A stretch of DNA of 64,000 bases from positions 62,001-126,000 of the forward strand of contig NZ_JAHCAQ010000007.1 of assembly GCF_019634845.1 (NCBI RefSeq), written 5' to 3'. This document shows, piece by piece, positions 1 through 64,000 of the stretch; position 1 is the stretch's first letter, and every line of letters begins with the position of its first letter. The DNA comes from Dokdonella sp. GTDB taxonomy: Bacteria > Pseudomonadota > Gammaproteobacteria > Xanthomonadales > Rhodanobacteraceae. The translations under genes were made by a program, and so were the position numbers. The notes under the pieces are model-generated. The model worked only from the letters and a program-made list of their open reading frames with translations. It did not search any database and was not told the DNA's origin.

Positions 1-1170
1 CGGCGCGCTCCAGCGCAGGATCAGCGCCGGGCTGCGCGTGATGTTGGGCGTGGGCGTGCGGTTGTCGCCGACGATGAGGCGCGCGATCACTTCATCACCG
101 GCGGCGAGCTTGAGCGCGGCCAGATCGACCTCGTGGCGATAGCGCTGCCGGCGCGCACCGTCGAGCGCCTCGCCCTGCAACGGCACGCTCTGCTCGCTGA
201 AGCGGATGCTTTCGCCCGTGCCCTGGGCATGGGTCAGCGACAGCTCGGCGCTGGCCAGGCCGTAGTCATCGGCCGCTTCGAACAGCAGCGGCCAGCGCGC
301 CTGCCGGCCATCGTAGGTGGTCAGGCTCTGCTGTGGTTCGAGAATCCGGATCGTCGGCGCGAGGTCGGCGCTGACGTCGATGCGGTGCAGCGGATCGGTC
401 AGCGGCGCGGCGGCCTCGACGCCGATGCGGTACAGGCTCGAGGCGGCGAGGGTGCGACCGCCACGCCAGTCGTCGCCGTGGCGCTGCAGGTCGAGTCGGC
501 TGCCGTCGTGGAAGGCCAGCCAGACGGCGCTCGGCTGCGGAGCGAAGCGCAGGCGCCAGTCGAGCCGCGCATCCTGCGGCACGCGCGCGTCGAGTGCTTG
601 GCCGCTGCGTGCAGGCAGGCCCGTGTAGGCCGGCGGCGTCACCGCGAGCTGCGCCGCCACCAGGCGCGTGGCGCTGGCCGCGGGCCCGCGCGCATCGACA
701 GCGGGCGTGGGCGACGGCAGTGGCAGCGGCGGCGGGCGCAGCGCCACGGCCAGCAGCACCAGTGCCAGCAGCGCGCTGGCGGCGAGGGCGCGTCGCGGCC
801 AGGCCGGGCGCAGGTCGAGGTCGAGGCCGCCCAGTCGCGCCTGCAGGCGCTCGCGCTGCAGGCGCTGCAGTGGCGTCAGTGCGGCCGCGTCGCGCCACAA
901 CAGCGCGGCGCTGTCCTCGAGCGACGGCGCCAGCGCATCGAGCCGCCGCCCAAGCCAGCTCTCGACGCCGCGGCGCGACCAGTGCCACGCGACGAGGGCG
1001 CTGCCGGCGATGCCTGCAGTCGCCACGACCACCGCCAGCGTGCCCGCGCCGAAGCGCCAGGCCAGCCCGACCAGGCCAAGCAGCGGCGGCAGCGCGAGCG
1101 CCAGCACGATGGCCGCGCGACGCTGCGATACGGCGCGCTGCCAGCGCCGCAGTGGCGTGGTCTGGTTCAT
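1..1170 (-). CDS. Large membrane protein, DUF4175-like (3' end outside window)
   Basis: The minus-strand frame is open from an ATG at 1170 to the left edge (390 codons), so the C-terminus is missing. The visible part has two hydrophobic segments near residues 17-62, a third near 128-150, then a long extracytoplasmic-looking region. It starts inside the stop of the BatA-like gene (ATGA overlap), so the two are translationally coupled. The order MoxR, DUF58, BatA-like, big membrane protein is the usual surface-stress or chaperone-like set in proteobacteria. DUF4175 membership is inferred from position and topology, not from a recognised motif. The biochemical function is unknown. Confidence 0.7.
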   Translation of the reverse strand, partial: MNQTTPLRRWQRAVSQRRAAIVLALALPPLLGLVGLAWRFGAGTLAVVVATAGIAGSALVAWHWSRRGVESWLGRRLDALAPSLEDSAALLWRDAAALTPLQRLQRERLQARLGGLDLDLRPAWPRRALAASALLALVLLAVALRPPPLPLPSPTPAVDARGPAASATRLVAAQLAVTPPAYTGLPARSGQALDARVPQDARLDWRLRFAPQPSAVWLAFHDGSRLDLQRHGDDWRGGRTLAASSLYRIGVEAAAPLTDPLHRIDVSADLAPTIRILEPQQSLTTYDGRQARWPLLFEAADDYGLASAELSLTHAQGTGESIRFSEQSVPLQGEALDGARRQRYRHEVDLAALKLAAGDEVIARLIVGDNRTPTPNITRSPALILRWSAP

Positions 1171-2339
1171 CCGCGCACGCCTTCGCGGCGCCGCGTCGCG
1201 AGCAGGCGCTCGAGTACGAACAGGACCGCGATCGCCCATGCCAGCCAGCCATCGAGCGCGCGCGCGCCGTGCAGCGCCGCAGCACTGGCGCCGGTGGCGG
1301 CCATGCCGCCGACTGCGGGCGCCGAGGTGGCGGCGAAGGCGCGCGTCGGCGCCGCCGGGCTGCCGCGCAGTGCCGCCAGCAGCCGGTCGGGAAAGTCGGC
1401 ATCGAGCAGCCATGGCAGGTCGGCCGGCGCCAAGCTCGCCGGCAGTGTGATGAGGCGCCCTGCGCCACGAGCCTCGACGCGCGCGAGCACGCGGCCGTCA
1501 CCATCGCGCCACAACACCCGCCCGCGCGTCGCCGTGGCCGGTGCGAGCAGCGCGGTGCCGCCCTGCTCGACCCAGCTCGTCAGCGCGGCCGGCGCCGCCG
1601 CGCCGAGCCACAGCAGCCAGCCGTGGTCGGCGGGCAGCCCGGCCGCGAGCGGCTGCGCATCGAGCGTGTAGCGCGCCGGCTCGCGCAGGTTCCATGCCGC
1701 CAGCGCGGCACGCAGGTAAGCGAGCGCCGCGTCGGCGTTGTCGGCGTGGCGCACGTGCACGCGCACCGCCGCCGTGGCCGGCGCGATCGCCGACGGTGCG
1801 CTGCCGTCCACCACGATCCAGTCGATGGCATGGGCGAGCTGCGGGCGCTCGCCGTCGAGTCCATCGAGTGTGCGCGGCACCACCACGCGCAGGCGCGCGC
1901 CCGCCGGCGCGAGCGCGTCGAGCTCGCGCAGCAGGCTCGCGGTCGCGGTCGGTCCCGGCGCGGGCGCCGCCTCCAGCAGCGGGAATCCCGGCGCCAGCCA
2001 GCGCCACTGCCCCGCCGCACCGAGTTGCGCGCGCGCGCTGGCGACATCGGCGCCGGGCGCCACCATGATCGCGTCGCGGTACGGCGCTACCGCGGCGTCG
2101 ACGAGCACGAGGCGTGCCAGCAACAAGGCCAGCAGGCCCAGCAGCAGCAGGCGCAACAGCAGCAGCCAGGGTCGTTCGACGCGCAGGCGACGCCGCGGCA
2201 AGGCGCGGGCGGGAATCCAGCGCAGCGCAGCAAACGCGGTGTCGATGAGCTCGCTGCGGCGGATCAGGTGCAGCAGCAGCGGCACGCCGAGCGCGAGCAG
2301 CGCGACGAGGCCGAGCGGCGCGAGCAGGCCCAGGCTCAC
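1167..2339 (-). CDS. BatA-domain membrane protein
   Basis: 390 residues. The N-terminus has the arrangement typical of BatA/Aerotolerance-regulator N-terminal domains: a first helix ending in LLLHLIRRSE, then a strongly hydrophobic second helix around residues 58-82. The rest is an Ala/Leu-rich periplasmic region without a recognised catalytic motif. It overlaps its neighbours by 4 bp on both sides (ATGA with the DUF58 gene upstream and with the large membrane protein downstream), so it is part of a MoxR-linked operon. Its role is probably scaffolding with the MoxR/DUF58 partners; no enzyme activity can be read from the sequence. Confidence 0.8.
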   Translation of the reverse strand: MSLGLLAPLGLVALLALGVPLLLHLIRRSELIDTAFAALRWIPARALPRRRLRVERPWLLLLRLLLLGLLALLLARLVLVDAAVAPYRDAIMVAPGADVASARAQLGAAGQWRWLAPGFPLLEAAPAPGPTATASLLRELDALAPAGARLRVVVPRTLDGLDGERPQLAHAIDWIVVDGSAPSAIAPATAAVRVHVRHADNADAALAYLRAALAAWNLREPARYTLDAQPLAAGLPADHGWLLWLGAAAPAALTSWVEQGGTALLAPATATRGRVLWRDGDGRVLARVEARGAGRLITLPASLAPADLPWLLDADFPDRLLAALRGSPAAPTRAFAATSAPAVGGMAATGASAAALHGARALDGWLAWAIAVLFVLERLLATRRREGVRG

Positions 2340-3226
2340 CGGCGCACCTCGGGCACCGCGAACAGACGCTGCAGCGGCGCATCGAGCGGCTCATCGAGCC
2401 AGTGCTCGCCGTGGCGGATGCCGAGCGTCGCGCACTCGCGCGCGAGCCCGGCGCGCGCGAGCGCGAAGCGGCGCAGGAACTCCTCGCGCACGGCGCCGGC
2501 TTCGGCCTGCCGCTCGAGTGCGGACTCGGGGTCGAGGAAACGCCGTCCGCCGCGAAACGGGAAGTCGCGCTCGTCGGCGGCGAGGATCTGCAGCGTGAGC
2601 ACTTCGCGGCCGGCAGCGGCCAGCCGCCGCGCCAGCTCGAGCGCGGCCGCATCGAAGAAATCCGACAGCAGCAGCACCAGGGCATGCGACGCGATGCGCG
2701 CCGCGGCCTCGCGCGCAGGGCCGGCGGCCGGCCACTGGCCAGCGGCCTGCACGCGCGCCAGTTCGATCAGGCAGCGGTCGCGCTGGCGCGCACCGGCACC
2801 CGGCGCGAGCAGGCACGGCGGCGAGCCGCCGAAGGTGGCGATGCCGAAACCATCGCCCTGGCGCAGCGCGATCTCGATCGCGCAGGCGGCGAGCAGGCGG
2901 GCGGCGTCGAACTTGGCGTAATCGGGCCGGGCCAGGTCCGCCTGCCGCATCGAGGCGGTGGCATCGATGAGGATCCACAGCTCGAGCGGGCTGTCGCGCT
3001 CGGCCTCGCGCACGAAGTGGCGGTCCGAACGCGCGTACAGCTTCCAGTCGATGCGGCGCAGGTCATCACCGGGTTCGTAGGCGCGATACTGGGCGAATTC
3101 GAGCCCGGCGCCGCGACTGCGGCTCGCGTGCTGACCCAGCCCGGCACCGCCGGCATCACGGCGCGTGGTCAGGCGCAAACCACGCAGGCGGCTGCGGACG
3201 GCGGCGGGGATCTGGGTGGGCAGCAT
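2336..3226 (-). CDS. DUF58 (VWA-like) protein
   Basis: 296 residues. It carries the DUF58 signature around residues 45-75 (EFAQYRAYEPGDDLRRIDWK) followed by a VWA-like segment LWILIDATASM near residues 83-93, a degenerate metal-binding (MIDAS) motif. DUF58 proteins are partners of MoxR AAA+ ATPases, whose gene ends 27 bp upstream in the direction of transcription. The 3' end overlaps the BatA-like gene by 4 bp. It is presumably a cytoplasmic or membrane-associated adaptor. Confidence 0.88.
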   Translation of the reverse strand: MLPTQIPAAVRSRLRGLRLTTRRDAGGAGLGQHASRSRGAGLEFAQYRAYEPGDDLRRIDWKLYARSDRHFVREAERDSPLELWILIDATASMRQADLARPDYAKFDAARLLAACAIEIALRQGDGFGIATFGGSPPCLLAPGAGARQRDRCLIELARVQAAGQWPAAGPAREAAARIASHALVLLLSDFFDAAALELARRLAAAGREVLTLQILAADERDFPFRGGRRFLDPESALERQAEAGAVREEFLRRFALARAGLARECATLGIRHGEHWLDEPLDAPLQRLFAVPEVRR

Positions 3227-3253
3227 CGGATACGCGCAGTGCCGCGGTGCCGG

Positions 3254-4246
<993 letters not shown>

Positions 4247-4408
4247 TTGTCATCCCTCGTCGTTGTAGCGCGCAGCCATGCCGCGCAGGACGCCGCACCG
4301 CGCAGCCGGTCGGGTTGGTCGCCGGCAGCGCCGCCAGCGCCACGGCACTGCGCGGATGGCGCGACGCCGGCGCCGCGCGGCGGCCGTGATGCCGGCGCCG
4401 TCCTTCGT

Positions 4409-5140
4409 TCACGCCGTCAGCGCATAGATCACGATATTGACCGCGAAGCGGGTGTTGTCCTCGGCGAGAAAGCGTTTGTTGCGCCAGTCGTAGTCCCACT
4501 CGCAGCCGTAATCCTTGTTGCTGTAGAGCACGCCCAGGCGGCCGTCGATGCTGATGCCCTTGAGATAGGCATGCACGAGGTCGTCCCCCCAGCCATTGAG
4601 TTCGAAACCGGTATTGGGCGGTTCCTTGAAACGGAAGAAGCTGGTGTAGAGCGGATGATCGCTTGGCAGCTTGCGCAGCGCGTCGGCGCCGAACAGCGCG
4701 GCCATCTCGCGCTCGAAGGACTTGGCGAACAGGCCGTCGATGTCGTGGTTGCAGTCGTCGACGAGCACGAAGCCGCCGTTGCGCACGTAGGCGGCGAAAT
4801 TGCGTCGCTCGTCGGCATTGAACTCGACGAGCTTGTGACCGGCGAGGTAGCACAGCGGCGCGCCGAGCATGCGCGCATCGGCCAGCGGCAACACATGCTC
4901 GGTGGTGTCCACGCGCAGGGTCGTGTACTGGATCAGCGCGTCGAGCAGGTTGGATGGCATGCGCGTGTCGACATCCCAGTCGCCCGACTCGTACATGAGG
5001 CGCGTGAACCAGAAGTCATACGCACCCTCGGCCGGTGCGCGGGCCGGGGCGGCGGAGGCCTGCTGCGCGCGCGCATGCGGCGCGAGCGCGAGGCCGGCGG
5101 CGCCGGCGACCAGGAGGCGGAGGAACTCGGCGCGGGTCAT
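4409..5140 (-). CDS. DUF4159-domain protein with Tat-like signal
   Basis: 243 residues from ATG 5140. This start is preferred over in-frame codons up to 5230 because it begins a signal sequence (MTRAEFLRLLVAGAAGLALA) with a cleavage-like AHARAQ; the upstream stretch lies in an intergenic inverted repeat. The mature part looks like a DUF4159 or glutamine-amidotransferase-like fold: YDFWFTRLMYESGDWDVD, then GGFVLVDDCNHD and EREMAALFG. DUF4159 proteins commonly sit beside MoxR/BatA sets. Function is unknown; a periplasmic location is inferred. The signal has no full twin-arginine pair, so Sec export is possible. Confidence 0.85.
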   Translation of the reverse strand: MTRAEFLRLLVAGAAGLALAPHARAQQASAAPARAPAEGAYDFWFTRLMYESGDWDVDTRMPSNLLDALIQYTTLRVDTTEHVLPLADARMLGAPLCYLAGHKLVEFNADERRNFAAYVRNGGFVLVDDCNHDIDGLFAKSFEREMAALFGADALRKLPSDHPLYTSFFRFKEPPNTGFELNGWGDDLVHAYLKGISIDGRLGVLYSNKDYGCEWDYDWRNKRFLAEDNTRFAVNIVIYALTA

Positions 5141-5163
5141 GGACAAGCCGGGATGGGTGAGTC

Positions 5164-5234
5164 GTGATTGGTGATCTGGAAAAGCGGAAAAACGACCGCG
5201 GGCCATCGATGGCTTTCCACGAATCACCAATCAC
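5164..5234. repeat. Intergenic inverted repeat, copy 1
   Basis: The arm GTGATTGGTGAT (5164-5175) has its exact reverse complement at 5223-5234, separated by 47 bases. It lies between the tldE-like gene and the DUF4159 gene. The same motif family recurs near 12348, 14031, 16525 and, as a half copy, 24331. Confidence 0.85.
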
Positions 5235-5252
5235 CAATCCCGAATCCCTGCC

Positions 5253-6587
5253 TCACACCGCGTCCGACAGCGAGGTGAAGGTGAAATCGCGAATCTTCAT
5301 CGGCGGCACCATCATCACGAACGACGACTCGTCGCCCTTCACGCGCACGGGCTTGCCGAGTTCCTCGATGTTGTTGAGCATGATCGCGGGCGATTCGTTG
5401 AAGCGGAAGTTCTTGATCGGGTACTTGATCTCGCCATCCTCGATGTAGAACGTGCCGTCGCGCGTGAGGCCGGTCAGCAGCACGGTCTGCGGATCGACCA
5501 TGCGGATGTACCAGGTGCGCGTGACGAGGACGCCCTTGCGCGTGCCCTTGACGAGCTCGGCGGTCGATTTGTCGCCGCCGGCCATGATGAGGTTGCCGGG
5601 CTGGCCGGTGGCCTGCTTGCCCTGCTTGTGGGCCCAGTAGCGCGAGTAATGCAGGTAGTTGATCTTGCCCTTGTCGATGATCGTGGTGCGCTCACGCGCC
5701 AGGCCGCTCTGATCCCACGGCAGCACCGCGGCCTGCGCATCCCAGGGGTCGGCGATCATCGTCACGCGCTCGTCGAACAGCTTGTCGCCGAGTTTGTTGC
5801 CACCGCCCTTCTTCGACAGGAAGCTGCGCCCCTCGTCGGCCTGGCGCGCATCGAAGTTGAACATCATGAATGAAATCAGGCCGGCCGTGGCCGCCGGTTC
5901 CATGATGACGGTGTACTTGCCCGGCTCGAGCGCGCGCGCATCGACCGAGCGGCGCGCCTTGTCCATCGCGGTGCGGATGTCGCTGCCGACATCGAACTGG
6001 CCGACGTCACCGAGGTTGCGCGCGACCCAGCCCGAACCCTTGCCGTCGTCGGTGCGCACGGTGCAGGTGAAGTCCATGTCGCTGCTCTTCTGATAACCGA
6101 AGTTGCCCTTGCTGTTGGCAGTGGCCATGAAGTCGCGACTGTCGGTGAAGAAGCCGGCCGCCGTGAGCTTGTCCTTGCGGCAAGGCTCGATGCAGGCGGC
6201 AGCGACGCTGGCGCGATAATCGGGCGTCACCGCGGCGGTCTTGTCATTGAACGTCGCGCTGGCGCGGTAACTCTGCTTGTCGATCGCCGGCATGAACTCG
6301 GGGTTCTCCGGCGCGAGCTTGGCCAGCTCCTCGGCACGGCGCACGACCTCGCGGATCGAAGCGTCGTCGAAGCGGTTGGTGGTGGCGGTGCCGGTGCGCT
6401 TGCCGAAAGCAACCTCGACGGCAAGATTGCAGTCGCTGACGAAGCCACTGGTCGACACGCTGTTGAGCGCGTAGCGGATGTTGCCCTCGTCCGAGCCGCC
6501 GAGCGTGGCCGAGCATTCGTCGGCAACGCTGGCCTTGATGGCCTTGTCGAGGATGGCCTTGGCGTCCTGTTCGGAATAGATGGTCAT
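5253..6587 (-). CDS. TldE/PmbA-like protease-family subunit
   Basis: 444 residues. It resembles the TldE/PmbA half of the TldD/TldE heterodimeric metalloprotease family: an N-terminal mixed domain (ALGGSDEGNIRYALNSVSTSG), a central domain, and a C-terminal domain with PGNLIMAGGDKS and VLVTRTWYIRMVDPQTVLLTGLTRDGTFYIEDGEI. It lacks the zinc-binding HExxxH, as expected for the E subunit. It lies 18 bp after the TldD-like gene in the same direction, so the two are very probably co-expressed. No signal peptide is visible, in contrast to the partner. Confidence 0.85.
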   Translation of the reverse strand: MTIYSEQDAKAILDKAIKASVADECSATLGGSDEGNIRYALNSVSTSGFVSDCNLAVEVAFGKRTGTATTNRFDDASIREVVRRAEELAKLAPENPEFMPAIDKQSYRASATFNDKTAAVTPDYRASVAAACIEPCRKDKLTAAGFFTDSRDFMATANSKGNFGYQKSSDMDFTCTVRTDDGKGSGWVARNLGDVGQFDVGSDIRTAMDKARRSVDARALEPGKYTVIMEPAATAGLISFMMFNFDARQADEGRSFLSKKGGGNKLGDKLFDERVTMIADPWDAQAAVLPWDQSGLARERTTIIDKGKINYLHYSRYWAHKQGKQATGQPGNLIMAGGDKSTAELVKGTRKGVLVTRTWYIRMVDPQTVLLTGLTRDGTFYIEDGEIKYPIKNFRFNESPAIMLNNIEELGKPVRVKGDESSFVMMVPPMKIRDFTFTSLSDAV

Positions 6588-6605
6588 GGTGCGTTCTCCG
6601 ATTGC

Positions 6606-8243
6606 TCAGCCAAGGCTGCGGGCAGTGTTGATGACGTTGACGCCGTTGAAGCGCGCAGTGGCCGACCCGTGCGACACGGCCGACACCTGTTCGGGCTGGC
6701 CCTTGCCGTCGAAGAACGAACCGCCATAGCGGAAGTCGCTGGCATCGCATACGGCCACGCACGAGTTCCAGAACTCGGGCGTGCGGATCTGGTAGGCGAC
6801 GTCCTCGATCTGTCCGGCCACCTTGCCGTCCTTGATCTCGAAGAACAGCTGGCCGCCGAATTGGGCGTTGTAGCGCTGCTGGTCGATCGAGAACGAGCCG
6901 TCGCCGACGATGTAGATGCCGTGCTCGATGTCCTTGATCATCTGCGCCGGGTCGAGCTTGTCCTTGCCCGGTGCCAGCGAGATGTTGGCCATGCGCTGGA
7001 ACTGCACGTTCGACCACGAGTCGGCGTAGCAGCAACCTTGCGAGGCCTTGAGGCCGAGGATGTGGGCCTGGTCGCGGATCGCCTGGTAGTTGACGAGGAT
7101 GCCGTCCTTGATGATGTCCCACTGCTGGGTCTTGACGCCCTCATCGTCGTAGCCAACGGCACCGAGCGTGCCCTTGGCGATCTTGTCGGCGTAGATCGTG
7201 ACCTTGTCGCTGCCATAGCGGAAGTTCTTCGACTTCCACTTGTCGAGCGTGGCGAAGCTCGTGCCGGCGAAGTTGGCCTCGTAGCCGAGCACGCGATCGA
7301 GTTCGGTCGGATGGCCGACCGATTCGTGGATCGTGAGCCAGGTGTGCGAGGGATCGAGCATGAGATCGTACTTGCCGGGCTTGACCGATGGCGCGGTGAG
7401 TTTGGCGCGGGCCTGCTTGGCGGCGGCCACCGCATCCTCGCGCAGGTCGTAGGAGTTGCCGTAGACGGTCACGCCGCAGGGCAGCTCGACCTTGTCCTCC
7501 TTGCGCCCATCGAGGTACTCGTAGCCCATGCCGCACGGCATCGACAGGCCCTCACGCATGCGGAACTTGCCGCTCTGCTGGTCGACCGCGGTGACATGCA
7601 TCGGCGCCCAGATGCGATGCACGTCCTGGTCGATGTAGGAGCCATCGGTCGAGGCGAAGTATTTCTGCTCGTTGACGAGGAACAACATCGAGTTGACGAA
7701 GCTCGCGCCGGCCTTGAGCGCGTCGGCGTTGACGCCCAGCAGCAGATCGACCTTGTCCTTGATCGGCACCGCCATGCTGTTCTTGACGATCGGCGTGGCC
7801 CAACTGACTTCGCCCACGCCCTTGACCGGCGCCAGGTCCACCGGGCGCGACTGCACCTTGGCATTGGCCTTGGCGATCGCCACCGCGTCGCGCGCGGCCT
7901 TGGCCACCGCGTCGGCGGTGAGCTCGCTGGTGGCGGCAAAGCCCCACGTCCCCTTGGCGACGACACGGATGCCGATGCCGGTGGACTCGGTGTTGACCAC
8001 GTTCTGCACCTTGTTTTCGCGCGTGATCACGAACTGGCGCAGGTAGCGGCCGATGCGGACATCGCAGTACTTGGCGCCGGCGGCCTTGGCCGCCTGCAGG
8101 GCCACGTCGGCCAGCTTTTTCTTGGTGGCGACATCGAGCGAGGACAGCAGCTCCTCGGCAGCGATCACGCGCCCGGCGAATGCCGGCAGCAGCAGGCTGC
8201 CCAGTCCCGCGCCACTCAGCTTGAGGAAATCTCTTCTGTCCAT
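6606..8243 (-). CDS. TldD-like zinc metalloprotease, Tat-exported
   Basis: 545 residues. Residues 1-24 (RRDFLK followed by a hydrophobic stretch) form a clear twin-arginine signal. The catalytic motif HESVGH (306-311) matches the HExxxH of TldD proteases, followed by HPTELDRVLGYEANFAGTS. C-terminal cysteines and a FRYGGSFFDGKGQP segment are also typical. TldD/TldE normally acts in the cytoplasm on peptides (microcin B17 maturation, CcdA). A Tat signal points to a periplasmic variant known from environmental proteobacteria. Substrate unknown. It heads the pair with the TldE-like gene. Confidence 0.88.
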   Translation of the reverse strand: MDRRDFLKLSGAGLGSLLLPAFAGRVIAAEELLSSLDVATKKKLADVALQAAKAAGAKYCDVRIGRYLRQFVITRENKVQNVVNTESTGIGIRVVAKGTWGFAATSELTADAVAKAARDAVAIAKANAKVQSRPVDLAPVKGVGEVSWATPIVKNSMAVPIKDKVDLLLGVNADALKAGASFVNSMLFLVNEQKYFASTDGSYIDQDVHRIWAPMHVTAVDQQSGKFRMREGLSMPCGMGYEYLDGRKEDKVELPCGVTVYGNSYDLREDAVAAAKQARAKLTAPSVKPGKYDLMLDPSHTWLTIHESVGHPTELDRVLGYEANFAGTSFATLDKWKSKNFRYGSDKVTIYADKIAKGTLGAVGYDDEGVKTQQWDIIKDGILVNYQAIRDQAHILGLKASQGCCYADSWSNVQFQRMANISLAPGKDKLDPAQMIKDIEHGIYIVGDGSFSIDQQRYNAQFGGQLFFEIKDGKVAGQIEDVAYQIRTPEFWNSCVAVCDASDFRYGGSFFDGKGQPEQVSAVSHGSATARFNGVNVINTARSLG

Positions 8244-8377
8244 TGTCGTGCCCTGTGCTCAACGGGGTCGCTGCCGCGACGGATCGGGCGATCTTGGCCA
8301 GCCGGGGCGGCGCGCGCATGTGACAAAGGACATGCCTGCCGCCAAACGCTGGCGCCGGACGCCGGTTGGCGACGCGC

Positions 8378-8383
8378 TAGACT
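8378..8383 (+). promoter_or_regulatory. -10 box of a probably leaderless queD transcript
   Basis: TAGACT lies six bases before the queD ATG (8390), so transcription starting about 7 bp after the box would begin at or next to the A of the ATG. No Shine-Dalgarno sequence is present between them. No convincing -35 was found. Confidence 0.4.
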
Positions 8384-8389
8384 TGGCGC

Positions 8390-8746
8390 ATGGACATTTC
8401 CAAGACCTTCCGCATCGAGGCGGCGCACCGCCTGCCCAACCTGCCGCCCAGCCACAAGTGTTCACGCCTGCATGGCCACTCGTTCCGCATCGAGCTGCAC
8501 GTGAGCGGCCCGCTCGACCCGCAGCTGGGCTGGGTGATGGACTTCGCCGACCTCAAGGCCGCGTTCGCGCCGCTGTTCGCCGAGCTCGACCACAATTACC
8601 TCAACGACGTGGCGGGTCTCGACAACCCGACCAGCGAGAACCTCGCGCGCTGGGTCTGGCAGCGCCTCAAGCCGACGCTGCCGCTGCTTGCAGCGGTCAC
8701 GGTCCATGAGACCTGCACCTCGACCAGCACCTATCGCGGTGACTGA
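8390..8746 (+). CDS. queD: 6-carboxytetrahydropterin synthase (QueD)
   Basis: 118 residues, the usual length. Features of the 6-pyruvoyl-tetrahydropterin synthase fold are present: FRIEAAHRLPN, then CSRLHGHSFRIELHV (zinc-binding His residues in HGH), VMDFADLK, LDHNYLND and PTSENLA. The final VTVHETCTSTSTY carries the conserved Glu. It converts 7,8-dihydroneopterin triphosphate to 6-carboxy-tetrahydropterin in queuosine/preQ0 biosynthesis. The gene stands alone, divergent from tldD. Confidence 0.95.
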   Translation: MDISKTFRIEAAHRLPNLPPSHKCSRLHGHSFRIELHVSGPLDPQLGWVMDFADLKAAFAPLFAELDHNYLNDVAGLDNPTSENLARWVWQRLKPTLPLLAAVTVHETCTSTSTYRGD

Positions 8747-8866
8747 AGCTGGATCGGTCGCGTTTTAGTGCGGCGCCGCATCGCGGACGAAACCGGCAAC
8801 CCATTGTTGGGAAGCGGTTTTATCTGAACGAAACCTGTCTGATGGCGACTGCAAGGCCGGCTCTTG

Positions 8867-8895
8867 TTGCATTGCACAATTTCCGACCCTATGAT
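8867..8895 (+). promoter_or_regulatory. Sigma70-type promoter of the phasin gene
   Basis: TTGCAT (8867-8872), a 17-bp spacer and TATGAT (8890-8895). The phasin ATG follows at 8929 with GCGAGGT as ribosome-binding site. A small palindrome TGTGTGCCACACA overlaps the expected start site. Confidence 0.65.
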
Positions 8896-8928
8896 GTGTG
8901 CCACACACTCCCAGCGAGGTACGCCACC

Positions 8929-9324
8929 ATGTTCGACCAGATCAATCTCCAGCCGCTCGCCCTCAGCAAGAGCTACACCGACGCCTTCGTGAAGGCGCAG
9001 GGTCTGGCCCTGGCTGGCTTCGAGCGCATCACCGAGCTCAACCTCAAGACCTTCGAGGACCGCGTCAAGGCCTCCGTCGACTTCTGGTCGGAAGCGGCCG
9101 AAGTGCGCGACATCGAAGCCGCCCAGGCCTTCTGGCCCAAGAGCGCGCAGTTCGTCAAGGAAAGCGCCGAGAAGCTCTACGCCAACGGCCAGGAAGTCCT
9201 CGGCATCTCGCTCAAGACGTCCGAAGCGATCGGCGCGCTGACCAAGTCCTCGCTCGAGACGGCCAGCAAGCAGGTCAACGACTCGCTGAGCAAGACCGTC
9301 AAGGCCGGCAAGAAGGCCGCCTGA
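8929..9324 (+). CDS. Phasin family protein
   Basis: 131 residues from ATG 8929. An earlier in-frame ATG (8842) would put the promoter and ribosome-binding site inside the gene, so it is rejected. The protein is amphipathic, helical and Lys/Ala-rich, with phasin_2-like phrases such as SKSYTDAFVKAQGLALAGFERI and DRVKASVDFWSEAAEVRD, and ends KTVKAGKKAA. Phasins coat polyhydroxyalkanoate granules or act as general helical surface proteins; no PHA synthase is in the window. Monocistronic: own promoter and a strong terminator. Confidence 0.88.
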   Translation: MFDQINLQPLALSKSYTDAFVKAQGLALAGFERITELNLKTFEDRVKASVDFWSEAAEVRDIEAAQAFWPKSAQFVKESAEKLYANGQEVLGISLKTSEAIGALTKSSLETASKQVNDSLSKTVKAGKKAA

Positions 9325-9386
9325 ACCGACTCTCCCCAGAGACGGCGTGCCACGGTCCTCCCCTCCGCTCGGCACGCCAACCCAGA

Positions 9387-9413
9387 CCGGGCCTTCGGGC
9401 CCGGTTTTTTTTT
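9387..9413 (+). terminator. Rho-independent terminator after the phasin gene
   Basis: Perfect 7-bp stem CCGGGCC / GGCCCGG with a TTCG tetraloop, followed by nine T residues. Confidence 0.95.
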
Positions 9414-9468
9414 GCCGCGGCCGGCGTCGCGGGCAGGCCGAGCGCGGCGATTTGCCCACTGCGCTCGA

Positions 9469-9498
9469 TTGCGGGCATCGGTCGCGACTTGCTAGAAT
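9469..9498 (+). promoter_or_regulatory. Promoter of the ATP synthase operon
   Basis: TTGCGG (9469-9474), an 18-bp spacer and TAGAAT (9493-9498), placed between the phasin terminator and atpI. This gives a leader of about 65 nt before the GTG start. Confidence 0.55.
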
Positions 9499-9567
9499 CG
9501 CAGACCTTTTTGGAGAGGTCGTGCGCAGGACTGCGCCGGCCGCCGCCTCCGACTGCGGGAGCCTCGC

Positions 9568-10816
<1,249 letters not shown>

Positions 10817-10818
10817 TT

Positions 10819-10868
10819 CCTGCGTTCGGCCATGGGCGCCAGGGCCGGAACGCAGGCGTCGCGCCTGC
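10819..10868 (+). other. Two stacked hairpins between atpB and atpE
   Basis: CCTGCGTTCGGCC (10819-10831) pairs with 10843-10856, one bulged G. Overlapping its 3' arm is a perfect 7-bp stem GCAGGCG/CGCCTGC (10852-10868) with a 3-nt loop. The two stems share GCAGG, so they are mutually exclusive. There is no T-run. A role in setting the high subunit c level through mRNA processing or partial termination is inference. Confidence 0.6.
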
Positions 10869-10971
10869 AGGTTCCGACTCGCGGCCAACGTCCATGGGCG
10901 CACCGGTTTCTTGAAAGGCAGCGATCGCTGCGCCCGGCAACACATTAGTTTTCCCAACCACCCGCTACTGA

Positions 10972-11274
<303 letters not shown>

Positions 11275-11322
11275 TCACCCGCAGCACGGCGACGGCGCTG
11301 CCGTCGCCACAGGAGCATCGCC

Positions 11323-11793
11323 ATGAATCCCAATCTCACCCTGGTGGTCCAGGGCCTGGCGTTCTTCGCCGTGGTGTGGCTGGTCATGAAGTTCGGCTGG
11401 CCGCACATCATCGCCGCGATCGAGGAGCGCCAGAACCGCATCGCCGAAGGCCTGTCGCAGGCCGACAAGGCGCGCAAGGAACTGGCCGACGCCGACGCCC
11501 GTGTGGCCGAGGAAATCAAGAAGGCACGTGCTGAAGCGACCTCGATCGTCGACAAGGCGCAGCAGCAGGCGGCGCAGATCGTCGACAAGGCGCGCCAGGA
11601 CGCGATCGTCGAAGCGACCAAGCAGAAGGCGATCGCCGCTGCCGACATCGAGGCGCAGGCGCACAAGGCACGCGAGGAACTGCGCGGCAAGGTGGCGGCG
11701 CTGGCCGTGGCCGGTGCCGAGAAGATCCTGCGCCGCGAGATCGACGCCAACGCGCACAAAACGCTGCTCGACCAGCTCGTGACCGAGATCTGA
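11323..11793 (+). CDS. atpF: ATP synthase Fo subunit b
   Basis: 156 residues, as in E. coli. One N-terminal membrane helix (LTLVVQGLAFFAVVWLVM) is followed by a long charged coiled coil rich in Lys/Glu/Ala to the C-terminus. It is the peripheral stalk connecting Fo to F1 through delta. atpH starts 1 bp after its stop. Confidence 0.96.
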   Translation: MNPNLTLVVQGLAFFAVVWLVMKFGWPHIIAAIEERQNRIAEGLSQADKARKELADADARVAEEIKKARAEATSIVDKAQQQAAQIVDKARQDAIVEATKQKAIAAADIEAQAHKAREELRGKVAALAVAGAEKILRREIDANAHKTLLDQLVTEI

Positions 11794-11794
11794 C

Positions 11795-12328
11795 ATGTCC
11801 AACGCCCTCACCTTCGCCCGTCCGTACGCGCGCGCCGCGTTCGAGCTGGCGCGTGCACAAGGCGCCCTCGCGGCATGGGCCGGCAAGCTCGGCTTCGCCG
11901 CCCAGGTCGCGGCCGACCCGCGCGTGGTCGGGCTGATCGGGGATCCACGCGTGGCGCAGGCCGAGCTGGCAGCGCTGGTCACGCCGCCGGACGAGCCGGC
12001 CGAGTCGCCGTTCGCGGTCTTCGTCGGCCTGCTGGCGCAAAACCATCGCCTCGTCGTGCTGCCGGAAATCGCCGCGCTGTTCGCCGAGCTCAAGAACGAA
12101 GCCGAACGCGTGCTCAAGGTCGGCGTGCGTTCGGCGGCACCGCTGGGCGAGGCCGAGGCGGCCAAGCTCAAGGACGCCCTCAAGCGCCGCTTCGGTCGCG
12201 ACATCGAGCTCGAGCAGTCGCTCGACCCCGGCATGCTCGGCGGCGCCGTCATCGACGCCGGCGACGTCGTCATCGATGGTTCGGTGCGCGGCCGCCTGGC
12301 GCGCCTCGAGCAGACGTTGGCCAACTGA
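11795..12328 (+). CDS. atpH: ATP synthase F1 subunit delta
   Basis: 177 residues, the normal length. It starts with the family sequence TFARPYARAAFELA and ends with the conserved C-terminal part (LDPGMLGGAVIDAGDVVIDGSVRGRL). It joins the b stalk to the top of the alpha3beta3 hexamer. After it comes a 136-bp gap holding an intergenic repeat before atpA. Confidence 0.96.
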   Translation: MSNALTFARPYARAAFELARAQGALAAWAGKLGFAAQVAADPRVVGLIGDPRVAQAELAALVTPPDEPAESPFAVFVGLLAQNHRLVVLPEIAALFAELKNEAERVLKVGVRSAAPLGEAEAAKLKDALKRRFGRDIELEQSLDPGMLGGAVIDAGDVVIDGSVRGRLARLEQTLAN

Positions 12329-12347
12329 GGAACGTGACCGGTGATGC

Positions 12348-12400
12348 GTGATTGGTGATTCCTGAAGCCGGGCACCCCTGATCACCGACCCACCATTCAC
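12348..12400. repeat. Intergenic inverted repeat, copy 2 (imperfect)
   Basis: GTGATTGGTGAT at 12348-12359 is followed by a diverged opposite arm (ATCACC at 12381, ATTCAC at 12395) between atpH and atpA. Same family as the copies at 5164, 14031 and 16525. Confidence 0.65.
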
Positions 12401-12464
12401 GACCACGGCAACAAAACTACCACCCCGCCCGCCGCAGCCGCGGCAGGCGACCGAGGAAACCGAC

Positions 12465-14012
<1,548 letters not shown>

Positions 14013-14030
14013 GGCCGTGATTTGGCACTC

Positions 14031-14086
14031 GTGATTCGTGATCGGGAAAAGCCGATCACGGACACGAACCACCCATCACGAATCAC
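14031..14086. repeat. Intergenic inverted repeat, copy 3
   Basis: GTGATTCGTGA (14031-14041) is the exact reverse complement of 14076-14086. Nested inside is a perfect 9-bp hairpin CGTGATCGG (14037-14045)/CCGATCACG (14052-14060) with a GAAAAG loop. It lies between atpA and atpG. Confidence 0.85.
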
Positions 14087-14112
14087 CCATCACGACCGAG
14101 CGTAGCGAGCAG

Positions 14113-14976
14113 ATGGCAGGCGCAAGAGAAATCCGCACCAAGATCAAGAGCGTCAACAACACGCGCAAGGTGACGCGCGCGCTGGAGATGGTCTCGGCGT
14201 CCAAGATCCGCAAGGCGCAGGACCTCATGAAGTCCTCGCGCCCGTATGCGCGCATGATGCGCCAGGTCATCGGTCATCTCGCGCACGCCAATCCAGAGTA
14301 CAAGCACCCGTTCCTGGTCGAGCGCGACGCGATCAAGCGCGTCGGTTACATCATCATCTCGACCGACCGCGGCCTGTGCGGTGGCCTCAACACCAACCTG
14401 TTCCGCAAGCTCGTCACCGAGTTGCGCGGCTGGCACGACCAGGGCGTCGAGGTCGACCTCGTCTGCATCGGCCAGAAGGCCACGCAGTTCTTCCGCCGCC
14501 TCAAGGTCAACCTGCTCGGCTCGGTCACCCATCTGGGCGAAAAACCGCAGATCGCGGAGCTGATCGGCGTGATCAAGGTCATGCTCGACGCCTACACGGC
14601 CGGCACCATCGACCGTCTGCAGCTCGCCTACAGCGACTTCGTCAACACGATGACGCAGCGCGCGACGGTCGATCAGTTGCTGCCGCTGCCGGCATCGAGT
14701 GACCTCGACAGCCCGCACGCCTGGGACTACCTGTACGAACCCGATGCCGAGACCGTGCTCGAACACGTGCTGACGCGCTACATCGAGTCGCTGGTCTATC
14801 AGGCCGTGCTCGAGAACCTCGCCAGCGAGCATGCCGCGCGCATGGTCGCGATGAAGGCGGCCTCGGACAATGCCACCAAGGCGATCGATTCGCTGACCCT
14901 CGTCTACAACAAGGCGCGGCAGGCGGCGATCACCCAGGAGATTTCCGAGATCGTGGGCGGCGCGGCGGCGGTATGA
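14113..14976 (+). CDS. atpG: ATP synthase F1 subunit gamma
   Basis: 287 residues from ATG 14113, the same length as the E. coli protein. This start gives the family N-terminus [20 protein letters not shown]; upstream in-frame codons lie in the intergenic repeat. The C-terminal helix [20 protein letters not shown] is the conserved rotor part. It is the central rotor shaft. An AGCGAGC stretch before the start serves as a weak ribosome-binding region. Confidence 0.97.
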
Positions 14977-14988
14977 CCGCGCCCGACC

Positions 14989-16509
<1,521 letters not shown>

Positions 16510-16524
16510 CCAACGTGATGCGGC

Positions 16525-16611
16525 ATTGGTGATGGGTGATTCGACGCAGGCCGACCGCGCTTCACGCGGCAACCGCGCAAGCTGACGAATCACCCGTCAC
16601 GAACCACCAAT
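16525..16611. repeat. Intergenic inverted repeat, copy 4
   Basis: GGGTGATTCG (16534-16543) pairs exactly with CGAATCACCC (16586-16595); the outer parts ATTGGTGAT (16525) and CACCAAT (16605-16611) also match imperfectly. It lies between atpD and atpC. CGAGCGGAGCGAG follows just before atpC, similar to the GAGCGTAGCGAGC that precedes atpG. Confidence 0.8.
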
Positions 16612-16639
16612 CACGTCGAACGAGCGGAGCGAGAGACAC

Positions 16640-17062
16640 ATGGCCACCATCCACTGCGACATCGTCAGCGCCGAGGAAGAGATCTTCAGCGGCAACGCGC
16701 AAATGATCATCGCTACCGGCGAGATGGGCGAGCTCGGCATCGCGCCGCGCCACGCGCCGCTGATCACGCGCCTCAAGCCCGGTCAGGTGCGCGTGCTGCT
16801 CGACAACGGCGAGGAGCAGTTCTTCTACGTCTCGGGCGGCATCCTCGAGGTGCAGCCCAACGTGGTGACCGTACTCACCGACACCGCGATCCGCGCCAAG
16901 GATCTGGACGAATCGGCCGCGCGCAAGGCCAAGGAAGAAGCCGAACGCGCACTGGCCAATCGCAGCGACGCGATCGAAGTCGCCCAGGCCCAGGCCCAGC
17001 TCGCGCAGGCCATGGCCCAGTTGCAGGCGCTCGAAAAGCTGCGCCGTTCGCTCAAGCACTGA
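16640..17062 (+). CDS. atpC: ATP synthase F1 subunit epsilon
   Basis: 140 residues (E. coli 139). The N-terminal beta-sandwich has [34 protein letters not shown] and [16 protein letters not shown]; the C-terminal two-helix hairpin is Ala/Gln-rich. It is the rotor subunit and inhibitor of hydrolysis. Last gene of the atp operon. Confidence 0.97.
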
Positions 17063-17098
17063 GCACACGCGCAACTCGCGCTCGCGTGTCGTCCACGC

Positions 17099-17118
17099 GG
17101 GCCGCGACGCCGCGGCCC
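17099..17118. terminator. GC hairpin in the convergent atpC / GtrA-like gap
   Basis: Perfect 8-bp stem GGGCCGCG/CGCGGCCC with a 4-nt loop, preceded by ACACGCG...CGCGTGT (17065-17089). It lies between two convergent genes and could end both transcripts. There is no T-run, so it is not a classical intrinsic terminator. Confidence 0.45.
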
Positions 17119-17138
17119 GCGGCCACGGCGCGCCGACT

Positions 17139-17519
17139 TCAGCGGTACACCCAGTGCCGCGACACGAGGAAGCTGCCGATCGCCAGCGCGCCCTCGACCA
17201 GCGGCTTGGCCAGCCAGGCCGAGCGCACGCCGAACGCCGCGGCCACCGCGGTCACGCCGAACGTGCTCAGCACGGTGTTGCCGCACCACAGGGCCAGGTA
17301 GCGCAGCGCCTGGCGCCGGCGCGGCGCGGCGTCGTCGCGCGCGAACGTGATCGCGCCGTTGAGCCAGAACCCGAGCAATGCTCCGGCCATCCGGCCGCAG
17401 ACATTGGCGACCACCACATCGAGCCCGGCGTGGCTGAGACCGACCAGCGTGGCCCAGTCGAGCAGCCACTGCGCGACGCCGATGACGATGTACCAGCGTC
17501 CTTGGCGCAGCAGGCTCAT
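17139..17519 (-). CDS. GtrA-like membrane protein
   Basis: 126 residues from ATG 17519, which overlaps the stop of the upstream glycosyltransferase gene (ATGA). Four membrane helices of the GtrA/PF04138 type: YIVIGVAQWLLDWATLVGL, NVCGRMAGALLGFWLNGAITF (with the family's N-x-x-x-T-F end), a third and fourth ending SFLVSRHWVYR. GtrA-type proteins flip lipid-linked sugars or assist GT-C glycosyltransferases, fitting the coupled neighbour. Confidence 0.87.
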   Translation of the reverse strand: MSLLRQGRWYIVIGVAQWLLDWATLVGLSHAGLDVVVANVCGRMAGALLGFWLNGAITFARDDAAPRRRQALRYLALWCGNTVLSTFGVTAVAAAFGVRSAWLAKPLVEGALAIGSFLVSRHWVYR

Positions 17520-19504
17520 GGCGCCGGCACCGGCGGCACCGACCACAACTGGGCGTCGCCGGCACTGGCCTCGTGACGCGCGCCCAGCAGCGCCAGCGCG
17601 TGGCGCTGCGGCTCGGTCAGGGTCGCGTCGCGCAGCAGCAACCAGCGTGCATCGAGCTCACGCACGATGGCGACCCAGCGCTGCCCGCTCGCGTCGGCGT
17701 TGGCCGCCACGCGCGCACGTTCCAGCGCTGGCGCATACCAGGCCACGCTGCGCCCACGCCCGGCCAGCTCGGCGATCGCCGGCGCGGCCGGATCGAGCGC
17801 CAGCACGATCGACGCGCCATCGTCACGCGACCGCAAGCGGGCGATCAGGGCGCGTTCGGGCGAATAGTGCGCCAGCACCGTCATCGCATCGCCGCGTGCG
17901 CGCACCAGCAGGCGCAGCGCGCTCGTGTGCTGCGTCCAGTTGGCGTTGGCGAGGAACGCGAAATCGAGCAGGCACAGCGCCGCCAGCGCGAATGCCGCGC
18001 GCCGCTCGCCCAGCGCCGCGGCCGTGGCCGCGACCAGCGGCGCCAGCAGCAGCACCAGGCCCGGGAAGGCGTAGCGCGCGTACTGCATCGGCAGCAGCGG
18101 CAGCAGCAGGATCGCCGAGGCGGCGAGCGCGAGAGCGCGCGTGCGCGTCTCGCGCAACGCGAGCAGCCAGGCGCCGGCCAGCGCGAGCCAGACGAAGCCG
18201 AAGCCGCCCGGCCAACCTTCCAGGTAGGCGTCGGTCATGAAGGTGATGCGCCACGGCAGGCCCACGCCGAAGCCGGCATGCCAGCGCGGATCGTCGAGTT
18301 GGCGCGCGGCCAGCAGCGGCGACTCGAACCAGTGATTGAACAGCGGGAACAGCGGATTGCCGCTGAGCCACGCGGCCTGCACGTAACTCGAACCGGCGAC
18401 CAGCACGAACGCGACCGCGCCGGCGGCGAAGGCGCGCGTGCCGGGCCAGCCGCGCCGCCAACCCGCCCACACCAGCATGACCAGCGCTGCGACCGCCTGG
18501 CCGAACTTGAGCGCGACCAGGCCGCCGGCCAGCACCGCGATCGCTACTGCAGCCGGGCGCGGCTGCACGATCGCAAGCGCCAGCACGCCGAGCAGGCCGA
18601 TCGCCGGCAATTCGGTCTGCATGCTGCCGAGCAGGCCGCTGCACAGCGGCAGGCTGGCCAGCAGCGCAACCGCCAGCCACGCCATGCGCGCGCTGGCCAG
18701 GCCGCGCGCCAGCGTCCAGGTGGAGGCGGCCGCCAGCAGCAGCCAGGGCAGTACCAGCGCGGCGCGCGCCTCGCCGCCCGCAAGCACGGCCGCGATGCCC
18801 TGCAAGGTGTCGCCGAGCCACGGCGCCGCGGCCCAGATCTGGTTGGCGAGATCGGGCAGGTAGCGCCCGTGGCGCAGCAGTTGCGAAGGCAGCCCGAGAT
18901 GGTAGTTGACGTCGTCCGACAGCAGGGTCGGCAACCAGGCGCCACGCGAGGTGACGCCGAGCAGGGCCACCGCGAAGGCCGCGCCGCGCGGCGATGCGGC
19001 GACCGCCGCGTGCCAGCCATCGCGGCTGCGCACCAGCAGCCCGCGCAGGACGTGGCGCCGCACCAGGCACAGCGCCAGCAGCAGCGGCCAGTAGACGAAC
19101 CAGCGATGCAGGGGCCAGCCAAGCAGCCAGCCGTCGATGCCGCCGATGAGGGCCAGACCACAACCCAGCGCCAGCAGCGGATGTCCGTCGCGTGGCACCA
19201 CGAGGCTGCCGAGCGCCGCCGCGGCCGCAACGAGCAGCAGGCCCGCCAGCACCGCCGGCACGCCCGCGAACGGCAACAGCGCGACGCCCCACACCAGCGC
19301 CAGCGCGGCGGCCCACGACAGTCGGCCCCAGCGCCGCAGCGGCCACGCCGCCGTCAGCGCCAGCGCGCCCATCACCAGCTGATCGAGCAGGCGCGGCCAC
19401 GGCAACGCCAGCCACATGCGCTGCAGCAGCAGGCCGGCGACGCATGCCAACAGTCCGGCGACAACGAGCGCGGCAGGCAGCAGGCGGAGCAGGCGTTGCG
19501 GCAT
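17516..19504 (-). CDS. GT-C-type membrane glycosyltransferase
   Basis: 662 residues from ATG 19504, chosen because it begins a clean hydrophobic N-terminus (MPQRLLRLLPAALVVAGLLA). At least ten hydrophobic helices are followed by a soluble C-terminal domain of about 150 residues. SDDVNYHLGLPSQLL has acidic residues in a first-loop position like the catalytic Asp of GT-C (ArnT/PMT-like) transferases that use polyprenyl-phosphate sugars. The gene is coupled to a GtrA-like protein, a common pairing for lipid-carrier-dependent glycosylation. Exact substrate unknown. Confidence 0.7.
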   Translation of the reverse strand: MPQRLLRLLPAALVVAGLLACVAGLLLQRMWLALPWPRLLDQLVMGALALTAAWPLRRWGRLSWAAALALVWGVALLPFAGVPAVLAGLLLVAAAAALGSLVVPRDGHPLLALGCGLALIGGIDGWLLGWPLHRWFVYWPLLLALCLVRRHVLRGLLVRSRDGWHAAVAASPRGAAFAVALLGVTSRGAWLPTLLSDDVNYHLGLPSQLLRHGRYLPDLANQIWAAAPWLGDTLQGIAAVLAGGEARAALVLPWLLLAAASTWTLARGLASARMAWLAVALLASLPLCSGLLGSMQTELPAIGLLGVLALAIVQPRPAAVAIAVLAGGLVALKFGQAVAALVMLVWAGWRRGWPGTRAFAAGAVAFVLVAGSSYVQAAWLSGNPLFPLFNHWFESPLLAARQLDDPRWHAGFGVGLPWRITFMTDAYLEGWPGGFGFVWLALAGAWLLALRETRTRALALAASAILLLPLLPMQYARYAFPGLVLLLAPLVAATAAALGERRAAFALAALCLLDFAFLANANWTQHTSALRLLVRARGDAMTVLAHYSPERALIARLRSRDDGASIVLALDPAAPAIAELAGRGRSVAWYAPALERARVAANADASGQRWVAIVRELDARWLLLRDATLTEPQRHALALLGARHEASAGDAQLWSVPPVPAP

Positions 19505-19578
19505 GCAGGCGGCGGTGGACGAAGGGCGCGTGATCCTAGCAGCTCGACCGGGCACGCTGCCGTGTCGGCAGCGGCAGC

Positions 19579-21204
19579 TCAGCGAGGTGACGCGGACAAG
19601 GCCGCGCGCAGCGGATCGAGCAAGGCGCCGTAGCGCGCCGTGCGTGCCGTGTCGCGACGCAGCGGCTCGCGCACCTGCGCCGCACTGGCGGTGCGCACGC
19701 TGCGCGTGGCCTCGTGCGGACGCAGGCACGCCGCCTCGAACGGCAGCCCGCAGAACTCGAGCAGGACGCGCGTCTGCGCCTCCGGCTCCGCCAGCAGCGA
19801 CTCGTAGACCTGGTCGCGGATGCGCGCCGGCCACCGTCCTTGCCAGTGGCGCATGCTGCGATCGCAGACGCGCCAGTAAACGGCCAAGTCCATGAGGTCA
19901 TAGCTGTAGTTGTGCGCGGCCCAGAAGATCTGGCGGAAGCACGACCAGCAGGTCTCCACCGCATCGCGCCGGCAATGCACGATGCGCGCCGCCGGCAGCA
20001 TGTGCGCGATGGCCGCGCTGTAGACCCAGTTGCCGGGCATTTTGTCGGTGAAACGCGGGCGTTGCCGTCGCCAGCGCGCGGTGCGCTGCAGATACTGTTC
20101 GCCGAGCCGGCGCCAGTCGGTCGCATCAAGCTGGCCCACCCATTGCGGGAACGGTGCGCCGCGCCGCCGCGACTCCGCGGCGATCACCGCGCCCAGATCG
20201 CCGAGCTCGCTGGCACCCTCGACCTGCGAGTGGGCGGCGAGGATCTGTTCGGTCAGCGTCGATGCCGAGCGCGGCAGGCCGACGATGAAGATGACCTCGT
20301 CGCCGAGTCCGGCGTCGGGTGGGGATGGCGCCGCATCGAAGGCGGCCACCACTTGTGCCATCCAGTCGTCGAAGGCAGCCGCCTGCCACGGGAATGCGGG
20401 TCGGGCCTGCTCATTGGCGGCGACATAGGCCGCGAACGCTGCCTCGTCACGACCCTCGTCATCGAGTGCCCTGGCCAGCGCGAAGCGCGCCGCGAGCTGT
20501 TCGTCGGGCGCCACGTCGCGCCGTTGCAGCAGGGCCTCCAGCCGCGCGACGTCGGCCGCATTGAAGCGCACGGCCTTGAGGTTGGCCAGGCCCCACCAGG
20601 CAAGCCCCGCACGTGGCTCGTGGCGCAGCAGCTCGCGATACTGCGCCGCCGACTCGGCGCTGCGGCCGCGCATCATCAGCACCTCGGCCAGCGTGTAGCG
20701 GGCCGAAGCGAGCGCCGGCGCCAGCGCCAACGCGCGTTCGAGAGGTGCCTGCGCGACCTCGATCTCGCCACGCAGCACGCGACACTTGCCAAGGTTGAAC
20801 CAGGCCGCGGCGAAGCCCGGTGCGAGCTCGCAGGCACGTTGCAGTGTGGCCAGCGCGGCGTCGACCTCGCCGACCTCGCCGAGCAGGCTGCCCAGCGCAT
20901 TGAGGATCGCGGCGTCGCCTGGGGCACAGTTGGCCGCCTCGCGCAGCAGCGCCAGCGCGGCGTCGACGCGCCCCAGTCCCTGCAGCGCCAGCGCGCGCGC
21001 GAGCTGCAGCTGCGGTTGCTGCGGTGCCAGGCGCAAGGCGGCCGCAAAGGCCGCCTCGGCCTCAACGAAGTCGCCACGCGCAAGGCAGCCGTCGCCGCGC
21101 GCGACGTGCGCCTGCAGCAGATCGTTGGTGGAACGGGCAGCGGGAGGTGGATGGGCGTTCATGCCGATCGTCGCGTGCGGCGCCAGCGCCGGCCGCGCGA
21201 GCAT
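19579..21204 (-). CDS. TPR-repeat sulfotransferase
   Basis: 541 residues (or 527 from ATG 21162; neither start has a clear ribosome-binding site). Residues 30-270 are tetratricopeptide repeats ([36 protein letters not shown]). The C-terminal half is a sulfotransferase_3-type domain with the PAPS-binding loop [16 protein letters not shown] (about 307-322) and the family phrases [20 protein letters not shown] and [19 protein letters not shown]. Such proteins transfer sulfate to proteins or glycans. It runs divergently from glmU. Confidence 0.87.
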
Positions 21205-21287
21205 GCCACGGCGGCGCGGCCGCAGGCGAGCGCGGCGGGCTTTCCGCCCGACCGGCGCCGCAGGCCCGACGGATGGGCCTGCGCGGC

Positions 21288-21316
21288 TTCGACGCTGCGG
21301 CGCGGGCGACTAGAAT
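21288..21316 (+). promoter_or_regulatory. Promoter of glmU
   Basis: TTCGAC (21288-21293), 17 bp, TAGAAT (21311-21316). An ATG inside the -10 box (21315) is therefore unlikely to be the start, which supports GTG 21348 with GGAG at 21338-21341. Confidence 0.6.
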
Positions 21317-21347
21317 GCCGCTGTCCCCTGTCTTGCCGGAGTCGCTC

Positions 21348-22718
21348 GTGGCCCCTCCTCCGTTGCACGTCATCATCCTCGCTGCCGGCGAAGGCAAGCG
21401 CATGAAATCGGTACGCGCCAAGGTGCTGATGCCGCTGGCCGGCCGGCCGATGCTGGCCCACGTCCTCGATGCGGCGCGCGCGCTGCAGCCTGCGCGCATC
21501 CACATCGTGTACGGCCACCTCGGCGAACAGGTGCGTGCGGCGGCCACCGACCTGGGCGACATCAGCTGGACCCACCAGCCCGAGCAGCGCGGCACCGGCC
21601 ATGCGGTGATGCTGGCGCTGCCCAACATCCCCGACGACGCGCGCGTGCTGGTGCTCTACGGCGACGTGCCGCTGGTGCGGGCACAGACGCTGCGCCGGCT
21701 GCTGGAGCACGAGGAGCCGCTGGCGGCCCTGGTGGCACAGCTCGAAGCACCCTACGGCTACGGCCGCGTGGTGCGCGACGGCATCGGCCGCATCCGCGCC
21801 ATCGTCGAGGAAAAGGACGCCACCACCGATCAGCGCGCGATCACCTGCATCAACAGCGGCATCCTCGCCGCCGACGCGCGCCGCCTGCGCGTGTGGATCG
21901 CCAACCTCGATACCGACAACGCGCAGCAGGAACTGTATCTGACCGACGTGTTCGCGCAGGCCGCCGACGAAGGCGATCCGGCCGCGGCCGAGATGTGCGC
22001 CAGCCCGCAGGAGGTGTTCGGCGCCAACGATCCCTGGCAACTGGCCGGCCTCGAACGCATGCACCAGCGCAGCCGCGCCACCCAGCTTGCCGCGGCCGGC
22101 GTGCGCTTCGCCGATCCGATGCGCTTCGACCTGCGCGGTGACGTCCACATTGGCCGCGACGTCGAGATCGACATCGACGTGATCCTCGAAGGCCTGGTCG
22201 AAATCGGCGACGACGTCCACATCGGTGCGTTCTGTCGCATCCGCAACTCCACGCTGGCCAGCGGCACGATCATCCATTCGCACTGCAACCTCGACGGCGT
22301 GGTCACCCACGGCCCCTGCGAGGTCGGTCCGTTCGCGCGGCTGCGGCCCGGCACCGAAATCGCCGGCGGCGCCCACATCGGCAACTTCGTCGAGACCAAG
22401 CAGACGCGCATCGGCGAGCGCAGCAAGGTCGGCCACCTCAGCTACCTCGGCGATACCCAGGTCGGCGCCGACGTCAACATCGGCGCCGGCACCATCACCT
22501 GCAACTACGACGGCGTGCGCAAGCACGCCACCACGATCGAGGACGGCGCCTTCATCGGCTCCAATACCGCGCTGGTGGCGCCGGTGCGCGTGGGCCAGGG
22601 CGCGACCGTCGGCGCGGGATCGGTGATCACGCGCGAGGCTCCGGCCGGCGAACTGACCGTGGCGCGCGCGCGCCAGAACACGGTCGAAGGCTGGAAGCGT
22701 CCCGACAAGGACGACTGA
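21348..22718 (+). CDS. glmU: Bifunctional GlcNAc-1-P uridyltransferase / GlcN-1-P acetyltransferase
   Basis: 456 residues from GTG 21348, the same length as E. coli GlmU. The N-terminal uridyltransferase has [29 protein letters not shown] and YGDVPLV. The C-terminal left-handed beta-helix has hexapeptide repeats, [20 protein letters not shown] and [19 protein letters not shown]. It makes UDP-GlcNAc, the precursor for peptidoglycan, LPS and probably the EPS encoded next. In many gammaproteobacteria glmS follows directly; here glmS is about 41 kb away. Confidence 0.97.
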
Positions 22719-22841
22719 GCACTCGCGGCGAGCCGGCGCGCAGCCGGCCCGGTCGCGGCGTGGCCGCAGCGACCCGGCGTGCGTGCCGCGGCACCGCGCG
22801 ACTTGCTAGACTGACGTGTTTTCCGTCGCGGAGGTTGCCGA

Positions 22842-24134
<1,293 letters not shown>

Positions 24135-24353
24135 CGGCTGGCCAGGCGTTGGCCGGCGCGACGTGCCGCGACGTCGCGTGACCGCGTCGGGCACGATCCA
24201 CGCCAAGGTTGCGGCACCCCGCGGCAGTGCATCGGATGGTGCCGCGGCGACAGAATGACCATCCGGACCGGGCGGGCGCCGCGCATCGAGTCCCGCCGTG
24301 CAATCCAGGCTGTTTCCAATCCCCCATCGCGAATCATCAATCACGGATCGTCC

Positions 24354-25361
24354 ATGCGCATCCTAGTCACCGGCGCCGCCGGCTTCATCGGCTCGACCCT
24401 CAGCCAGCGGCTGCTCGCACGCGGCGACGAGGTTCTCGGCTACGACAACCTCAACGATTACTACGATCCCACGCTCAAGCAGGCACGCCTGGACCGGCTC
24501 ACGCCGCAGGCCGGCTTCCAGTTCGTGCGCGGCGCGCTCGAGGATCGCGCGGCTCTCGAACAGGCGTTCGCCCGGTTCCGCCCGCAGCGCGTGGTCAATC
24601 TTGCCGCGCAGGCCGGCGTGCGCTACTCGCTGACCAACCCCTACGCCTACGTCGAGGCCAACCTCGTCGGCTTCATCAACGTGCTCGAGGCCTGCCGCCA
24701 CGGCGGCGTCGAACACCTGGTCTATGCCTCGTCCAGTTCGGTATACGGCGCCAACCGCAAGCTGCCGTTCTCGGTGCAGGACGCGGTCGACCACCCGGTG
24801 AGCCTGTATGCGGCGACCAAGAAAGCCAACGAGCTGATGGCGCACACCTACAGCCACCTGTATGCCTTGCCGACCACGGGCCTGCGTTTCTTCACCGTGT
24901 ACGGCCCCTGGGGCCGCCCCGACATGGCGCTGTTCCTGTTCACGCGCAAGATTCTCGCCGGCGAACCGATCGAGGTCTTCAACCACGGCCACCACACGCG
25001 TGACTTCACCTACATCGACGACATCGTCGAAGGCGTGGTGCGCACGCTCGATCGCGTGCCGGCCGGTGATCCGGCCTTCGATCCGCTGCAGCCCAATCCG
25101 GGCTCATCGGCCGCGCCGTACCGCGTCTACAACATCGGCAACAACCAGCCCGTGCAGCTGGCGCACTACATCGAGGTGCTCGAAGCCAGGCTCGGCCGCA
25201 AGGCCGACAAGATCATGCTGCCGCTGCAGCCGGGCGACGTGCCCGACACCTATGCCGATGTGGCCGAGCTGGCGCGCGACACCGGCTACGCACCGGCCAC
25301 CCCGGTCGAGGTCGGCATTGGCCGTTTCGTCGACTGGTACCGCGACTTCTATCGCGTCTGA
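24354..25361 (+). CDS. NAD-dependent UDP-uronate 4-epimerase family protein
   Basis: 335 residues from ATG 24354. Short-chain dehydrogenase/epimerase fold: [16 protein letters not shown], the family phrase [17 protein letters not shown], catalytic Ser/Tyr/Lys ([17 protein letters not shown]) and [16 protein letters not shown]. The closest family is UDP-glucuronate 4-epimerase, which fits the preceding dehydrogenase: together they would give UDP-GalA or UDP-GalNAcA for the EPS. The 219-bp gap before it carries half of an intergenic repeat (24331-24345) but no clear promoter. Confidence 0.9.
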
Positions 25362-25421
25362 AACGGCCAACCGGCCACGCCGGGAGACGGACTGGCGGCC
25401 TGGATCGCTGGCCGCACGCGC

Positions 25422-25467
25422 TTGCGAAGCACGGCTCGGTTCAGCGTAGAATGTGATACGGTTCACA
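25422..25467 (+). promoter_or_regulatory. EPS operon promoter with Crp/Clp-like operator
   Basis: TTGCGA (25422-25427), 19 bp, TAGAAT (25447-25452). TGTGATACGGTTCACA (25452-25467) is a perfect TGTGA-N6-TCACA Crp-family consensus whose first T is the last T of the -10 box. It covers the expected transcription start, a position expected to repress; the ATG follows at 25493. Crp-like Clp controls EPS genes in Xanthomonas. The same layout occurs at 61129-61149. Confidence 0.65.
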
Positions 25468-25492
25468 CTTTCGCCGCCAAGGGATCTGCGCC

Positions 25493-26116
25493 ATGAGCCT
25501 GCTCCGTTGTTCGTTGCTGCTCATTATCTTGTTGATTCTACAAGCGTGTTCGGCCAATCCCGTGCTCAACTCGGGCACTCCGAAGGCGCACCCGGAGATG
25601 GCGGCGGTCAGCGAGTACCGAATTGGCGTTGATGACCTCGTCGAAGTGTCGGTATGGCACAACCCCGATCTCGGCGCCAAGGTGCCGGTGCGGCCCGACG
25701 GCATGATCTCGCTGCCGCTGATCGGCGATGTCATGGCCGGTGGCAAGACGACCGCCGAGGTGGCTGCCGAGGTCTCGGACAAGCTCAAGGTATTCATCCG
25801 CGACCCGCAGGTGGCGGTGATCCTCACCGAGCTGCGCAGCCACGAGTACCTGTCGCGGGTGCGCGTGACCGGCGCCGTGCGCAACCCGATCTCGGTCCCC
25901 TATCGCCAGGGCATGACCATGCTCGACGCCGTGCTGGCCGCCGGCGGCACCACCGAATTCGCTGCCGCCGACCGCACCGAGCTGTACCGCAAGGAGGGCG
26001 CTGGCACGCACGCCTACGCCGTGCATCTGGAGCGCATCCTCAAGAAGGGTGATCTGTCGACCAACTACCCCGCGCAACCCGGGGACGTCATCACCGTACC
26101 CGAACGCGTATTCTGA
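25493..26116 (+). CDS. Polysaccharide export lipoprotein (Wza/XrtA type)
   Basis: 207 residues. A lipoprotein signal ends at the lipobox LQAC (Cys about residue 19). The poly_export domain starts YRIGVDDLVEVSVWHNPDL with VPVRPDGMISLPLIGDV, then a SLBB-like region RVTGAVRNPISVPYRQGMTMLDAVLAAGG. It is short, lacking the large C-terminal barrel of full-length Wza, as usual for EpsE-like exporters of exosortase-linked EPS loci. First of 13 closely spaced genes in one direction. Confidence 0.92.
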   Translation: MSLLRCSLLLIILLILQACSANPVLNSGTPKAHPEMAAVSEYRIGVDDLVEVSVWHNPDLGAKVPVRPDGMISLPLIGDVMAGGKTTAEVAAEVSDKLKVFIRDPQVAVILTELRSHEYLSRVRVTGAVRNPISVPYRQGMTMLDAVLAAGGTTEFAAADRTELYRKEGAGTHAYAVHLERILKKGDLSTNYPAQPGDVITVPERVF

Positions 26117-26131
26117 GGCAGGCCCGATCCC

Positions 26132-27685
26132 GTGAAGGACACCATGGCACCCATGGACGAGCTGGTGCGCGTGCTGCTGGTCGAGGCACGCCGGCGCCGG
26201 CTCGCGCTTGGCACGCTGTTTGCGGTCATCGCGCTCACCGCACTGGTGATCGGCGTGCTGTTGCCGCGCAAGTATGAATCCTCCACCACGATCCTGGTGC
26301 AGGAGAGCAACATCGTCACCGGCCTCATGGAGGGGCGCGCGGTGGCCACCGGCGTCGCCGATCGCGCCGGCATCGCGCGCGAGGTGATCTTCAGCCGCAA
26401 GGTCATGAACGACATCCTCGCCGCCGGTGGCTGGCTCGACCAGCACCCATCCCCGGTCGAGCAGGACCGCATGATCGAGGCGATCACCGATCGCACGCGC
26501 ATCGCCAGTCCACGCGACAACCTGATCCAGATCAGCTACACCGACAAGGACGCGGCGCGCTCGTTCCACGTGACCGAGCGCTTGGCCGAACTGTTCATCC
26601 AGGAGAGCCTCGCCGCCAAGGAACACGAGAGCCGCAACGCGTTCGAGTTCATCGACAGCCAGGTCGCGCTCTACCACAAGAAGCTGACCGACGCCGAGGA
26701 CAAGCTCAAGGCCTATCGCGAAGCCAACGTCGACGCGCGCCCCGGCGGCGAGGCCGACAGCAACACCCGCATCGCGCAGTTGCGCACCCAGATCGAGCAG
26801 GCGCGACTCGAGCTCATGGAACAACACTCGCGCGAGAGTGCGCTGGCGTCGCAACTGTCGGGCGAGGCCGAAATCACGGCCGTGCAGACCCGCGCCAGTA
26901 CCTATCGTGTGCAGTTGGCCGAGCTGCAGAATCAGCTCGATCGGCTGCTGCTCACCTACACCGACGACTATCCCGACGTGGTGCGCATCCGGCACCAGAT
27001 GCAGGACATCCGCGATCTGCTCAAGCGCGACGAAGCCGACAAGGCACTCGCGCCCAAGCCCACGGGCGGCCCCTCGGCCACCGACGACAGCATCGCCTAC
27101 AACCCGCTGCACCAGGAACTGCGCAGCAAGCTCAACGAGGCACGCCGCAATGCGGCCGCCACCGCCGCCAAGCTCAGTGCCACCGAAGGCATGCTCAACG
27201 GCGAACTCGACCGCAACAAGCGCATCGCCAACTCGGAAAATGCGCTGGCCGAGCTCACGCGCGACTACGAGGTCAACCGCGACATCTACCAGGACCTGCT
27301 CAAGCGTCGCGAAAACGCCCGTGTGTCGATGGACCTCGATGCCAAGCAGCAGGGCCTGACCTTCCGCATCCAGGAGCCGGCGGTGATGCCGGTGCGTCCG
27401 TCCGGCCTGCGCCTGATCCACTTCGCGATCGGCGGTCTCGTGCTCGGCGCCCTGTTGCCGTTGGCACTGCTGTTCGGCTATGCGCGCTTCGACCCGCGCG
27501 TGCGCTCGGCGGCACAGATCGAACGTCTCGCCGGCGTGCCGGTGCTGGTGACGATCCCGACCTACCGCACGCCGCAGGACCGGCGCCGCAGCGCGCTGCA
27601 CGGCGCGGCGCTGCTCATCATCATCGTCGGCGTGCTGCTCGCCTATGCCGCGCTGTACTGGATCCGGCTGGAGGCTTCCCGATGA
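26132..27685 (+). CDS. Chain-length determinant (Wzz/GumC-like), XrtA type
   Basis: 517 residues from GTG 26132; ATG 26144 with AAGGA just upstream is an alternative. Two membrane helices, near residues 25-47 (LGTLFAVIALTALVIGVLLP) and near the C-terminus (HGAALLIIIVGVLLAYAALYW), enclose a long periplasmic coiled coil with the Wzz-like EPAVMPVRPSGLRLI before another helix (about 430-455). It sets EPS chain length as inner-membrane co-polymerase. Its stop overlaps the next start by 4 bp, linking it to the kinase-like protein. Confidence 0.9.
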   Translation: MKDTMAPMDELVRVLLVEARRRRLALGTLFAVIALTALVIGVLLPRKYESSTTILVQESNIVTGLMEGRAVATGVADRAGIAREVIFSRKVMNDILAAGGWLDQHPSPVEQDRMIEAITDRTRIASPRDNLIQISYTDKDAARSFHVTERLAELFIQESLAAKEHESRNAFEFIDSQVALYHKKLTDAEDKLKAYREANVDARPGGEADSNTRIAQLRTQIEQARLELMEQHSRESALASQLSGEAEITAVQTRASTYRVQLAELQNQLDRLLLTYTDDYPDVVRIRHQMQDIRDLLKRDEADKALAPKPTGGPSATDDSIAYNPLHQELRSKLNEARRNAAATAAKLSATEGMLNGELDRNKRIANSENALAELTRDYEVNRDIYQDLLKRRENARVSMDLDAKQQGLTFRIQEPAVMPVRPSGLRLIHFAIGGLVLGALLPLALLFGYARFDPRVRSAAQIERLAGVPVLVTIPTYRTPQDRRRSALHGAALLIIIVGVLLAYAALYWIRLEASR

Positions 27686-28455
27686 ATTCCGGCCACGACA
27701 ACACCACGCCCGACCGCGTCGGCGGCGCGATCGAAGCCACCGCGCGCGAGTTGGGCCTGCAATCGAACAGCAGCCGGTCGATCGCGCTGATGACGGAAAC
27801 GACCGCACTGAGCACGCGCGAGCTCGACCAGCGGCGCATGATCCATCGCGACGATCGCGCGCGGCCGCAGGCCGATGCCTTCCGCGAACTGCGCACGCGC
27901 CTGTTGGCGTTGGGTGGCGACCAAAACTTCGTGACGATGGTCGCCTCGGTGAGCCCGCACTCGGGTGGCAGCTTCGTGGCCCGCAACCTTGCCGCCGCGT
28001 TCGCCTTCGACGAGGCCAAGACCGCGCTGCTGATCGACTGCAACCTGCGCTACGCCAGCCAGCACAAGGCGCTCGCCACCGACGCCAGCCCCGGCCTGAT
28101 CGACTATCTCGAAAAACCGGCGCTGGGCGTGCCCGCCATCATCCGCCACACCGGCATCCCGCGTCTGCGCCTGATCACGGCCGGCAAGTCGCGCGAGACC
28201 GGTGGCGAGTACTTCTCCTCGTTCCGCATGCGGGCCACGCTCGATTCGCTGCGCTGCCGCTACACCGATCGCTACCTGCTGCTCGATGGCCCCGCGGTGA
28301 AGGGCTCGCCCGACGCGCGTATCCTGTCGGATCTGGCCGACTTCGTGGTGCTGGTGGCCGGTTACGGTCGCGACACGCCGGCGGCAATCGCGCAGGCGGC
28401 ATCGATCTTCGACCCCAGCCGCTTCGCCGGCGTGGTGTTCAACGAACTGCCCTGA
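27682..28455 (+). CDS. CpsD/CapB-like tyrosine-kinase homologue with degenerate P-loop
   Basis: 257 residues. Fold and position match the cytoplasmic BY-kinase partner of the chain-length protein: AFRELRTRLLAL before the ATP site, Walker A' LLIDCNLR (116-123) and Walker B LLLDGPA (199-205). The Walker A position reads SPHSGGS (91-97): the P-loop Lys is Gly96 and the first Gly is His93. The Asp of Walker A' is Asn121 and no C-terminal Tyr cluster is present. It is probably a pseudokinase or regulatory scaffold rather than an autokinase. Confidence 0.85.
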   Translation: MNSGHDNTTPDRVGGAIEATARELGLQSNSSRSIALMTETTALSTRELDQRRMIHRDDRARPQADAFRELRTRLLALGGDQNFVTMVASVSPHSGGSFVARNLAAAFAFDEAKTALLIDCNLRYASQHKALATDASPGLIDYLEKPALGVPAIIRHTGIPRLRLITAGKSRETGGEYFSSFRMRATLDSLRCRYTDRYLLLDGPAVKGSPDARILSDLADFVVLVAGYGRDTPAAIAQAASIFDPSRFAGVVFNELP

Positions 28456-28550
28456 CCGTGGCGCTCGCCGCCGGCGGGCGCCCGGGCCGGGGCCATGCCC
28501 GCTGCCGCGGCAAGTGCGTCGCAGCGGGACACTGACATGGAGCAGCATCG

Positions 28551-29855
28551 ATGCGCATCCCCGTTCGCGGTCCACTCGCCCTCGCCGCGGCGCTGTGCGC
28601 CGCAAGCGCACCTGCGCTGCACGCGCAATCCGCGTTCAACTACTCGCTCGGCATCGAGCTGGAGCGCAACGACAACATCAATCTCAGCCGCGACAACCCG
28701 GTTGGCGCCACGGTACTGACGCCGACCCTCGCCTTCGACCTGCAGCAGCAGGGCGCCGTGCTCACGGCCAGCGCGGCCGGTTCGCTGTCGTGGCGCGACT
28801 ACCTCGACGGACCGTTTTCCGACGAATTGCGCGGCCTGTTCGCCGGCACCGGCGTGTGGGCGATCAGCCCCGGGCGCCTGGATTGGGTGGCCGAGGACTA
28901 TCTCGGCCGGCAGCCGATCAACGTGCTGCAGGTCGACGTACCCACCAACCAGCAGCAGACCAACGTGTTCAGCACCGGGCCGACCCTGCACCTGCACCTG
29001 CGCGAGGACCTGCAGGGGCGGCTCGACCTGCGCTACACCAACACCTACGCCGAAAAGACCGGCGAATTCGACAGCAGCCGGCTCAGCGCGCTGGCGCAGC
29101 TGGCCTGGCTGCTCAGCCCCGGCGACACCCTGGCCGCATCGCTCGGCAGCAGTCGCGTGCGCTACGACCGCCAGGTGTCGCAGCCATTCGACTACGACCG
29201 CAACGATGCCTATCTCGGTTACACCCACGCCACCGACGCGATCAAGCTCGAGTCGGTGGCCGGCTACAGCTGGCTGGATCTGCGCGCGGCGGGCCAGCAC
29301 AACGGCAGCCTGCTCAAGCTCGCGCTGCGCTGGATGCCATCGCCGGCAACCGATCTCGGCGTGAGCGCGGTGCGGCAGATCGCCGACGCGAGCCAGGACC
29401 TCATCGTCGACCCGACCGCACTGGGCGATCTGGGCATCGGCAGCGGCCGCAATGGCGCCGTGATCTCGCCGCAGTTGTACGTCGAAAAGCGCATCGACCT
29501 CGACTTCAACCATCGCGAGGCACGGTGGAGCATCGCGCTGGCGCCGTTCTGGCGCCAACTCGACTACATCGATGGTGCGCTGCTGAGCCAGCATTCGCTG
29601 GGCTGGACCGCGAGCGTCGACTGGCGCCTGCGGCCGAACCTGACGCTGTCGGCATCGACCGGGCGCGAACGCCGCGACTACCGCGACATGGATCGCGTCG
29701 ACACCGACCTCACCAGCTCGGTCGTGCTGCAATGGCGCCGCACCAGCCACTGGTTGTGGCAGCTGCGCGCCACCCACGCACGTCGCGACAGCACGCTGCG
29801 CGCGGCCGGCTACCGCGACAACGCCATCATCCTGTCGCTGGCCTATACGCGCTGA
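28551..29855 (+). CDS. Outer-membrane beta-barrel protein, XrtA/PEP-CTERM EPS-associated type
   Basis: 434 residues with a Sec signal ending LHAQ (about residue 25). The mature part is built of alternating amphipathic strands (FNYSLGIELERNDNINLSRDN, LTLSASTGRERRDYRDM, LWQLRATHARRDSTLRAAGYR) typical of the TIGR03016-like barrels found next to export and chain-length genes. It likely forms the outer-membrane passage or anchor for the EPS. The last residue is Arg rather than an aromatic residue, slightly unusual for a Bam substrate. Confidence 0.82.
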   Translation: MRIPVRGPLALAAALCAASAPALHAQSAFNYSLGIELERNDNINLSRDNPVGATVLTPTLAFDLQQQGAVLTASAAGSLSWRDYLDGPFSDELRGLFAGTGVWAISPGRLDWVAEDYLGRQPINVLQVDVPTNQQQTNVFSTGPTLHLHLREDLQGRLDLRYTNTYAEKTGEFDSSRLSALAQLAWLLSPGDTLAASLGSSRVRYDRQVSQPFDYDRNDAYLGYTHATDAIKLESVAGYSWLDLRAAGQHNGSLLKLALRWMPSPATDLGVSAVRQIADASQDLIVDPTALGDLGIGSGRNGAVISPQLYVEKRIDLDFNHREARWSIALAPFWRQLDYIDGALLSQHSLGWTASVDWRLRPNLTLSASTGRERRDYRDMDRVDTDLTSSVVLQWRRTSHWLWQLRATHARRDSTLRAAGYRDNAIILSLAYTR

Positions 29856-29864
29856 CGATCGCCG

Positions 29865-30668
29865 ATGAGCAGCACGACCAAACCGGGCCGCGCGCCACGC
29901 GCCATCGCCCTCATGTACCACGCGATCGGTGGACCCGACCGCGCCGACGCCGCGCAGGATCCGCACTACACGGTGGCGGCGACGCACTTTGCGCAACAGT
30001 TGGACACGCTCGCGCAACTGGCCGGCGGCGCCACCAGCGCGCGCGACTGGCTGGCAACGCCGGACGCCGCGCCGGCCGTGCTCACCTTTGATGATGGTCA
30101 CGCCAGCAACCACTTGCTGGCCTGGCCGGCCTTGCTCGAACGCGGCATGCGCGCCGACTTCTTCATCAACCCGGGCAAGGTCGGCGAGCCCGGGCTGGCA
30201 AGCTGGAGCGCGCTGCGCGAGATGGCTGCCAGCGGCATGTCGATCCAGTCGCATGGCTGGAATCATCGCTATTTCACCGAACTCGACGCGCCGGCGCTGC
30301 GCGAGGATCTGCGCCGCTCGCGCCAGACGATCGAGGACCACATCGGCGCACCGGTCACGCTGCTGGCGCCGCCCGGCGGGCGCATGCACGCCGACCTGCC
30401 GCGCATCGCGCGCGAATGCGGCTACACGCACGTGCTCGGTTCACAACCGGGTCCGCTGCGGCATGCTCGCGGCGCGCAGGCGCTGCCGCGCCTGGCGGTG
30501 ACGGCAGCGCTCGATGCCGCCACACTGGCCGGCTGGCTCGCCGGACGCGGGCTGGCGCGGGCACGACTGCGTTACGAGCTGCTCGGCCTGGCCAAGCACA
30601 CGCTCGGTGACCGCCGCTACGAGCGCTGGCGCGCCCGCCTGCTCGGACAGGAGATCACCGCGCGATGA
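29865..30668 (+). CDS. Polysaccharide deacetylase (NodB/CE4 family)
   Basis: 267 residues. CE4 motif 1 is TFDDGH (catalytic Asp and metal Asp), motif 2 is SHGWNH (metal His residues), and motif 3 is around LLAPPGGRM. N-terminal ALMYHAIGG is also characteristic. No signal peptide, so action on lipid-linked or nucleotide-linked precursors, or unrecognised export, is possible. It would remove acetyl groups from GlcNAc-type residues of the EPS. Its stop overlaps the following glycosyltransferase start (ATGA). Confidence 0.9.
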   Translation: MSSTTKPGRAPRAIALMYHAIGGPDRADAAQDPHYTVAATHFAQQLDTLAQLAGGATSARDWLATPDAAPAVLTFDDGHASNHLLAWPALLERGMRADFFINPGKVGEPGLASWSALREMAASGMSIQSHGWNHRYFTELDAPALREDLRRSRQTIEDHIGAPVTLLAPPGGRMHADLPRIARECGYTHVLGSQPGPLRHARGAQALPRLAVTAALDAATLAGWLAGRGLARARLRYELLGLAKHTLGDRRYERWRARLLGQEITAR

Positions 30669-31807
30669 AATGGCTGTTCCTGCTGAGCCTGCTCGCGCTG
30701 GGCTGGACCTATTTCGGCTATCCGCTGGCAATGCTGGCGCTGGCGCTGTATCGCCCGCGCCGCGTACGCGGCGCGCCGTGGGAACCGCGTGTGGACATCG
30801 TCATCGTCGCCCACAACGCCGCCGACACCCTGCCGGCACGGCTCGCCAACCTCGCCGCGCTCGACTATCCGGCCGACCAGCTGCGCTTCCACGTCGCCTC
30901 GGATGGCTCGGAGGACCGCACCGCGGCGATCCTGCACGAATGGAGCGATCCGCGCCTGCGCGCCCATGTGTTTGCCTTGCGCCGCGGCAAGTCGGCCTGC
31001 CTCGCCGACATGGTGGCGCTGCTCGACGCCGACGTCGTGGTGTTTGCCGACGTGCGCCAACGCATCGAGCCGGCGGCGCTGCGGGCGCTGGTGCGGATGC
31101 TGGCCGAGCCCGGCGTCGGCGCGGTCGGCGCCGAGCTCGCCTTCGAGCGCAGCACCAGCAGCTACGGCGACGGCGCCGACTTCTACTGGCGTTACGAGAC
31201 CTTCATCCGCAGCCAGGAAGCGATCAGCGGTTCGGTGGTCGGCGTCAGCGGCGCGCTGTACGCGGCGCGGCGCACCTTGCTGCCGGCGATTCCGCCCGGC
31301 CTCATCCTCGACGACGTATGGATCCCGCTGCAGATCGCCGCGACCGGCGCGCGCATCGCATTCTGCAGCGAGGCCCGCGCCTGGGACCGCCCGCCGGGCG
31401 ATGCCGCCACCGAAGCGGCGCGCAAACGCCGCACGCTGGCCGGCAATTTCCAGCTCATCGCGCGCGAACCAACCTTGCTGCTGCCGTGGACGCATCCACT
31501 GGGCTGGCGCCTGTGGGGCCACAAGTGGCTGCGCCTGCTGGCGCCGTGGTGCATGCTGACCCTGCTGGTGAGCAACCTCGCGCTCGTCGGCCACTCGCCG
31601 ACCTGGACCGCGCTCGCACTGGCCCAGCTCGCGTTCTACGGCGCCGCCTTGGCCGCGCTCGCGCGCGCTTCGCTGCTGCGCCTCATGCCGGTGCGGGTCA
31701 TCGCCACCTTCGTGCGGATGAACGGCTATGCGATGCTGGGCCTGTACGACTTCCTCACCGGCCGCGCCGCCGCGACCTGGTCGGTCACCCGTCATTCCAA
31801 TCCCTGA
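30665..31807 (+). CDS. Glycosyltransferase family 2, membrane-anchored
   Basis: 380 residues. N-terminal membrane helix, then a GT2 domain with VDIVIVAHNAADTLPARLAN, ASDGSEDRT, FADVR in place of DxD, and LDDVWIPLQI followed by KRRTLAGNFQ (acceptor/processive-type motif). Two or three C-terminal helices. It probably extends the lipid-linked repeat unit in the inner membrane. Confidence 0.9.
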   Translation: MKWLFLLSLLALGWTYFGYPLAMLALALYRPRRVRGAPWEPRVDIVIVAHNAADTLPARLANLAALDYPADQLRFHVASDGSEDRTAAILHEWSDPRLRAHVFALRRGKSACLADMVALLDADVVVFADVRQRIEPAALRALVRMLAEPGVGAVGAELAFERSTSSYGDGADFYWRYETFIRSQEAISGSVVGVSGALYAARRTLLPAIPPGLILDDVWIPLQIAATGARIAFCSEARAWDRPPGDAATEAARKRRTLAGNFQLIAREPTLLLPWTHPLGWRLWGHKWLRLLAPWCMLTLLVSNLALVGHSPTWTALALAQLAFYGAALAALARASLLRLMPVRVIATFVRMNGYAMLGLYDFLTGRAAATWSVTRHSNP

Positions 31808-31810
31808 GCC

Positions 31811-33046
31811 ATGAATCCCAGCCCCGCCCCGCCGACGCTGCGCGTCCTCTATGTCGTCTCGCTGTTTCCGTGCTGGTCGGAGACCTTCATCGTGCGCGAG
31901 ATGCATGCCTTGCGCGGCCGCGGCGCGCAATTGGCCATCCTGTCGCTCAAGCCGGCCAGCGAGAGCATCGTGCAGGACCGCGCCGCCGTGCTGCTCGAGC
32001 ACACCCTGCATCCGCGCGGCACGCTGGCCTCGATCGCGGCCCTGCTCGGCCTGCTGCTGCGCCGCCCGCTCGTCACCGGCGGTTTCCTGCTGCGCCTGTG
32101 CGGCGGCCTGTGGCGCCAGCCGCGCGTGCTGTTCAACAGCCTCGGTGCGCTGTGCCGTGCCGCAGGACAGTGGCGCCAGATCCGCCAGTTCGATCCCGAC
32201 CTCGTGCATGCGCCATGGGCCACCTACCCGGCCACCGTGGCCTGGTTTCTCGGCCGTCTGCTCGGCAAGCCGTTCTCGTTCACGAGCCGTGCCCACGACA
32301 TCTTCGTCGAGGATCAGATGATGGCGGCCAAGCTCGCCGCCTGCGATCTCGCCGTCACCATCACGCGCAACAACGTGCGCCACATGCAGCGCTGGATCGA
32401 CCCACCCGGTTCGATACCGATCCACGTCATGCACTCGGCGCTCGAGCTCGAACACACCCGCTACAACCGCGACGACCGCCTGCCGCACCGTCTGCTGGCG
32501 GTCGGCCGTCTCGATCCGATCAAGGGGTTCGACGTGCTGCTCGACGCACTGGCGCTGCTGCGCCAGCGTGGCATCGCTTTCGACGGCACGATCATCGGCG
32601 AAGGCGACGAACGCGACCGACTCGCCGCGCAGCGCGATCGCCTCGGCCTGCACGACCTGGTCGACTTCGTCGGTGCCCGACCACACGCCGAGGTGAGCCG
32701 GGCGATGGCGCGGGCCACCATGATGGTGATGCCCTGCGTGGTGACTCCCGAAGGCAATGCCGACGGCATCCCCAACGTGCTGACCGAGGCAATGGCGGCC
32801 GGCTTGCCGGTGGTCAGCACACGCGTGTCGGGCATCCCCGAACTCGTCGACGATGGTGTCAGCGGACTCCTCGTCGACCAGCGCGACGCGCCGGCGCTCG
32901 CCGATGCGATCGCGGCCATGCTGGCTGACGCGACCCTGCGCGATGCCTGCGCCGCCGCCGGGCGGGCCAAGGTCGAACGCGAATTCGACGTGCGCATCGA
33001 GGCGGGTCGCCTGTTCGACTGCTTCCGTGAGGTGGTCCATGGCTGA
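31811..33046 (+). CDS. Glycosyltransferase family 4
   Basis: 411 residues, GT-B fold. VVSLFPCWSETFIVREMHAL at the N-terminus resembles WcaL/AmsK-type colanic-acid transferases. The nucleotide-sugar site has AVGRLDPIKGFDVLLDAL and the E-x7-E segment TPEGNADGIPNVLTEAMAAG. Its last 8 bp overlap the next gene. Confidence 0.92.
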   Translation: MNPSPAPPTLRVLYVVSLFPCWSETFIVREMHALRGRGAQLAILSLKPASESIVQDRAAVLLEHTLHPRGTLASIAALLGLLLRRPLVTGGFLLRLCGGLWRQPRVLFNSLGALCRAAGQWRQIRQFDPDLVHAPWATYPATVAWFLGRLLGKPFSFTSRAHDIFVEDQMMAAKLAACDLAVTITRNNVRHMQRWIDPPGSIPIHVMHSALELEHTRYNRDDRLPHRLLAVGRLDPIKGFDVLLDALALLRQRGIAFDGTIIGEGDERDRLAAQRDRLGLHDLVDFVGARPHAEVSRAMARATMMVMPCVVTPEGNADGIPNVLTEAMAAGLPVVSTRVSGIPELVDDGVSGLLVDQRDAPALADAIAAMLADATLRDACAAAGRAKVEREFDVRIEAGRLFDCFREVVHG

Positions 33047-34196
33047 GCGTTCGCGGACCCGCGTGCTGGTGGTGAGCGACGAGATGGAAGTCGGCGGCAG
33101 CCAGCGCCAGATCGTGCACCTGCTGCGCGGACTCGATCGCACGCGCTGGGACGCGGAGCTGCTGTACTTTCGCCAACGCTCGTTCCTCGTCGACGAAGTG
33201 CGCGCAGCCGGCCTCGCGATCCACGAGCTGCCCAAGCGCCACCGCGTCGATGGGCGCTTCATGTGGCGCCTGCTGATGCTGCTGCGGCGCGGCCGCTACG
33301 ACATCGTGCACTGCTATTCGCTGACCGCCGAGCTGTGGGTGCGCGCATTGCTGCCGCTGCTGCCCGCCTGCACCTTCATCGCCTCGGTGCGTGGCTTGTG
33401 CCTGCACCACACGCCCGCCCAGTGGCGCCAGAAGCGCTGGATCGTGCGCCGCGCCGACGCGGTGATCGCCAATGCACGCGCCGGGGCCGCCGTCACCGCC
33501 GCCCGCGCGCACCTGCCGCGCGAGCGCGTCAGCGTGGTACCCAACGGTGTCACGCTGCCGCCGCCGCTCGACCCGGCGCAGCGCACCCAACTGCGCGCCT
33601 CGCTGGCGCTGCCGGACGGACGCGCCTGCGGCCTGTTCGTCGGCCGCCTGGTCGCGATCAAGAACGTCGCACTGCTGCTGCGCGCGCTCGCGCAACTCGC
33701 GCCGGCGCAGCGCCCATACCTGTTGCTGGCCGGCAGCGGTCCGCTCGACGAAGCGCTGCGCGCGCAGGCCACGGCGCTCGCGCTGACGGATGACGTGCGC
33801 TTCCTCGGCGAGCGTGACGACGCGCAGGCGCTGATGCAATGCGCCGACTTTCTCGTGCTGTGTTCGCGCGAGGAGGGGCTGTCCAACGTCGTGCTGGAAG
33901 CGATGGCGGTGGGCTGCCCGCCGCTGGCCTCGGCGGTCGGCGGCAATCCCGAACTGATCGAACACGAGCGCAACGGCCTGTTGTTTGCCGACGATGATGC
34001 CGACGCCCTGGCGGCGGCGCTGGCGCGGCTTGGCGCTGATCCCGCACTGCGCCTGCGCCTGGGCGCGGCCGCGCGCACCGATGCGCAGCGCGATTTCACC
34101 ATCGAGGCGATGGTGCGCGGCACCGAAGCGGTGTACCTGCAGGCATTGGCCCGCCATCGCGCGCACTTTCCCGTCGAGGGCGCCGCCCATGTTTGA
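33039..34196 (+). CDS. Glycosyltransferase family 4
   Basis: 385 residues from ATG 33039, which lies within the end of the previous gene. The N-terminus RVLVVSDEMEVGGSQRQIVH is the usual GT4 acceptor-side start; LFVGRLVAIKNVALLLRAL and SREEGLSNVVLEAMAVGCP form the donor side. EPS repeat-unit assembly; the sugar is not predictable by eye. Overlaps the next gene by 8 bp. Confidence 0.91.
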   Translation: MAERSRTRVLVVSDEMEVGGSQRQIVHLLRGLDRTRWDAELLYFRQRSFLVDEVRAAGLAIHELPKRHRVDGRFMWRLLMLLRRGRYDIVHCYSLTAELWVRALLPLLPACTFIASVRGLCLHHTPAQWRQKRWIVRRADAVIANARAGAAVTAARAHLPRERVSVVPNGVTLPPPLDPAQRTQLRASLALPDGRACGLFVGRLVAIKNVALLLRALAQLAPAQRPYLLLAGSGPLDEALRAQATALALTDDVRFLGERDDAQALMQCADFLVLCSREEGLSNVVLEAMAVGCPPLASAVGGNPELIEHERNGLLFADDDADALAAALARLGADPALRLRLGAAARTDAQRDFTIEAMVRGTEAVYLQALARHRAHFPVEGAAHV

Positions 34197-35985
34197 GCCA
34201 TCCCCACGCGCCGGCGTCATCGGCGATTTCATCTGCGCCTTCGGGCCGCAGGCGGCGCACGCCGTCGGTGCACCCGATGGCTTCGCGCTCAGTGGCGCCA
34301 CCGACCTGTGCATCGCCAGCCGCGGCGCGGTGCGCCATGGCCAGGTCGGCGCCAACCACTGGCTGGCGCTGGCCGACCTCGTCACCGGCGACTGCGACGA
34401 CGGCGTCGCCGCGCTGCAGGCCGGCACGGTGCCGCAGGCGCACTGGCGCGGCCGCTTCGTGCAACTGGTGTGGAACGCCGCGCGCGACCGGCTGGTGGCA
34501 CTGAGCGACCACTTCTCGACGCTGCCGCTGTACGTGCTCGAGCACGGCCCGAACGTGCTGCTGGCGACCGACCTGCGCCTCATCCTCGCCAGCCCGCTGT
34601 GCAGCCGCGCGGTCGACCCATTGGCGCTCTACCACTACCTCAATTTCGCCTACGTGCCGGCGCCGCTGACGATCTGCCGCGGCGTGCAGCACCTGACTCC
34701 GGCCACGCGCTACGCCTGGCACGCTGGCAGCGGCACCACCTCGCGCTACTGGTTGCCCGAGTACCCGCAGGACCTGCGCGGTGACGACGCCACGCGCGCC
34801 AGCGCGCTGCGCGAGCAGATCGTGGCCAGCGTGCACGACTACCGCCCCGGCCGCGCCGAGGGCTGGGGCTGCTTCCTGTCGGGTGGCACCGACAGCTCGA
34901 GCATCGTGTCGATCCTCGCCAGCCAGGACCGCGCGGAGACCGTGCGCAGCTTCTCGATCGGCTTCGCCGAGGCCGGGTATGACGAACTCGGCTACGCCGA
35001 ACTCGTCGCGCGCAGGGTGCATGCGCATCCGTACACCGCGCAGGTGGGCCGCGACGACAGCATGCACCTGCTGCAGCAGGTGGTCGACGGCTGGGACCAG
35101 CCCTTCGGCGACGCCTCGGCCGTGCCCACGCTCGCCTGCGCGGCACTCGCGGCGCAGCACGGCATCGACATGTTGCTGGCCGGTGACGGCGGCGACGAGA
35201 TCTTCGGCGGCAACGAGCGTTACGCCAAGGACCAGGTCATGGAGCGCTTCCATCGCCTGCCGGCGCCACTCAAGGCGGTTGCGCGCGGCATCGGGCGGCT
35301 GGCCGGCCGCTCCTCCTCGCGGTTCCTCAACCGCATCGACAATTTCACGCGCCGCGCCAGCCTGCCCAACCCCGACCGCTTCTACACCGACGACTCGTTC
35401 GGCTCGGATGACTACGACAGCCTGCTGAGCGCGGACTTCCGCGCCCAGGTGCCGCGCGATGCCTCGCTGGAGTTCATGCGCGGCATCTACGCGCTTGGCG
35501 ATGCGGCCGATCCGCTGCACCGGATCATGCGGCTGGACCTGCAAATGGCGATTGCGCAGAACGATCTCGTCAAGGTGCAGGGCGCCTGCCGCGCCCACGG
35601 CATCAGCGTGCGTTACCCCTACCTCGATCCGCGCCTCGTCGACTGGACCGGCCACCTGCCGGCCGACTGCAAGGTGCGCGGCACGCACAAGCGCTACCTG
35701 TTCAAGCAGGCCATGGCCGGCATCCTCCCCGTCGAGGTGCTGCGCAAGAAGAAGCAGGGCTTCGGCCTGCCGGTCGCGGTATGGCTGCGCAGCGACGCGG
35801 CGTTCGGCCGCTACGTGCGCGAGGTGCTGTTCGATGCGCGCACCCAATCACGCGGCCTGTTCCAGCGCGCCTGCGTCGAACGCCTGCTGGCCGAGCACGA
35901 GCGCGGCAGCTGGGACCACTCGCGCGGCATCTGGCAACTCGTGGTGCTCGAATTGTGGCTGCGGAGGCATCTGGATGTCGCCTGA
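34189..35985 (+). CDS. Asparagine-synthase-like amidotransferase lacking the glutaminase Cys
   Basis: 598 residues from ATG 34189. The C-terminal synthetase domain is intact: GCFLSGGTDSSSIVSILAS (PP-loop), LLAGDGGDEIFGGNERY and KYPYLD-like RYPYLDPRLVDW. The N-terminal class II glutaminase domain starts MFEPSP instead of MCG, so the Cys nucleophile is missing; the domain is otherwise recognisable (LSDHFSTLPLYV, ATDLRLILAS). It should therefore not hydrolyse glutamine itself. A likely task is ATP-dependent amide formation on a uronic acid of the EPS or another ligase reaction; it may draw ammonia or amine from elsewhere. Confidence 0.87.
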   Translation: MFEPSPRAGVIGDFICAFGPQAAHAVGAPDGFALSGATDLCIASRGAVRHGQVGANHWLALADLVTGDCDDGVAALQAGTVPQAHWRGRFVQLVWNAARDRLVALSDHFSTLPLYVLEHGPNVLLATDLRLILASPLCSRAVDPLALYHYLNFAYVPAPLTICRGVQHLTPATRYAWHAGSGTTSRYWLPEYPQDLRGDDATRASALREQIVASVHDYRPGRAEGWGCFLSGGTDSSSIVSILASQDRAETVRSFSIGFAEAGYDELGYAELVARRVHAHPYTAQVGRDDSMHLLQQVVDGWDQPFGDASAVPTLACAALAAQHGIDMLLAGDGGDEIFGGNERYAKDQVMERFHRLPAPLKAVARGIGRLAGRSSSRFLNRIDNFTRRASLPNPDRFYTDDSFGSDDYDSLLSADFRAQVPRDASLEFMRGIYALGDAADPLHRIMRLDLQMAIAQNDLVKVQGACRAHGISVRYPYLDPRLVDWTGHLPADCKVRGTHKRYLFKQAMAGILPVEVLRKKKQGFGLPVAVWLRSDAAFGRYVREVLFDARTQSRGLFQRACVERLLAEHERGSWDHSRGIWQLVVLELWLRRHLDVA

Positions 35986-37165
35986 GCCACGGCCGCTGCA
36001 CGTATTGATGGTGCTCGAGAGCAACTTTCCGGTGGTCGGCGGCGGCGGGGCCGAGTCGCAGGTACGCACGCTGGCGCTGGGCCTGCGCGAGCAGGGACAT
36101 CGCGTTACCGTACTGACGCCGTTGCACGACCGCGCGCTCACGCCGGCACGCATCGGCCGCCACGCCGGCATCCCGGTACTGCGCCTGGACTATCCGCGCA
36201 TCCGCCTGCTCGGCAGCCTCGTGCTGTGGCTGCGCCTGCTCGCCTTCCTCGCCCGCCGCGGCCGTCGCTACGACGCCTGGCACGTCCACATCGCGCACTA
36301 CCTCGGCGCCTTGACCGCGATGATGGGCGAACGCCTGCGGCGGCCGGTCGTGGTCAAGGTGTCGGGCTGGTGGGAACTGCGCAAGGGCCTGCTCGGCGCT
36401 GCGCGCGGCCCGGTGGCACGCCTTGGCCGCCGCTGGCTGCGGCGGGCCAGCGCGCAGCAGGCGATCAGCCGGCGCATCGAGCACGAACTGCTGCGCCTGG
36501 GGTTTGCGCGCGAACGCATCGTGGCGCTGCCCAACGCGATCGACACGCGCCGCTTCGCGCTGCGCGCCGCACCGGCCGCGGCAGGCCACCCGGCCGCGAT
36601 CTACGTCGGCCGCCTGGTGCCCGAAAAGGGCCTGGACCTGCTGCTCGATGCCTGGGCCGACGCCTTCGGCAACTGTGCCGACGCGCGCCTGCGCCTGGTC
36701 GGCGCCGGTCCGCTCGACGCCGCGTTGCGCGCCCGTGCCGCGCAACTGGGCATCGCGGCTCAGGTCGAGTTCCTCGGCCAGCGTACCGATGTCGCCGGCC
36801 TGCTCGGTGCTGCCGATTTCGGCGTGCTGCCCTCGCATATCGAGGGCCTGTCCAACACGCTGCTCGAGTTCATGGCTTCGGGTCTGCCGGTGGTCGCCAG
36901 CCGCGTCAGCGGCAGCGAGGATTTCATCGTCGATGGCCGCAATGGCTGGCTGTTCGAAGCGGGCGCGCGCGCCGAGCTGGCCGAGCGGCTGCGCGCGGCG
37001 GCGCAATGCGGGCGCACCGGCCTGTACCGGCTCGGCTGCCAGGCGCGCGAGGACGTGTGTGCGCGCGCCGATCTCGCCGTCGTGGTCGCGCGCCTCGTTA
37101 GCCTGTACCGTGGTGGGCAGCCGGACGCCATGATGGCGCCGGCCGCGGCAGACAAGGGAAGCTGA
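35975..37165 (+). CDS. Glycosyltransferase family 4
   Basis: 396 residues from ATG 35975, overlapping the preceding stop by 11 bp, with GCGGAGG about 8 bp upstream. The N-terminus VLMVLESNFPVVGGGGAESQ has a Gly-rich acceptor-side loop; the donor side has YVGRLVPEKGLDLLLDAWAD and SHIEGLSNTLLEFMASGLP. Member of the EPS assembly line between the two amidotransferase genes. Confidence 0.91.
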   Translation: MSPEPRPLHVLMVLESNFPVVGGGGAESQVRTLALGLREQGHRVTVLTPLHDRALTPARIGRHAGIPVLRLDYPRIRLLGSLVLWLRLLAFLARRGRRYDAWHVHIAHYLGALTAMMGERLRRPVVVKVSGWWELRKGLLGAARGPVARLGRRWLRRASAQQAISRRIEHELLRLGFARERIVALPNAIDTRRFALRAAPAAAGHPAAIYVGRLVPEKGLDLLLDAWADAFGNCADARLRLVGAGPLDAALRARAAQLGIAAQVEFLGQRTDVAGLLGAADFGVLPSHIEGLSNTLLEFMASGLPVVASRVSGSEDFIVDGRNGWLFEAGARAELAERLRAAAQCGRTGLYRLGCQAREDVCARADLAVVVARLVSLYRGGQPDAMMAPAAADKGS

Positions 37166-37168
37166 TCC

Positions 37169-39037
37169 GTGTGTGGAATCGTCGGCATCGTCGTTGCACC
37201 GGGCCAGGCGCCGCCCGACGCGCGCGTCGGACAGGCCATGAACGATGCGATCAGCCATCGTGGCCCCGACGACGCCGGCTTCCATCACGACGCGCGCGTG
37301 CTGCTGGGCATGCGCCGACTGGCCGTGATCGATCCTGCCGGTGGTCACCAGCCAGTGACGGCCGATGGCGGCCACATCCAGCTCGTTTTCAATGGCGAGA
37401 TCTACAACTATCGACAACTGCGCCGCGAGCTGGAGCTGCTCGGACGTCGCTTCCATACCGCCTCCGACAGCGAAGTGGTGGTGCAGGCGTTTGCGCAATG
37501 GGGTGAGGACTGCTTCAGCCGCTTCGACGGCATGTTCGCGATCGCGGCCTGGGATGACCGCACCCGGACACTGGTGCTCGCGCGCGACCGCTTCGGCGAA
37601 AAGCCGCTGTTCTACGCCCACGACGCGCGCCGGCTGCTGTTCGCCAGCGAGCTCAAGGCGCTGCTGCAGGTGCCGGGTTTCGCGCGCGAGATCGACGCCG
37701 CGGCGCTGCGCTCCTACGTGCGCTACGGCTACGTGCCGACACCGGCCAGCATCTTCGCCAGCGTGCGCAAGCTGCCACCCGGCTGCACCCTGCGCTGCCG
37801 CGATGGCCACATCGAGCTGACGCGCTACTACCGGCTCGACTTCGCCCGCAAGCAGGTCATCGATCCGCGCGAGGCCGAGCATCGCCTGGCCGAATTGCTC
37901 GATCGCGCCGTGCACAGCCGCATGGTGGCCGACGTGCCATTCGGTGCCTTCCTGAGCGGCGGCCTCGATTCGAGCACGGTGGTGGCGCTGATGACGCGGC
38001 ACGCCTCGCAGCGCGTGCGCACCTACTCGATCGGGTTCAAGGAGGCGGCCTGGAACGAGCTGTCCGACGCGCGCCGGGTCGCCGAGCACCTGGGCACCGA
38101 GCACCATGAGCTCGTCGTCGAGCCCGATGCGGTGGACCTGTTCGAACAGCTCGTGTGGTACCTCGACGAGCCATTCGCCGACTCCTCGGCGGTGCCGACC
38201 TTCCTCGTCTCCAAGCTGGCCCGTTCGCAGGTGACGATGGTGCTCACCGGCGACGCCGGAGACGAAACCTTCGCCGGCTACACGCGCTACCTGCGCTTCC
38301 TCGCCATGCAGCGGCTCGGCCCGCTGGCGCGACCGGCGGGCTGGGCCGCGCGTCAGGCCGGGCGCATGCTCGGCGGCGCGTTCGGTTTTCGCCTGCGCGG
38401 GCTGGCCGAGCGCATGCGCATGCCATTCCCCGACAGCTACCTCGGCGGCGTGGCGATGAGCCGCCCCGGCACCGTGCGCGACCTGCTCGGCGCCGACGCG
38501 CCGGCCGACTACGTCGATCCGCTGCGCGCGCTCGCCGCCGCTGGCAGCGCGCAGCATTCGCTGCTCGACCGCATCATCGAGATCGATTTCGGCAGCTATC
38601 TGCCCGATGACATTCTGGTCAAGGTCGACCGCATGGCGATGGCGAATTCGCTCGAGGGGCGCGTGCCGTTCCTCGATCCGGCGCTGGTCGAGTTTGCAGT
38701 GAGCCTGCCCGACGGCCTGCGCGTAGCCCGCGGCCGTGGCAAGCACCTGCTGCGACGCGTGGCCGAGCGCTGGCTTCCGGCCGACGTGCTGGCCAAACCC
38801 AAGCAGGGGTTCGGCATTCCGCTCGCGCAATGGTTTCGCGGACCGCTGCGCGCACTGGCCGAGGACCTGATTGCCAGTCGCGCGTTCCGCGAACGTGGCC
38901 TGCTCGATCCGGCCGCGGCTCGCGCCTGCCTCGACGACCACCTGGCGGGGCGCGCCGATCGCGGTGAGACGCTGTGGTTGATCCTGTCGCTCGAATTGTG
39001 GGCCCGCCGTTTTCTCGATTCGCCGGCCGCGGGCTGA
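37169..39037 (+). CDS. asnB: Asparagine synthetase (glutamine-hydrolysing), XrtA-associated type
   Basis: 622 residues from GTG 37169 (GTG TGT GGA = M-C-G). The class II glutaminase is intact with Cys2, SHRGPDDAGF and FNGEIYNYRQL. The synthetase domain has GAFLSGGLDSSTVVALM and LTGDAGDETFAGY. It resembles the amidotransferase 1 of exosortase A loci (RYGYVPTPASIFASVRKLPPG). The likely role is to amidate a sugar acid of the EPS, matching the TviB-type dehydrogenase, rather than free asparagine synthesis. Complements the Cys-less paralogue two genes upstream. Confidence 0.91.
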   Translation: MCGIVGIVVAPGQAPPDARVGQAMNDAISHRGPDDAGFHHDARVLLGMRRLAVIDPAGGHQPVTADGGHIQLVFNGEIYNYRQLRRELELLGRRFHTASDSEVVVQAFAQWGEDCFSRFDGMFAIAAWDDRTRTLVLARDRFGEKPLFYAHDARRLLFASELKALLQVPGFAREIDAAALRSYVRYGYVPTPASIFASVRKLPPGCTLRCRDGHIELTRYYRLDFARKQVIDPREAEHRLAELLDRAVHSRMVADVPFGAFLSGGLDSSTVVALMTRHASQRVRTYSIGFKEAAWNELSDARRVAEHLGTEHHELVVEPDAVDLFEQLVWYLDEPFADSSAVPTFLVSKLARSQVTMVLTGDAGDETFAGYTRYLRFLAMQRLGPLARPAGWAARQAGRMLGGAFGFRLRGLAERMRMPFPDSYLGGVAMSRPGTVRDLLGADAPADYVDPLRALAAAGSAQHSLLDRIIEIDFGSYLPDDILVKVDRMAMANSLEGRVPFLDPALVEFAVSLPDGLRVARGRGKHLLRRVAERWLPADVLAKPKQGFGIPLAQWFRGPLRALAEDLIASRAFRERGLLDPAAARACLDDHLAGRADRGETLWLILSLELWARRFLDSPAAG

Positions 39038-39040
39038 ACC

Positions 39041-40354
39041 ATGCTGCGCCTGCTGCTCGCCCTGCAGATCCTTTACACGGTCTACCAGAACCACTACGTG
39101 TTCGAGTCGGGCGTGCCCGGGGTCAACCTGCCCAACGCCTTGTTCCTCGTCACGCTGGTGTTGCTGTGGTCGTCCGGCAAGCGCGACGCGGTGGCGCCGC
39201 AGGCGATGCTGCGCGGCGCAGTGCTGCTGTTCATGGCGATGCTCGCGTTGGCGTTCGCGATCGCGCAACTGCGCGCGCCAGGCGACCTCATGGCCGACCT
39301 GACCTATCTCAAGAATGCACTGTTTGCGCCACTGCTGTACTTCATGTACCTGCACTGCAGGCAGGACCTCAAGAACACGCGCCTGCTCGTGATCGTGGTG
39401 ATGGCGGTCGCGGCGCTGGCCGCCGTACAGGCGATCCGGCAGGGCTTCGACTACGGCATCGGCAACTACGTGGAAAGCCACCGTGCGGCGGGCCCGTTCG
39501 GCAGCAACTATCGCGACGCCAACCGCGCCGGCGTGTACTACGCGATGTTCCTGCCGCTGTTCATCGGCATGGCCCTGTTCGCGCGCGACAAACGCTGGCG
39601 ACTGGCCGCGCTCGCCGGCGTCGTGCTGCTGGCCATGGCACTGTTGTTCACCTATTCGCGCCAGGCCTATTTCATTGCCGTGTTCGGCCTGGTCGTGCTG
39701 TTGTTCCGGCGCAGCGTGCTGCTGGCGCTCGTGCTCGGGGTGGCGCTGGCCTCGCTGATCGGCTACCTGCCCGACAGCGTCACCCAGCGCGTGGCCGGCA
39801 CTGAACAGCAGGGGCCACACGGCGAGGATCAGGTCGACGAGAGCACGGCCAGCCGCTGGGAAATCTGGACCGGTGCGCTGGCGATGTGGCAGGACCATCC
39901 GGCCGGCGTGGGCCAGAACCGCTTCAAACAGGAAATCGGCCACTACTCCGCGTTCCGTGGCTACGATGCCCACAACTTCTACGTGCTGACATTGGCCGAA
40001 GGCGGCCCGCAGGCGCTGCTCGCGCTGCTGCTGCTGGTATGGGCGACATTCCGGCTCGGCACCTGGCTGCGCCGCAAGGCGCCACCCGACGACCCCGAGG
40101 CGCAGGCGCTGGCGATCGGCTTCAGCGTGTGCGCCGTCTGCATGGCGCTGGGCAACCTGTATGGCAGCCCGTTCCTCGAAGGCAATGTCATGGGCACGTT
40201 CTGGATCCTGTGCGGCCTGCTCGAGCGCTACATGCTGCTCAAGACGCAGCAGGCACCAAGCGCATCGGCGCCGGCCCCTCAGGCCGCTGCCAGCGTGTTC
40301 GCGCGCTACCCACTGGCCGCGCGTGCGCGCGGCATTCCGGCGCGGCGTCCGTGA
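39041..40354 (+). CDS. O-antigen ligase / EPS polymerase (Wzy_C family)
   Basis: 437 residues with about ten membrane helices. The large periplasmic loop near residues 245-320 ends in the Wzy_C/WaaL signature: HPAGVGQNRFKQEIGHYSAF and YDAHNFYVLTLAEGG. In EPS loci such proteins polymerise or ligate lipid-linked units. The stop overlaps the GTG start of the flippase gene. Confidence 0.87.
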   Translation: MLRLLLALQILYTVYQNHYVFESGVPGVNLPNALFLVTLVLLWSSGKRDAVAPQAMLRGAVLLFMAMLALAFAIAQLRAPGDLMADLTYLKNALFAPLLYFMYLHCRQDLKNTRLLVIVVMAVAALAAVQAIRQGFDYGIGNYVESHRAAGPFGSNYRDANRAGVYYAMFLPLFIGMALFARDKRWRLAALAGVVLLAMALLFTYSRQAYFIAVFGLVVLLFRRSVLLALVLGVALASLIGYLPDSVTQRVAGTEQQGPHGEDQVDESTASRWEIWTGALAMWQDHPAGVGQNRFKQEIGHYSAFRGYDAHNFYVLTLAEGGPQALLALLLLVWATFRLGTWLRRKAPPDDPEAQALAIGFSVCAVCMALGNLYGSPFLEGNVMGTFWILCGLLERYMLLKTQQAPSASAPAPQAAASVFARYPLAARARGIPARRP

Positions 40355-41916
40355 ACACGCCACATCGCGCCGTGTTCGCGCTGTCCACGCTCAACCTCGC
40401 GGGCAAGTTCCTCGCCATCGGCAAAACCCTGATCATCGCCACGCTGTTCGGCACCAGTGGCATGCTCGATGCGTTCTGGGTGGCCTATTCGCTGCCGCTC
40501 ATGCTGCCCAACCTGCTCACCACGGTGATCACGGTGGCATTCGTGCCGCGCTTCGTGAAGAACCTGGAAGGCCGCACCGGCACCGTGGCCTGGCGCGGTG
40601 CCAACACGCTGTTCACGCTCGCGATCGGACTCGCACTGGTGACCTGCCTGGCGATCCTGTGGCGTGCCGACGTGCTCGTGCGCTGGCTCGCGCCGGGTCT
40701 TGCAAGCCCCTACCGCGAGCAGGCGATCCAGATGGTGCGCCTGATGCTGCCATGCATGCTCATGCTCACGCTGTCATCGCTGCTGTCGGCGCTCGGCAAT
40801 GCGCGCGAACGCTTCGTGTTGCCGGCACTGAACGGCGTCATCAACAACGTCGCGATCATCCTCGTGGCGCTGCTGCTGGCGCACCGCCTCGGTGTGCAGG
40901 CGCTGGTGGTTGGCGTCACGCTCGGCTTCTTCGTGCATCTGTGCATGCTCGTCTACGGCAATCGCGACCTGCTGCGCGACAGCCTGCGCCCGGCGTTCGC
41001 GTTCAGCCATCCGGATTTCCTGCGGCCACTGGCGCATCTGCTGCCGCTGCTGGTCGGCTCGATCGGCGCCACCATGACCGCGCTCGTCGACCAGTATTTC
41101 GTGTCGCGGCTCGATGCCGGCTCGATCTCGGCACTGACCTACGCACTGATGATGGCGATGCTGCCGGTCGAAGTGTTCGCGCAGGCGATCATCACCAGCT
41201 ACTACCCCGCGCTCGGACGCGGCGTGGCGGCCGGCGACCACGACGCCGTCGCCGGCGCCTGGCGCAGCGGCCAGCGCATGATCCTGCTGCTCACGCTGCC
41301 GTGCGCAGTGCTGCTGATCGGACTGGCCAAGCCGATCGTCATCGTCCTGCTCGAACACGGCCGCTTCGATGAACACTCGACCGCGCTCACGGTCGAGGCG
41401 ATGACGATCCTGTCGATCGGCATGGTGTTCCGCGCCCAGGCCTATTTCAGCTACCGCGTGCTGCACAGCATGATCCGGCCGTGGACCCAGGTCGCGATCG
41501 GTCTGGCCGGCGTGGCCACCTGCATCGGCCTCAACCTGGTGTGGGCACAACGCCTGGGCCTGCGCGGCGTCGCGCTGTCGGCCACGCTGTCACAGTTGCA
41601 GTCGGCGCTGATCGCCGGGCTGGTGGTGCGTCAACTGCTGCGTGGCACCGGCGCGCTGCCGCGCCTGCTGTCACCGGCCATGCTGATGCCGATGTTGGTT
41701 CTCGCACTGGGCACCGTGCTGGCACGCTGGCTGGTGCCAACCAGCCTCTACACCAGCAGCCACCGCGGCTGGGCCATCGCCTGTGGCGCGGCGGCAATGC
41801 TTGCGGTACTCGCCGCAGGTGCGCTCGCGGTGCGTCTGCGACTGCCCGAAGCGGTCGCGCTGCTCGACAGACTGCGAGCCCGCGTGCGGCGTCAGCGCGG
41901 CACTCCGGTCGTGTGA
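40351..41916 (+). CDS. MurJ/MviN-like lipid-linked sugar flippase
   Basis: 521 residues from GTG 40351 (GTGA overlap with the upstream stop). About 14 membrane helices of the MOP superfamily. MurJ-like features: FGTSGMLDAFWVAYSLP, VPRFVKNLEG, LLPLLVGSIGATMTALVDQYF and the F-[DE]-x-H-like RFDEHSTALT. Its place in the operon indicates an EPS repeat-unit flippase rather than the lipid II enzyme. Last gene of the plus-strand EPS run. Confidence 0.87.
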   Translation: MNTPHRAVFALSTLNLAGKFLAIGKTLIIATLFGTSGMLDAFWVAYSLPLMLPNLLTTVITVAFVPRFVKNLEGRTGTVAWRGANTLFTLAIGLALVTCLAILWRADVLVRWLAPGLASPYREQAIQMVRLMLPCMLMLTLSSLLSALGNARERFVLPALNGVINNVAIILVALLLAHRLGVQALVVGVTLGFFVHLCMLVYGNRDLLRDSLRPAFAFSHPDFLRPLAHLLPLLVGSIGATMTALVDQYFVSRLDAGSISALTYALMMAMLPVEVFAQAIITSYYPALGRGVAAGDHDAVAGAWRSGQRMILLLTLPCAVLLIGLAKPIVIVLLEHGRFDEHSTALTVEAMTILSIGMVFRAQAYFSYRVLHSMIRPWTQVAIGLAGVATCIGLNLVWAQRLGLRGVALSATLSQLQSALIAGLVVRQLLRGTGALPRLLSPAMLMPMLVLALGTVLARWLVPTSLYTSSHRGWAIACGAAAMLAVLAAGALAVRLRLPEAVALLDRLRARVRRQRGTPVV

Positions 41917-41990
41917 AGGCGGTACCGCAGGTCGGCCAAGCAGCGCCTGCCGAGCTTCGCCGTCAACGCTTTTTTCACGCTGGGTCAACA

Positions 41991-42010
41991 CTTTACACGG
42001 CTCTTTACAC
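41991..42010 (+). repeat. Direct repeat CTTTACAC upstream of the first propeller gene
   Basis: CTTTACAC at 41991-41998 and again at 42003-42010 (12-bp period), preceded by GTCAACA and followed by ATCAACC. One helical turn spacing suggests a regulator site; no assignable -35/-10 pair was found nearby. The rest of the 192-bp gap holds a T6 run (41970) and AGGAG (42071-42076) that is not in position for the ATG at 42109. Confidence 0.35.
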
Positions 42011-42108
42011 AATCAACCGCAATGCGTGGCGCAAGCTGCGACACACGTCCCATATTCAGTGAGAACGGGTCAGGAGAATGCCGATCACCCCCACCACAGT
42101 AGTCCGTC

Positions 42109-43497
42109 ATGTTTGTGTCCGTGATCCGCTTTGCCACGCTCGCCCTGCCCGGCATCGCCCTTTCCTCGCTCTGCCTCGTTGCACCCACCCATGCCGCCGC
42201 TGCGGCTGACACCGTCTTCGCCAGCGGCTTCGAATACGCGGCCATCAGCGCCGGTCCCTGCCGCAATTTCTATCCCGATGGCTTCAGCCTGCTGCAAGGA
42301 CAACTCAATCCGCCGATCGGCACGCTGTCCAAGCCGGCCAAGGGGCAGGTGTTCGCCGATCCCGGTTTCGACACCTGCATGGTGCGCGTGACCCAGCACG
42401 ACGTGGAACCGCCGCAGACCTTCGCCCGCAACGACTATTCGCGCCGCCAGCCGTTCAACGCCGACAACAGCCGCCTGCTCGTGTACGGTTCGGGCGGCTT
42501 CTGGCACGTCTACGACGCCAACACGCTCGCCTTCTACAAGACGCTCAGCGGTCCGGCCGGAGACTCCGAGGTGCAGTGGCACGCGACCGATCCCGACACG
42601 ATCTACTACATGCCGACCAATGGCGGCATGAACATCTACAAGCTCGACATCCGCACCAACACGCACCAGACCGTCGCCGATTTCAACGGACGCCTGCCGT
42701 GGTCGGATGCCAAGCGGCTGTGGACCAAGAGCGAAGGCTCGCCGTCGGCCGACGGCAGGTACTGGGGCCTGCAGGCCGAAACCAACAATTTCGCGATCCG
42801 CGGCTACGTGGTCTATGACCTGCAGCAGGACCGCATCGTCGGCACGCGCAGCGCGAGCGTGCGTCCCGACCACACCAGCATGTCGCCATCGGGGCGTTGG
42901 TTCACGGCCTCCGACGACACCCTCGGCACCTGGGCCTGGTCGCCCGACTTCTCGCAGAAAAAGAAGCTGCACCACAAGTCCGAGCATTCCGACATCGCGC
43001 TGGGCGCCAATGGCCACGACCTGTATGTGGCGATCGATTTCCAGAGCAATTCCGGCGATGTGTTCTACACCGACATCGACACTTGCCCGGCCGTGGCGGC
43101 CGATGCCGACCCGGCCAGCGTCCCGGTGTGTCCGCGCACCGTGCTGTTTTCGACCTATCTCAATGGCGCCTCGACATCACTGCACATCTCGGGCAAGGCC
43201 TATGCGCGGCCGGGCTGGGTACTGATCTCGACCTATGGCACGCGGCGCGATCGCAGCGGCGCGGCGCCGTGGTTCACCGACAAGGAGATCGCGGTCGAGC
43301 TCAAGCCCAATGGCCGCGTCTACGGGCTGGGCTTCCACCACGGCGGCGCCGATGGCTACTGGACCGAGAACCAGGGCGCAGTGAGCCGCGACTTCACGCG
43401 CATCGCCTTCAACTCCAACTGGAATACGGGCAGCGCGACCGACGTCGATGACTACATGATCCAGCTGGCGCCGGGGATGATTCCCGCCTCGCAATGA
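42109..43497 (+). CDS. Secreted beta-propeller-like protein of unknown function (paralogue 1)
   Basis: 462 residues. Sec signal (hydrophobic 8-25, cleavage near THAAAA) then DTVFASGFE, a motif form I recall from secreted proteins of this order. The body has repeating blade-like units: LLVYGSGGFWHVYDANTLAF, VQWHATDPDTIYYMPTNGG, YVVYDLQQDRIVGTRS, MSPSGRWFTAS, ending IAFNSNWNTGS. KKKLHHKSEHSD is shared exactly with the paralogue at 44419. No catalytic family is recognised; the layout resembles PL22 or TolB-like propellers. Its place at the end of the EPS operon suggests work on or near the polysaccharide. Confidence 0.8.
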   Translation: MFVSVIRFATLALPGIALSSLCLVAPTHAAAAADTVFASGFEYAAISAGPCRNFYPDGFSLLQGQLNPPIGTLSKPAKGQVFADPGFDTCMVRVTQHDVEPPQTFARNDYSRRQPFNADNSRLLVYGSGGFWHVYDANTLAFYKTLSGPAGDSEVQWHATDPDTIYYMPTNGGMNIYKLDIRTNTHQTVADFNGRLPWSDAKRLWTKSEGSPSADGRYWGLQAETNNFAIRGYVVYDLQQDRIVGTRSASVRPDHTSMSPSGRWFTASDDTLGTWAWSPDFSQKKKLHHKSEHSDIALGANGHDLYVAIDFQSNSGDVFYTDIDTCPAVAADADPASVPVCPRTVLFSTYLNGASTSLHISGKAYARPGWVLISTYGTRRDRSGAAPWFTDKEIAVELKPNGRVYGLGFHHGGADGYWTENQGAVSRDFTRIAFNSNWNTGSATDVDDYMIQLAPGMIPASQ

Positions 43498-43520
43498 GCG
43501 GGCGACGCCAGTCCTGCAGA

Positions 43521-43539
43521 CGGCCGCCGATGGCGGCCG
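43521..43539. terminator. Hairpin between convergent genes
   Basis: CGGCCGCC-GAT-GGCGGCCG, a perfect 8-bp stem with a 3-nt loop between the propeller gene (+) and the YdcF gene (-). No T-run; a shared bidirectional stop is possible. Confidence 0.45.
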
Positions 43540-43543
43540 CTGC

Positions 43544-44287
43544 TCATGGCGCGTGCGCGGTGTCGAACGCGGCGCGCACGCGGTAGGCCGCCTCACCCAC
43601 CAGTTCGTGCAGCGCCTGTTCGGCCTTGACCGTCGCGCTGCCGCTCGGCAGCAGGTAGCCGACGCCGGTGAAGCGCTGGTAGCGCGCGTCGACCGGATAG
43701 GCGCAGGGCTCGAAGCCGGCGCTGCGAAACGCGAACAGCGCCCGCGCCATGTGCAGTTTGGATGTCACCAGCCAAATGCGACGCGGCAGCGCTGGCTGCA
43801 GCGCGGCGCTGGCCTGCGCGTTGTGCCAGGTGTCCCGCGAGTGGGTCTCCACACGCAGCAGTGCCGGGGCGATGCCGAGTTCGCCGGCGAGGCTCGCCAT
43901 CAACGTGCTATTGGCGATGCGCCAGCCGCTGCTGCCGACGATGAGCAGCGGCAGATCGGCGTGGCGGCGCTGCAGGTCGACTGCGCCGAGCAGGCGCTGC
44001 AGGCTGGCGAGGTCGAGCACGGCATAGTCGCGCTCGTCCTTTGGTCGACCGGTCACACCCGCCGACAGCAGCACGATCGCCTGCGGCGCCGGGCCAGTGC
44101 AGGCTTCGACACCCGGTGCGCGCGCCTCCTGCAGCCCCACCAGCGCATTGGCGCCGAGCGGCGTGGTCAGCACCAGTGCCAACACCGCGGCTGCGCCGCA
44201 CAGCCAGCGCAACCGTCGCCAGCCGCGCCGCTGGGCCAACCATGCGCCGATCGCAAGCAGCAACAGCAATCGCAGTGGCGACAGCAT
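43544..44287 (-). CDS. YdcF/ElyC family (DUF218) membrane protein
   Basis: 247 residues. One or two N-terminal helices precede a DUF218 domain: AIVLLSAGVTGRPKDERDYAVLDLAS, LLIVGSSGWR, ETHSRDTWHNAQASAA and IWLVTSKLHMARALFAFRSAG. The E-x-x-S-x-[DN]-T-x-x-N motif is conserved. ElyC-type proteins influence envelope polysaccharide metabolism. AGGAAA precedes the ATG; TACACT (44321-44316 on the minus strand) is a possible -10. Confidence 0.88.
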   Translation of the reverse strand: MLSPLRLLLLLAIGAWLAQRRGWRRLRWLCGAAAVLALVLTTPLGANALVGLQEARAPGVEACTGPAPQAIVLLSAGVTGRPKDERDYAVLDLASLQRLLGAVDLQRRHADLPLLIVGSSGWRIANSTLMASLAGELGIAPALLRVETHSRDTWHNAQASAALQPALPRRIWLVTSKLHMARALFAFRSAGFEPCAYPVDARYQRFTGVGYLLPSGSATVKAEQALHELVGEAAYRVRAAFDTAHAP

Positions 44288-44418
44288 CGCGGGTTTCCTG
44301 AACGCGAGCCGGGCAGTGTAACGGCAGCGGCCGCGCGGCTGCGCGGCGCCAGCGCGACTGCACTACGATGGCGCGGTGCCCAGGCGCCCGTCAGCGCCAT
44401 CGACCCGGAGTCCGCCGC

Positions 44419-45891
44419 ATGCGCCGCGCCATCCCGTCTGCGCCATCGGCGCCGGCCTCGCCGGCGCGCCCCTTCGTGCTGCTGGCCCTGCTCGTCGCCG
44501 GCACGGCCACGGCGGCCGCATCGGAACCGGCCCACTCGAGCCATGCGCTGCGGCCACCCAGCGCTGCCGCCGACATCGCCACCGACTGCGCTCGTGATGT
44601 GTATGCCCACGAACCGGTCGCTGCGCTGTCGTCTCTGCAGGCCAGCGGCTGGGATCAATCGCAAGTCGCGCTCGCCAAGCCGACCCGTGGCGTGCCGCTG
44701 CGTGACAGCGCCGGCACCTGCGTGGTGCGCGTCACCGACCACGACGCCGACTCAGTCGGTGATTTCGCCCGCAACGACTATTCGCGCCGCCAGGCCTTCA
44801 ATGCCGATTCCAGCGTGCTGCTCGTCTATGGCAGCGGCGGCTACTGGCACCTCTACGACGCGCGCAGCCTGCGCCACCTGCTGCGGCTGAAGGGCCCGGC
44901 CGGCGACGCCGAGCCGCAATGGCATCCGACCGATCCGAACACGCTCTACTACCTGCCCACCAATGGCGGCCTGGAGATCGACGCGCTCGACATCCGCACC
45001 AACCGCTCGCGTGTGGCGGCGAACCTGCGCGACCGCCTGCCGTGGCCCGACGTGACCCACTTGTGGACCAAGGACGAGGGTTCACCGTCGGCCGATGGCC
45101 GCTACTGGGGCTTTCAGGCCGAGGCCGGTACCGCGTTCGCGATCCGCGGCTATGTGGTCTACGACCTGCAGCAGGATCGCATCGTCGGCAGCCGCGCCAG
45201 CAGCGTCCGACCCGACCATGTCAGCATGAGTCCTTCGGGACGCTGGTTCGTGAGTTCGGGTGACGATGACGGCACCTGGGCCTGGTCACCCGACTTCAGC
45301 AGCAAGAAGAAACTGCACCACAAGTCCGAACACTCCGACCTCGCCTTCGGCGCCGATGGCCACGATCTGTACGTGTCGGTCGATTTCCAGAGCAACGGCG
45401 GCGATGTGTTCTACGTCGATATCGACCAGTGCCCATCGGTGCCGGCCACGACGCCCGCTGCCAGCGTGCCGCCCTGCCCGCGCACGGTGCTGTTTCCGAC
45501 CTACATCGATGGCGCCCACACCTCCCTGCATTTTTCCGGCAAGGCCTATGCCCGACCGGGTTGGGTGGTGGTGTCGAGCTATGCCACGCAGCCCACGCGC
45601 AGCGGCCAGTGGCCGTGGTACACGAACAAGATCTTCGCGCTCGAACTGTCGGCGCAGCCGCGCCTGTTCGCGCTCGGCCGCCATGAAGTCAGCCACTACG
45701 TCGGCTACTGGACCGAGCCGCATGCGGCGCCCAACCGCCAGCTCGATCGGGTGGTATTCAATTCCAACTGGAACACCAGCAGCAGCAACGACGTCGACGA
45801 CTACATGATCGTGCTGCGCGAGGGCGCCCTGCCGGCGACAACACCGCGGCCCGCGGCAAGCGACACTGCGCGCCGCGAGTCCGCGCGGTGA
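44419..45891 (+). CDS. Secreted beta-propeller-like protein of unknown function (paralogue 2)
   Basis: 490 residues from ATG 44419 (GGAG 8 bp upstream). Pro/Ala-rich N-terminus, then a signal helix PFVLLALLVAGTATAAA. From about residue 100 it follows paralogue 1 almost block by block: FARNDYSRRQAFNADSSVLL, WTKDEGSPSADGRYWGFQAE, GTWAWSPDFSSKKKLHHKSE, DLYVSVDFQSNGGDVFYVDI, VFNSNWNTSSSNDVDDYMI. It lacks the VFASGFE segment and has a longer Ala/Pro/Arg tail. Function unknown; duplication around the ydcF-like gene is evident. Confidence 0.8.
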   Translation: MRRAIPSAPSAPASPARPFVLLALLVAGTATAAASEPAHSSHALRPPSAAADIATDCARDVYAHEPVAALSSLQASGWDQSQVALAKPTRGVPLRDSAGTCVVRVTDHDADSVGDFARNDYSRRQAFNADSSVLLVYGSGGYWHLYDARSLRHLLRLKGPAGDAEPQWHPTDPNTLYYLPTNGGLEIDALDIRTNRSRVAANLRDRLPWPDVTHLWTKDEGSPSADGRYWGFQAEAGTAFAIRGYVVYDLQQDRIVGSRASSVRPDHVSMSPSGRWFVSSGDDDGTWAWSPDFSSKKKLHHKSEHSDLAFGADGHDLYVSVDFQSNGGDVFYVDIDQCPSVPATTPAASVPPCPRTVLFPTYIDGAHTSLHFSGKAYARPGWVVVSSYATQPTRSGQWPWYTNKIFALELSAQPRLFALGRHEVSHYVGYWTEPHAAPNRQLDRVVFNSNWNTSSSNDVDDYMIVLREGALPATTPRPAASDTARRESAR

Positions 45892-45931
45892 TTTGACCGC
45901 ACCGTCGCCGGGACCGGCCCGGATGACGCGC

Positions 45932-46924
45932 TCAGGACGCCCGTTGCTGCAGGCGACGCTCCCAGGCCAGCGCCGTGCGCGCAATCTCGTCGAGATCGTC
46001 GTGACGCGGCTGCCAACCCAGCAGCGTGCGGATGCGCTGCGCGTCGGCCACCAGCGCCGGAATGTCACCCGCGCGGCGCGCCTGCTCGACCACGCGCAGG
46101 CGCGCACCGCTGGCGCGCTCCACCGCAGCGATCACCTCGCGCACCGAATAGCCATGCCCGTAGCCGCAGTTGAGCGTGAGCGAGGCACCGCCGCGCCGCA
46201 GGTGCGCCAGCGCGCGCAGATGCGCCGCGGCCAGATCCTCGACGTGGATGAAATCGCGGATGCCGGTGCCATCGGGCGTCGCGTAGTCGGTGCCGAAGAT
46301 CGCCAGCGCCTCGCGCTGCCCGGTGGCGACTTCGCAGGCCACCTTGAACAGCAGCGTCGAGCCGCGCGTGGACAGGCCGATGCGCCCCTGCGGATCGCAG
46401 CCGGCGACATTGAAATAGCGCAGGATCACGTGGCGCAGGCTGGCGTTGGCGTCGAGGTCGCGCAGCATCCACTCGCTCATGAGCTTGGAGCGGCCGTAGG
46501 GACTGATCGGCTCGGTTGGCGTGTCCTCGCTGGCGCGGCCATCGGCGTTGGGCCCGTATACGGCCGCGGTCGAGGAGAACACGCAGTGCTGCACGCCATG
46601 GCGCACGCAGGCCGCGAGCAGGTTGCGCGTGGCGCAGGTGTTGTTGCCGTAGTAGCGCAGCGGATCGGCCACCGATTCGGGCACCACGGTGCGTGCGGCG
46701 AAATGCAGTACGGACTGCACTTGGTGGCGCGGCAACAGATCATCGAGCAGCGCCGCGTCACCGACGTTGCCGACCACCAGCGGCGCATCGAGCACCGCCT
46801 CGCGGAAACCCGTGCTGAGGTCGTCGAGCACCAGCACGGGCAGGCCGGCCTCGCGCAGCTGGCGCACCACATGGCTGCCGATGTAACCGGCGCCGCCGGT
46901 GACGAGGATCGTGGCTTGCGTCAT
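45932..46924 (-). CDS. galE: UDP-glucose 4-epimerase
   Basis: 330 residues from ATG 46924. ILVTGGAGYIGSHVVRQL NAD site, STAAVYGP (Ser), SPYGRSKLMSEWML (Tyr-x3-Lys), LRYFNVAGCDPQGRIG and DGTGIRDFIHVEDLA are all classic GalE. It provides UDP-galactose or UDP-GalNAc. It is the last gene of the minus-strand operon and overlaps the preceding stop (ATGA), so it is linked to the megasynthase run. Confidence 0.95.
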   Translation of the reverse strand: MTQATILVTGGAGYIGSHVVRQLREAGLPVLVLDDLSTGFREAVLDAPLVVGNVGDAALLDDLLPRHQVQSVLHFAARTVVPESVADPLRYYGNNTCATRNLLAACVRHGVQHCVFSSTAAVYGPNADGRASEDTPTEPISPYGRSKLMSEWMLRDLDANASLRHVILRYFNVAGCDPQGRIGLSTRGSTLLFKVACEVATGQREALAIFGTDYATPDGTGIRDFIHVEDLAAAHLRALAHLRRGGASLTLNCGYGHGYSVREVIAAVERASGARLRVVEQARRAGDIPALVADAQRIRTLLGWQPRHDDLDEIARTALAWERRLQQRAS

Positions 46925-48603
46925 GTGCGTTCCTCCGCGATTGCGCGCTGGCGCCAGCGCGCGACGAGGCGCTTGGCGTCGATGATCTCGACGCCGGCGG
47001 CGGCGCTGTAGGTATGGCAGCCGCGCAGGCCATGGCGCCAGTCCGGTTCGATGCGGCCGAGCGCCCGCTCCGCGTAGTGTTCGGGATCGAGCCGCGTGAC
47101 TTCGTTGAACACCACGGCGTAGCCGTACTCGACGCTGCAATCCTGCGCCGGCCGGATCAGGCGCCCTTCGTGCATGAACAACTTGCCGGCCGGTCGCGCG
47201 CGCCGCACGTCGCTCAGCAGCGGATTGGCCGGATGCGCACGCCAGGGCCCCAATGGCGTGTCGGCGACGAACAGGAACAGATCGGTCCACACGCGGCGGT
47301 CGACGTCGAGCGGACTTTCGCTGATGCAGGCGAACAGGTACCAGTGGCGACCATCGTGATGCAGCGTGCCATCGACCACGTTGCGCCCGCGCACGAGTTC
47401 GGCGACCGGCTCCCAACGCGCCGGAAAGTCGAGCGCCCGGTACAGCACGAAGTTGCGTGCCGCCGATGATTCCACGCTCAGCCACCACGCATCGTCCCAC
47501 CGGTACACGAGCGGATACGACAGATGCCAGGCCAGGTCGAGCACGACCTGCGCCTGTTGCGGACGCAGCGCGGCGTCGAGCTCGGCCACTGCGATGCGAC
47601 CGCGCCGCGTCGCATGCGGACATTCCTCGACGAACAGCCAGCGGCGCCCGTCATGCTCGACCAGGCTGGGATCGGCCCAGAAGCGCCCGGCCGGCGTCGC
47701 CAGCAACTGCCAGTCGGCGGCCTGCGGCTGCCGCGGGTCGAGCGGCGTGCCACAGCGCGCCGCCAGCAACCAGTCCTCGGCACGGCCCAGGCGCGGCAGA
47801 TGACGCCGCGCCGCCCGCCACAGCAGGCGCAGCACGAACCCACCGAGCGCGAGCGCGCCCGGCGCCGCGAAGGTTGGTGGCGGTGCGGCCGGTGGCGCGT
47901 GGCCGCGAGCGAGCTCGCGCAGCAGGCGTGCCAACGTCGCCGGCACGCGCAGCAACTGGCAGGCGCGGTTGCGTGCGAACGACAACTGCGCGGTGGCGCT
48001 GTGGTCGACGCCGAGCCAGCGCCAGTCGGCGCCATCGTGGACCACGATGCCACCGGCGCTGGTGACCTCGCCGCGCCACAGCGGCGCCAGATGGCGCAGG
48101 CCGTGCCCGTGGCCGTCGGTAGCGTCGCGTTCGAAAAACCAGCTCGCGCGCGTGGCGAGCGCAGCGAGGTCCGCCGCGGCCGGCGGCAGACCGAAGCCGA
48201 GCAGCACGTCGGCATCGAGGCCGCGCACCAGCGCGCAGCCTTGGGCGTCGAGCTCGAGCCGGCCCGCGCGCTCGACCGCCGGCACCGCATGCAGCGGCAG
48301 CGCCGGCAGGCGTGTGCGCAGATCCACGCTCGCGGTGGCGCGGCGCGCGCTGCCGGCCAATCGCGCATCGAGGCGCAGGAAGGCGGCGAGGGCACCCCGC
48401 GGCGCCGCTGCCGGCGGCAGCGGCACCTGCAGCAACGCCACCAGTTCGCAGGCCCCGGTCGTTGTCAGTGCGGCCAGGGTTTCGGCCAGCCAGGCCGGCA
48501 CCAGCAGACGATCGAGCAGTACCACCACGCGCAACCGACGGCCGTGCGCAGGCAGGTCCGCGTACAGTGCAGTGGCCTGGTCGGCGACGCCGGTGGCGGT
48601 CAT
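46921..48603 (-). CDS. Glycan-transferase-like protein with GINT/GH43-type propeller domain
   Basis: 560 residues from ATG 48603. Residues 1 to about 240 contain a formyltransferase-like or GT-like Rossmann segment (RRLRVVVLLDRLLVPAWLAETLAAL). Residues about 290-530 form a five-blade propeller of the glucosamine inositolphosphorylceramide transferase type: GRFWADPSLVEHDGRRWLFVEE, RGRIAVAEL, SYPLVYRWDDAWWLSVES, VVDGTLHHDGRHWYLFACIS and WRAHPANPLLSD. Such proteins occur in bacterial surface-glycan loci. Overlaps 4 bp with both neighbours. It could attach a sugar to the megasynthase product or act in EPS assembly; not determinable here. Confidence 0.7.
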   Translation of the reverse strand: MTATGVADQATALYADLPAHGRRLRVVVLLDRLLVPAWLAETLAALTTTGACELVALLQVPLPPAAAPRGALAAFLRLDARLAGSARRATASVDLRTRLPALPLHAVPAVERAGRLELDAQGCALVRGLDADVLLGFGLPPAAADLAALATRASWFFERDATDGHGHGLRHLAPLWRGEVTSAGGIVVHDGADWRWLGVDHSATAQLSFARNRACQLLRVPATLARLLRELARGHAPPAAPPPTFAAPGALALGGFVLRLLWRAARRHLPRLGRAEDWLLAARCGTPLDPRQPQAADWQLLATPAGRFWADPSLVEHDGRRWLFVEECPHATRRGRIAVAELDAALRPQQAQVVLDLAWHLSYPLVYRWDDAWWLSVESSAARNFVLYRALDFPARWEPVAELVRGRNVVDGTLHHDGRHWYLFACISESPLDVDRRVWTDLFLFVADTPLGPWRAHPANPLLSDVRRARPAGKLFMHEGRLIRPAQDCSVEYGYAVVFNEVTRLDPEHYAERALGRIEPDWRHGLRGCHTYSAAAGVEIIDAKRLVARWRQRAIAEERT

Positions 48604-49379
48604 GCCAACGCCCGCGCCCAGTCGATGATGGCCTGCTGCAGGCGCTGCCGATCCTCGTGGCGCATGAACATGTGGTCGCAGTCGGGCCAGTGGTGCAGGC
48701 GCACGCGGGCGCTGCGTGCGCTGGCGCCGTAGGTCGCGGCGAACTGGCGTCGATCGGTGAAATAGGCAGCGGCGCCGCCGGTGTACAGGGCCAGCAGCGC
48801 CACCCCGCGCGCAACGAGTTGCGCCGCCTGCCGGCGCGCCGCGGCCGGGTCGGGCCAGTCGCGCAGGTCGCGGTCGCCGAGTGCAGCAACATGTCTGCGG
48901 CGCAGGCGTCGCCACACGGTCCTGACCGCGCTGCCGCCGCGACCGAGCAGCAGGCGCAACTGGCCAAGGCGGAACCACGCGCCACGCGCCGCATACGGAT
49001 CGAGCAGCAGCAGCCCGCACACGCGCGCATCGGTCAGCGCCACCTTCCAGGCCTGGTCGGCCGCGCTGCACAGGCCGCCGAGCACGAAGCGGCTGGCGCC
49101 GCTGATGGCGCACAGGCGGTCCAGGCCCTGCACGAGCACGGCCACGTCGTCGCCACGCTTGGGCGGCGCATCGCCCACCCCCGGTTGGTCCACGCGCAGC
49201 ACCGCAATGCCGTCGCGCGCCAGTGCGCGGGCGAGATCGACGTGCAACCGGAACGGTCCGCTGCGCGGGATGAAACCCGCGTTGAGCAGGATCCACAGCG
49301 GGCGCGTGGTCGGCTGTGCGGGCCGCGTCAGGATGCCGGTCAGGCCGCCACCGAGGTCGAGCGGAACTTCCTCGATCAT
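48600..49379 (-). CDS. Alpha/beta hydrolase with Cys nucleophile (XrtA-hydrolase-like)
   Basis: 259 residues from ATG 49379 (overlaps the upstream stop). Oxyanion region LLNAGFIPRSGPFRLHVDLA, then LRVDQPGVGD. The nucleophile elbow is VLGGLCSAADQ with Cys104 in place of Ser, and a C-terminal WPDCDHMF supplies the His (236). Such Cys-type hydrolases are found in EPS and exosortase A clusters. As the operon lacks a thioesterase domain, this enzyme is the best candidate to release or transfer the carrier-bound product (inference). Confidence 0.8.
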   Translation of the reverse strand: MIEEVPLDLGGGLTGILTRPAQPTTRPLWILLNAGFIPRSGPFRLHVDLARALARDGIAVLRVDQPGVGDAPPKRGDDVAVLVQGLDRLCAISGASRFVLGGLCSAADQAWKVALTDARVCGLLLLDPYAARGAWFRLGQLRLLLGRGGSAVRTVWRRLRRRHVAALGDRDLRDWPDPAAARRQAAQLVARGVALLALYTGGAAAYFTDRRQFAATYGASARSARVRLHHWPDCDHMFMRHEDRQRLQQAIIDWARALA

Positions 49380-50203
49380 GCCGCCTCCGCGCCCGGCGCG
49401 AGTCGCGCCAGGGCCTCGATGCAGGCCGCCACCGGCGGCGTGATGAAGGTCGCGCGCAAATCGATGCGTTCGTGCCAGGCCGCCGCCGCGGCTGGCAACG
49501 CGTGCCACGTGGTGGCGCGCGCGAGTGGCGCGGCGCGCTCATCGTCGACCACATGCACGGGCTCGACAGCGGACTCGAGCAGCGCCTCCAGATCCTGCGC
49601 CGCGAGTTCGGCGCGCAGCGCGGGCGGGCAGTATGCGGCCAGCAGCCGCTCGGGGTCGCTCGGCCACGGCTGCGCGCCGAGGAATGGGTAACGTTGGCGC
49701 GAGGCGCGCTCGCGGCGGTCCATCGCGATCAGCTCGTCGAGCCAGACCTGGCCGCGCGGCAAGGGCTGCCACAACCACAGCGGCAGCCGATGGCAGCGCG
49801 CCAGTCGCGCCGCGATCCAGCCACCGGCGCGCGCACCGAGCACGCTGCATGGCAGCGCCGGGGCCCGGCGCGCGAGTTCGGCCAGCGCAACCTCGGCATC
49901 GGCGACCGCGCCGGCGAGCGTGAAGGCGCTTTCCTCGCCCCACGAGTCGCCACTGCCGAAGTAATCGAAACGCAAGCTGGCGATGCCGCGTTCGGCCAAT
50001 CGCGCCGCTACCAGCGACAGCAGCCGGTAGCTGAGGAAGTGCTCGTGGAAAAATGGCGGACACAGCAGCAGCGCGGCACGTGGCACCCCCTGCGCGGGGC
50101 GGAACACCGTCGACAGGCGTCGCTGCGGGGCGCCCGCGAACGCGAACTCGTGCAGAGCCTCGCCACCACGCGCGGGCGACGTCGACGCAGGCACGGCCGT
50201 CAT
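49376..50203 (-). CDS. Alpha/beta-hydrolase-fold protein with Arg at the nucleophile site
   Basis: 275 residues from ATG 50203 (ATGA overlap with the megasynthase stop). The fold is clear: AALLLCPPFFHEHFLSYRLL, IASLRFDYFGSGDSWGE (strand after the oxyanion loop) and an elbow SVLGARAGGW where the catalytic Ser position is Arg125. The C-terminal His region is also not conserved. It resembles exosortase A-associated hydrolase 2, a family I recall as having an atypical elbow. Probably not a serine hydrolase; may be a structural or acyl-binding partner of the neighbouring Cys hydrolase. Confidence 0.78.
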   Translation of the reverse strand: MTAVPASTSPARGGEALHEFAFAGAPQRRLSTVFRPAQGVPRAALLLCPPFFHEHFLSYRLLSLVAARLAERGIASLRFDYFGSGDSWGEESAFTLAGAVADAEVALAELARRAPALPCSVLGARAGGWIAARLARCHRLPLWLWQPLPRGQVWLDELIAMDRRERASRQRYPFLGAQPWPSDPERLLAAYCPPALRAELAAQDLEALLESAVEPVHVVDDERAAPLARATTWHALPAAAAAWHERIDLRATFITPPVAACIEALARLAPGAEAA

Positions 50204-53200
50204 CCGGTGCGCCTCGCGCCGATCCAGCCGCGCAGGCGCGACAGCCAGCCGCCGCGCAGCGTCGCCGACTCCTGCGGCAGCGCCGTCGCGATGCTGGCCA
50301 GCGTACCGGTGGCGATCGCCAGCACGTTGAGGCGCGTGCCGGTCTCGCGTTCCACGCGCGCGAGCATGTCGACCGCCAGCAGCGAATCGCCACCGAGGTC
50401 GAAGAAGTTGTCGTCGGCCTGCACCGCGGCGACACCGATCAGCTCGCACCACAGCGCGGCAAGATAGGTCTCGCGCGCGTCGACCACGGCAGCGGCCGGC
50501 GCGGCGGCCGGCGCGGCCTGCTCGGCTGGTGGCGGCAAGGCCTTACGGTCGATCTTGCCGTTGGGCGTCGTCGGCATCGATTCGACGACGACGATGTGAC
50601 TGGGGCGCATGTAGGCCGGCAAGGTGTCGCGCAGGCGCTCGCGCAGGCGCGTGGCGAGGTCGCCGAAGCGGTCGCGCGCGGTCACGTACAGCACGAGCCG
50701 CTGGTCGTGCGGGCCGAACTCGCGCACCGCCGCGGCGGCCTCGCGCACGAGCGGATCTTCGTGCGCGGCGGCCTCGATGTCGCCAAGCTCGACGCGAAAG
50801 CCGCGGACCTTGACCTGGTCGTCGATGCGGCCATGGAACTGCAGCACGCCGTCGCGCAGGCTGCCGGCATCCCCGGTGCGGTACATGCGGCTGCCGTCGG
50901 CCGCGAACGGGTCGGCGCGGAAACGCTCGGCCGTTAGGTCGGGGCGGTTGAGGTAACCGTCGGCGACACCGTCGCCGCCGATCCAGATCTCGCCGCGCTC
51001 GCCGGGCGCGACCGCCTGCCCCGCGGCATCGAGCACATGGATGCGGGTGTTGGCGATCGGCCGCCCCAACGGCACCGGATCCTCGTCGGCGACGACACGA
51101 TGCAGCGTCGACCAGATCGTGGTCTCGGTGGGACCGTACATGTTCCACAACTGGCGGCAATGCGGCAGCACGAGACTGGCCAGGTCACGCGGCATCGCCT
51201 CGCCGCCGACCAGCAGCCGCAGGCCGGCCACCGCCTCGCCCGCGTCACCCTCGCACAGCAGCCGCAGCAGGGTCGGCGTGGTCTGCAGCACGCTGGCGCC
51301 GCAGTCCTTGAACAGCGCTCGCGCCTGCTGCGGATCGCGCACCTGCGCCTCGCTGGCGATGTGCACGCGCGCGCCGCAGATCAGCGGCAGGTACAGCTCC
51401 AGCCCGGCGATGTCGAACGACAGCGTGGTCACCGCGCAGATCACATCGTCGGCGTCGAAGCCCGGCTGCTCGCGCATCGAGCACAGGAAATTGACGAGAT
51501 TGCGGTGCAGGATGCGCACCCCCTTGGGTTCGCCGGTCGAGCCCGACGTGAACAGCACGTAGGCGAGATCGGCGCCACTCACGGCCGGCAGCGGCGTCAC
51601 CGCCGCGGCCCGGCGCAGCTCGCCGTCGCCGAACGCGACCAGCGCGATGCCGGGTCCACTCACCGCATCCGGTACGGCTTCGCCGTCGAGCACCACCACG
51701 TGCCGCAACGCGGCACGCTCGGCCATGAGCTGCAGGCGCTTGGCGGGGAACGCCGCGTCGAGCGGCACGTAGGCTGCACCGGCGCGCAGGATCCCGAGCG
51801 CTGCCGCCAGCATCGCGCAGCGCCGCGGCATGCAGATGCCGACCAGCTCGCCGCGGCCCACGCCACTGGCGAGAAGTCGCGCCGCCACCTGCGCGCTGGC
51901 ATGCCACAACTGCGCGTAGCTGTAGCTTGCGCCCGCATCCGATACCGCAATGCGGTCGGGCGTGGCCTGCACCTGCGCCGCGATCAGATCGAGCAGCGAA
52001 CCGGTGTCCGGCCGCGGCGCCGGTGCCGCTGGCGTGGCCGTGGCGACGGCCGCTGCCGGCAGCACATGCGTTGGGGTTTGCATGGCGACCTCCTCGAGCA
52101 GGCGCTCGTACTGGGCGATCCAGCGCTGGATCGTCGCCGTTTGATACAACGCGGTCCGGTAGTGCAGATCCAGCGTGAGCTGGCGACCGTCGTCATTGAG
52201 GTTGAAGAACAGGTTCCACAACAGCGCCACGTGCGGGCAATCGCGCCAGCGCGTGACCAGCCCACTGAACTGCGGCGCGCGCACGCGCGGATTGAGATTG
52301 AAGATCACATCGGCCAGCGCGCCACGCGCGCCACGCCGGCGCAGCGCGCGCGCGCGCACGATCGTCAGCAGGCTGAGGTCCTGATGCTCGGCGGCATCGA
52401 GCAACGCGGCCTGGGCACCGGCCACGGCCGCGTCGATGCCATCGTGCGCCGCGATGCGCAGCCGCAGCGGCAGCGTGTTGACGCCATCGCCGATCAACGC
52501 GCCGCTGCCGGCCAGCGCCTGCCCCGCGAACGGCACGGCCACCGCGAAGTCGCGCTGGCCCGACAGGCGCGCGAGGAACAGGCCGAAGGCGCCCAGCAGC
52601 AGACCGTACAGGGTCACCCCGCGACGCCTGGCCTGTGCGCGCAACGCGGTGCTCAGCTCGACGCCGAACTCGTGGCGTTCGGTGGCGGCGTCGAAGTCGC
52701 TGTCGGCGCCCGCGGTCAGGGTCGGGTCGGCCGGCAGATCCAGTGGCGCCGGCAGCTCGGCGTACAGCGCATTCCACCAGGCCAACTGCGCCGCGCCATT
52801 GCCGGCGCGCCGGGCATGCTCGGCCAGCGCGTAGGCGCGCAGGCTCTGCGCGGCCGGCAGTTGCGCCGCGTGGCCGGCGTGCGCGGCGTTGTAGCCAACC
52901 TGCAGTTCCTCGCACAGCACCGCCAGCGACCAGCCATCGAGAATGAGGTGATGGCCGATCACATGCAGGGCATGGCGTTGCGCGCCCAACCGCAGCAATG
53001 CAAAACGCAGCAGCGGCGCTTGCGTGAGATCGAACGGCGTGCGCATCTCGCGCTCGCACCAGTCCGCCAGCGCGCTCTGCGCATCAGCGCCGGCGAGATC
53101 GACCTCGCGCAGCGGCAACGGCGGCAATGCCTGCAGCACCAGGCTGCGCCCGTTGGCCGAGATGGCACAGCGGAACGCCTCGTGACGCTGCCACAGGTTG

Positions 53201-56200
53201 CGCAGCGCATCCTCGAGTGCGGAACGATCGAGCGTGCCGTCGAATTCGAGCAGCACCGCTTCGTTGCAGGCCAGCGCGGCGCTCGGCCCGTACTGGCAAC
53301 CGAGCCATTTCTCGAGCTGGCCGTCGGTCAGCGCCACCGTCTCGGGCAGCGTGGTTGCTGCCGCTGCAGGCGCGCTGGCCGCTGCCGGCAACGCCGGCGG
53401 CGCCGCACGTGGCCGCAGCAGCCCGGCCGCGAGCAACTCGTCGAGTGCGGCGCGCACCGCCTCGTGGATGCGCTCGACCTCGACCGCGCCGTGGGCCTCG
53501 GTGAGGAAGCAATTGAACTGTTCGTACAGGTGCAGGCCGTGCCCACGCAGCGCATACCAGAACAGGCTCGCGCACGGTTGGTCCTCGTCGGCGACGATGC
53601 GCCACAACGAACTGCAGCCCACCGCCGTGAGTGGCGCTGCGCGTTGCTCGAACAATGCGTTGAGACGCGCCACGAGTTCGCCGCTGCGCGCGTTGAGCGT
53701 TTCCTGCAGTGCCGGCCCGCTGCGCTTGAGGTGCAGCAGCGCGGCGCGCGCCGCCGCCAGCGCCAACGGATGCCGCACGAAGGTGCCGGCGAAATAGGTG
53801 ACACCGGCTTCGGGCACCGAGTCGTCGCCAAAGTGCCAGTCGCCGCCGTCGAGCGCATCGAGCCAGTGCGCGCTGCCGGCGATCGCCGCCAGCGGCAGAC
53901 CGCCGCCGATGATCTTGCCGTAGGTGGCGATGTCGGCCCGCACGCCATAGAACGCCTGCGCGCCGCCCTGGGCCAAGCGGAATCCGGTGATGACCTCGTC
54001 GAAGATCAGCGCACAGCCGGCCTCGTCGCAGATCGCGCGCAAGGCCTGCACGAAGGCGCGTGGCTGCAGCGTCGGGTTCCTGCCCTGCACCGGCTCGATC
54101 ATGATCGCGGCCAGCTCGTGGCCGCGCTCGCGCAGCACCTGGAGCGCGGCATCGCTGCCATAGTCGAGCACGAGCACGTTCTCGACCGCGCTGGCAAGGA
54201 TGCCCGGCGCCGCCGCGATCGAACGCAGGCTGCGCGTGCCGCGCACGATCACCTCGTCGAAGATGCCGTGGTAGGAATTGGTGAAGATCGCGATCGTGCG
54301 GCGCCCGGTCACGGTGCGCGCAATGCGCATCGCGCCCATCACCGCTTCGGATCCGGTATTGCAGAACGCCACGCGCGCCATGCCGGTCATCTCGGCGATG
54401 AGCGCCGCCACTTCGGCGGTGAGTGGATGCTGCGGCCCGATCTCGTAGCCGGCGTCGATCTGCTGATGCAGCGCGGCCGCCACGGCGCTGGGCTGGTAGC
54501 CGAGGAAATTGGCCCCGAACGCATTGAGGCAGTCGACGTACTGATTGCCGTCGAGGTCGTACAGGTACGCGCCTTGCGAGCGCTCGACGACGATCGGATA
54601 GACGAGCTCCTTCCACAGCGGGTTGAAGCCGGTCACCACGCGCGGATCGGCCATGCACGCGCGGTTGTGCTCGGCGAACGCCTTCGAACGCGCCGTGCGC
54701 GCGTTGTAGCGCTGCGTGAAGTCGTCGATCCAGGCGTGCTGCGCCGGCGTCAGGGCCAGCTCGCGCTGGCGCGTGATGCGCGCACTGGCGCCGAACGGGC
54801 GCGCACCAAGATCGGCCGGCAGCGCGTCGGCGCCGGCTGCCGGGGGCGGCGCGGTGGCGACCGCGGGCGTGGCCACGCTCGGCGACGGTGCTGCCACGGC
54901 GGGCGCGGCAGCGCCGGCCAGCCGTGCCAGCAACTGCATCTGCTGCTGCATGAGCGCCTGCTGGCTGCGCAGCAGATCGAGCAGGTCGGCGGGCGCGGTG
55001 GCGGTGGCGGTGGTCGCAGACGGCGCCGCAATGGGTGTCGGAGTTGGCGTCGGCATTGCTGCCGGCGCCAGCGCGGCCACGACCGGCTGTGGCCGCGTCG
55101 AGGCAATGAAGCCAGCGAGACTGGCAATGCTGTCGAGGTCCTCCAGCAGGCGCCGGAATTTGAGCTTGACGCCATGCTGGCGCTCGAGTTCGAGCGCGGC
55201 CTGGGTCAGCGACAGCGAATCGAGCCCGAGCTCGAGGAAACTGTTGGTGTCATGGCTGGCGTCGATGCGCTCGCCCGTCAGCGACTCGACCAGCGCACGC
55301 AGTTGCACGCGCAGCGCGGCATCGGCGGCCGCCGGCGCGACCGTGTCGGCGGTCGTGTCGGCGGTCGCGGTCGTGGTCACGGGAGCTGCGGGTGTGGGCT
55401 GGACTTCGTTCATGCTGACTTCCTCTGTCGCACCGCGCACGGGCAACGGTGGGTCGATCCAATGGCGCTGGCCGCCGAACGGATAGGTTGGCAAACCGAT
55501 GCGGCGACGGCCCTGGCCGGCGTAGCGCAGGCTCCAGTCGGGCGTGGCACCGGCCACCCAGCAGGCACCCAGCGCGGCGGCAAAATGTTCGGCGTCGCTG
55601 CCGGGTTTGGCGGCCGGGCCGAGTGTGGCCACGGCCTGCGCGTCGCCGCCGAGCTGGCTGCGCACGAAGCTGGTCAATGCGTGCGAGGGCCCGGCCTCGA
55701 TGAACAGGCTGACACCGTCGGCCGTCGCCGCGGCGATGGCGCTGGCAAACTGCACCGGCTGACGCAGCTGGCGGCACCAGTAGGCGACGCTGGTCGCCTC
55801 CTGCGCGGTGATCGGCGCGCCGCTGACGCAGGAATGGAACGGCCGCGTCGGCGCCGCCAGCGACAGGCCGGCGAACGCACGCTCGAACGGCTCCAGCGCG
55901 CCTGCCATCAGCGCGCTGTGGAAGGCATGGCTGACCTTGAGCCGCGTGCTGGCGACATGCTGCGCGGTGAGCCGCTGCGCGAGGTCGTCGATGGCGGCGC
56001 CAGTGCCCGCCACCACGCACAGTTCGGGCGCATTGTGCGCGGCAAGGTCGAGTCCGGCGCCGAGCTGCGCGGCGATCGCGGCCGGCGCCGCGCGCACCGC
56101 CAGCATCGCACCGGTCGGCTGCGCCTGCATCGCGGCGCCGCGCGCACACACGAGCATCACGGCCTGTTCGAGCGTGAACACGCCGGCCAGCGTGGCCGCG

Positions 56201-58068
56201 ACGTACTCGCCACTGCTGTGACCGATGAGGACATCGGCGACGATGCCGCAGCTTTCCCACAGCCGCGCCAATGCGTATTCGACTGCAAACAACGCCGGCT
56301 GGGTGTAGCGCGTCTGTGCCAGGCGCTCGGCGGCAGCGGTCGCCTGCGCAGGCGGCGGCAGGATCAGGGCGCGCAGGTCGCAGCCCAGGTGCGGACCGGC
56401 CAGCGCACAGCAGCGCTCGAACTCGGCCGCGAACACCGGTTCGGTCGCCACCAGTTCGCGTGCCATGTCGACATGCTGCGAGCCCTGACCCGGGAACAGC
56501 AGCGCGATCTTGCGGTGACGCGCGGTCTGCGGCGCGAGCTGCGCCAGCGCGCTGGCCGCCTGCGCGGCATCACGCGCGACTACGGCGCCGCGCACCGCCA
56601 GCTCGCGGCGGCCGAGTGCAAGCGTGGCGGCGATGTCGGGCAGCTGCGCCTCGCTGGCGTGTTCCAGATGCTGCGCGAGTTGCTGCGCCCGGCGTTGCAG
56701 GGCGGCTTCATCGTGCGCCGACAGCAGCAGCAGCTCGACGCCGCGCCCCGCCGCCGCGGGCGGCGCCGGTGGTGCTTCCTCGAGCACGACGTGCGCATTG
56801 GTGCCGCCGATGCCGAACGAACTCACGCCGGCGCGGCGCGGCGTGGCGCCGCGCGGCCAGGCCACCGCCTCGCGCGCAAGCCGGAACGGTGAATGGGCAA
56901 AGTCGATCTGCGGATTGGGTTGCTCGAGGTTGATCGATGGCGGGATGCGCTCGTGATACAGGGCCAGCGTCGCCTTGATGAGGCCGGCCACACCCGACGC
57001 CGCGACGAGATGACCCAGGTTGCCCTTGAGCGAACCGAGCCAGCAGGTCGCCGCTGCTGCGCCGTCGCCGCGGAAGGCACGCGTCAACGCCTCCACTTCG
57101 ATCGGATCGCCCAGCAGGGTGCCGGTGCCATGCGCCTCGACGTAGCCGATCGCGCCGGCATCGAGACCGGCGCAGTCGAGCGCGAGCCGGATGGCAGCGC
57201 TTTGCCCGCGCACGCTCGGCGCGCTGAAACTGGCCTTGTCCGCGCCATCGTTGTTGACGCCCACGCCGCGGATCACCGCGTAGATCGTGTCGCCTTGCGC
57301 CAGCGCATCGGCCAGGCGCTTGAGCACGACCACGCCTGCCCCCGAGGAGAACACGGTGCCGCTGGCGTCGGCGGCGAATGGTCGGCAATGGCCGTCAGCC
57401 GACTCGATCGCGCCTTCGGCCGGCAGATAGCCCGACTCCTGCGGCACCACGAGGTTGACGCCGCCGGCCAGCGCCACGTCGCACTGCCAGCTCATGAGTC
57501 CGTACCAGGCCTGCGCCACCGCCACCAGCGAGGTCGAACAGGCCGTGTACAGGCTGATCGCCGGCCCGGTGAGGCCGAGCCGGTGCGCGACGCGAGTGGC
57601 GACGTAGTCCTTCTCGTTGGCGAGCATCGCGGCGAATTCGCCGCTGGCGGCGATGACTTCGGGATGCTCGTCGATGAGCTTGCGATAACCGTTGTTGGAC
57701 GTACCGGCCCAGACGCCGATGCTGCCCTCGCTGCGCGCCGGGTCGATGCCGGCGTGTTCGAGCGCGCTCCAGCACAGCTCGAGGAAGATGCGTTGCTGTG
57801 GGTCGATCAGTTGCGCCTCGCGCGCGGGGATCCCGAACAGCGCGGCGTCGAAACGCGCGGCATCGGCGATGATGCCGCGGGCGGCCACGTAGCGCGGGTG
57901 CTCGCGCAGCTCGCGCGGCACGCGCGGCGACAGCTCGTCCGCTGCGAACCGCGTGATCGCTTCGCGACCCGCGAGCAGGTTCGCCCACAGCTCGTCGACG
58001 CTGGCCGCGCCGGGAAAGCGGCCGGCCATGCCGACGATCGCAATGCCATCCTGCGCGGGCTCGTTCAT
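50200..58068 (-). CDS. Hybrid PKS-NRPS megasynthase: KS-AT-ACP-AMT-C-A-T
   Basis: 2622 residues from ATG 58068 (GGAGG 6 bp upstream). KS about 5-430: Cys177 (TACSTS), His313 (EAHGTGT), His353 (KGNLGH). AT about 520-815: GHSSG Ser618, HAFH (714-717), malonyl-type. ACP Ser951 (LGLDS). Ala/Pro/Thr linker about 990-1095. PLP aminotransferase about 1108-1550: Lys1385 (YGKIIGGGLP), IFDEVITGF. C about 1575-2000: HHLILDG (1706-1712). A about 2025-2515: LFTSGSTGEPKG, YGPTETTIW, Lys2505; pocket read by eye DILQLGMIWK, the glycine type. T Ser2562 (LGGDS). No KR, DH, methyltransferase or TE. The order is that of McyE/NdaF without methyltransferase, and MycA-like. It should extend a carrier-bound acyl group by malonate, transaminate the beta-keto group and condense with glycine. 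Confidence 0.95.
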   Translation of the reverse strand: MNEPAQDGIAIVGMAGRFPGAASVDELWANLLAGREAITRFAADELSPRVPRELREHPRYVAARGIIADAARFDAALFGIPAREAQLIDPQQRIFLELCWSALEHAGIDPARSEGSIGVWAGTSNNGYRKLIDEHPEVIAASGEFAAMLANEKDYVATRVAHRLGLTGPAISLYTACSTSLVAVAQAWYGLMSWQCDVALAGGVNLVVPQESGYLPAEGAIESADGHCRPFAADASGTVFSSGAGVVVLKRLADALAQGDTIYAVIRGVGVNNDGADKASFSAPSVRGQSAAIRLALDCAGLDAGAIGYVEAHGTGTLLGDPIEVEALTRAFRGDGAAAATCWLGSLKGNLGHLVAASGVAGLIKATLALYHERIPPSINLEQPNPQIDFAHSPFRLAREAVAWPRGATPRRAGVSSFGIGGTNAHVVLEEAPPAPPAAAGRGVELLLLSAHDEAALQRRAQQLAQHLEHASEAQLPDIAATLALGRRELAVRGAVVARDAAQAASALAQLAPQTARHRKIALLFPGQGSQHVDMARELVATEPVFAAEFERCCALAGPHLGCDLRALILPPPAQATAAAERLAQTRYTQPALFAVEYALARLWESCGIVADVLIGHSSGEYVAATLAGVFTLEQAVMLVCARGAAMQAQPTGAMLAVRAAPAAIAAQLGAGLDLAAHNAPELCVVAGTGAAIDDLAQRLTAQHVASTRLKVSHAFHSALMAGALEPFERAFAGLSLAAPTRPFHSCVSGAPITAQEATSVAYWCRQLRQPVQFASAIAAATADGVSLFIEAGPSHALTSFVRSQLGGDAQAVATLGPAAKPGSDAEHFAAALGACWVAGATPDWSLRYAGQGRRRIGLPTYPFGGQRHWIDPPLPVRGATEEVSMNEVQPTPAAPVTTTATADTTADTVAPAAADAALRVQLRALVESLTGERIDASHDTNSFLELGLDSLSLTQAALELERQHGVKLKFRRLLEDLDSIASLAGFIASTRPQPVVAALAPAAMPTPTPTPIAAPSATTATATAPADLLDLLRSQQALMQQQMQLLARLAGAAAPAVAAPSPSVATPAVATAPPPAAGADALPADLGARPFGASARITRQRELALTPAQHAWIDDFTQRYNARTARSKAFAEHNRACMADPRVVTGFNPLWKELVYPIVVERSQGAYLYDLDGNQYVDCLNAFGANFLGYQPSAVAAALHQQIDAGYEIGPQHPLTAEVAALIAEMTGMARVAFCNTGSEAVMGAMRIARTVTGRRTIAIFTNSYHGIFDEVIVRGTRSLRSIAAAPGILASAVENVLVLDYGSDAALQVLRERGHELAAIMIEPVQGRNPTLQPRAFVQALRAICDEAGCALIFDEVITGFRLAQGGAQAFYGVRADIATYGKIIGGGLPLAAIAGSAHWLDALDGGDWHFGDDSVPEAGVTYFAGTFVRHPLALAAARAALLHLKRSGPALQETLNARSGELVARLNALFEQRAAPLTAVGCSSLWRIVADEDQPCASLFWYALRGHGLHLYEQFNCFLTEAHGAVEVERIHEAVRAALDELLAAGLLRPRAAPPALPAAASAPAAAATTLPETVALTDGQLEKWLGCQYGPSAALACNEAVLLEFDGTLDRSALEDALRNLWQRHEAFRCAISANGRSLVLQALPPLPLREVDLAGADAQSALADWCEREMRTPFDLTQAPLLRFALLRLGAQRHALHVIGHHLILDGWSLAVLCEELQVGYNAAHAGHAAQLPAAQSLRAYALAEHARRAGNGAAQLAWWNALYAELPAPLDLPADPTLTAGADSDFDAATERHEFGVELSTALRAQARRRGVTLYGLLLGAFGLFLARLSGQRDFAVAVPFAGQALAGSGALIGDGVNTLPLRLRIAAHDGIDAAVAGAQAALLDAAEHQDLSLLTIVRARALRRRGARGALADVIFNLNPRVRAPQFSGLVTRWRDCPHVALLWNLFFNLNDDGRQLTLDLHYRTALYQTATIQRWIAQYERLLEEVAMQTPTHVLPAAAVATATPAAPAPRPDTGSLLDLIAAQVQATPDRIAVSDAGASYSYAQLWHASAQVAARLLASGVGRGELVGICMPRRCAMLAAALGILRAGAAYVPLDAAFPAKRLQLMAERAALRHVVVLDGEAVPDAVSGPGIALVAFGDGELRRAAAVTPLPAVSGADLAYVLFTSGSTGEPKGVRILHRNLVNFLCSMREQPGFDADDVICAVTTLSFDIAGLELYLPLICGARVHIASEAQVRDPQQARALFKDCGASVLQTTPTLLRLLCEGDAGEAVAGLRLLVGGEAMPRDLASLVLPHCRQLWNMYGPTETTIWSTLHRVVADEDPVPLGRPIANTRIHVLDAAGQAVAPGERGEIWIGGDGVADGYLNRPDLTAERFRADPFAADGSRMYRTGDAGSLRDGVLQFHGRIDDQVKVRGFRVELGDIEAAAHEDPLVREAAAAVREFGPHDQRLVLYVTARDRFGDLATRLRERLRDTLPAYMRPSHIVVVESMPTTPNGKIDRKALPPPAEQAAPAAAPAAAVVDARETYLAALWCELIGVAAVQADDNFFDLGGDSLLAVDMLARVERETGTRLNVLAIATGTLASIATALPQESATLRGGWLSRLRGWIGARRTG

Positions 58069-59939
58069 CGTCCACCTCCGCTGCGGGCGCCGAAACGGGT
58101 GAACGCGGCGCGCCGCGCGGCCGCACGGGCCGGGTCGGCCTCGCTGCCGCCCGCGGCCGCTGCCGGCGCCGCCAGCACGGCCGCCTGCGCCGCGATCGTC
58201 GGATGTTCGTAGATCTGTGCCGCGCCAAGTACGTGACCGTGCCGGCGCAGTTCGGTCAGCGCGGCGACCACGAGCAGCGAACGCGCACCGTGGTCGAACA
58301 GGTTGGCGTGCACGTCGAGCCGCGCCACCCCGAGCAGGTGTTGCCACAGTTCGCGCAACTGCTCCACCAGCGGCGCGTCCTCGCGCCATTGCAGCGGCTC
58401 GGTCGCGCTTGTCGCGGCGAGTGCGCGGCGATCGACCTTGCCGCTGGCCGTGAGCGGCAGCGCGGCGTGCATGAGTACCGCCTGCGGCACGAGGTAGGCG
58501 GCCAGGCTGGCGGCACAGTGTGCCTGCAGCGCGAGAGCGAGCGCGTGCGGATCGGCGTGGGCATCGCGCGCCACCACGTGCGCGACGAGGCGCCGCCCGG
58601 CCGGTGCGTCGCAGGCCACCACCACGGCGGCGGCCACCGCATCGTGGTCGGCCAGCACGGCCTCGACCTCGGCCGGCTCGATGCGGAAGCCGTCGATCTT
58701 GATCTGGTCGTCGAGCCGTCCCAGGCAATCGAGCACGCCGCCGCCGACATCGCGCACGCGATCGCCGCTGCGATACCAGCGCGTGCCATCGAGCAGGATG
58801 AAGCGCTCGGCGGTGAGCTCGGGGCGGTGGATGTAACCGGCGGCCAGACAGGCGCCGCCAAGCAGCAGCTCGCCTTCCGCGCCGGCAGCCACCTCGACCA
58901 GCGCGGCATCGACGATGCGCGTGCGCACGTGCGGCAGCGCGCGGCCGATCGGCGGCGCCGCCGGCCACTGCGCGGGATCGCCGTCGAGCTCGTGGGCGGT
59001 CACGACATGGGTTTCGGTCGGACCATAATGGTTGTGCAGCACGGCGCCCGGCAATGCCACGAACAGCGCGCGGATCGCCGGCGTGACGTGCAAGGGTTCA
59101 CCGGCGGTGATGATGTCGCGCAGCGCGGCCGGCAGCACGCCGCCAGCGGCTACGGCCTCGGCCAGCGCCTGCAGCGCGACATGCGGCACGAACAGGCGTT
59201 CGATGCGCTCGCGCGCCAGCAGCGCCAGCAGCGCGTAGGGATCGCGCCGCTCGGCGTCGCTCGGCAACACGAGGCAGCCGCCTGCGGCAAGCGTGGTGAA
59301 AATTTCCTGGAACGAGACGTCGAAACCGAGCGGCGCGAACTGCAGCGTGCGGGCGCCGTGGCCCAGACGCGGATGCTGCAGGTGCCAGGCCAACAGCCCG
59401 GCCAGCGCGGCGCTGCGCATGGCCACGCCCTTGGGCCGGCCGGTCGAACCCGAGGTGAACAGCACATAGGCCAGTTCGCCCGCCGTCAGCTCCGGCACGA
59501 CCGCGACCGTGATGGCCGCGGCCGGCTCGATGCGTGCGATGCCGGTCGGCGCCTGCGCGGTGGCGCTGGCGTAAAAGCAGCGCGGCGCCGCATCGTCGAG
59601 CATCGCGGCGAGCCGCGCCGGGGGAAAGTCCAGATCGAGCGGCAGATAGGCCGCGCCGCAGGCGATGCAGGCGAGCATGGCAGCGATGGTTTCGATCGCG
59701 CGCTCGGCCGGCAGCGCCACCACGTCACCACACTGCACTCCGGCGGCGCGCAGCGCAGCCGTATGCGCCGCGACGCGCGCGAGCAGTTGCGCGTGACTGA
59801 GCTGCAACTCGCCCGCACGCAGCGCCGGCGCGCTCGAACCGGCCTGCGCCAACCACGGCGCAAGCAGGCTGTCGGCGCCGCCCGGGCGTGGCGGCAAGAC
59901 GCTGGCAACGCCCATCACACGCTCCATCGCAACGGACAT
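58065..59939 (-). CDS. NRPS loading protein: adenylation domain plus carrier, predicted proline
   Basis: 624 residues from ATG 59939; ATG 59915 with GGAG 6 bp upstream may be the real start (616 residues). A domain: LFTSGSTGRPKG (160-171), the phrase GFDVSFQEIF (205-214), NHYGPTET, GRLDDQIKIDGFRIE, Lys501. The pocket residues read by eye (207, 208, 211, 249, 277, 279, 304, 312, 313, 501) give DVQLIAHVVK, the classical proline code. T domain about 520-590 with Ser554 (DHGARSLL, a slightly altered LGGxS). It overlaps the megasynthase start by 4 bp, so it should load the starter (prolyl) unit for the KS. Confidence 0.93.
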   Translation of the reverse strand: MSVAMERVMGVASVLPPRPGGADSLLAPWLAQAGSSAPALRAGELQLSHAQLLARVAAHTAALRAAGVQCGDVVALPAERAIETIAAMLACIACGAAYLPLDLDFPPARLAAMLDDAAPRCFYASATAQAPTGIARIEPAAAITVAVVPELTAGELAYVLFTSGSTGRPKGVAMRSAALAGLLAWHLQHPRLGHGARTLQFAPLGFDVSFQEIFTTLAAGGCLVLPSDAERRDPYALLALLARERIERLFVPHVALQALAEAVAAGGVLPAALRDIITAGEPLHVTPAIRALFVALPGAVLHNHYGPTETHVVTAHELDGDPAQWPAAPPIGRALPHVRTRIVDAALVEVAAGAEGELLLGGACLAAGYIHRPELTAERFILLDGTRWYRSGDRVRDVGGGVLDCLGRLDDQIKIDGFRIEPAEVEAVLADHDAVAAAVVVACDAPAGRRLVAHVVARDAHADPHALALALQAHCAASLAAYLVPQAVLMHAALPLTASGKVDRRALAATSATEPLQWREDAPLVEQLRELWQHLLGVARLDVHANLFDHGARSLLVVAALTELRRHGHVLGAAQIYEHPTIAAQAAVLAAPAAAAGGSEADPARAAARRAAFTRFGARSGGGR

Positions 59940-60101
59940 GCAGTGCGTCGCGGCAACCGCATGGCAGCGCAGCCGATCACTGCGCAGCGACCAATCGCCT
60001 GCGCGGCCACCACGCGGCCGTGCCGCGCGCGCGCAGCCCGATCGTTGCTCATGGCCATGGTCATCGTCGCTGGCTGCATCGCGATTGATCCGGTATTTGC
60101 C

Positions 60102-61028
60102 TCAATGCACACGCGGCACGCCCCAATCGGCGCCGCGGTTGGCGCCGAAGCGTTCGGTCACGCCGAACAGCGGACCGAGCGCCGCGAGGTAGGCGCCAAG
60201 CCAGCCTGCACGGGCCCGGTGCCCCTTGCGGCGCTCCTCGGCGACCACGTCGCGGGTGAACTCGCGCCAGTTGCTCGCTTCGAGCTGGTCGAAGGCGACC
60301 GTGATATTCATGTTGATGCAACGCGTGATGTGCCATACGCCACACGGCACGAAGGCGGCGTCGCCGGCCTCGAGCACGACGCTGTGACGGCGCGCCTGCT
60401 GCAGCGACGGCCAGCGCTCGCGGTCATTGACGTCGTCCATGCGCGACATCCATGGCATCTGCGGATGCACGTAGAGCAGGTCTTCCTGACCGGGTTCGTA
60501 GAACGTGAACTCCTTGGCGCCGTACACCTGCGCGATCCAGGTGTGCATGTGGAGCATGTCGTAGTGCAGGTACGGAAAGCCGCTGCCGGGGCCGCCAAAG
60601 AAGATCTCGAGGTGGTTGACGAGATCGAACACGCCCTTTGGCATCAACGGACTGGTGTGGCGATTGGGCTGGCCGCAGGCCAGCCGCGGGCCGAGGTCGG
60701 GGAGCAGATCGCTGCAATCGGCCAGCGTGCAGGGGTATGGCGCCGGATGCTCGGCGTCGGAACGCAGTTGCTGGCCGACGATGTCGCCCAGCCGGTACGG
60801 GCGGCCGCGCACGCGCACGGTTCGGTCGGCGTGGTGCTCGAGGAAGAATTCCGGCGTGAAGCGATGACGCGCCGGCCAGGCTGCGAGTGCGCCGCGCACC
60901 ACCACCGGCCGTCGCGGCAGCAGGTAGCGGGCGCGAAACCGCGCCGGTTCCACCTGTTCGACCTCGTCGACCCAGCCATCGCGATCGGTCGCAATCTCGT
61001 CGTTGGCCATTGCTGCCGCGATCCTCAT
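60102..61028 (-). CDS. Cupin-8/JmjC-type Fe(II)/2-oxoglutarate oxygenase
   Basis: 308 residues from ATG 61028 (GAGG 7 bp upstream). The metal triad reads HYD (His155, Asp157) and distal His233 (VWHIT), and Lys172 (YGAKEFTFY) fits the 2-oxoglutarate anchor of FIH-like hydroxylases. The N-terminus PVVVRGALAAWPA is typical of the family. It is the first gene of the minus-strand run, separated from the loading protein by 162 bp with no obvious promoter. A tailoring hydroxylase acting on a carrier-bound amino acid (for example proline) or a protein side chain is inferred. Confidence 0.85.
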   Translation of the reverse strand: MRIAAAMANDEIATDRDGWVDEVEQVEPARFRARYLLPRRPVVVRGALAAWPARHRFTPEFFLEHHADRTVRVRGRPYRLGDIVGQQLRSDAEHPAPYPCTLADCSDLLPDLGPRLACGQPNRHTSPLMPKGVFDLVNHLEIFFGGPGSGFPYLHYDMLHMHTWIAQVYGAKEFTFYEPGQEDLLYVHPQMPWMSRMDDVNDRERWPSLQQARRHSVVLEAGDAAFVPCGVWHITRCINMNITVAFDQLEASNWREFTRDVVAEERRKGHRARAGWLGAYLAALGPLFGVTERFGANRGADWGVPRVH

Positions 61029-61128
61029 GACTTCGCCTCTTGCGCGCGCCGTATCGATGGGCGACCGGCGCGCGAACCGCCACACCGCTGTGGTGGCACC
61101 GCCGGCGCACCTTGCGCCACCAGCAAAA

Positions 61129-61149
61129 CGTGACGCAGTTCACAGTTTA
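61129..61149 (-). promoter_or_regulatory. Promoter with Crp/Clp-like operator before the oxygenase/megasynthase operon
   Basis: On the minus strand TAAACT (61149-61144) runs into TGTGAACTGCGTCACG (61144-61129), a near-consensus TGTGA-N6-TCACA. As at 25447-25467, the last T of the -10 is the first T of the operator. The -35 (CGTCAC at 17 bp) is poor. Leader of about 110 nt to ATG 61028. Confidence 0.55.
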
Positions 61150-61200
61150 GCGCCGCTTGCCACTGCGTGACGAGGGTGGGCGCATCAAGGGGGCGGTGCG

Positions 61201-61228
61201 TTCACGCGGCGGCGGCGCGACGTAGAAT
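61201..61228 (+). promoter_or_regulatory. Promoter of the DnaJ-domain gene
   Basis: TTCACG (61201-61206), 16 bp, TAGAAT (61223-61228); divergent from the oxygenase promoter. The start GTG lies at 61307 with GAGGG upstream. Confidence 0.45.
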
Positions 61229-61306
61229 CGGCCAGACACCGGTGCGGGCGCGGCATTGCGGCGCCGGTTTGGGGTGCACCGCAGACGCGGATCCAGCGAG
61301 GGCGAC

Positions 61307-61972
61307 GTGGCCACCAAGGCCGATTTCATGGCGTTGTACCAACAGCTCGGGCTGGCTCCAGGCTGTTCGCTGGACGAGCTCAAGGCCGCCTATCGACGCC
61401 GCGTTGCCGAATTGCACCCCGATCGCCACGGCGTGAGCGCCGATGCCGGCGACGCACTGCGGCTGTCCGAACTGACGGTGGCCTACAACGCCGCCAACCA
61501 GTTCCACCGTCGCTACGGGCGCCTGCCGGGCGCCGCCCACCTGGCGCCAACCACGCCCTTGCCGCGCGCAACCGCGACGCCATGGGCCGCCGGCATCGAA
61601 GCGCAGGCTGGGAAGCGCGCACGGCGCTGGCCTTGGCTGCTGCTGACGGTGGCGCTGGGGTGGGGTCTGTGGGCCGGCGGCCTGTTCGATACCGGTCAGG
61701 ATGATGCTGCTGGCACCGCGCCAGCGCCCGCCGATGCCGGCCTGCCGAGCCCTGCCGTTGCCGCGACCGGCGGCCTCATCCTGCTCGGCAGCGACGCGAC
61801 CACGGTGCGCGCGCTGCAGGGCCGGCCACTGATGGAAAGCGTGGAGCGCTGGGACTACGGACCTTCGTGGATCGCCTTCAGCGACGGCAAGGTCGTGGAC
61901 TGGTACAGCTCGCCGCTGCGCCCGCTCAAGGTGGCCAGCGCACATCCACCGCCGACGCGACCGGCGCACTGA
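61307..61972 (+). CDS. J-domain membrane protein
   Basis: 221 residues from GTG 61307, preferred over ATG 61256 because of the GAGGG in front and because the J-domain starts directly after it. J-domain: FMALYQQLGLAPGCSLDELK with HPD (37-39) and an NAANQFHRRYG end. A Pro/Ala linker leads to a membrane helix (about 108-128, WPWLLLTVALGWGLWAGGLF) and a C-terminal domain ERWDYGPSWIAFSDGKVVDWY, known in other small envelope proteins. It could recruit DnaK to the membrane. It ends 6 bp from the convergent sugar transferase. Confidence 0.82.
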   Translation: MATKADFMALYQQLGLAPGCSLDELKAAYRRRVAELHPDRHGVSADAGDALRLSELTVAYNAANQFHRRYGRLPGAAHLAPTTPLPRATATPWAAGIEAQAGKRARRWPWLLLTVALGWGLWAGGLFDTGQDDAAGTAPAPADAGLPSPAVAATGGLILLGSDATTVRALQGRPLMESVERWDYGPSWIAFSDGKVVDWYSSPLRPLKVASAHPPPTRPAH

Positions 61973-61978
61973 CGCCGG

Positions 61979-63397
61979 TCAGCGCGCACCGCGCCCGAAC
62001 AGCACCACCTCGACCGTCTGCACGAGGATGATGATGTCGAGCAGCAGGTTGTGGTTCTTGACGTAGAACAGGTCGTACTTGAGTTTCTGCTCGGCATCCT
62101 CGACCGAGGCACCGTACGGGTAGCGCAGCTGCGCCCAGCCGGCCAATCCCGGCTTCACGGCGTGACGCAGGTTGTAATAGCGGATCTGGCGGGCGAGATC
62201 GGCCACGAACTCGGGCCGCTCGGGGCGTGGTCCGATGATGCTCATGTCGCCGCGCAGCACGTTCCACAGCTGCGGCAGCTCGTCGAGCCGCGTGCGTCGG
62301 ATCAGGCGCCCCACGCGCGTGATGCGGGTGTCGCCGCGCGTGGCCCAGCGCGCCACACCGTCACGTTCGGCATCGGTGCGCATGCTGCGGAACTTGATCA
62401 CATCGAACACGGCGCCGTGTTCACCCACGCGCGGCTGGCGGTACAGGATCGGCGCCCGCAGGCCCGATTCGAGCACGATGGCCAGCGCCACCAGCAGCAT
62501 GAACGGCCAGGTCAGCGCGAACACCAGCAGCGCGACCGTGATGTCGAACACGCGCTTGACCGCATGACGCAGCGGTGAGGTGTCAAAGCCCTCGGAAAAG
62601 ACCAGCCACGACGGCTCGACCAGCGCAAGGTTGACCAGACCCCGTTCGCGCTCGAAGAACGAAGCCAGCGTGCTGACCGCGATGCCGGCCTGTTTGCAGT
62701 CGAGCAGTTCGCGCATCGGCAGGCCGCAGCGCCGATCGTCCGGGCCCACCACGATCTCGTTGACCTGCAGCGACTCGGCATAGCCGCGCAGGCTGCCCTC
62801 GACCTCGAGCACGTCCTCGGCTGCCACGCGCACGGCTTCCTCACCCATGCGCACGTAGCCGAGCACGAGGAATCCGCGGCGATCGCTGCGCCGGCGCATG
62901 CGCTGCGGAATCGCGGCGGCCTGTTCGCCGGCGCCGAGCACGAGGACGCGACGCTTGAGCAGGTCGATATCGATCAGCCGCGCGAACAGCAAGCGCCAGC
63001 CCTGCACCAGCAGGAAACCGAGCAGCAGCGCGATGGCGAGCACACCGCGGCCGATGGCGGCATCGGGCAGCAGGTAGTAGACGACCAGCAGGCCTGCCAG
63101 ACCAATCGCGAAGCCGACCAGTTGGCGCGCGGCAAGGCCGAACCAGCTCTCGCGCAGATGCTGCTGATACAGGCCCAACGCCGCCATGCCGATCATCAGC
63201 GCCAGCGCGAACAGCGCCGCCCGCGGCCACAGCCATGGCATGAAGTCCGCCAACCCACCCGCGTTGCCGAGGTAGCGCAGGTGCGCGGCCAAGGCCACCG
63301 CGCAGCTCAGCAAGGCGAACTCGACCAGCGCCAGCAGGGCCAGCCAGCGAATCGACTGCCGGCGCAGCAATTGCCACATTCCGGTGTTTCGCTCCAT
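61979..63397 (-). CDS. Undecaprenyl-phosphate sugar-phosphotransferase, XrtA-associated (EpsB/WcaJ type)
   Basis: 472 residues from ATG 63397 (GGAGG 8 bp upstream; ATG 63442 is also possible). Four N-terminal helices, a CoA-binding-like domain (RRVLVLGAGEQAAAI), a fifth helix near residue 290, then the bacterial sugar transferase core: VFDVIKFRSMRTDAE, RITRVGRLIRRTRLDELPQL, NVLRGDMSIIGPRPERPEF and PGLAGWAQLRYPYG. It matches the TIGR03013 type found in exosortase A EPS loci and starts EPS repeat-unit synthesis on the lipid carrier. Although transcribed alone on the minus strand, it completes the EPS pathway. Confidence 0.93.
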   Translation of the reverse strand: MERNTGMWQLLRRQSIRWLALLALVEFALLSCAVALAAHLRYLGNAGGLADFMPWLWPRAALFALALMIGMAALGLYQQHLRESWFGLAARQLVGFAIGLAGLLVVYYLLPDAAIGRGVLAIALLLGFLLVQGWRLLFARLIDIDLLKRRVLVLGAGEQAAAIPQRMRRRSDRRGFLVLGYVRMGEEAVRVAAEDVLEVEGSLRGYAESLQVNEIVVGPDDRRCGLPMRELLDCKQAGIAVSTLASFFERERGLVNLALVEPSWLVFSEGFDTSPLRHAVKRVFDITVALLVFALTWPFMLLVALAIVLESGLRAPILYRQPRVGEHGAVFDVIKFRSMRTDAERDGVARWATRGDTRITRVGRLIRRTRLDELPQLWNVLRGDMSIIGPRPERPEFVADLARQIRYYNLRHAVKPGLAGWAQLRYPYGASVEDAEQKLKYDLFYVKNHNLLLDIIILVQTVEVVLFGRGAR

Positions 63398-63667
63398 CGT
63401 GTTGGCCTCCGTGAACACCGGGCCTCGGTAACGCGCGTCCATCAACTTGATTCCTTCAGTCGAATCCGCCTCGTGACCGGGCCGGTGGCGACGACGGCGT
63501 GCCGGCGGCTCTTCGCTGGCGCATTGCGCCACGTGCGCGCACTGGGGCCGGCGTGATCGGTTGTCTTCACCCGTCACTCAGCCGCCGTGGGTTTATCATC
63601 TTGGCAGTGCCCGGCCGTGTCGGCAAGGACGCAGCCGCCCCACCCGCTCCCCTGCAAGGATCACCCC

Positions 63668-64000
63668 ATGTGTGGAATCGTCGCCGCCAGCGCACGTCGT
63701 GACGTCGTGTCGACCCTGTTCGATGGCCTCAAGGCGCTGGAATACCGCGGCTACGACTCGGCCGGTGTCTGCGTGCTGCAGGACGGCGTGCTGGCGCGAC
63801 TGCGCGCCGCCGGCAAGGTACGCGAGCTCGAGGCGCTGCAGGCGCGCGCGCCCGTGCACGGCAGCAGCGGCATCGCCCACACGCGCTGGGCCACCCATGG
63901 CGCGCCCAACACGGCCAACGCGCATCCGCACGTGTCCAACGAGCGCATCGCGCTCGTCCACAACGGCATCATCGAGAACCATGCCGCCCTGCGCGAGGAA
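63668..64000 (+). CDS. glmS: Glutamine--fructose-6-phosphate aminotransferase (5' part)
   Basis: 111 codons from ATG 63668 to the window edge; the rest is missing. Class II glutaminase domain [14 protein letters not shown] with Cys2 as nucleophile, [26 protein letters not shown] and [17 protein letters not shown]. It makes glucosamine-6-phosphate for UDP-GlcNAc. A -10-like TATCAT lies at 63594-63599. In relatives this gene follows glmU directly. Confidence 0.97.

Follow-up and report, generated by a model that had tools for sequence, protein, structure and literature searches.

Does the hybrid PKS-NRPS line that lies within an exopolysaccharide (EPS) locus of Dokdonella sp., a soil-and-water bacterium, make a free natural product, as modular lines of this kind are usually read to do, or does it serve the cell surface? 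The window, that is the whole stretch of DNA analysed, comprises 64,000 nucleotides. We put the probability at roughly 0.55 that the assembly line is built into an XrtA-type exopolysaccharide pathway and that its product decorates the EPS; the chemistry and the conjugation are what we infer. Since the pairing of PKS and EPS genes recurs in many related bacteria, the product is probably a decoration of the coat and not a free drug-like molecule. The seven genes of the operon region are as follows.

60102..61028, minus strand: Cupin_8 Fe(II)/2-oxoglutarate-type oxygenase, a predicted tailoring hydroxylase (PF13621, 75.4 bits)
58065..59939, minus strand: A-T loading protein with a Pro-type pocket (AMP-binding and PP-binding, Pfam)
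50200..58068, minus strand: KS-AT-ACP-AMT-C-A-T hybrid PKS-NRPS, 2622 aa (Pfam, motifs, AMT nearest MycA)
49376..50203, minus strand: hydrolase-2-like alpha/beta-hydrolase with Arg in place of the nucleophile (TIGR03101, 54.2 bits, cut-off 202.75)
48600..49379, minus strand: hydrolase-1-like alpha/beta-hydrolase, Cys nucleophile (TIGR03100, 65.7 bits, cut-off 168.45)
46921..48603, minus strand: GINT1_N protein with a C-terminal GH130/GH43-type propeller (Pfam name; fold search)
45932..46924, minus strand: GalE-type UDP-sugar 4-epimerase (TIGR01179, 425 bits, cut-off 262.3)

An open reading frame check of the window placed all seven genes on the minus strand within 45932..61028, the span given correctly by an earlier sequence-only reading of this DNA. 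That reading had described an A-T protein, a PKS-NRPS, two hydrolases, a GINT-like protein and GalE joined by 4-bp overlaps, and the sequence ATGA indeed forms the overlap at 5/5 junctions from A-T through GalE. The oxygenase that it had placed in front of the operon is also present (60102-61028), separated from the A-T gene by 162 bp with no overlap, and keeps the metal triad of HxD plus distal His in 28/28 aligned Cupin_8 oxygenase rows. The GINT-like protein was correctly named, as Pfam GINT1_N, and a fold search on its C-terminal half adds a GH130/GH43-type propeller there. In the N-terminal half, where a formyltransferase had been expected, Pfam matched nothing in four such stretches. Chance is excluded as the origin of the assembly line, because seven domains share one open frame and counterparts 67-75% identical occur in three other Dokdonella genomes.

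The 2622-aa protein runs, in Pfam order, through KS-AT-ACP, an in-line class III aminotransferase (AMT) and then an NRPS module. Pfam found no ketoreductase domain between the AT and the AMT, and no thioesterase or reductase end after the last T domain of this protein. All of the catalytic motifs sought were intact (KS Cys/His/Lys-His, AT Ser, HAFH, carrier Ser and HHxxxDG), and the PLP lysine of the AMT is kept (TYGKIIGGG at residue 1382); these are the usual catalytic motifs of the KS, AT (HAFH), carrier, AMT and condensation (HHxxxDG) domains in PKS-NRPS proteins. The AT is predicted from sequence to be malonyl-type and the A domain to be Gly-type. Among solved structures the AMT was best matched by MycA (6kfm, E 1.1e-110, query residues 2-432), one of the in-line aminotransferases (McyE, NdaF and MycA) to which it had been likened.

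For the Pro pocket the alignment gave DVQFIAHV-, in which position 278 and the final position are displaced by one residue. Manual reading of the translation in PheA numbering yields DVQLIAHVV plus K, matching the DVQLIAHVVK of the sequence-only reading. The exact string DVQLIAHVVK was not found in the open-access literature searched for pocket codes. The Gly pocket was recovered from the alignment as DILQLGMIW, so that both pockets agree with the proline and glycine types assigned earlier. In PMC12283262, Val236 with Gln239 marks 59/71 Pro domains, and DILQLGMIWK is printed as a Gly code, with four Gly domains. Domain order, motifs, pockets and the MycA-like AMT thus support the proposed proline-malonate(beta-amino)-glycine product, as a prediction.

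Further genes of the window point to the polysaccharide that such a product could decorate.

22842..24134, plus strand: TviB-type UDP-HexNAc 6-dehydrogenase (NF011729, 601.7 bits, cut-off 592)
25493..26116, plus strand: XrtA-type polysaccharide export protein (TIGR03027, 195.5 bits, cut-off 180)
26132..27685, plus strand: XrtA-type polysaccharide chain-length protein (TIGR03007, 364.6 bits, cut-off 278.85)
29865..30668, plus strand: polysaccharide deacetylase (PF01522, 89.9 bits)
30665..31807, plus strand: GT2 glycosyltransferase (Pfam)
33985-35985: second AsnB-like XrtA-type amidotransferase
37169..39037, plus strand: AsnB-like XrtA-type amidotransferase (TIGR03108, 605 bits, below the cut-off of 816.9; TIGR01536 above cut-off)
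39041..40354, plus strand: Wzy_C / O-antigen ligase-like protein (PF04932, 63.9 bits)
61979..63577, minus strand: EpsB_2 polyprenyl-phosphate sugar transferase, the predicted EPS starter (TIGR03013, 557 bits, cut-off 393.35; PF02397)

The EPS locus reported earlier is therefore real, and can be specified further: its genes are of the XrtA/PEP-CTERM kind, with the EpsB_2, export and chain-length families all above their curated cut-offs, yet no exosortase (PF09721) was matched in the genome itself, which is 90% complete.

The tie between the two sets of genes, as had been proposed, is strongly supported across genomes. Two conditions named as able to overturn the earlier reading, pockets other than Pro and Gly and a lack of EPS genes next to homologues, were checked and did not overturn it. 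A polysaccharide-initiating sugar transferase (PF02397) lies within 15 kb of 13/18 aminotransferase PKSs, our own included, and within 15 kb of 0/42 other condensation-domain clusters, these controls being only those among the PF00668 matches listed, some of them on possibly short contigs; chance adjacency of PKS and EPS genes was rejected on this comparison. The PKS is absent from 28/28 relatives without PF02397. Homologues in other genomes also reject confinement to a single genome; two PKS clades occupy the same EPS locus within one genus, and one orthologous locus, in genome G029, has no aminotransferase domain. Homologues of the GT2 glycosyltransferase (E up to 1e-40) occur in 17/18 PKS genomes versus 3/43 others. 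A separate count of 31/50 loci within 30 kb, which took 50 of the 80 named loci (80 kept of 557 AMT matches), was set aside, since contig names were unmatched and at least one locus, L066 (457 bp), was impossible. A plasmid search returned 49 records, all below 60% identity, the best 15 of the 49 at 47.6-58.8%.

Hydrolase 1 follows the PKS closely. By our own profile, with the first 44 candidates per genome scored, it is found in 18/18 PKS genomes versus 1/43 without the PKS; the co-occurrence is less sharp by the public model TIGR03100, whose cut-off is reached in 0/61 genomes. The lone exception, counted as such, is G003, which has no detected AMT-PKS; it may be a missed positive, since the draft is 77% complete and its contig C434 carries a C-A fragment. 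A hot spot that had captured a free-metabolite cluster would be a poor fit to this co-occurrence.

The two hydrolases had been noted simply as such. Both are present. Their closest families are exosortase-A hydrolase 1 and hydrolase 2 (TIGR03100 and TIGR03101), whose cut-offs they do not reach; they differ in that one has a Cys nucleophile and the other none. In hydrolase 1 the nucleophile is Cys in 33/33 rows, the Ser of serine alpha/beta-hydrolases being absent from the elbow, and C104 and H236 are invariant in the alignment. Hydrolase 2 is without a nucleophile in 31/31 rows (28 Arg and 3 Gly), and is probably an inactive partner. Fold searches with the predicted structure of hydrolase 1 (model pLDDT 88) suggest a resemblance to esterases; PhaC, a PHA synthase likeness having been expected, was absent among the best 50 rows of each fold list. 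We propose that hydrolase 1 is an acyltransferase or off-loading enzyme that takes the acyl group off the final carrier domain and passes it to a sugar.

Under the EPS-decoration model, the A-T protein would load proline and KS-AT-ACP would add one malonate. The in-line aminotransferase would convert the beta-ketone to an amine, giving a vicinal diamine, 3-amino-3-(pyrrolidin-2-yl)propanoyl, to which C-A-T would add glycine; the Cupin_8 oxygenase may hydroxylate the product. Without a terminal thioesterase the chain would stay bound to the final T domain. Hydrolase 1, with hydrolase 2 as its putative inactive partner, would then take the chain onto its Cys and transfer it to one of the sugars in the EPS repeat, either to a hydroxyl or to an amino group that the deacetylase has exposed. 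Assembly and export of the polysaccharide so decorated would fall to EpsB_2, the glycosyltransferases and the export genes.

Other fates of the product were considered. It is rather unlikely that the Pro-diamino-Gly unit, possibly hydroxylated or cyclised, is secreted free, with hydrolase 1 as a trans-acting thioesterase and the EPS locus shared since both serve biofilm life. Microcystin and mycosubtilin are free products made with the same AMT chemistry, and the match of the AMT to MycA and the esterase-like fold of hydrolase 1 agree with such a product. In the one Bacteroidota relative scanned, Mucilaginibacter (locus L083), the line carries a terminal thioesterase and a PPTase gene adjoins it, and therefore a free product is possible there; in genome G029 an AMT line lies away from EPS genes. 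Against this stand the PF02397 linkage, the absence of the PKS wherever relatives lack PF02397 and the presence of two PKS clades in the same EPS locus, and no small-molecule transporter was found among the proteins of the operon.

Two further routes would keep the unit on the cell surface. An amide between a diamine nitrogen and the carboxylate of a uronic acid (the product of the TviB-type dehydrogenase), made by an AsnB-like or other ligase with hydrolase 1 only freeing the chain, seems to us improbable. O-antigens are known in which uronic acids bear amino acids in amide linkage, the window holds TviB-type genes and AsnB-like amidotransferases, and TviB-type genes adjoin many of the homologues; the AsnB-like family, however, takes its name from XrtA loci in general and therefore need not serve the PKS. 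We give very little credence to the idea that the GINT1_N protein places the unit on a lipid carrier, or uses it to cap or anchor the chain, instead of every repeat unit bearing it. The GINT1_N gene does overlap its neighbours by ATGA, and by its Pfam name the plant namesake acts on glycosylinositol lipids, but the C-terminal propeller argues otherwise, as does the finding of only 11 homologous GINT1_N frames among all fetched loci, plus those of G016 and G029.

More tentatively, at somewhat less than even odds, EPS decoration by PKS-NRPS lines may define a widespread, hitherto undescribed class of bacterial surface polysaccharides. These would carry a vicinal diamino acid derived from Pro or Val, plus Gly, transferred from the last carrier to sugar by the Cys hydrolase 1 with its inactive hydrolase 2, and swapping of lines, or presence and absence of the AMT, would diversify the coat as glycosyltransferase swaps do serotypes. 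If so, many of the 'orphan' clusters known from Lysobacterales, Burkholderiales and perhaps Bacteroidota would belong to the surface coat, and a search for free compounds among them may come to nothing. A first testable role would follow for exosortase-A hydrolase 1 and hydrolase 2, which the family models name only 'hydrolase', and a cationic diamino decoration could alter the binding of surfaces, metals and phages by the EPS. The open-access literature searched yielded no description of the PKS-NRPS and EPS combination, nor of a free product, which is a weak negative.

Several known systems share parts of this arrangement. The MycA (mycosubtilin), McyE and NdaF modules have the KS-AT-ACP-AMT order in common with the window protein; they start from a fatty or aryl acid, whereas the first unit of the window line is an amino acid loaded onto it, and this line stops after a single Gly, has no thioesterase and lies in an EPS locus. 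With XrtA/PEP-CTERM EPS loci the window shares EpsB_2, export and chain-length proteins above cut-offs, and relatives of hydrolase 1/2, the amidotransferase and the O-ligase, all below cut-offs. Such loci carry single ligase or carrier genes (acyl-CoA ligase), in place of which the window has a whole PKS-NRPS, in a genome where no exosortase was found. Craig et al. reportedly linked, in 2011, N-acyl amino acid synthases to PEP-CTERM/exosortase loci, with long-chain N-acyl amino acids as products; these are likewise amino-acid/acyl enzymes beside XrtA-type genes, but, unlike the window line, are not modular PKS-NRPSs. For hydrolase 1, the fold searches with the model gave matches to DcsB and GrgF, which are Cys enzymes. 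The SulM and ObiF thioesterases, given a Cys nucleophile in PMC11298585, have the same combination of alpha/beta-hydrolase fold and Cys as hydrolase 1. In contrast to all four, hydrolase 1 is a separate protein that accompanies EPS genes and is encoded next to a partner lacking a nucleophile.

The sequence-only reading had placed a hybrid PKS-NRPS operon inside an exopolysaccharide (EPS) locus, and the domains and gene order bear this out. On the minus strand of the window (C25:62001-126000 of the 3.26 Mb draft assembly) a Cupin_8 oxygenase is followed by the A-T protein, the KS-AT-ACP-AMT-C-A-T protein (AMT, in-line class III aminotransferase), hydrolase-2-like and hydrolase-1-like proteins, a GINT1_N protein and GalE, with ATGA overlaps at all five junctions counted from A-T onward. 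EPS genes of the XrtA/PEP-CTERM kind flank this operon-like run on both sides; a search of the genome found no exosortase. Such an EPS locus without a detectable exosortase occurs in 15 of 18 PKS-bearing genomes, this one included.

Flanking EPS genes in the window: EpsB_2; TviB-type dehydrogenase; export; chain-length; deacetylase; glycosyltransferases; AsnB-like amidotransferases; Wzy_C protein
33985-35985 and 37169-39037: two AsnB-like amidotransferases of TIGR03108 type within the EPS locus, each scoring under the family cut-off
42109-43497 and 44368-45891: a pair of proteins with no Pfam or NCBIfam match, also kept next to the line in further Dokdonella genomes and in G029 (another genus); there the first one has three tandem matches
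48600-50203, minus strand: the hydrolase pair

We then turned to 61 genomes, our own and 60 relatives. Of these, 18, own included, carry a close AMT, with E no higher than 1.2e-119; no match elsewhere was stronger than E 1.1e-56, and these others are presumably HemL-type. The expectation that EPS genes would lie beside homologues in related genomes held: a PF02397 sugar transferase, the type that starts polysaccharide, lies within 15 kb on the same contig in 13 of the 18 AMT lines, versus none of 42 control condensation-domain clusters within 15 or 30 kb and one within 60 kb, among the clusters listed. Among the lines without PF02397 at that distance, those of G009 and G014 (both Dokdonella) adjoin export, chain-length and glycosyltransferase genes, the G016 PKS contig is only 7 kb, and G051 has PF02397 at 55 kb. 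The G029 AMT line, at a contig end, shows no EPS gene across 26.6 kb. Because the genomes sampled are mutually related, the p-values are a rough guide only: Fisher 1.6e-6 for AMT lines versus the 20 listed control clusters from genomes having PF02397; 1.3e-6 for PF02397-bearing genomes, 33 of 61, which include all 18 PKS genomes, versus none among the 28 lacking it; and 0.003 for the 16 Dokdonella genomes, with PKS in 7/9 having an EPS chain-length gene versus 0/7 without.

In an AMT tree (quick method, SH-aLRT support only) the window belongs to clade I, whose 28 rows come from Rhodanobacteraceae, Lysobacteraceae, Burkholderiales and other groups and which is separate from 38 Bacteroidota rows and from clade II, 20 mostly Lysobacterales rows. 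In the same EPS locus of G014 and G009, a clade II, Val-type line has TviB on one side and the export gene on the other, and in the Dokdonella G012 a clade II line adjoins DnaJ and EpsB_2, the position of the window's clade I line; different lines therefore arrived at one locus. Dokdonella G007 has the EPS locus and no such line in the stretches fetched. An orthologous line in G029 (L149, G029:C12, 822-8921, plus strand) comprises A-T, then KS-AT-ACP-C-A-T without an AMT domain, its KS-AT-ACP 62% identical to the window's and fused directly to C-A-T; hydrolase 2, hydrolase 1, GINT1_N and GalE homologues follow, and EPS genes are also present. The aminotransferase is therefore an optional part.

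A scan of named genomes, keeping the best 80 of 557 AMT relatives, found TviB/TviC-type or hydrolase 1/2 genes beside the line in Caldimonas, Rhodocyclaceae, Aquabacterium and Hydrogenophaga. In a Mucilaginibacter locus C-A-T-TE makes up the second protein; next come a PPTase, a PF02397 sugar transferase and a protein that matches AAA and, below cut-off, Wzz. The polysaccharide linkage recurs, here with a release domain.

The Pro/Gly assignment was upheld, the loading A domain reading Pro-type and the second Gly-type. The AT carries HAFH, which we take to be malonyl-type, and a Pfam scan found neither reductive domain nor thioesterase in the line. The chain on the last T domain is expected to be 3-amino-3-(pyrrolidin-2-yl)propanoyl-glycyl. 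Of the 81 loci from fetched kin with a readable loading pocket, 55 have a Pro-type, 16 a Val-type and 10 some other pocket; Pro-type accounts for 21 of 22 read in the window's clade, and clade II has 12 Val-type and 5 Pro-type of 17. The pocket after AMT begins DILQ or DIMQ in 69/87 (Pro-type 4, Val-type 3, other 11). Names of pocket types in these counts are presumptive, apart from the Pro and Gly codes, which follow PMC12283262.

Hydrolase 1 homologues, window included, have a Cys nucleophile in 33/33 rows, and hydrolase 2 homologues Arg or Gly at that position in 31/31, so that the two look like an active/inactive heterodimer. A Hydrogenophaga locus (L064, 19205-21174, minus strand) holds a second pair facing the first. 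Cupin_8 oxygenases ahead of the line number one in the window, two in D. fugitiva and two before a clade II line in G036 (L037, 11117-13212, plus strand). The predicted product may decorate the EPS, and hydrolase 1 would be the candidate for placing it there.

Collectively, the window line stands as a member of a conserved EPS-linked PKS-NRPS class, on evidence stronger than the sequence of the window alone could show. We found no description of such a line in one library of open-access papers, for some queries among the top-ranked matches only, and none of the terms checked for it occur in PMC1569441 on the PEP-CTERM/EpsH system. Among solved structures the AMT of the mycosubtilin synthase MycA is closest to the window's (E 1.1e-110). 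An exosortase-associated amidotransferase is also listed for a polysaccharide cluster of Sphingomonas, where the rows examined include no PKS (PMC11340318).
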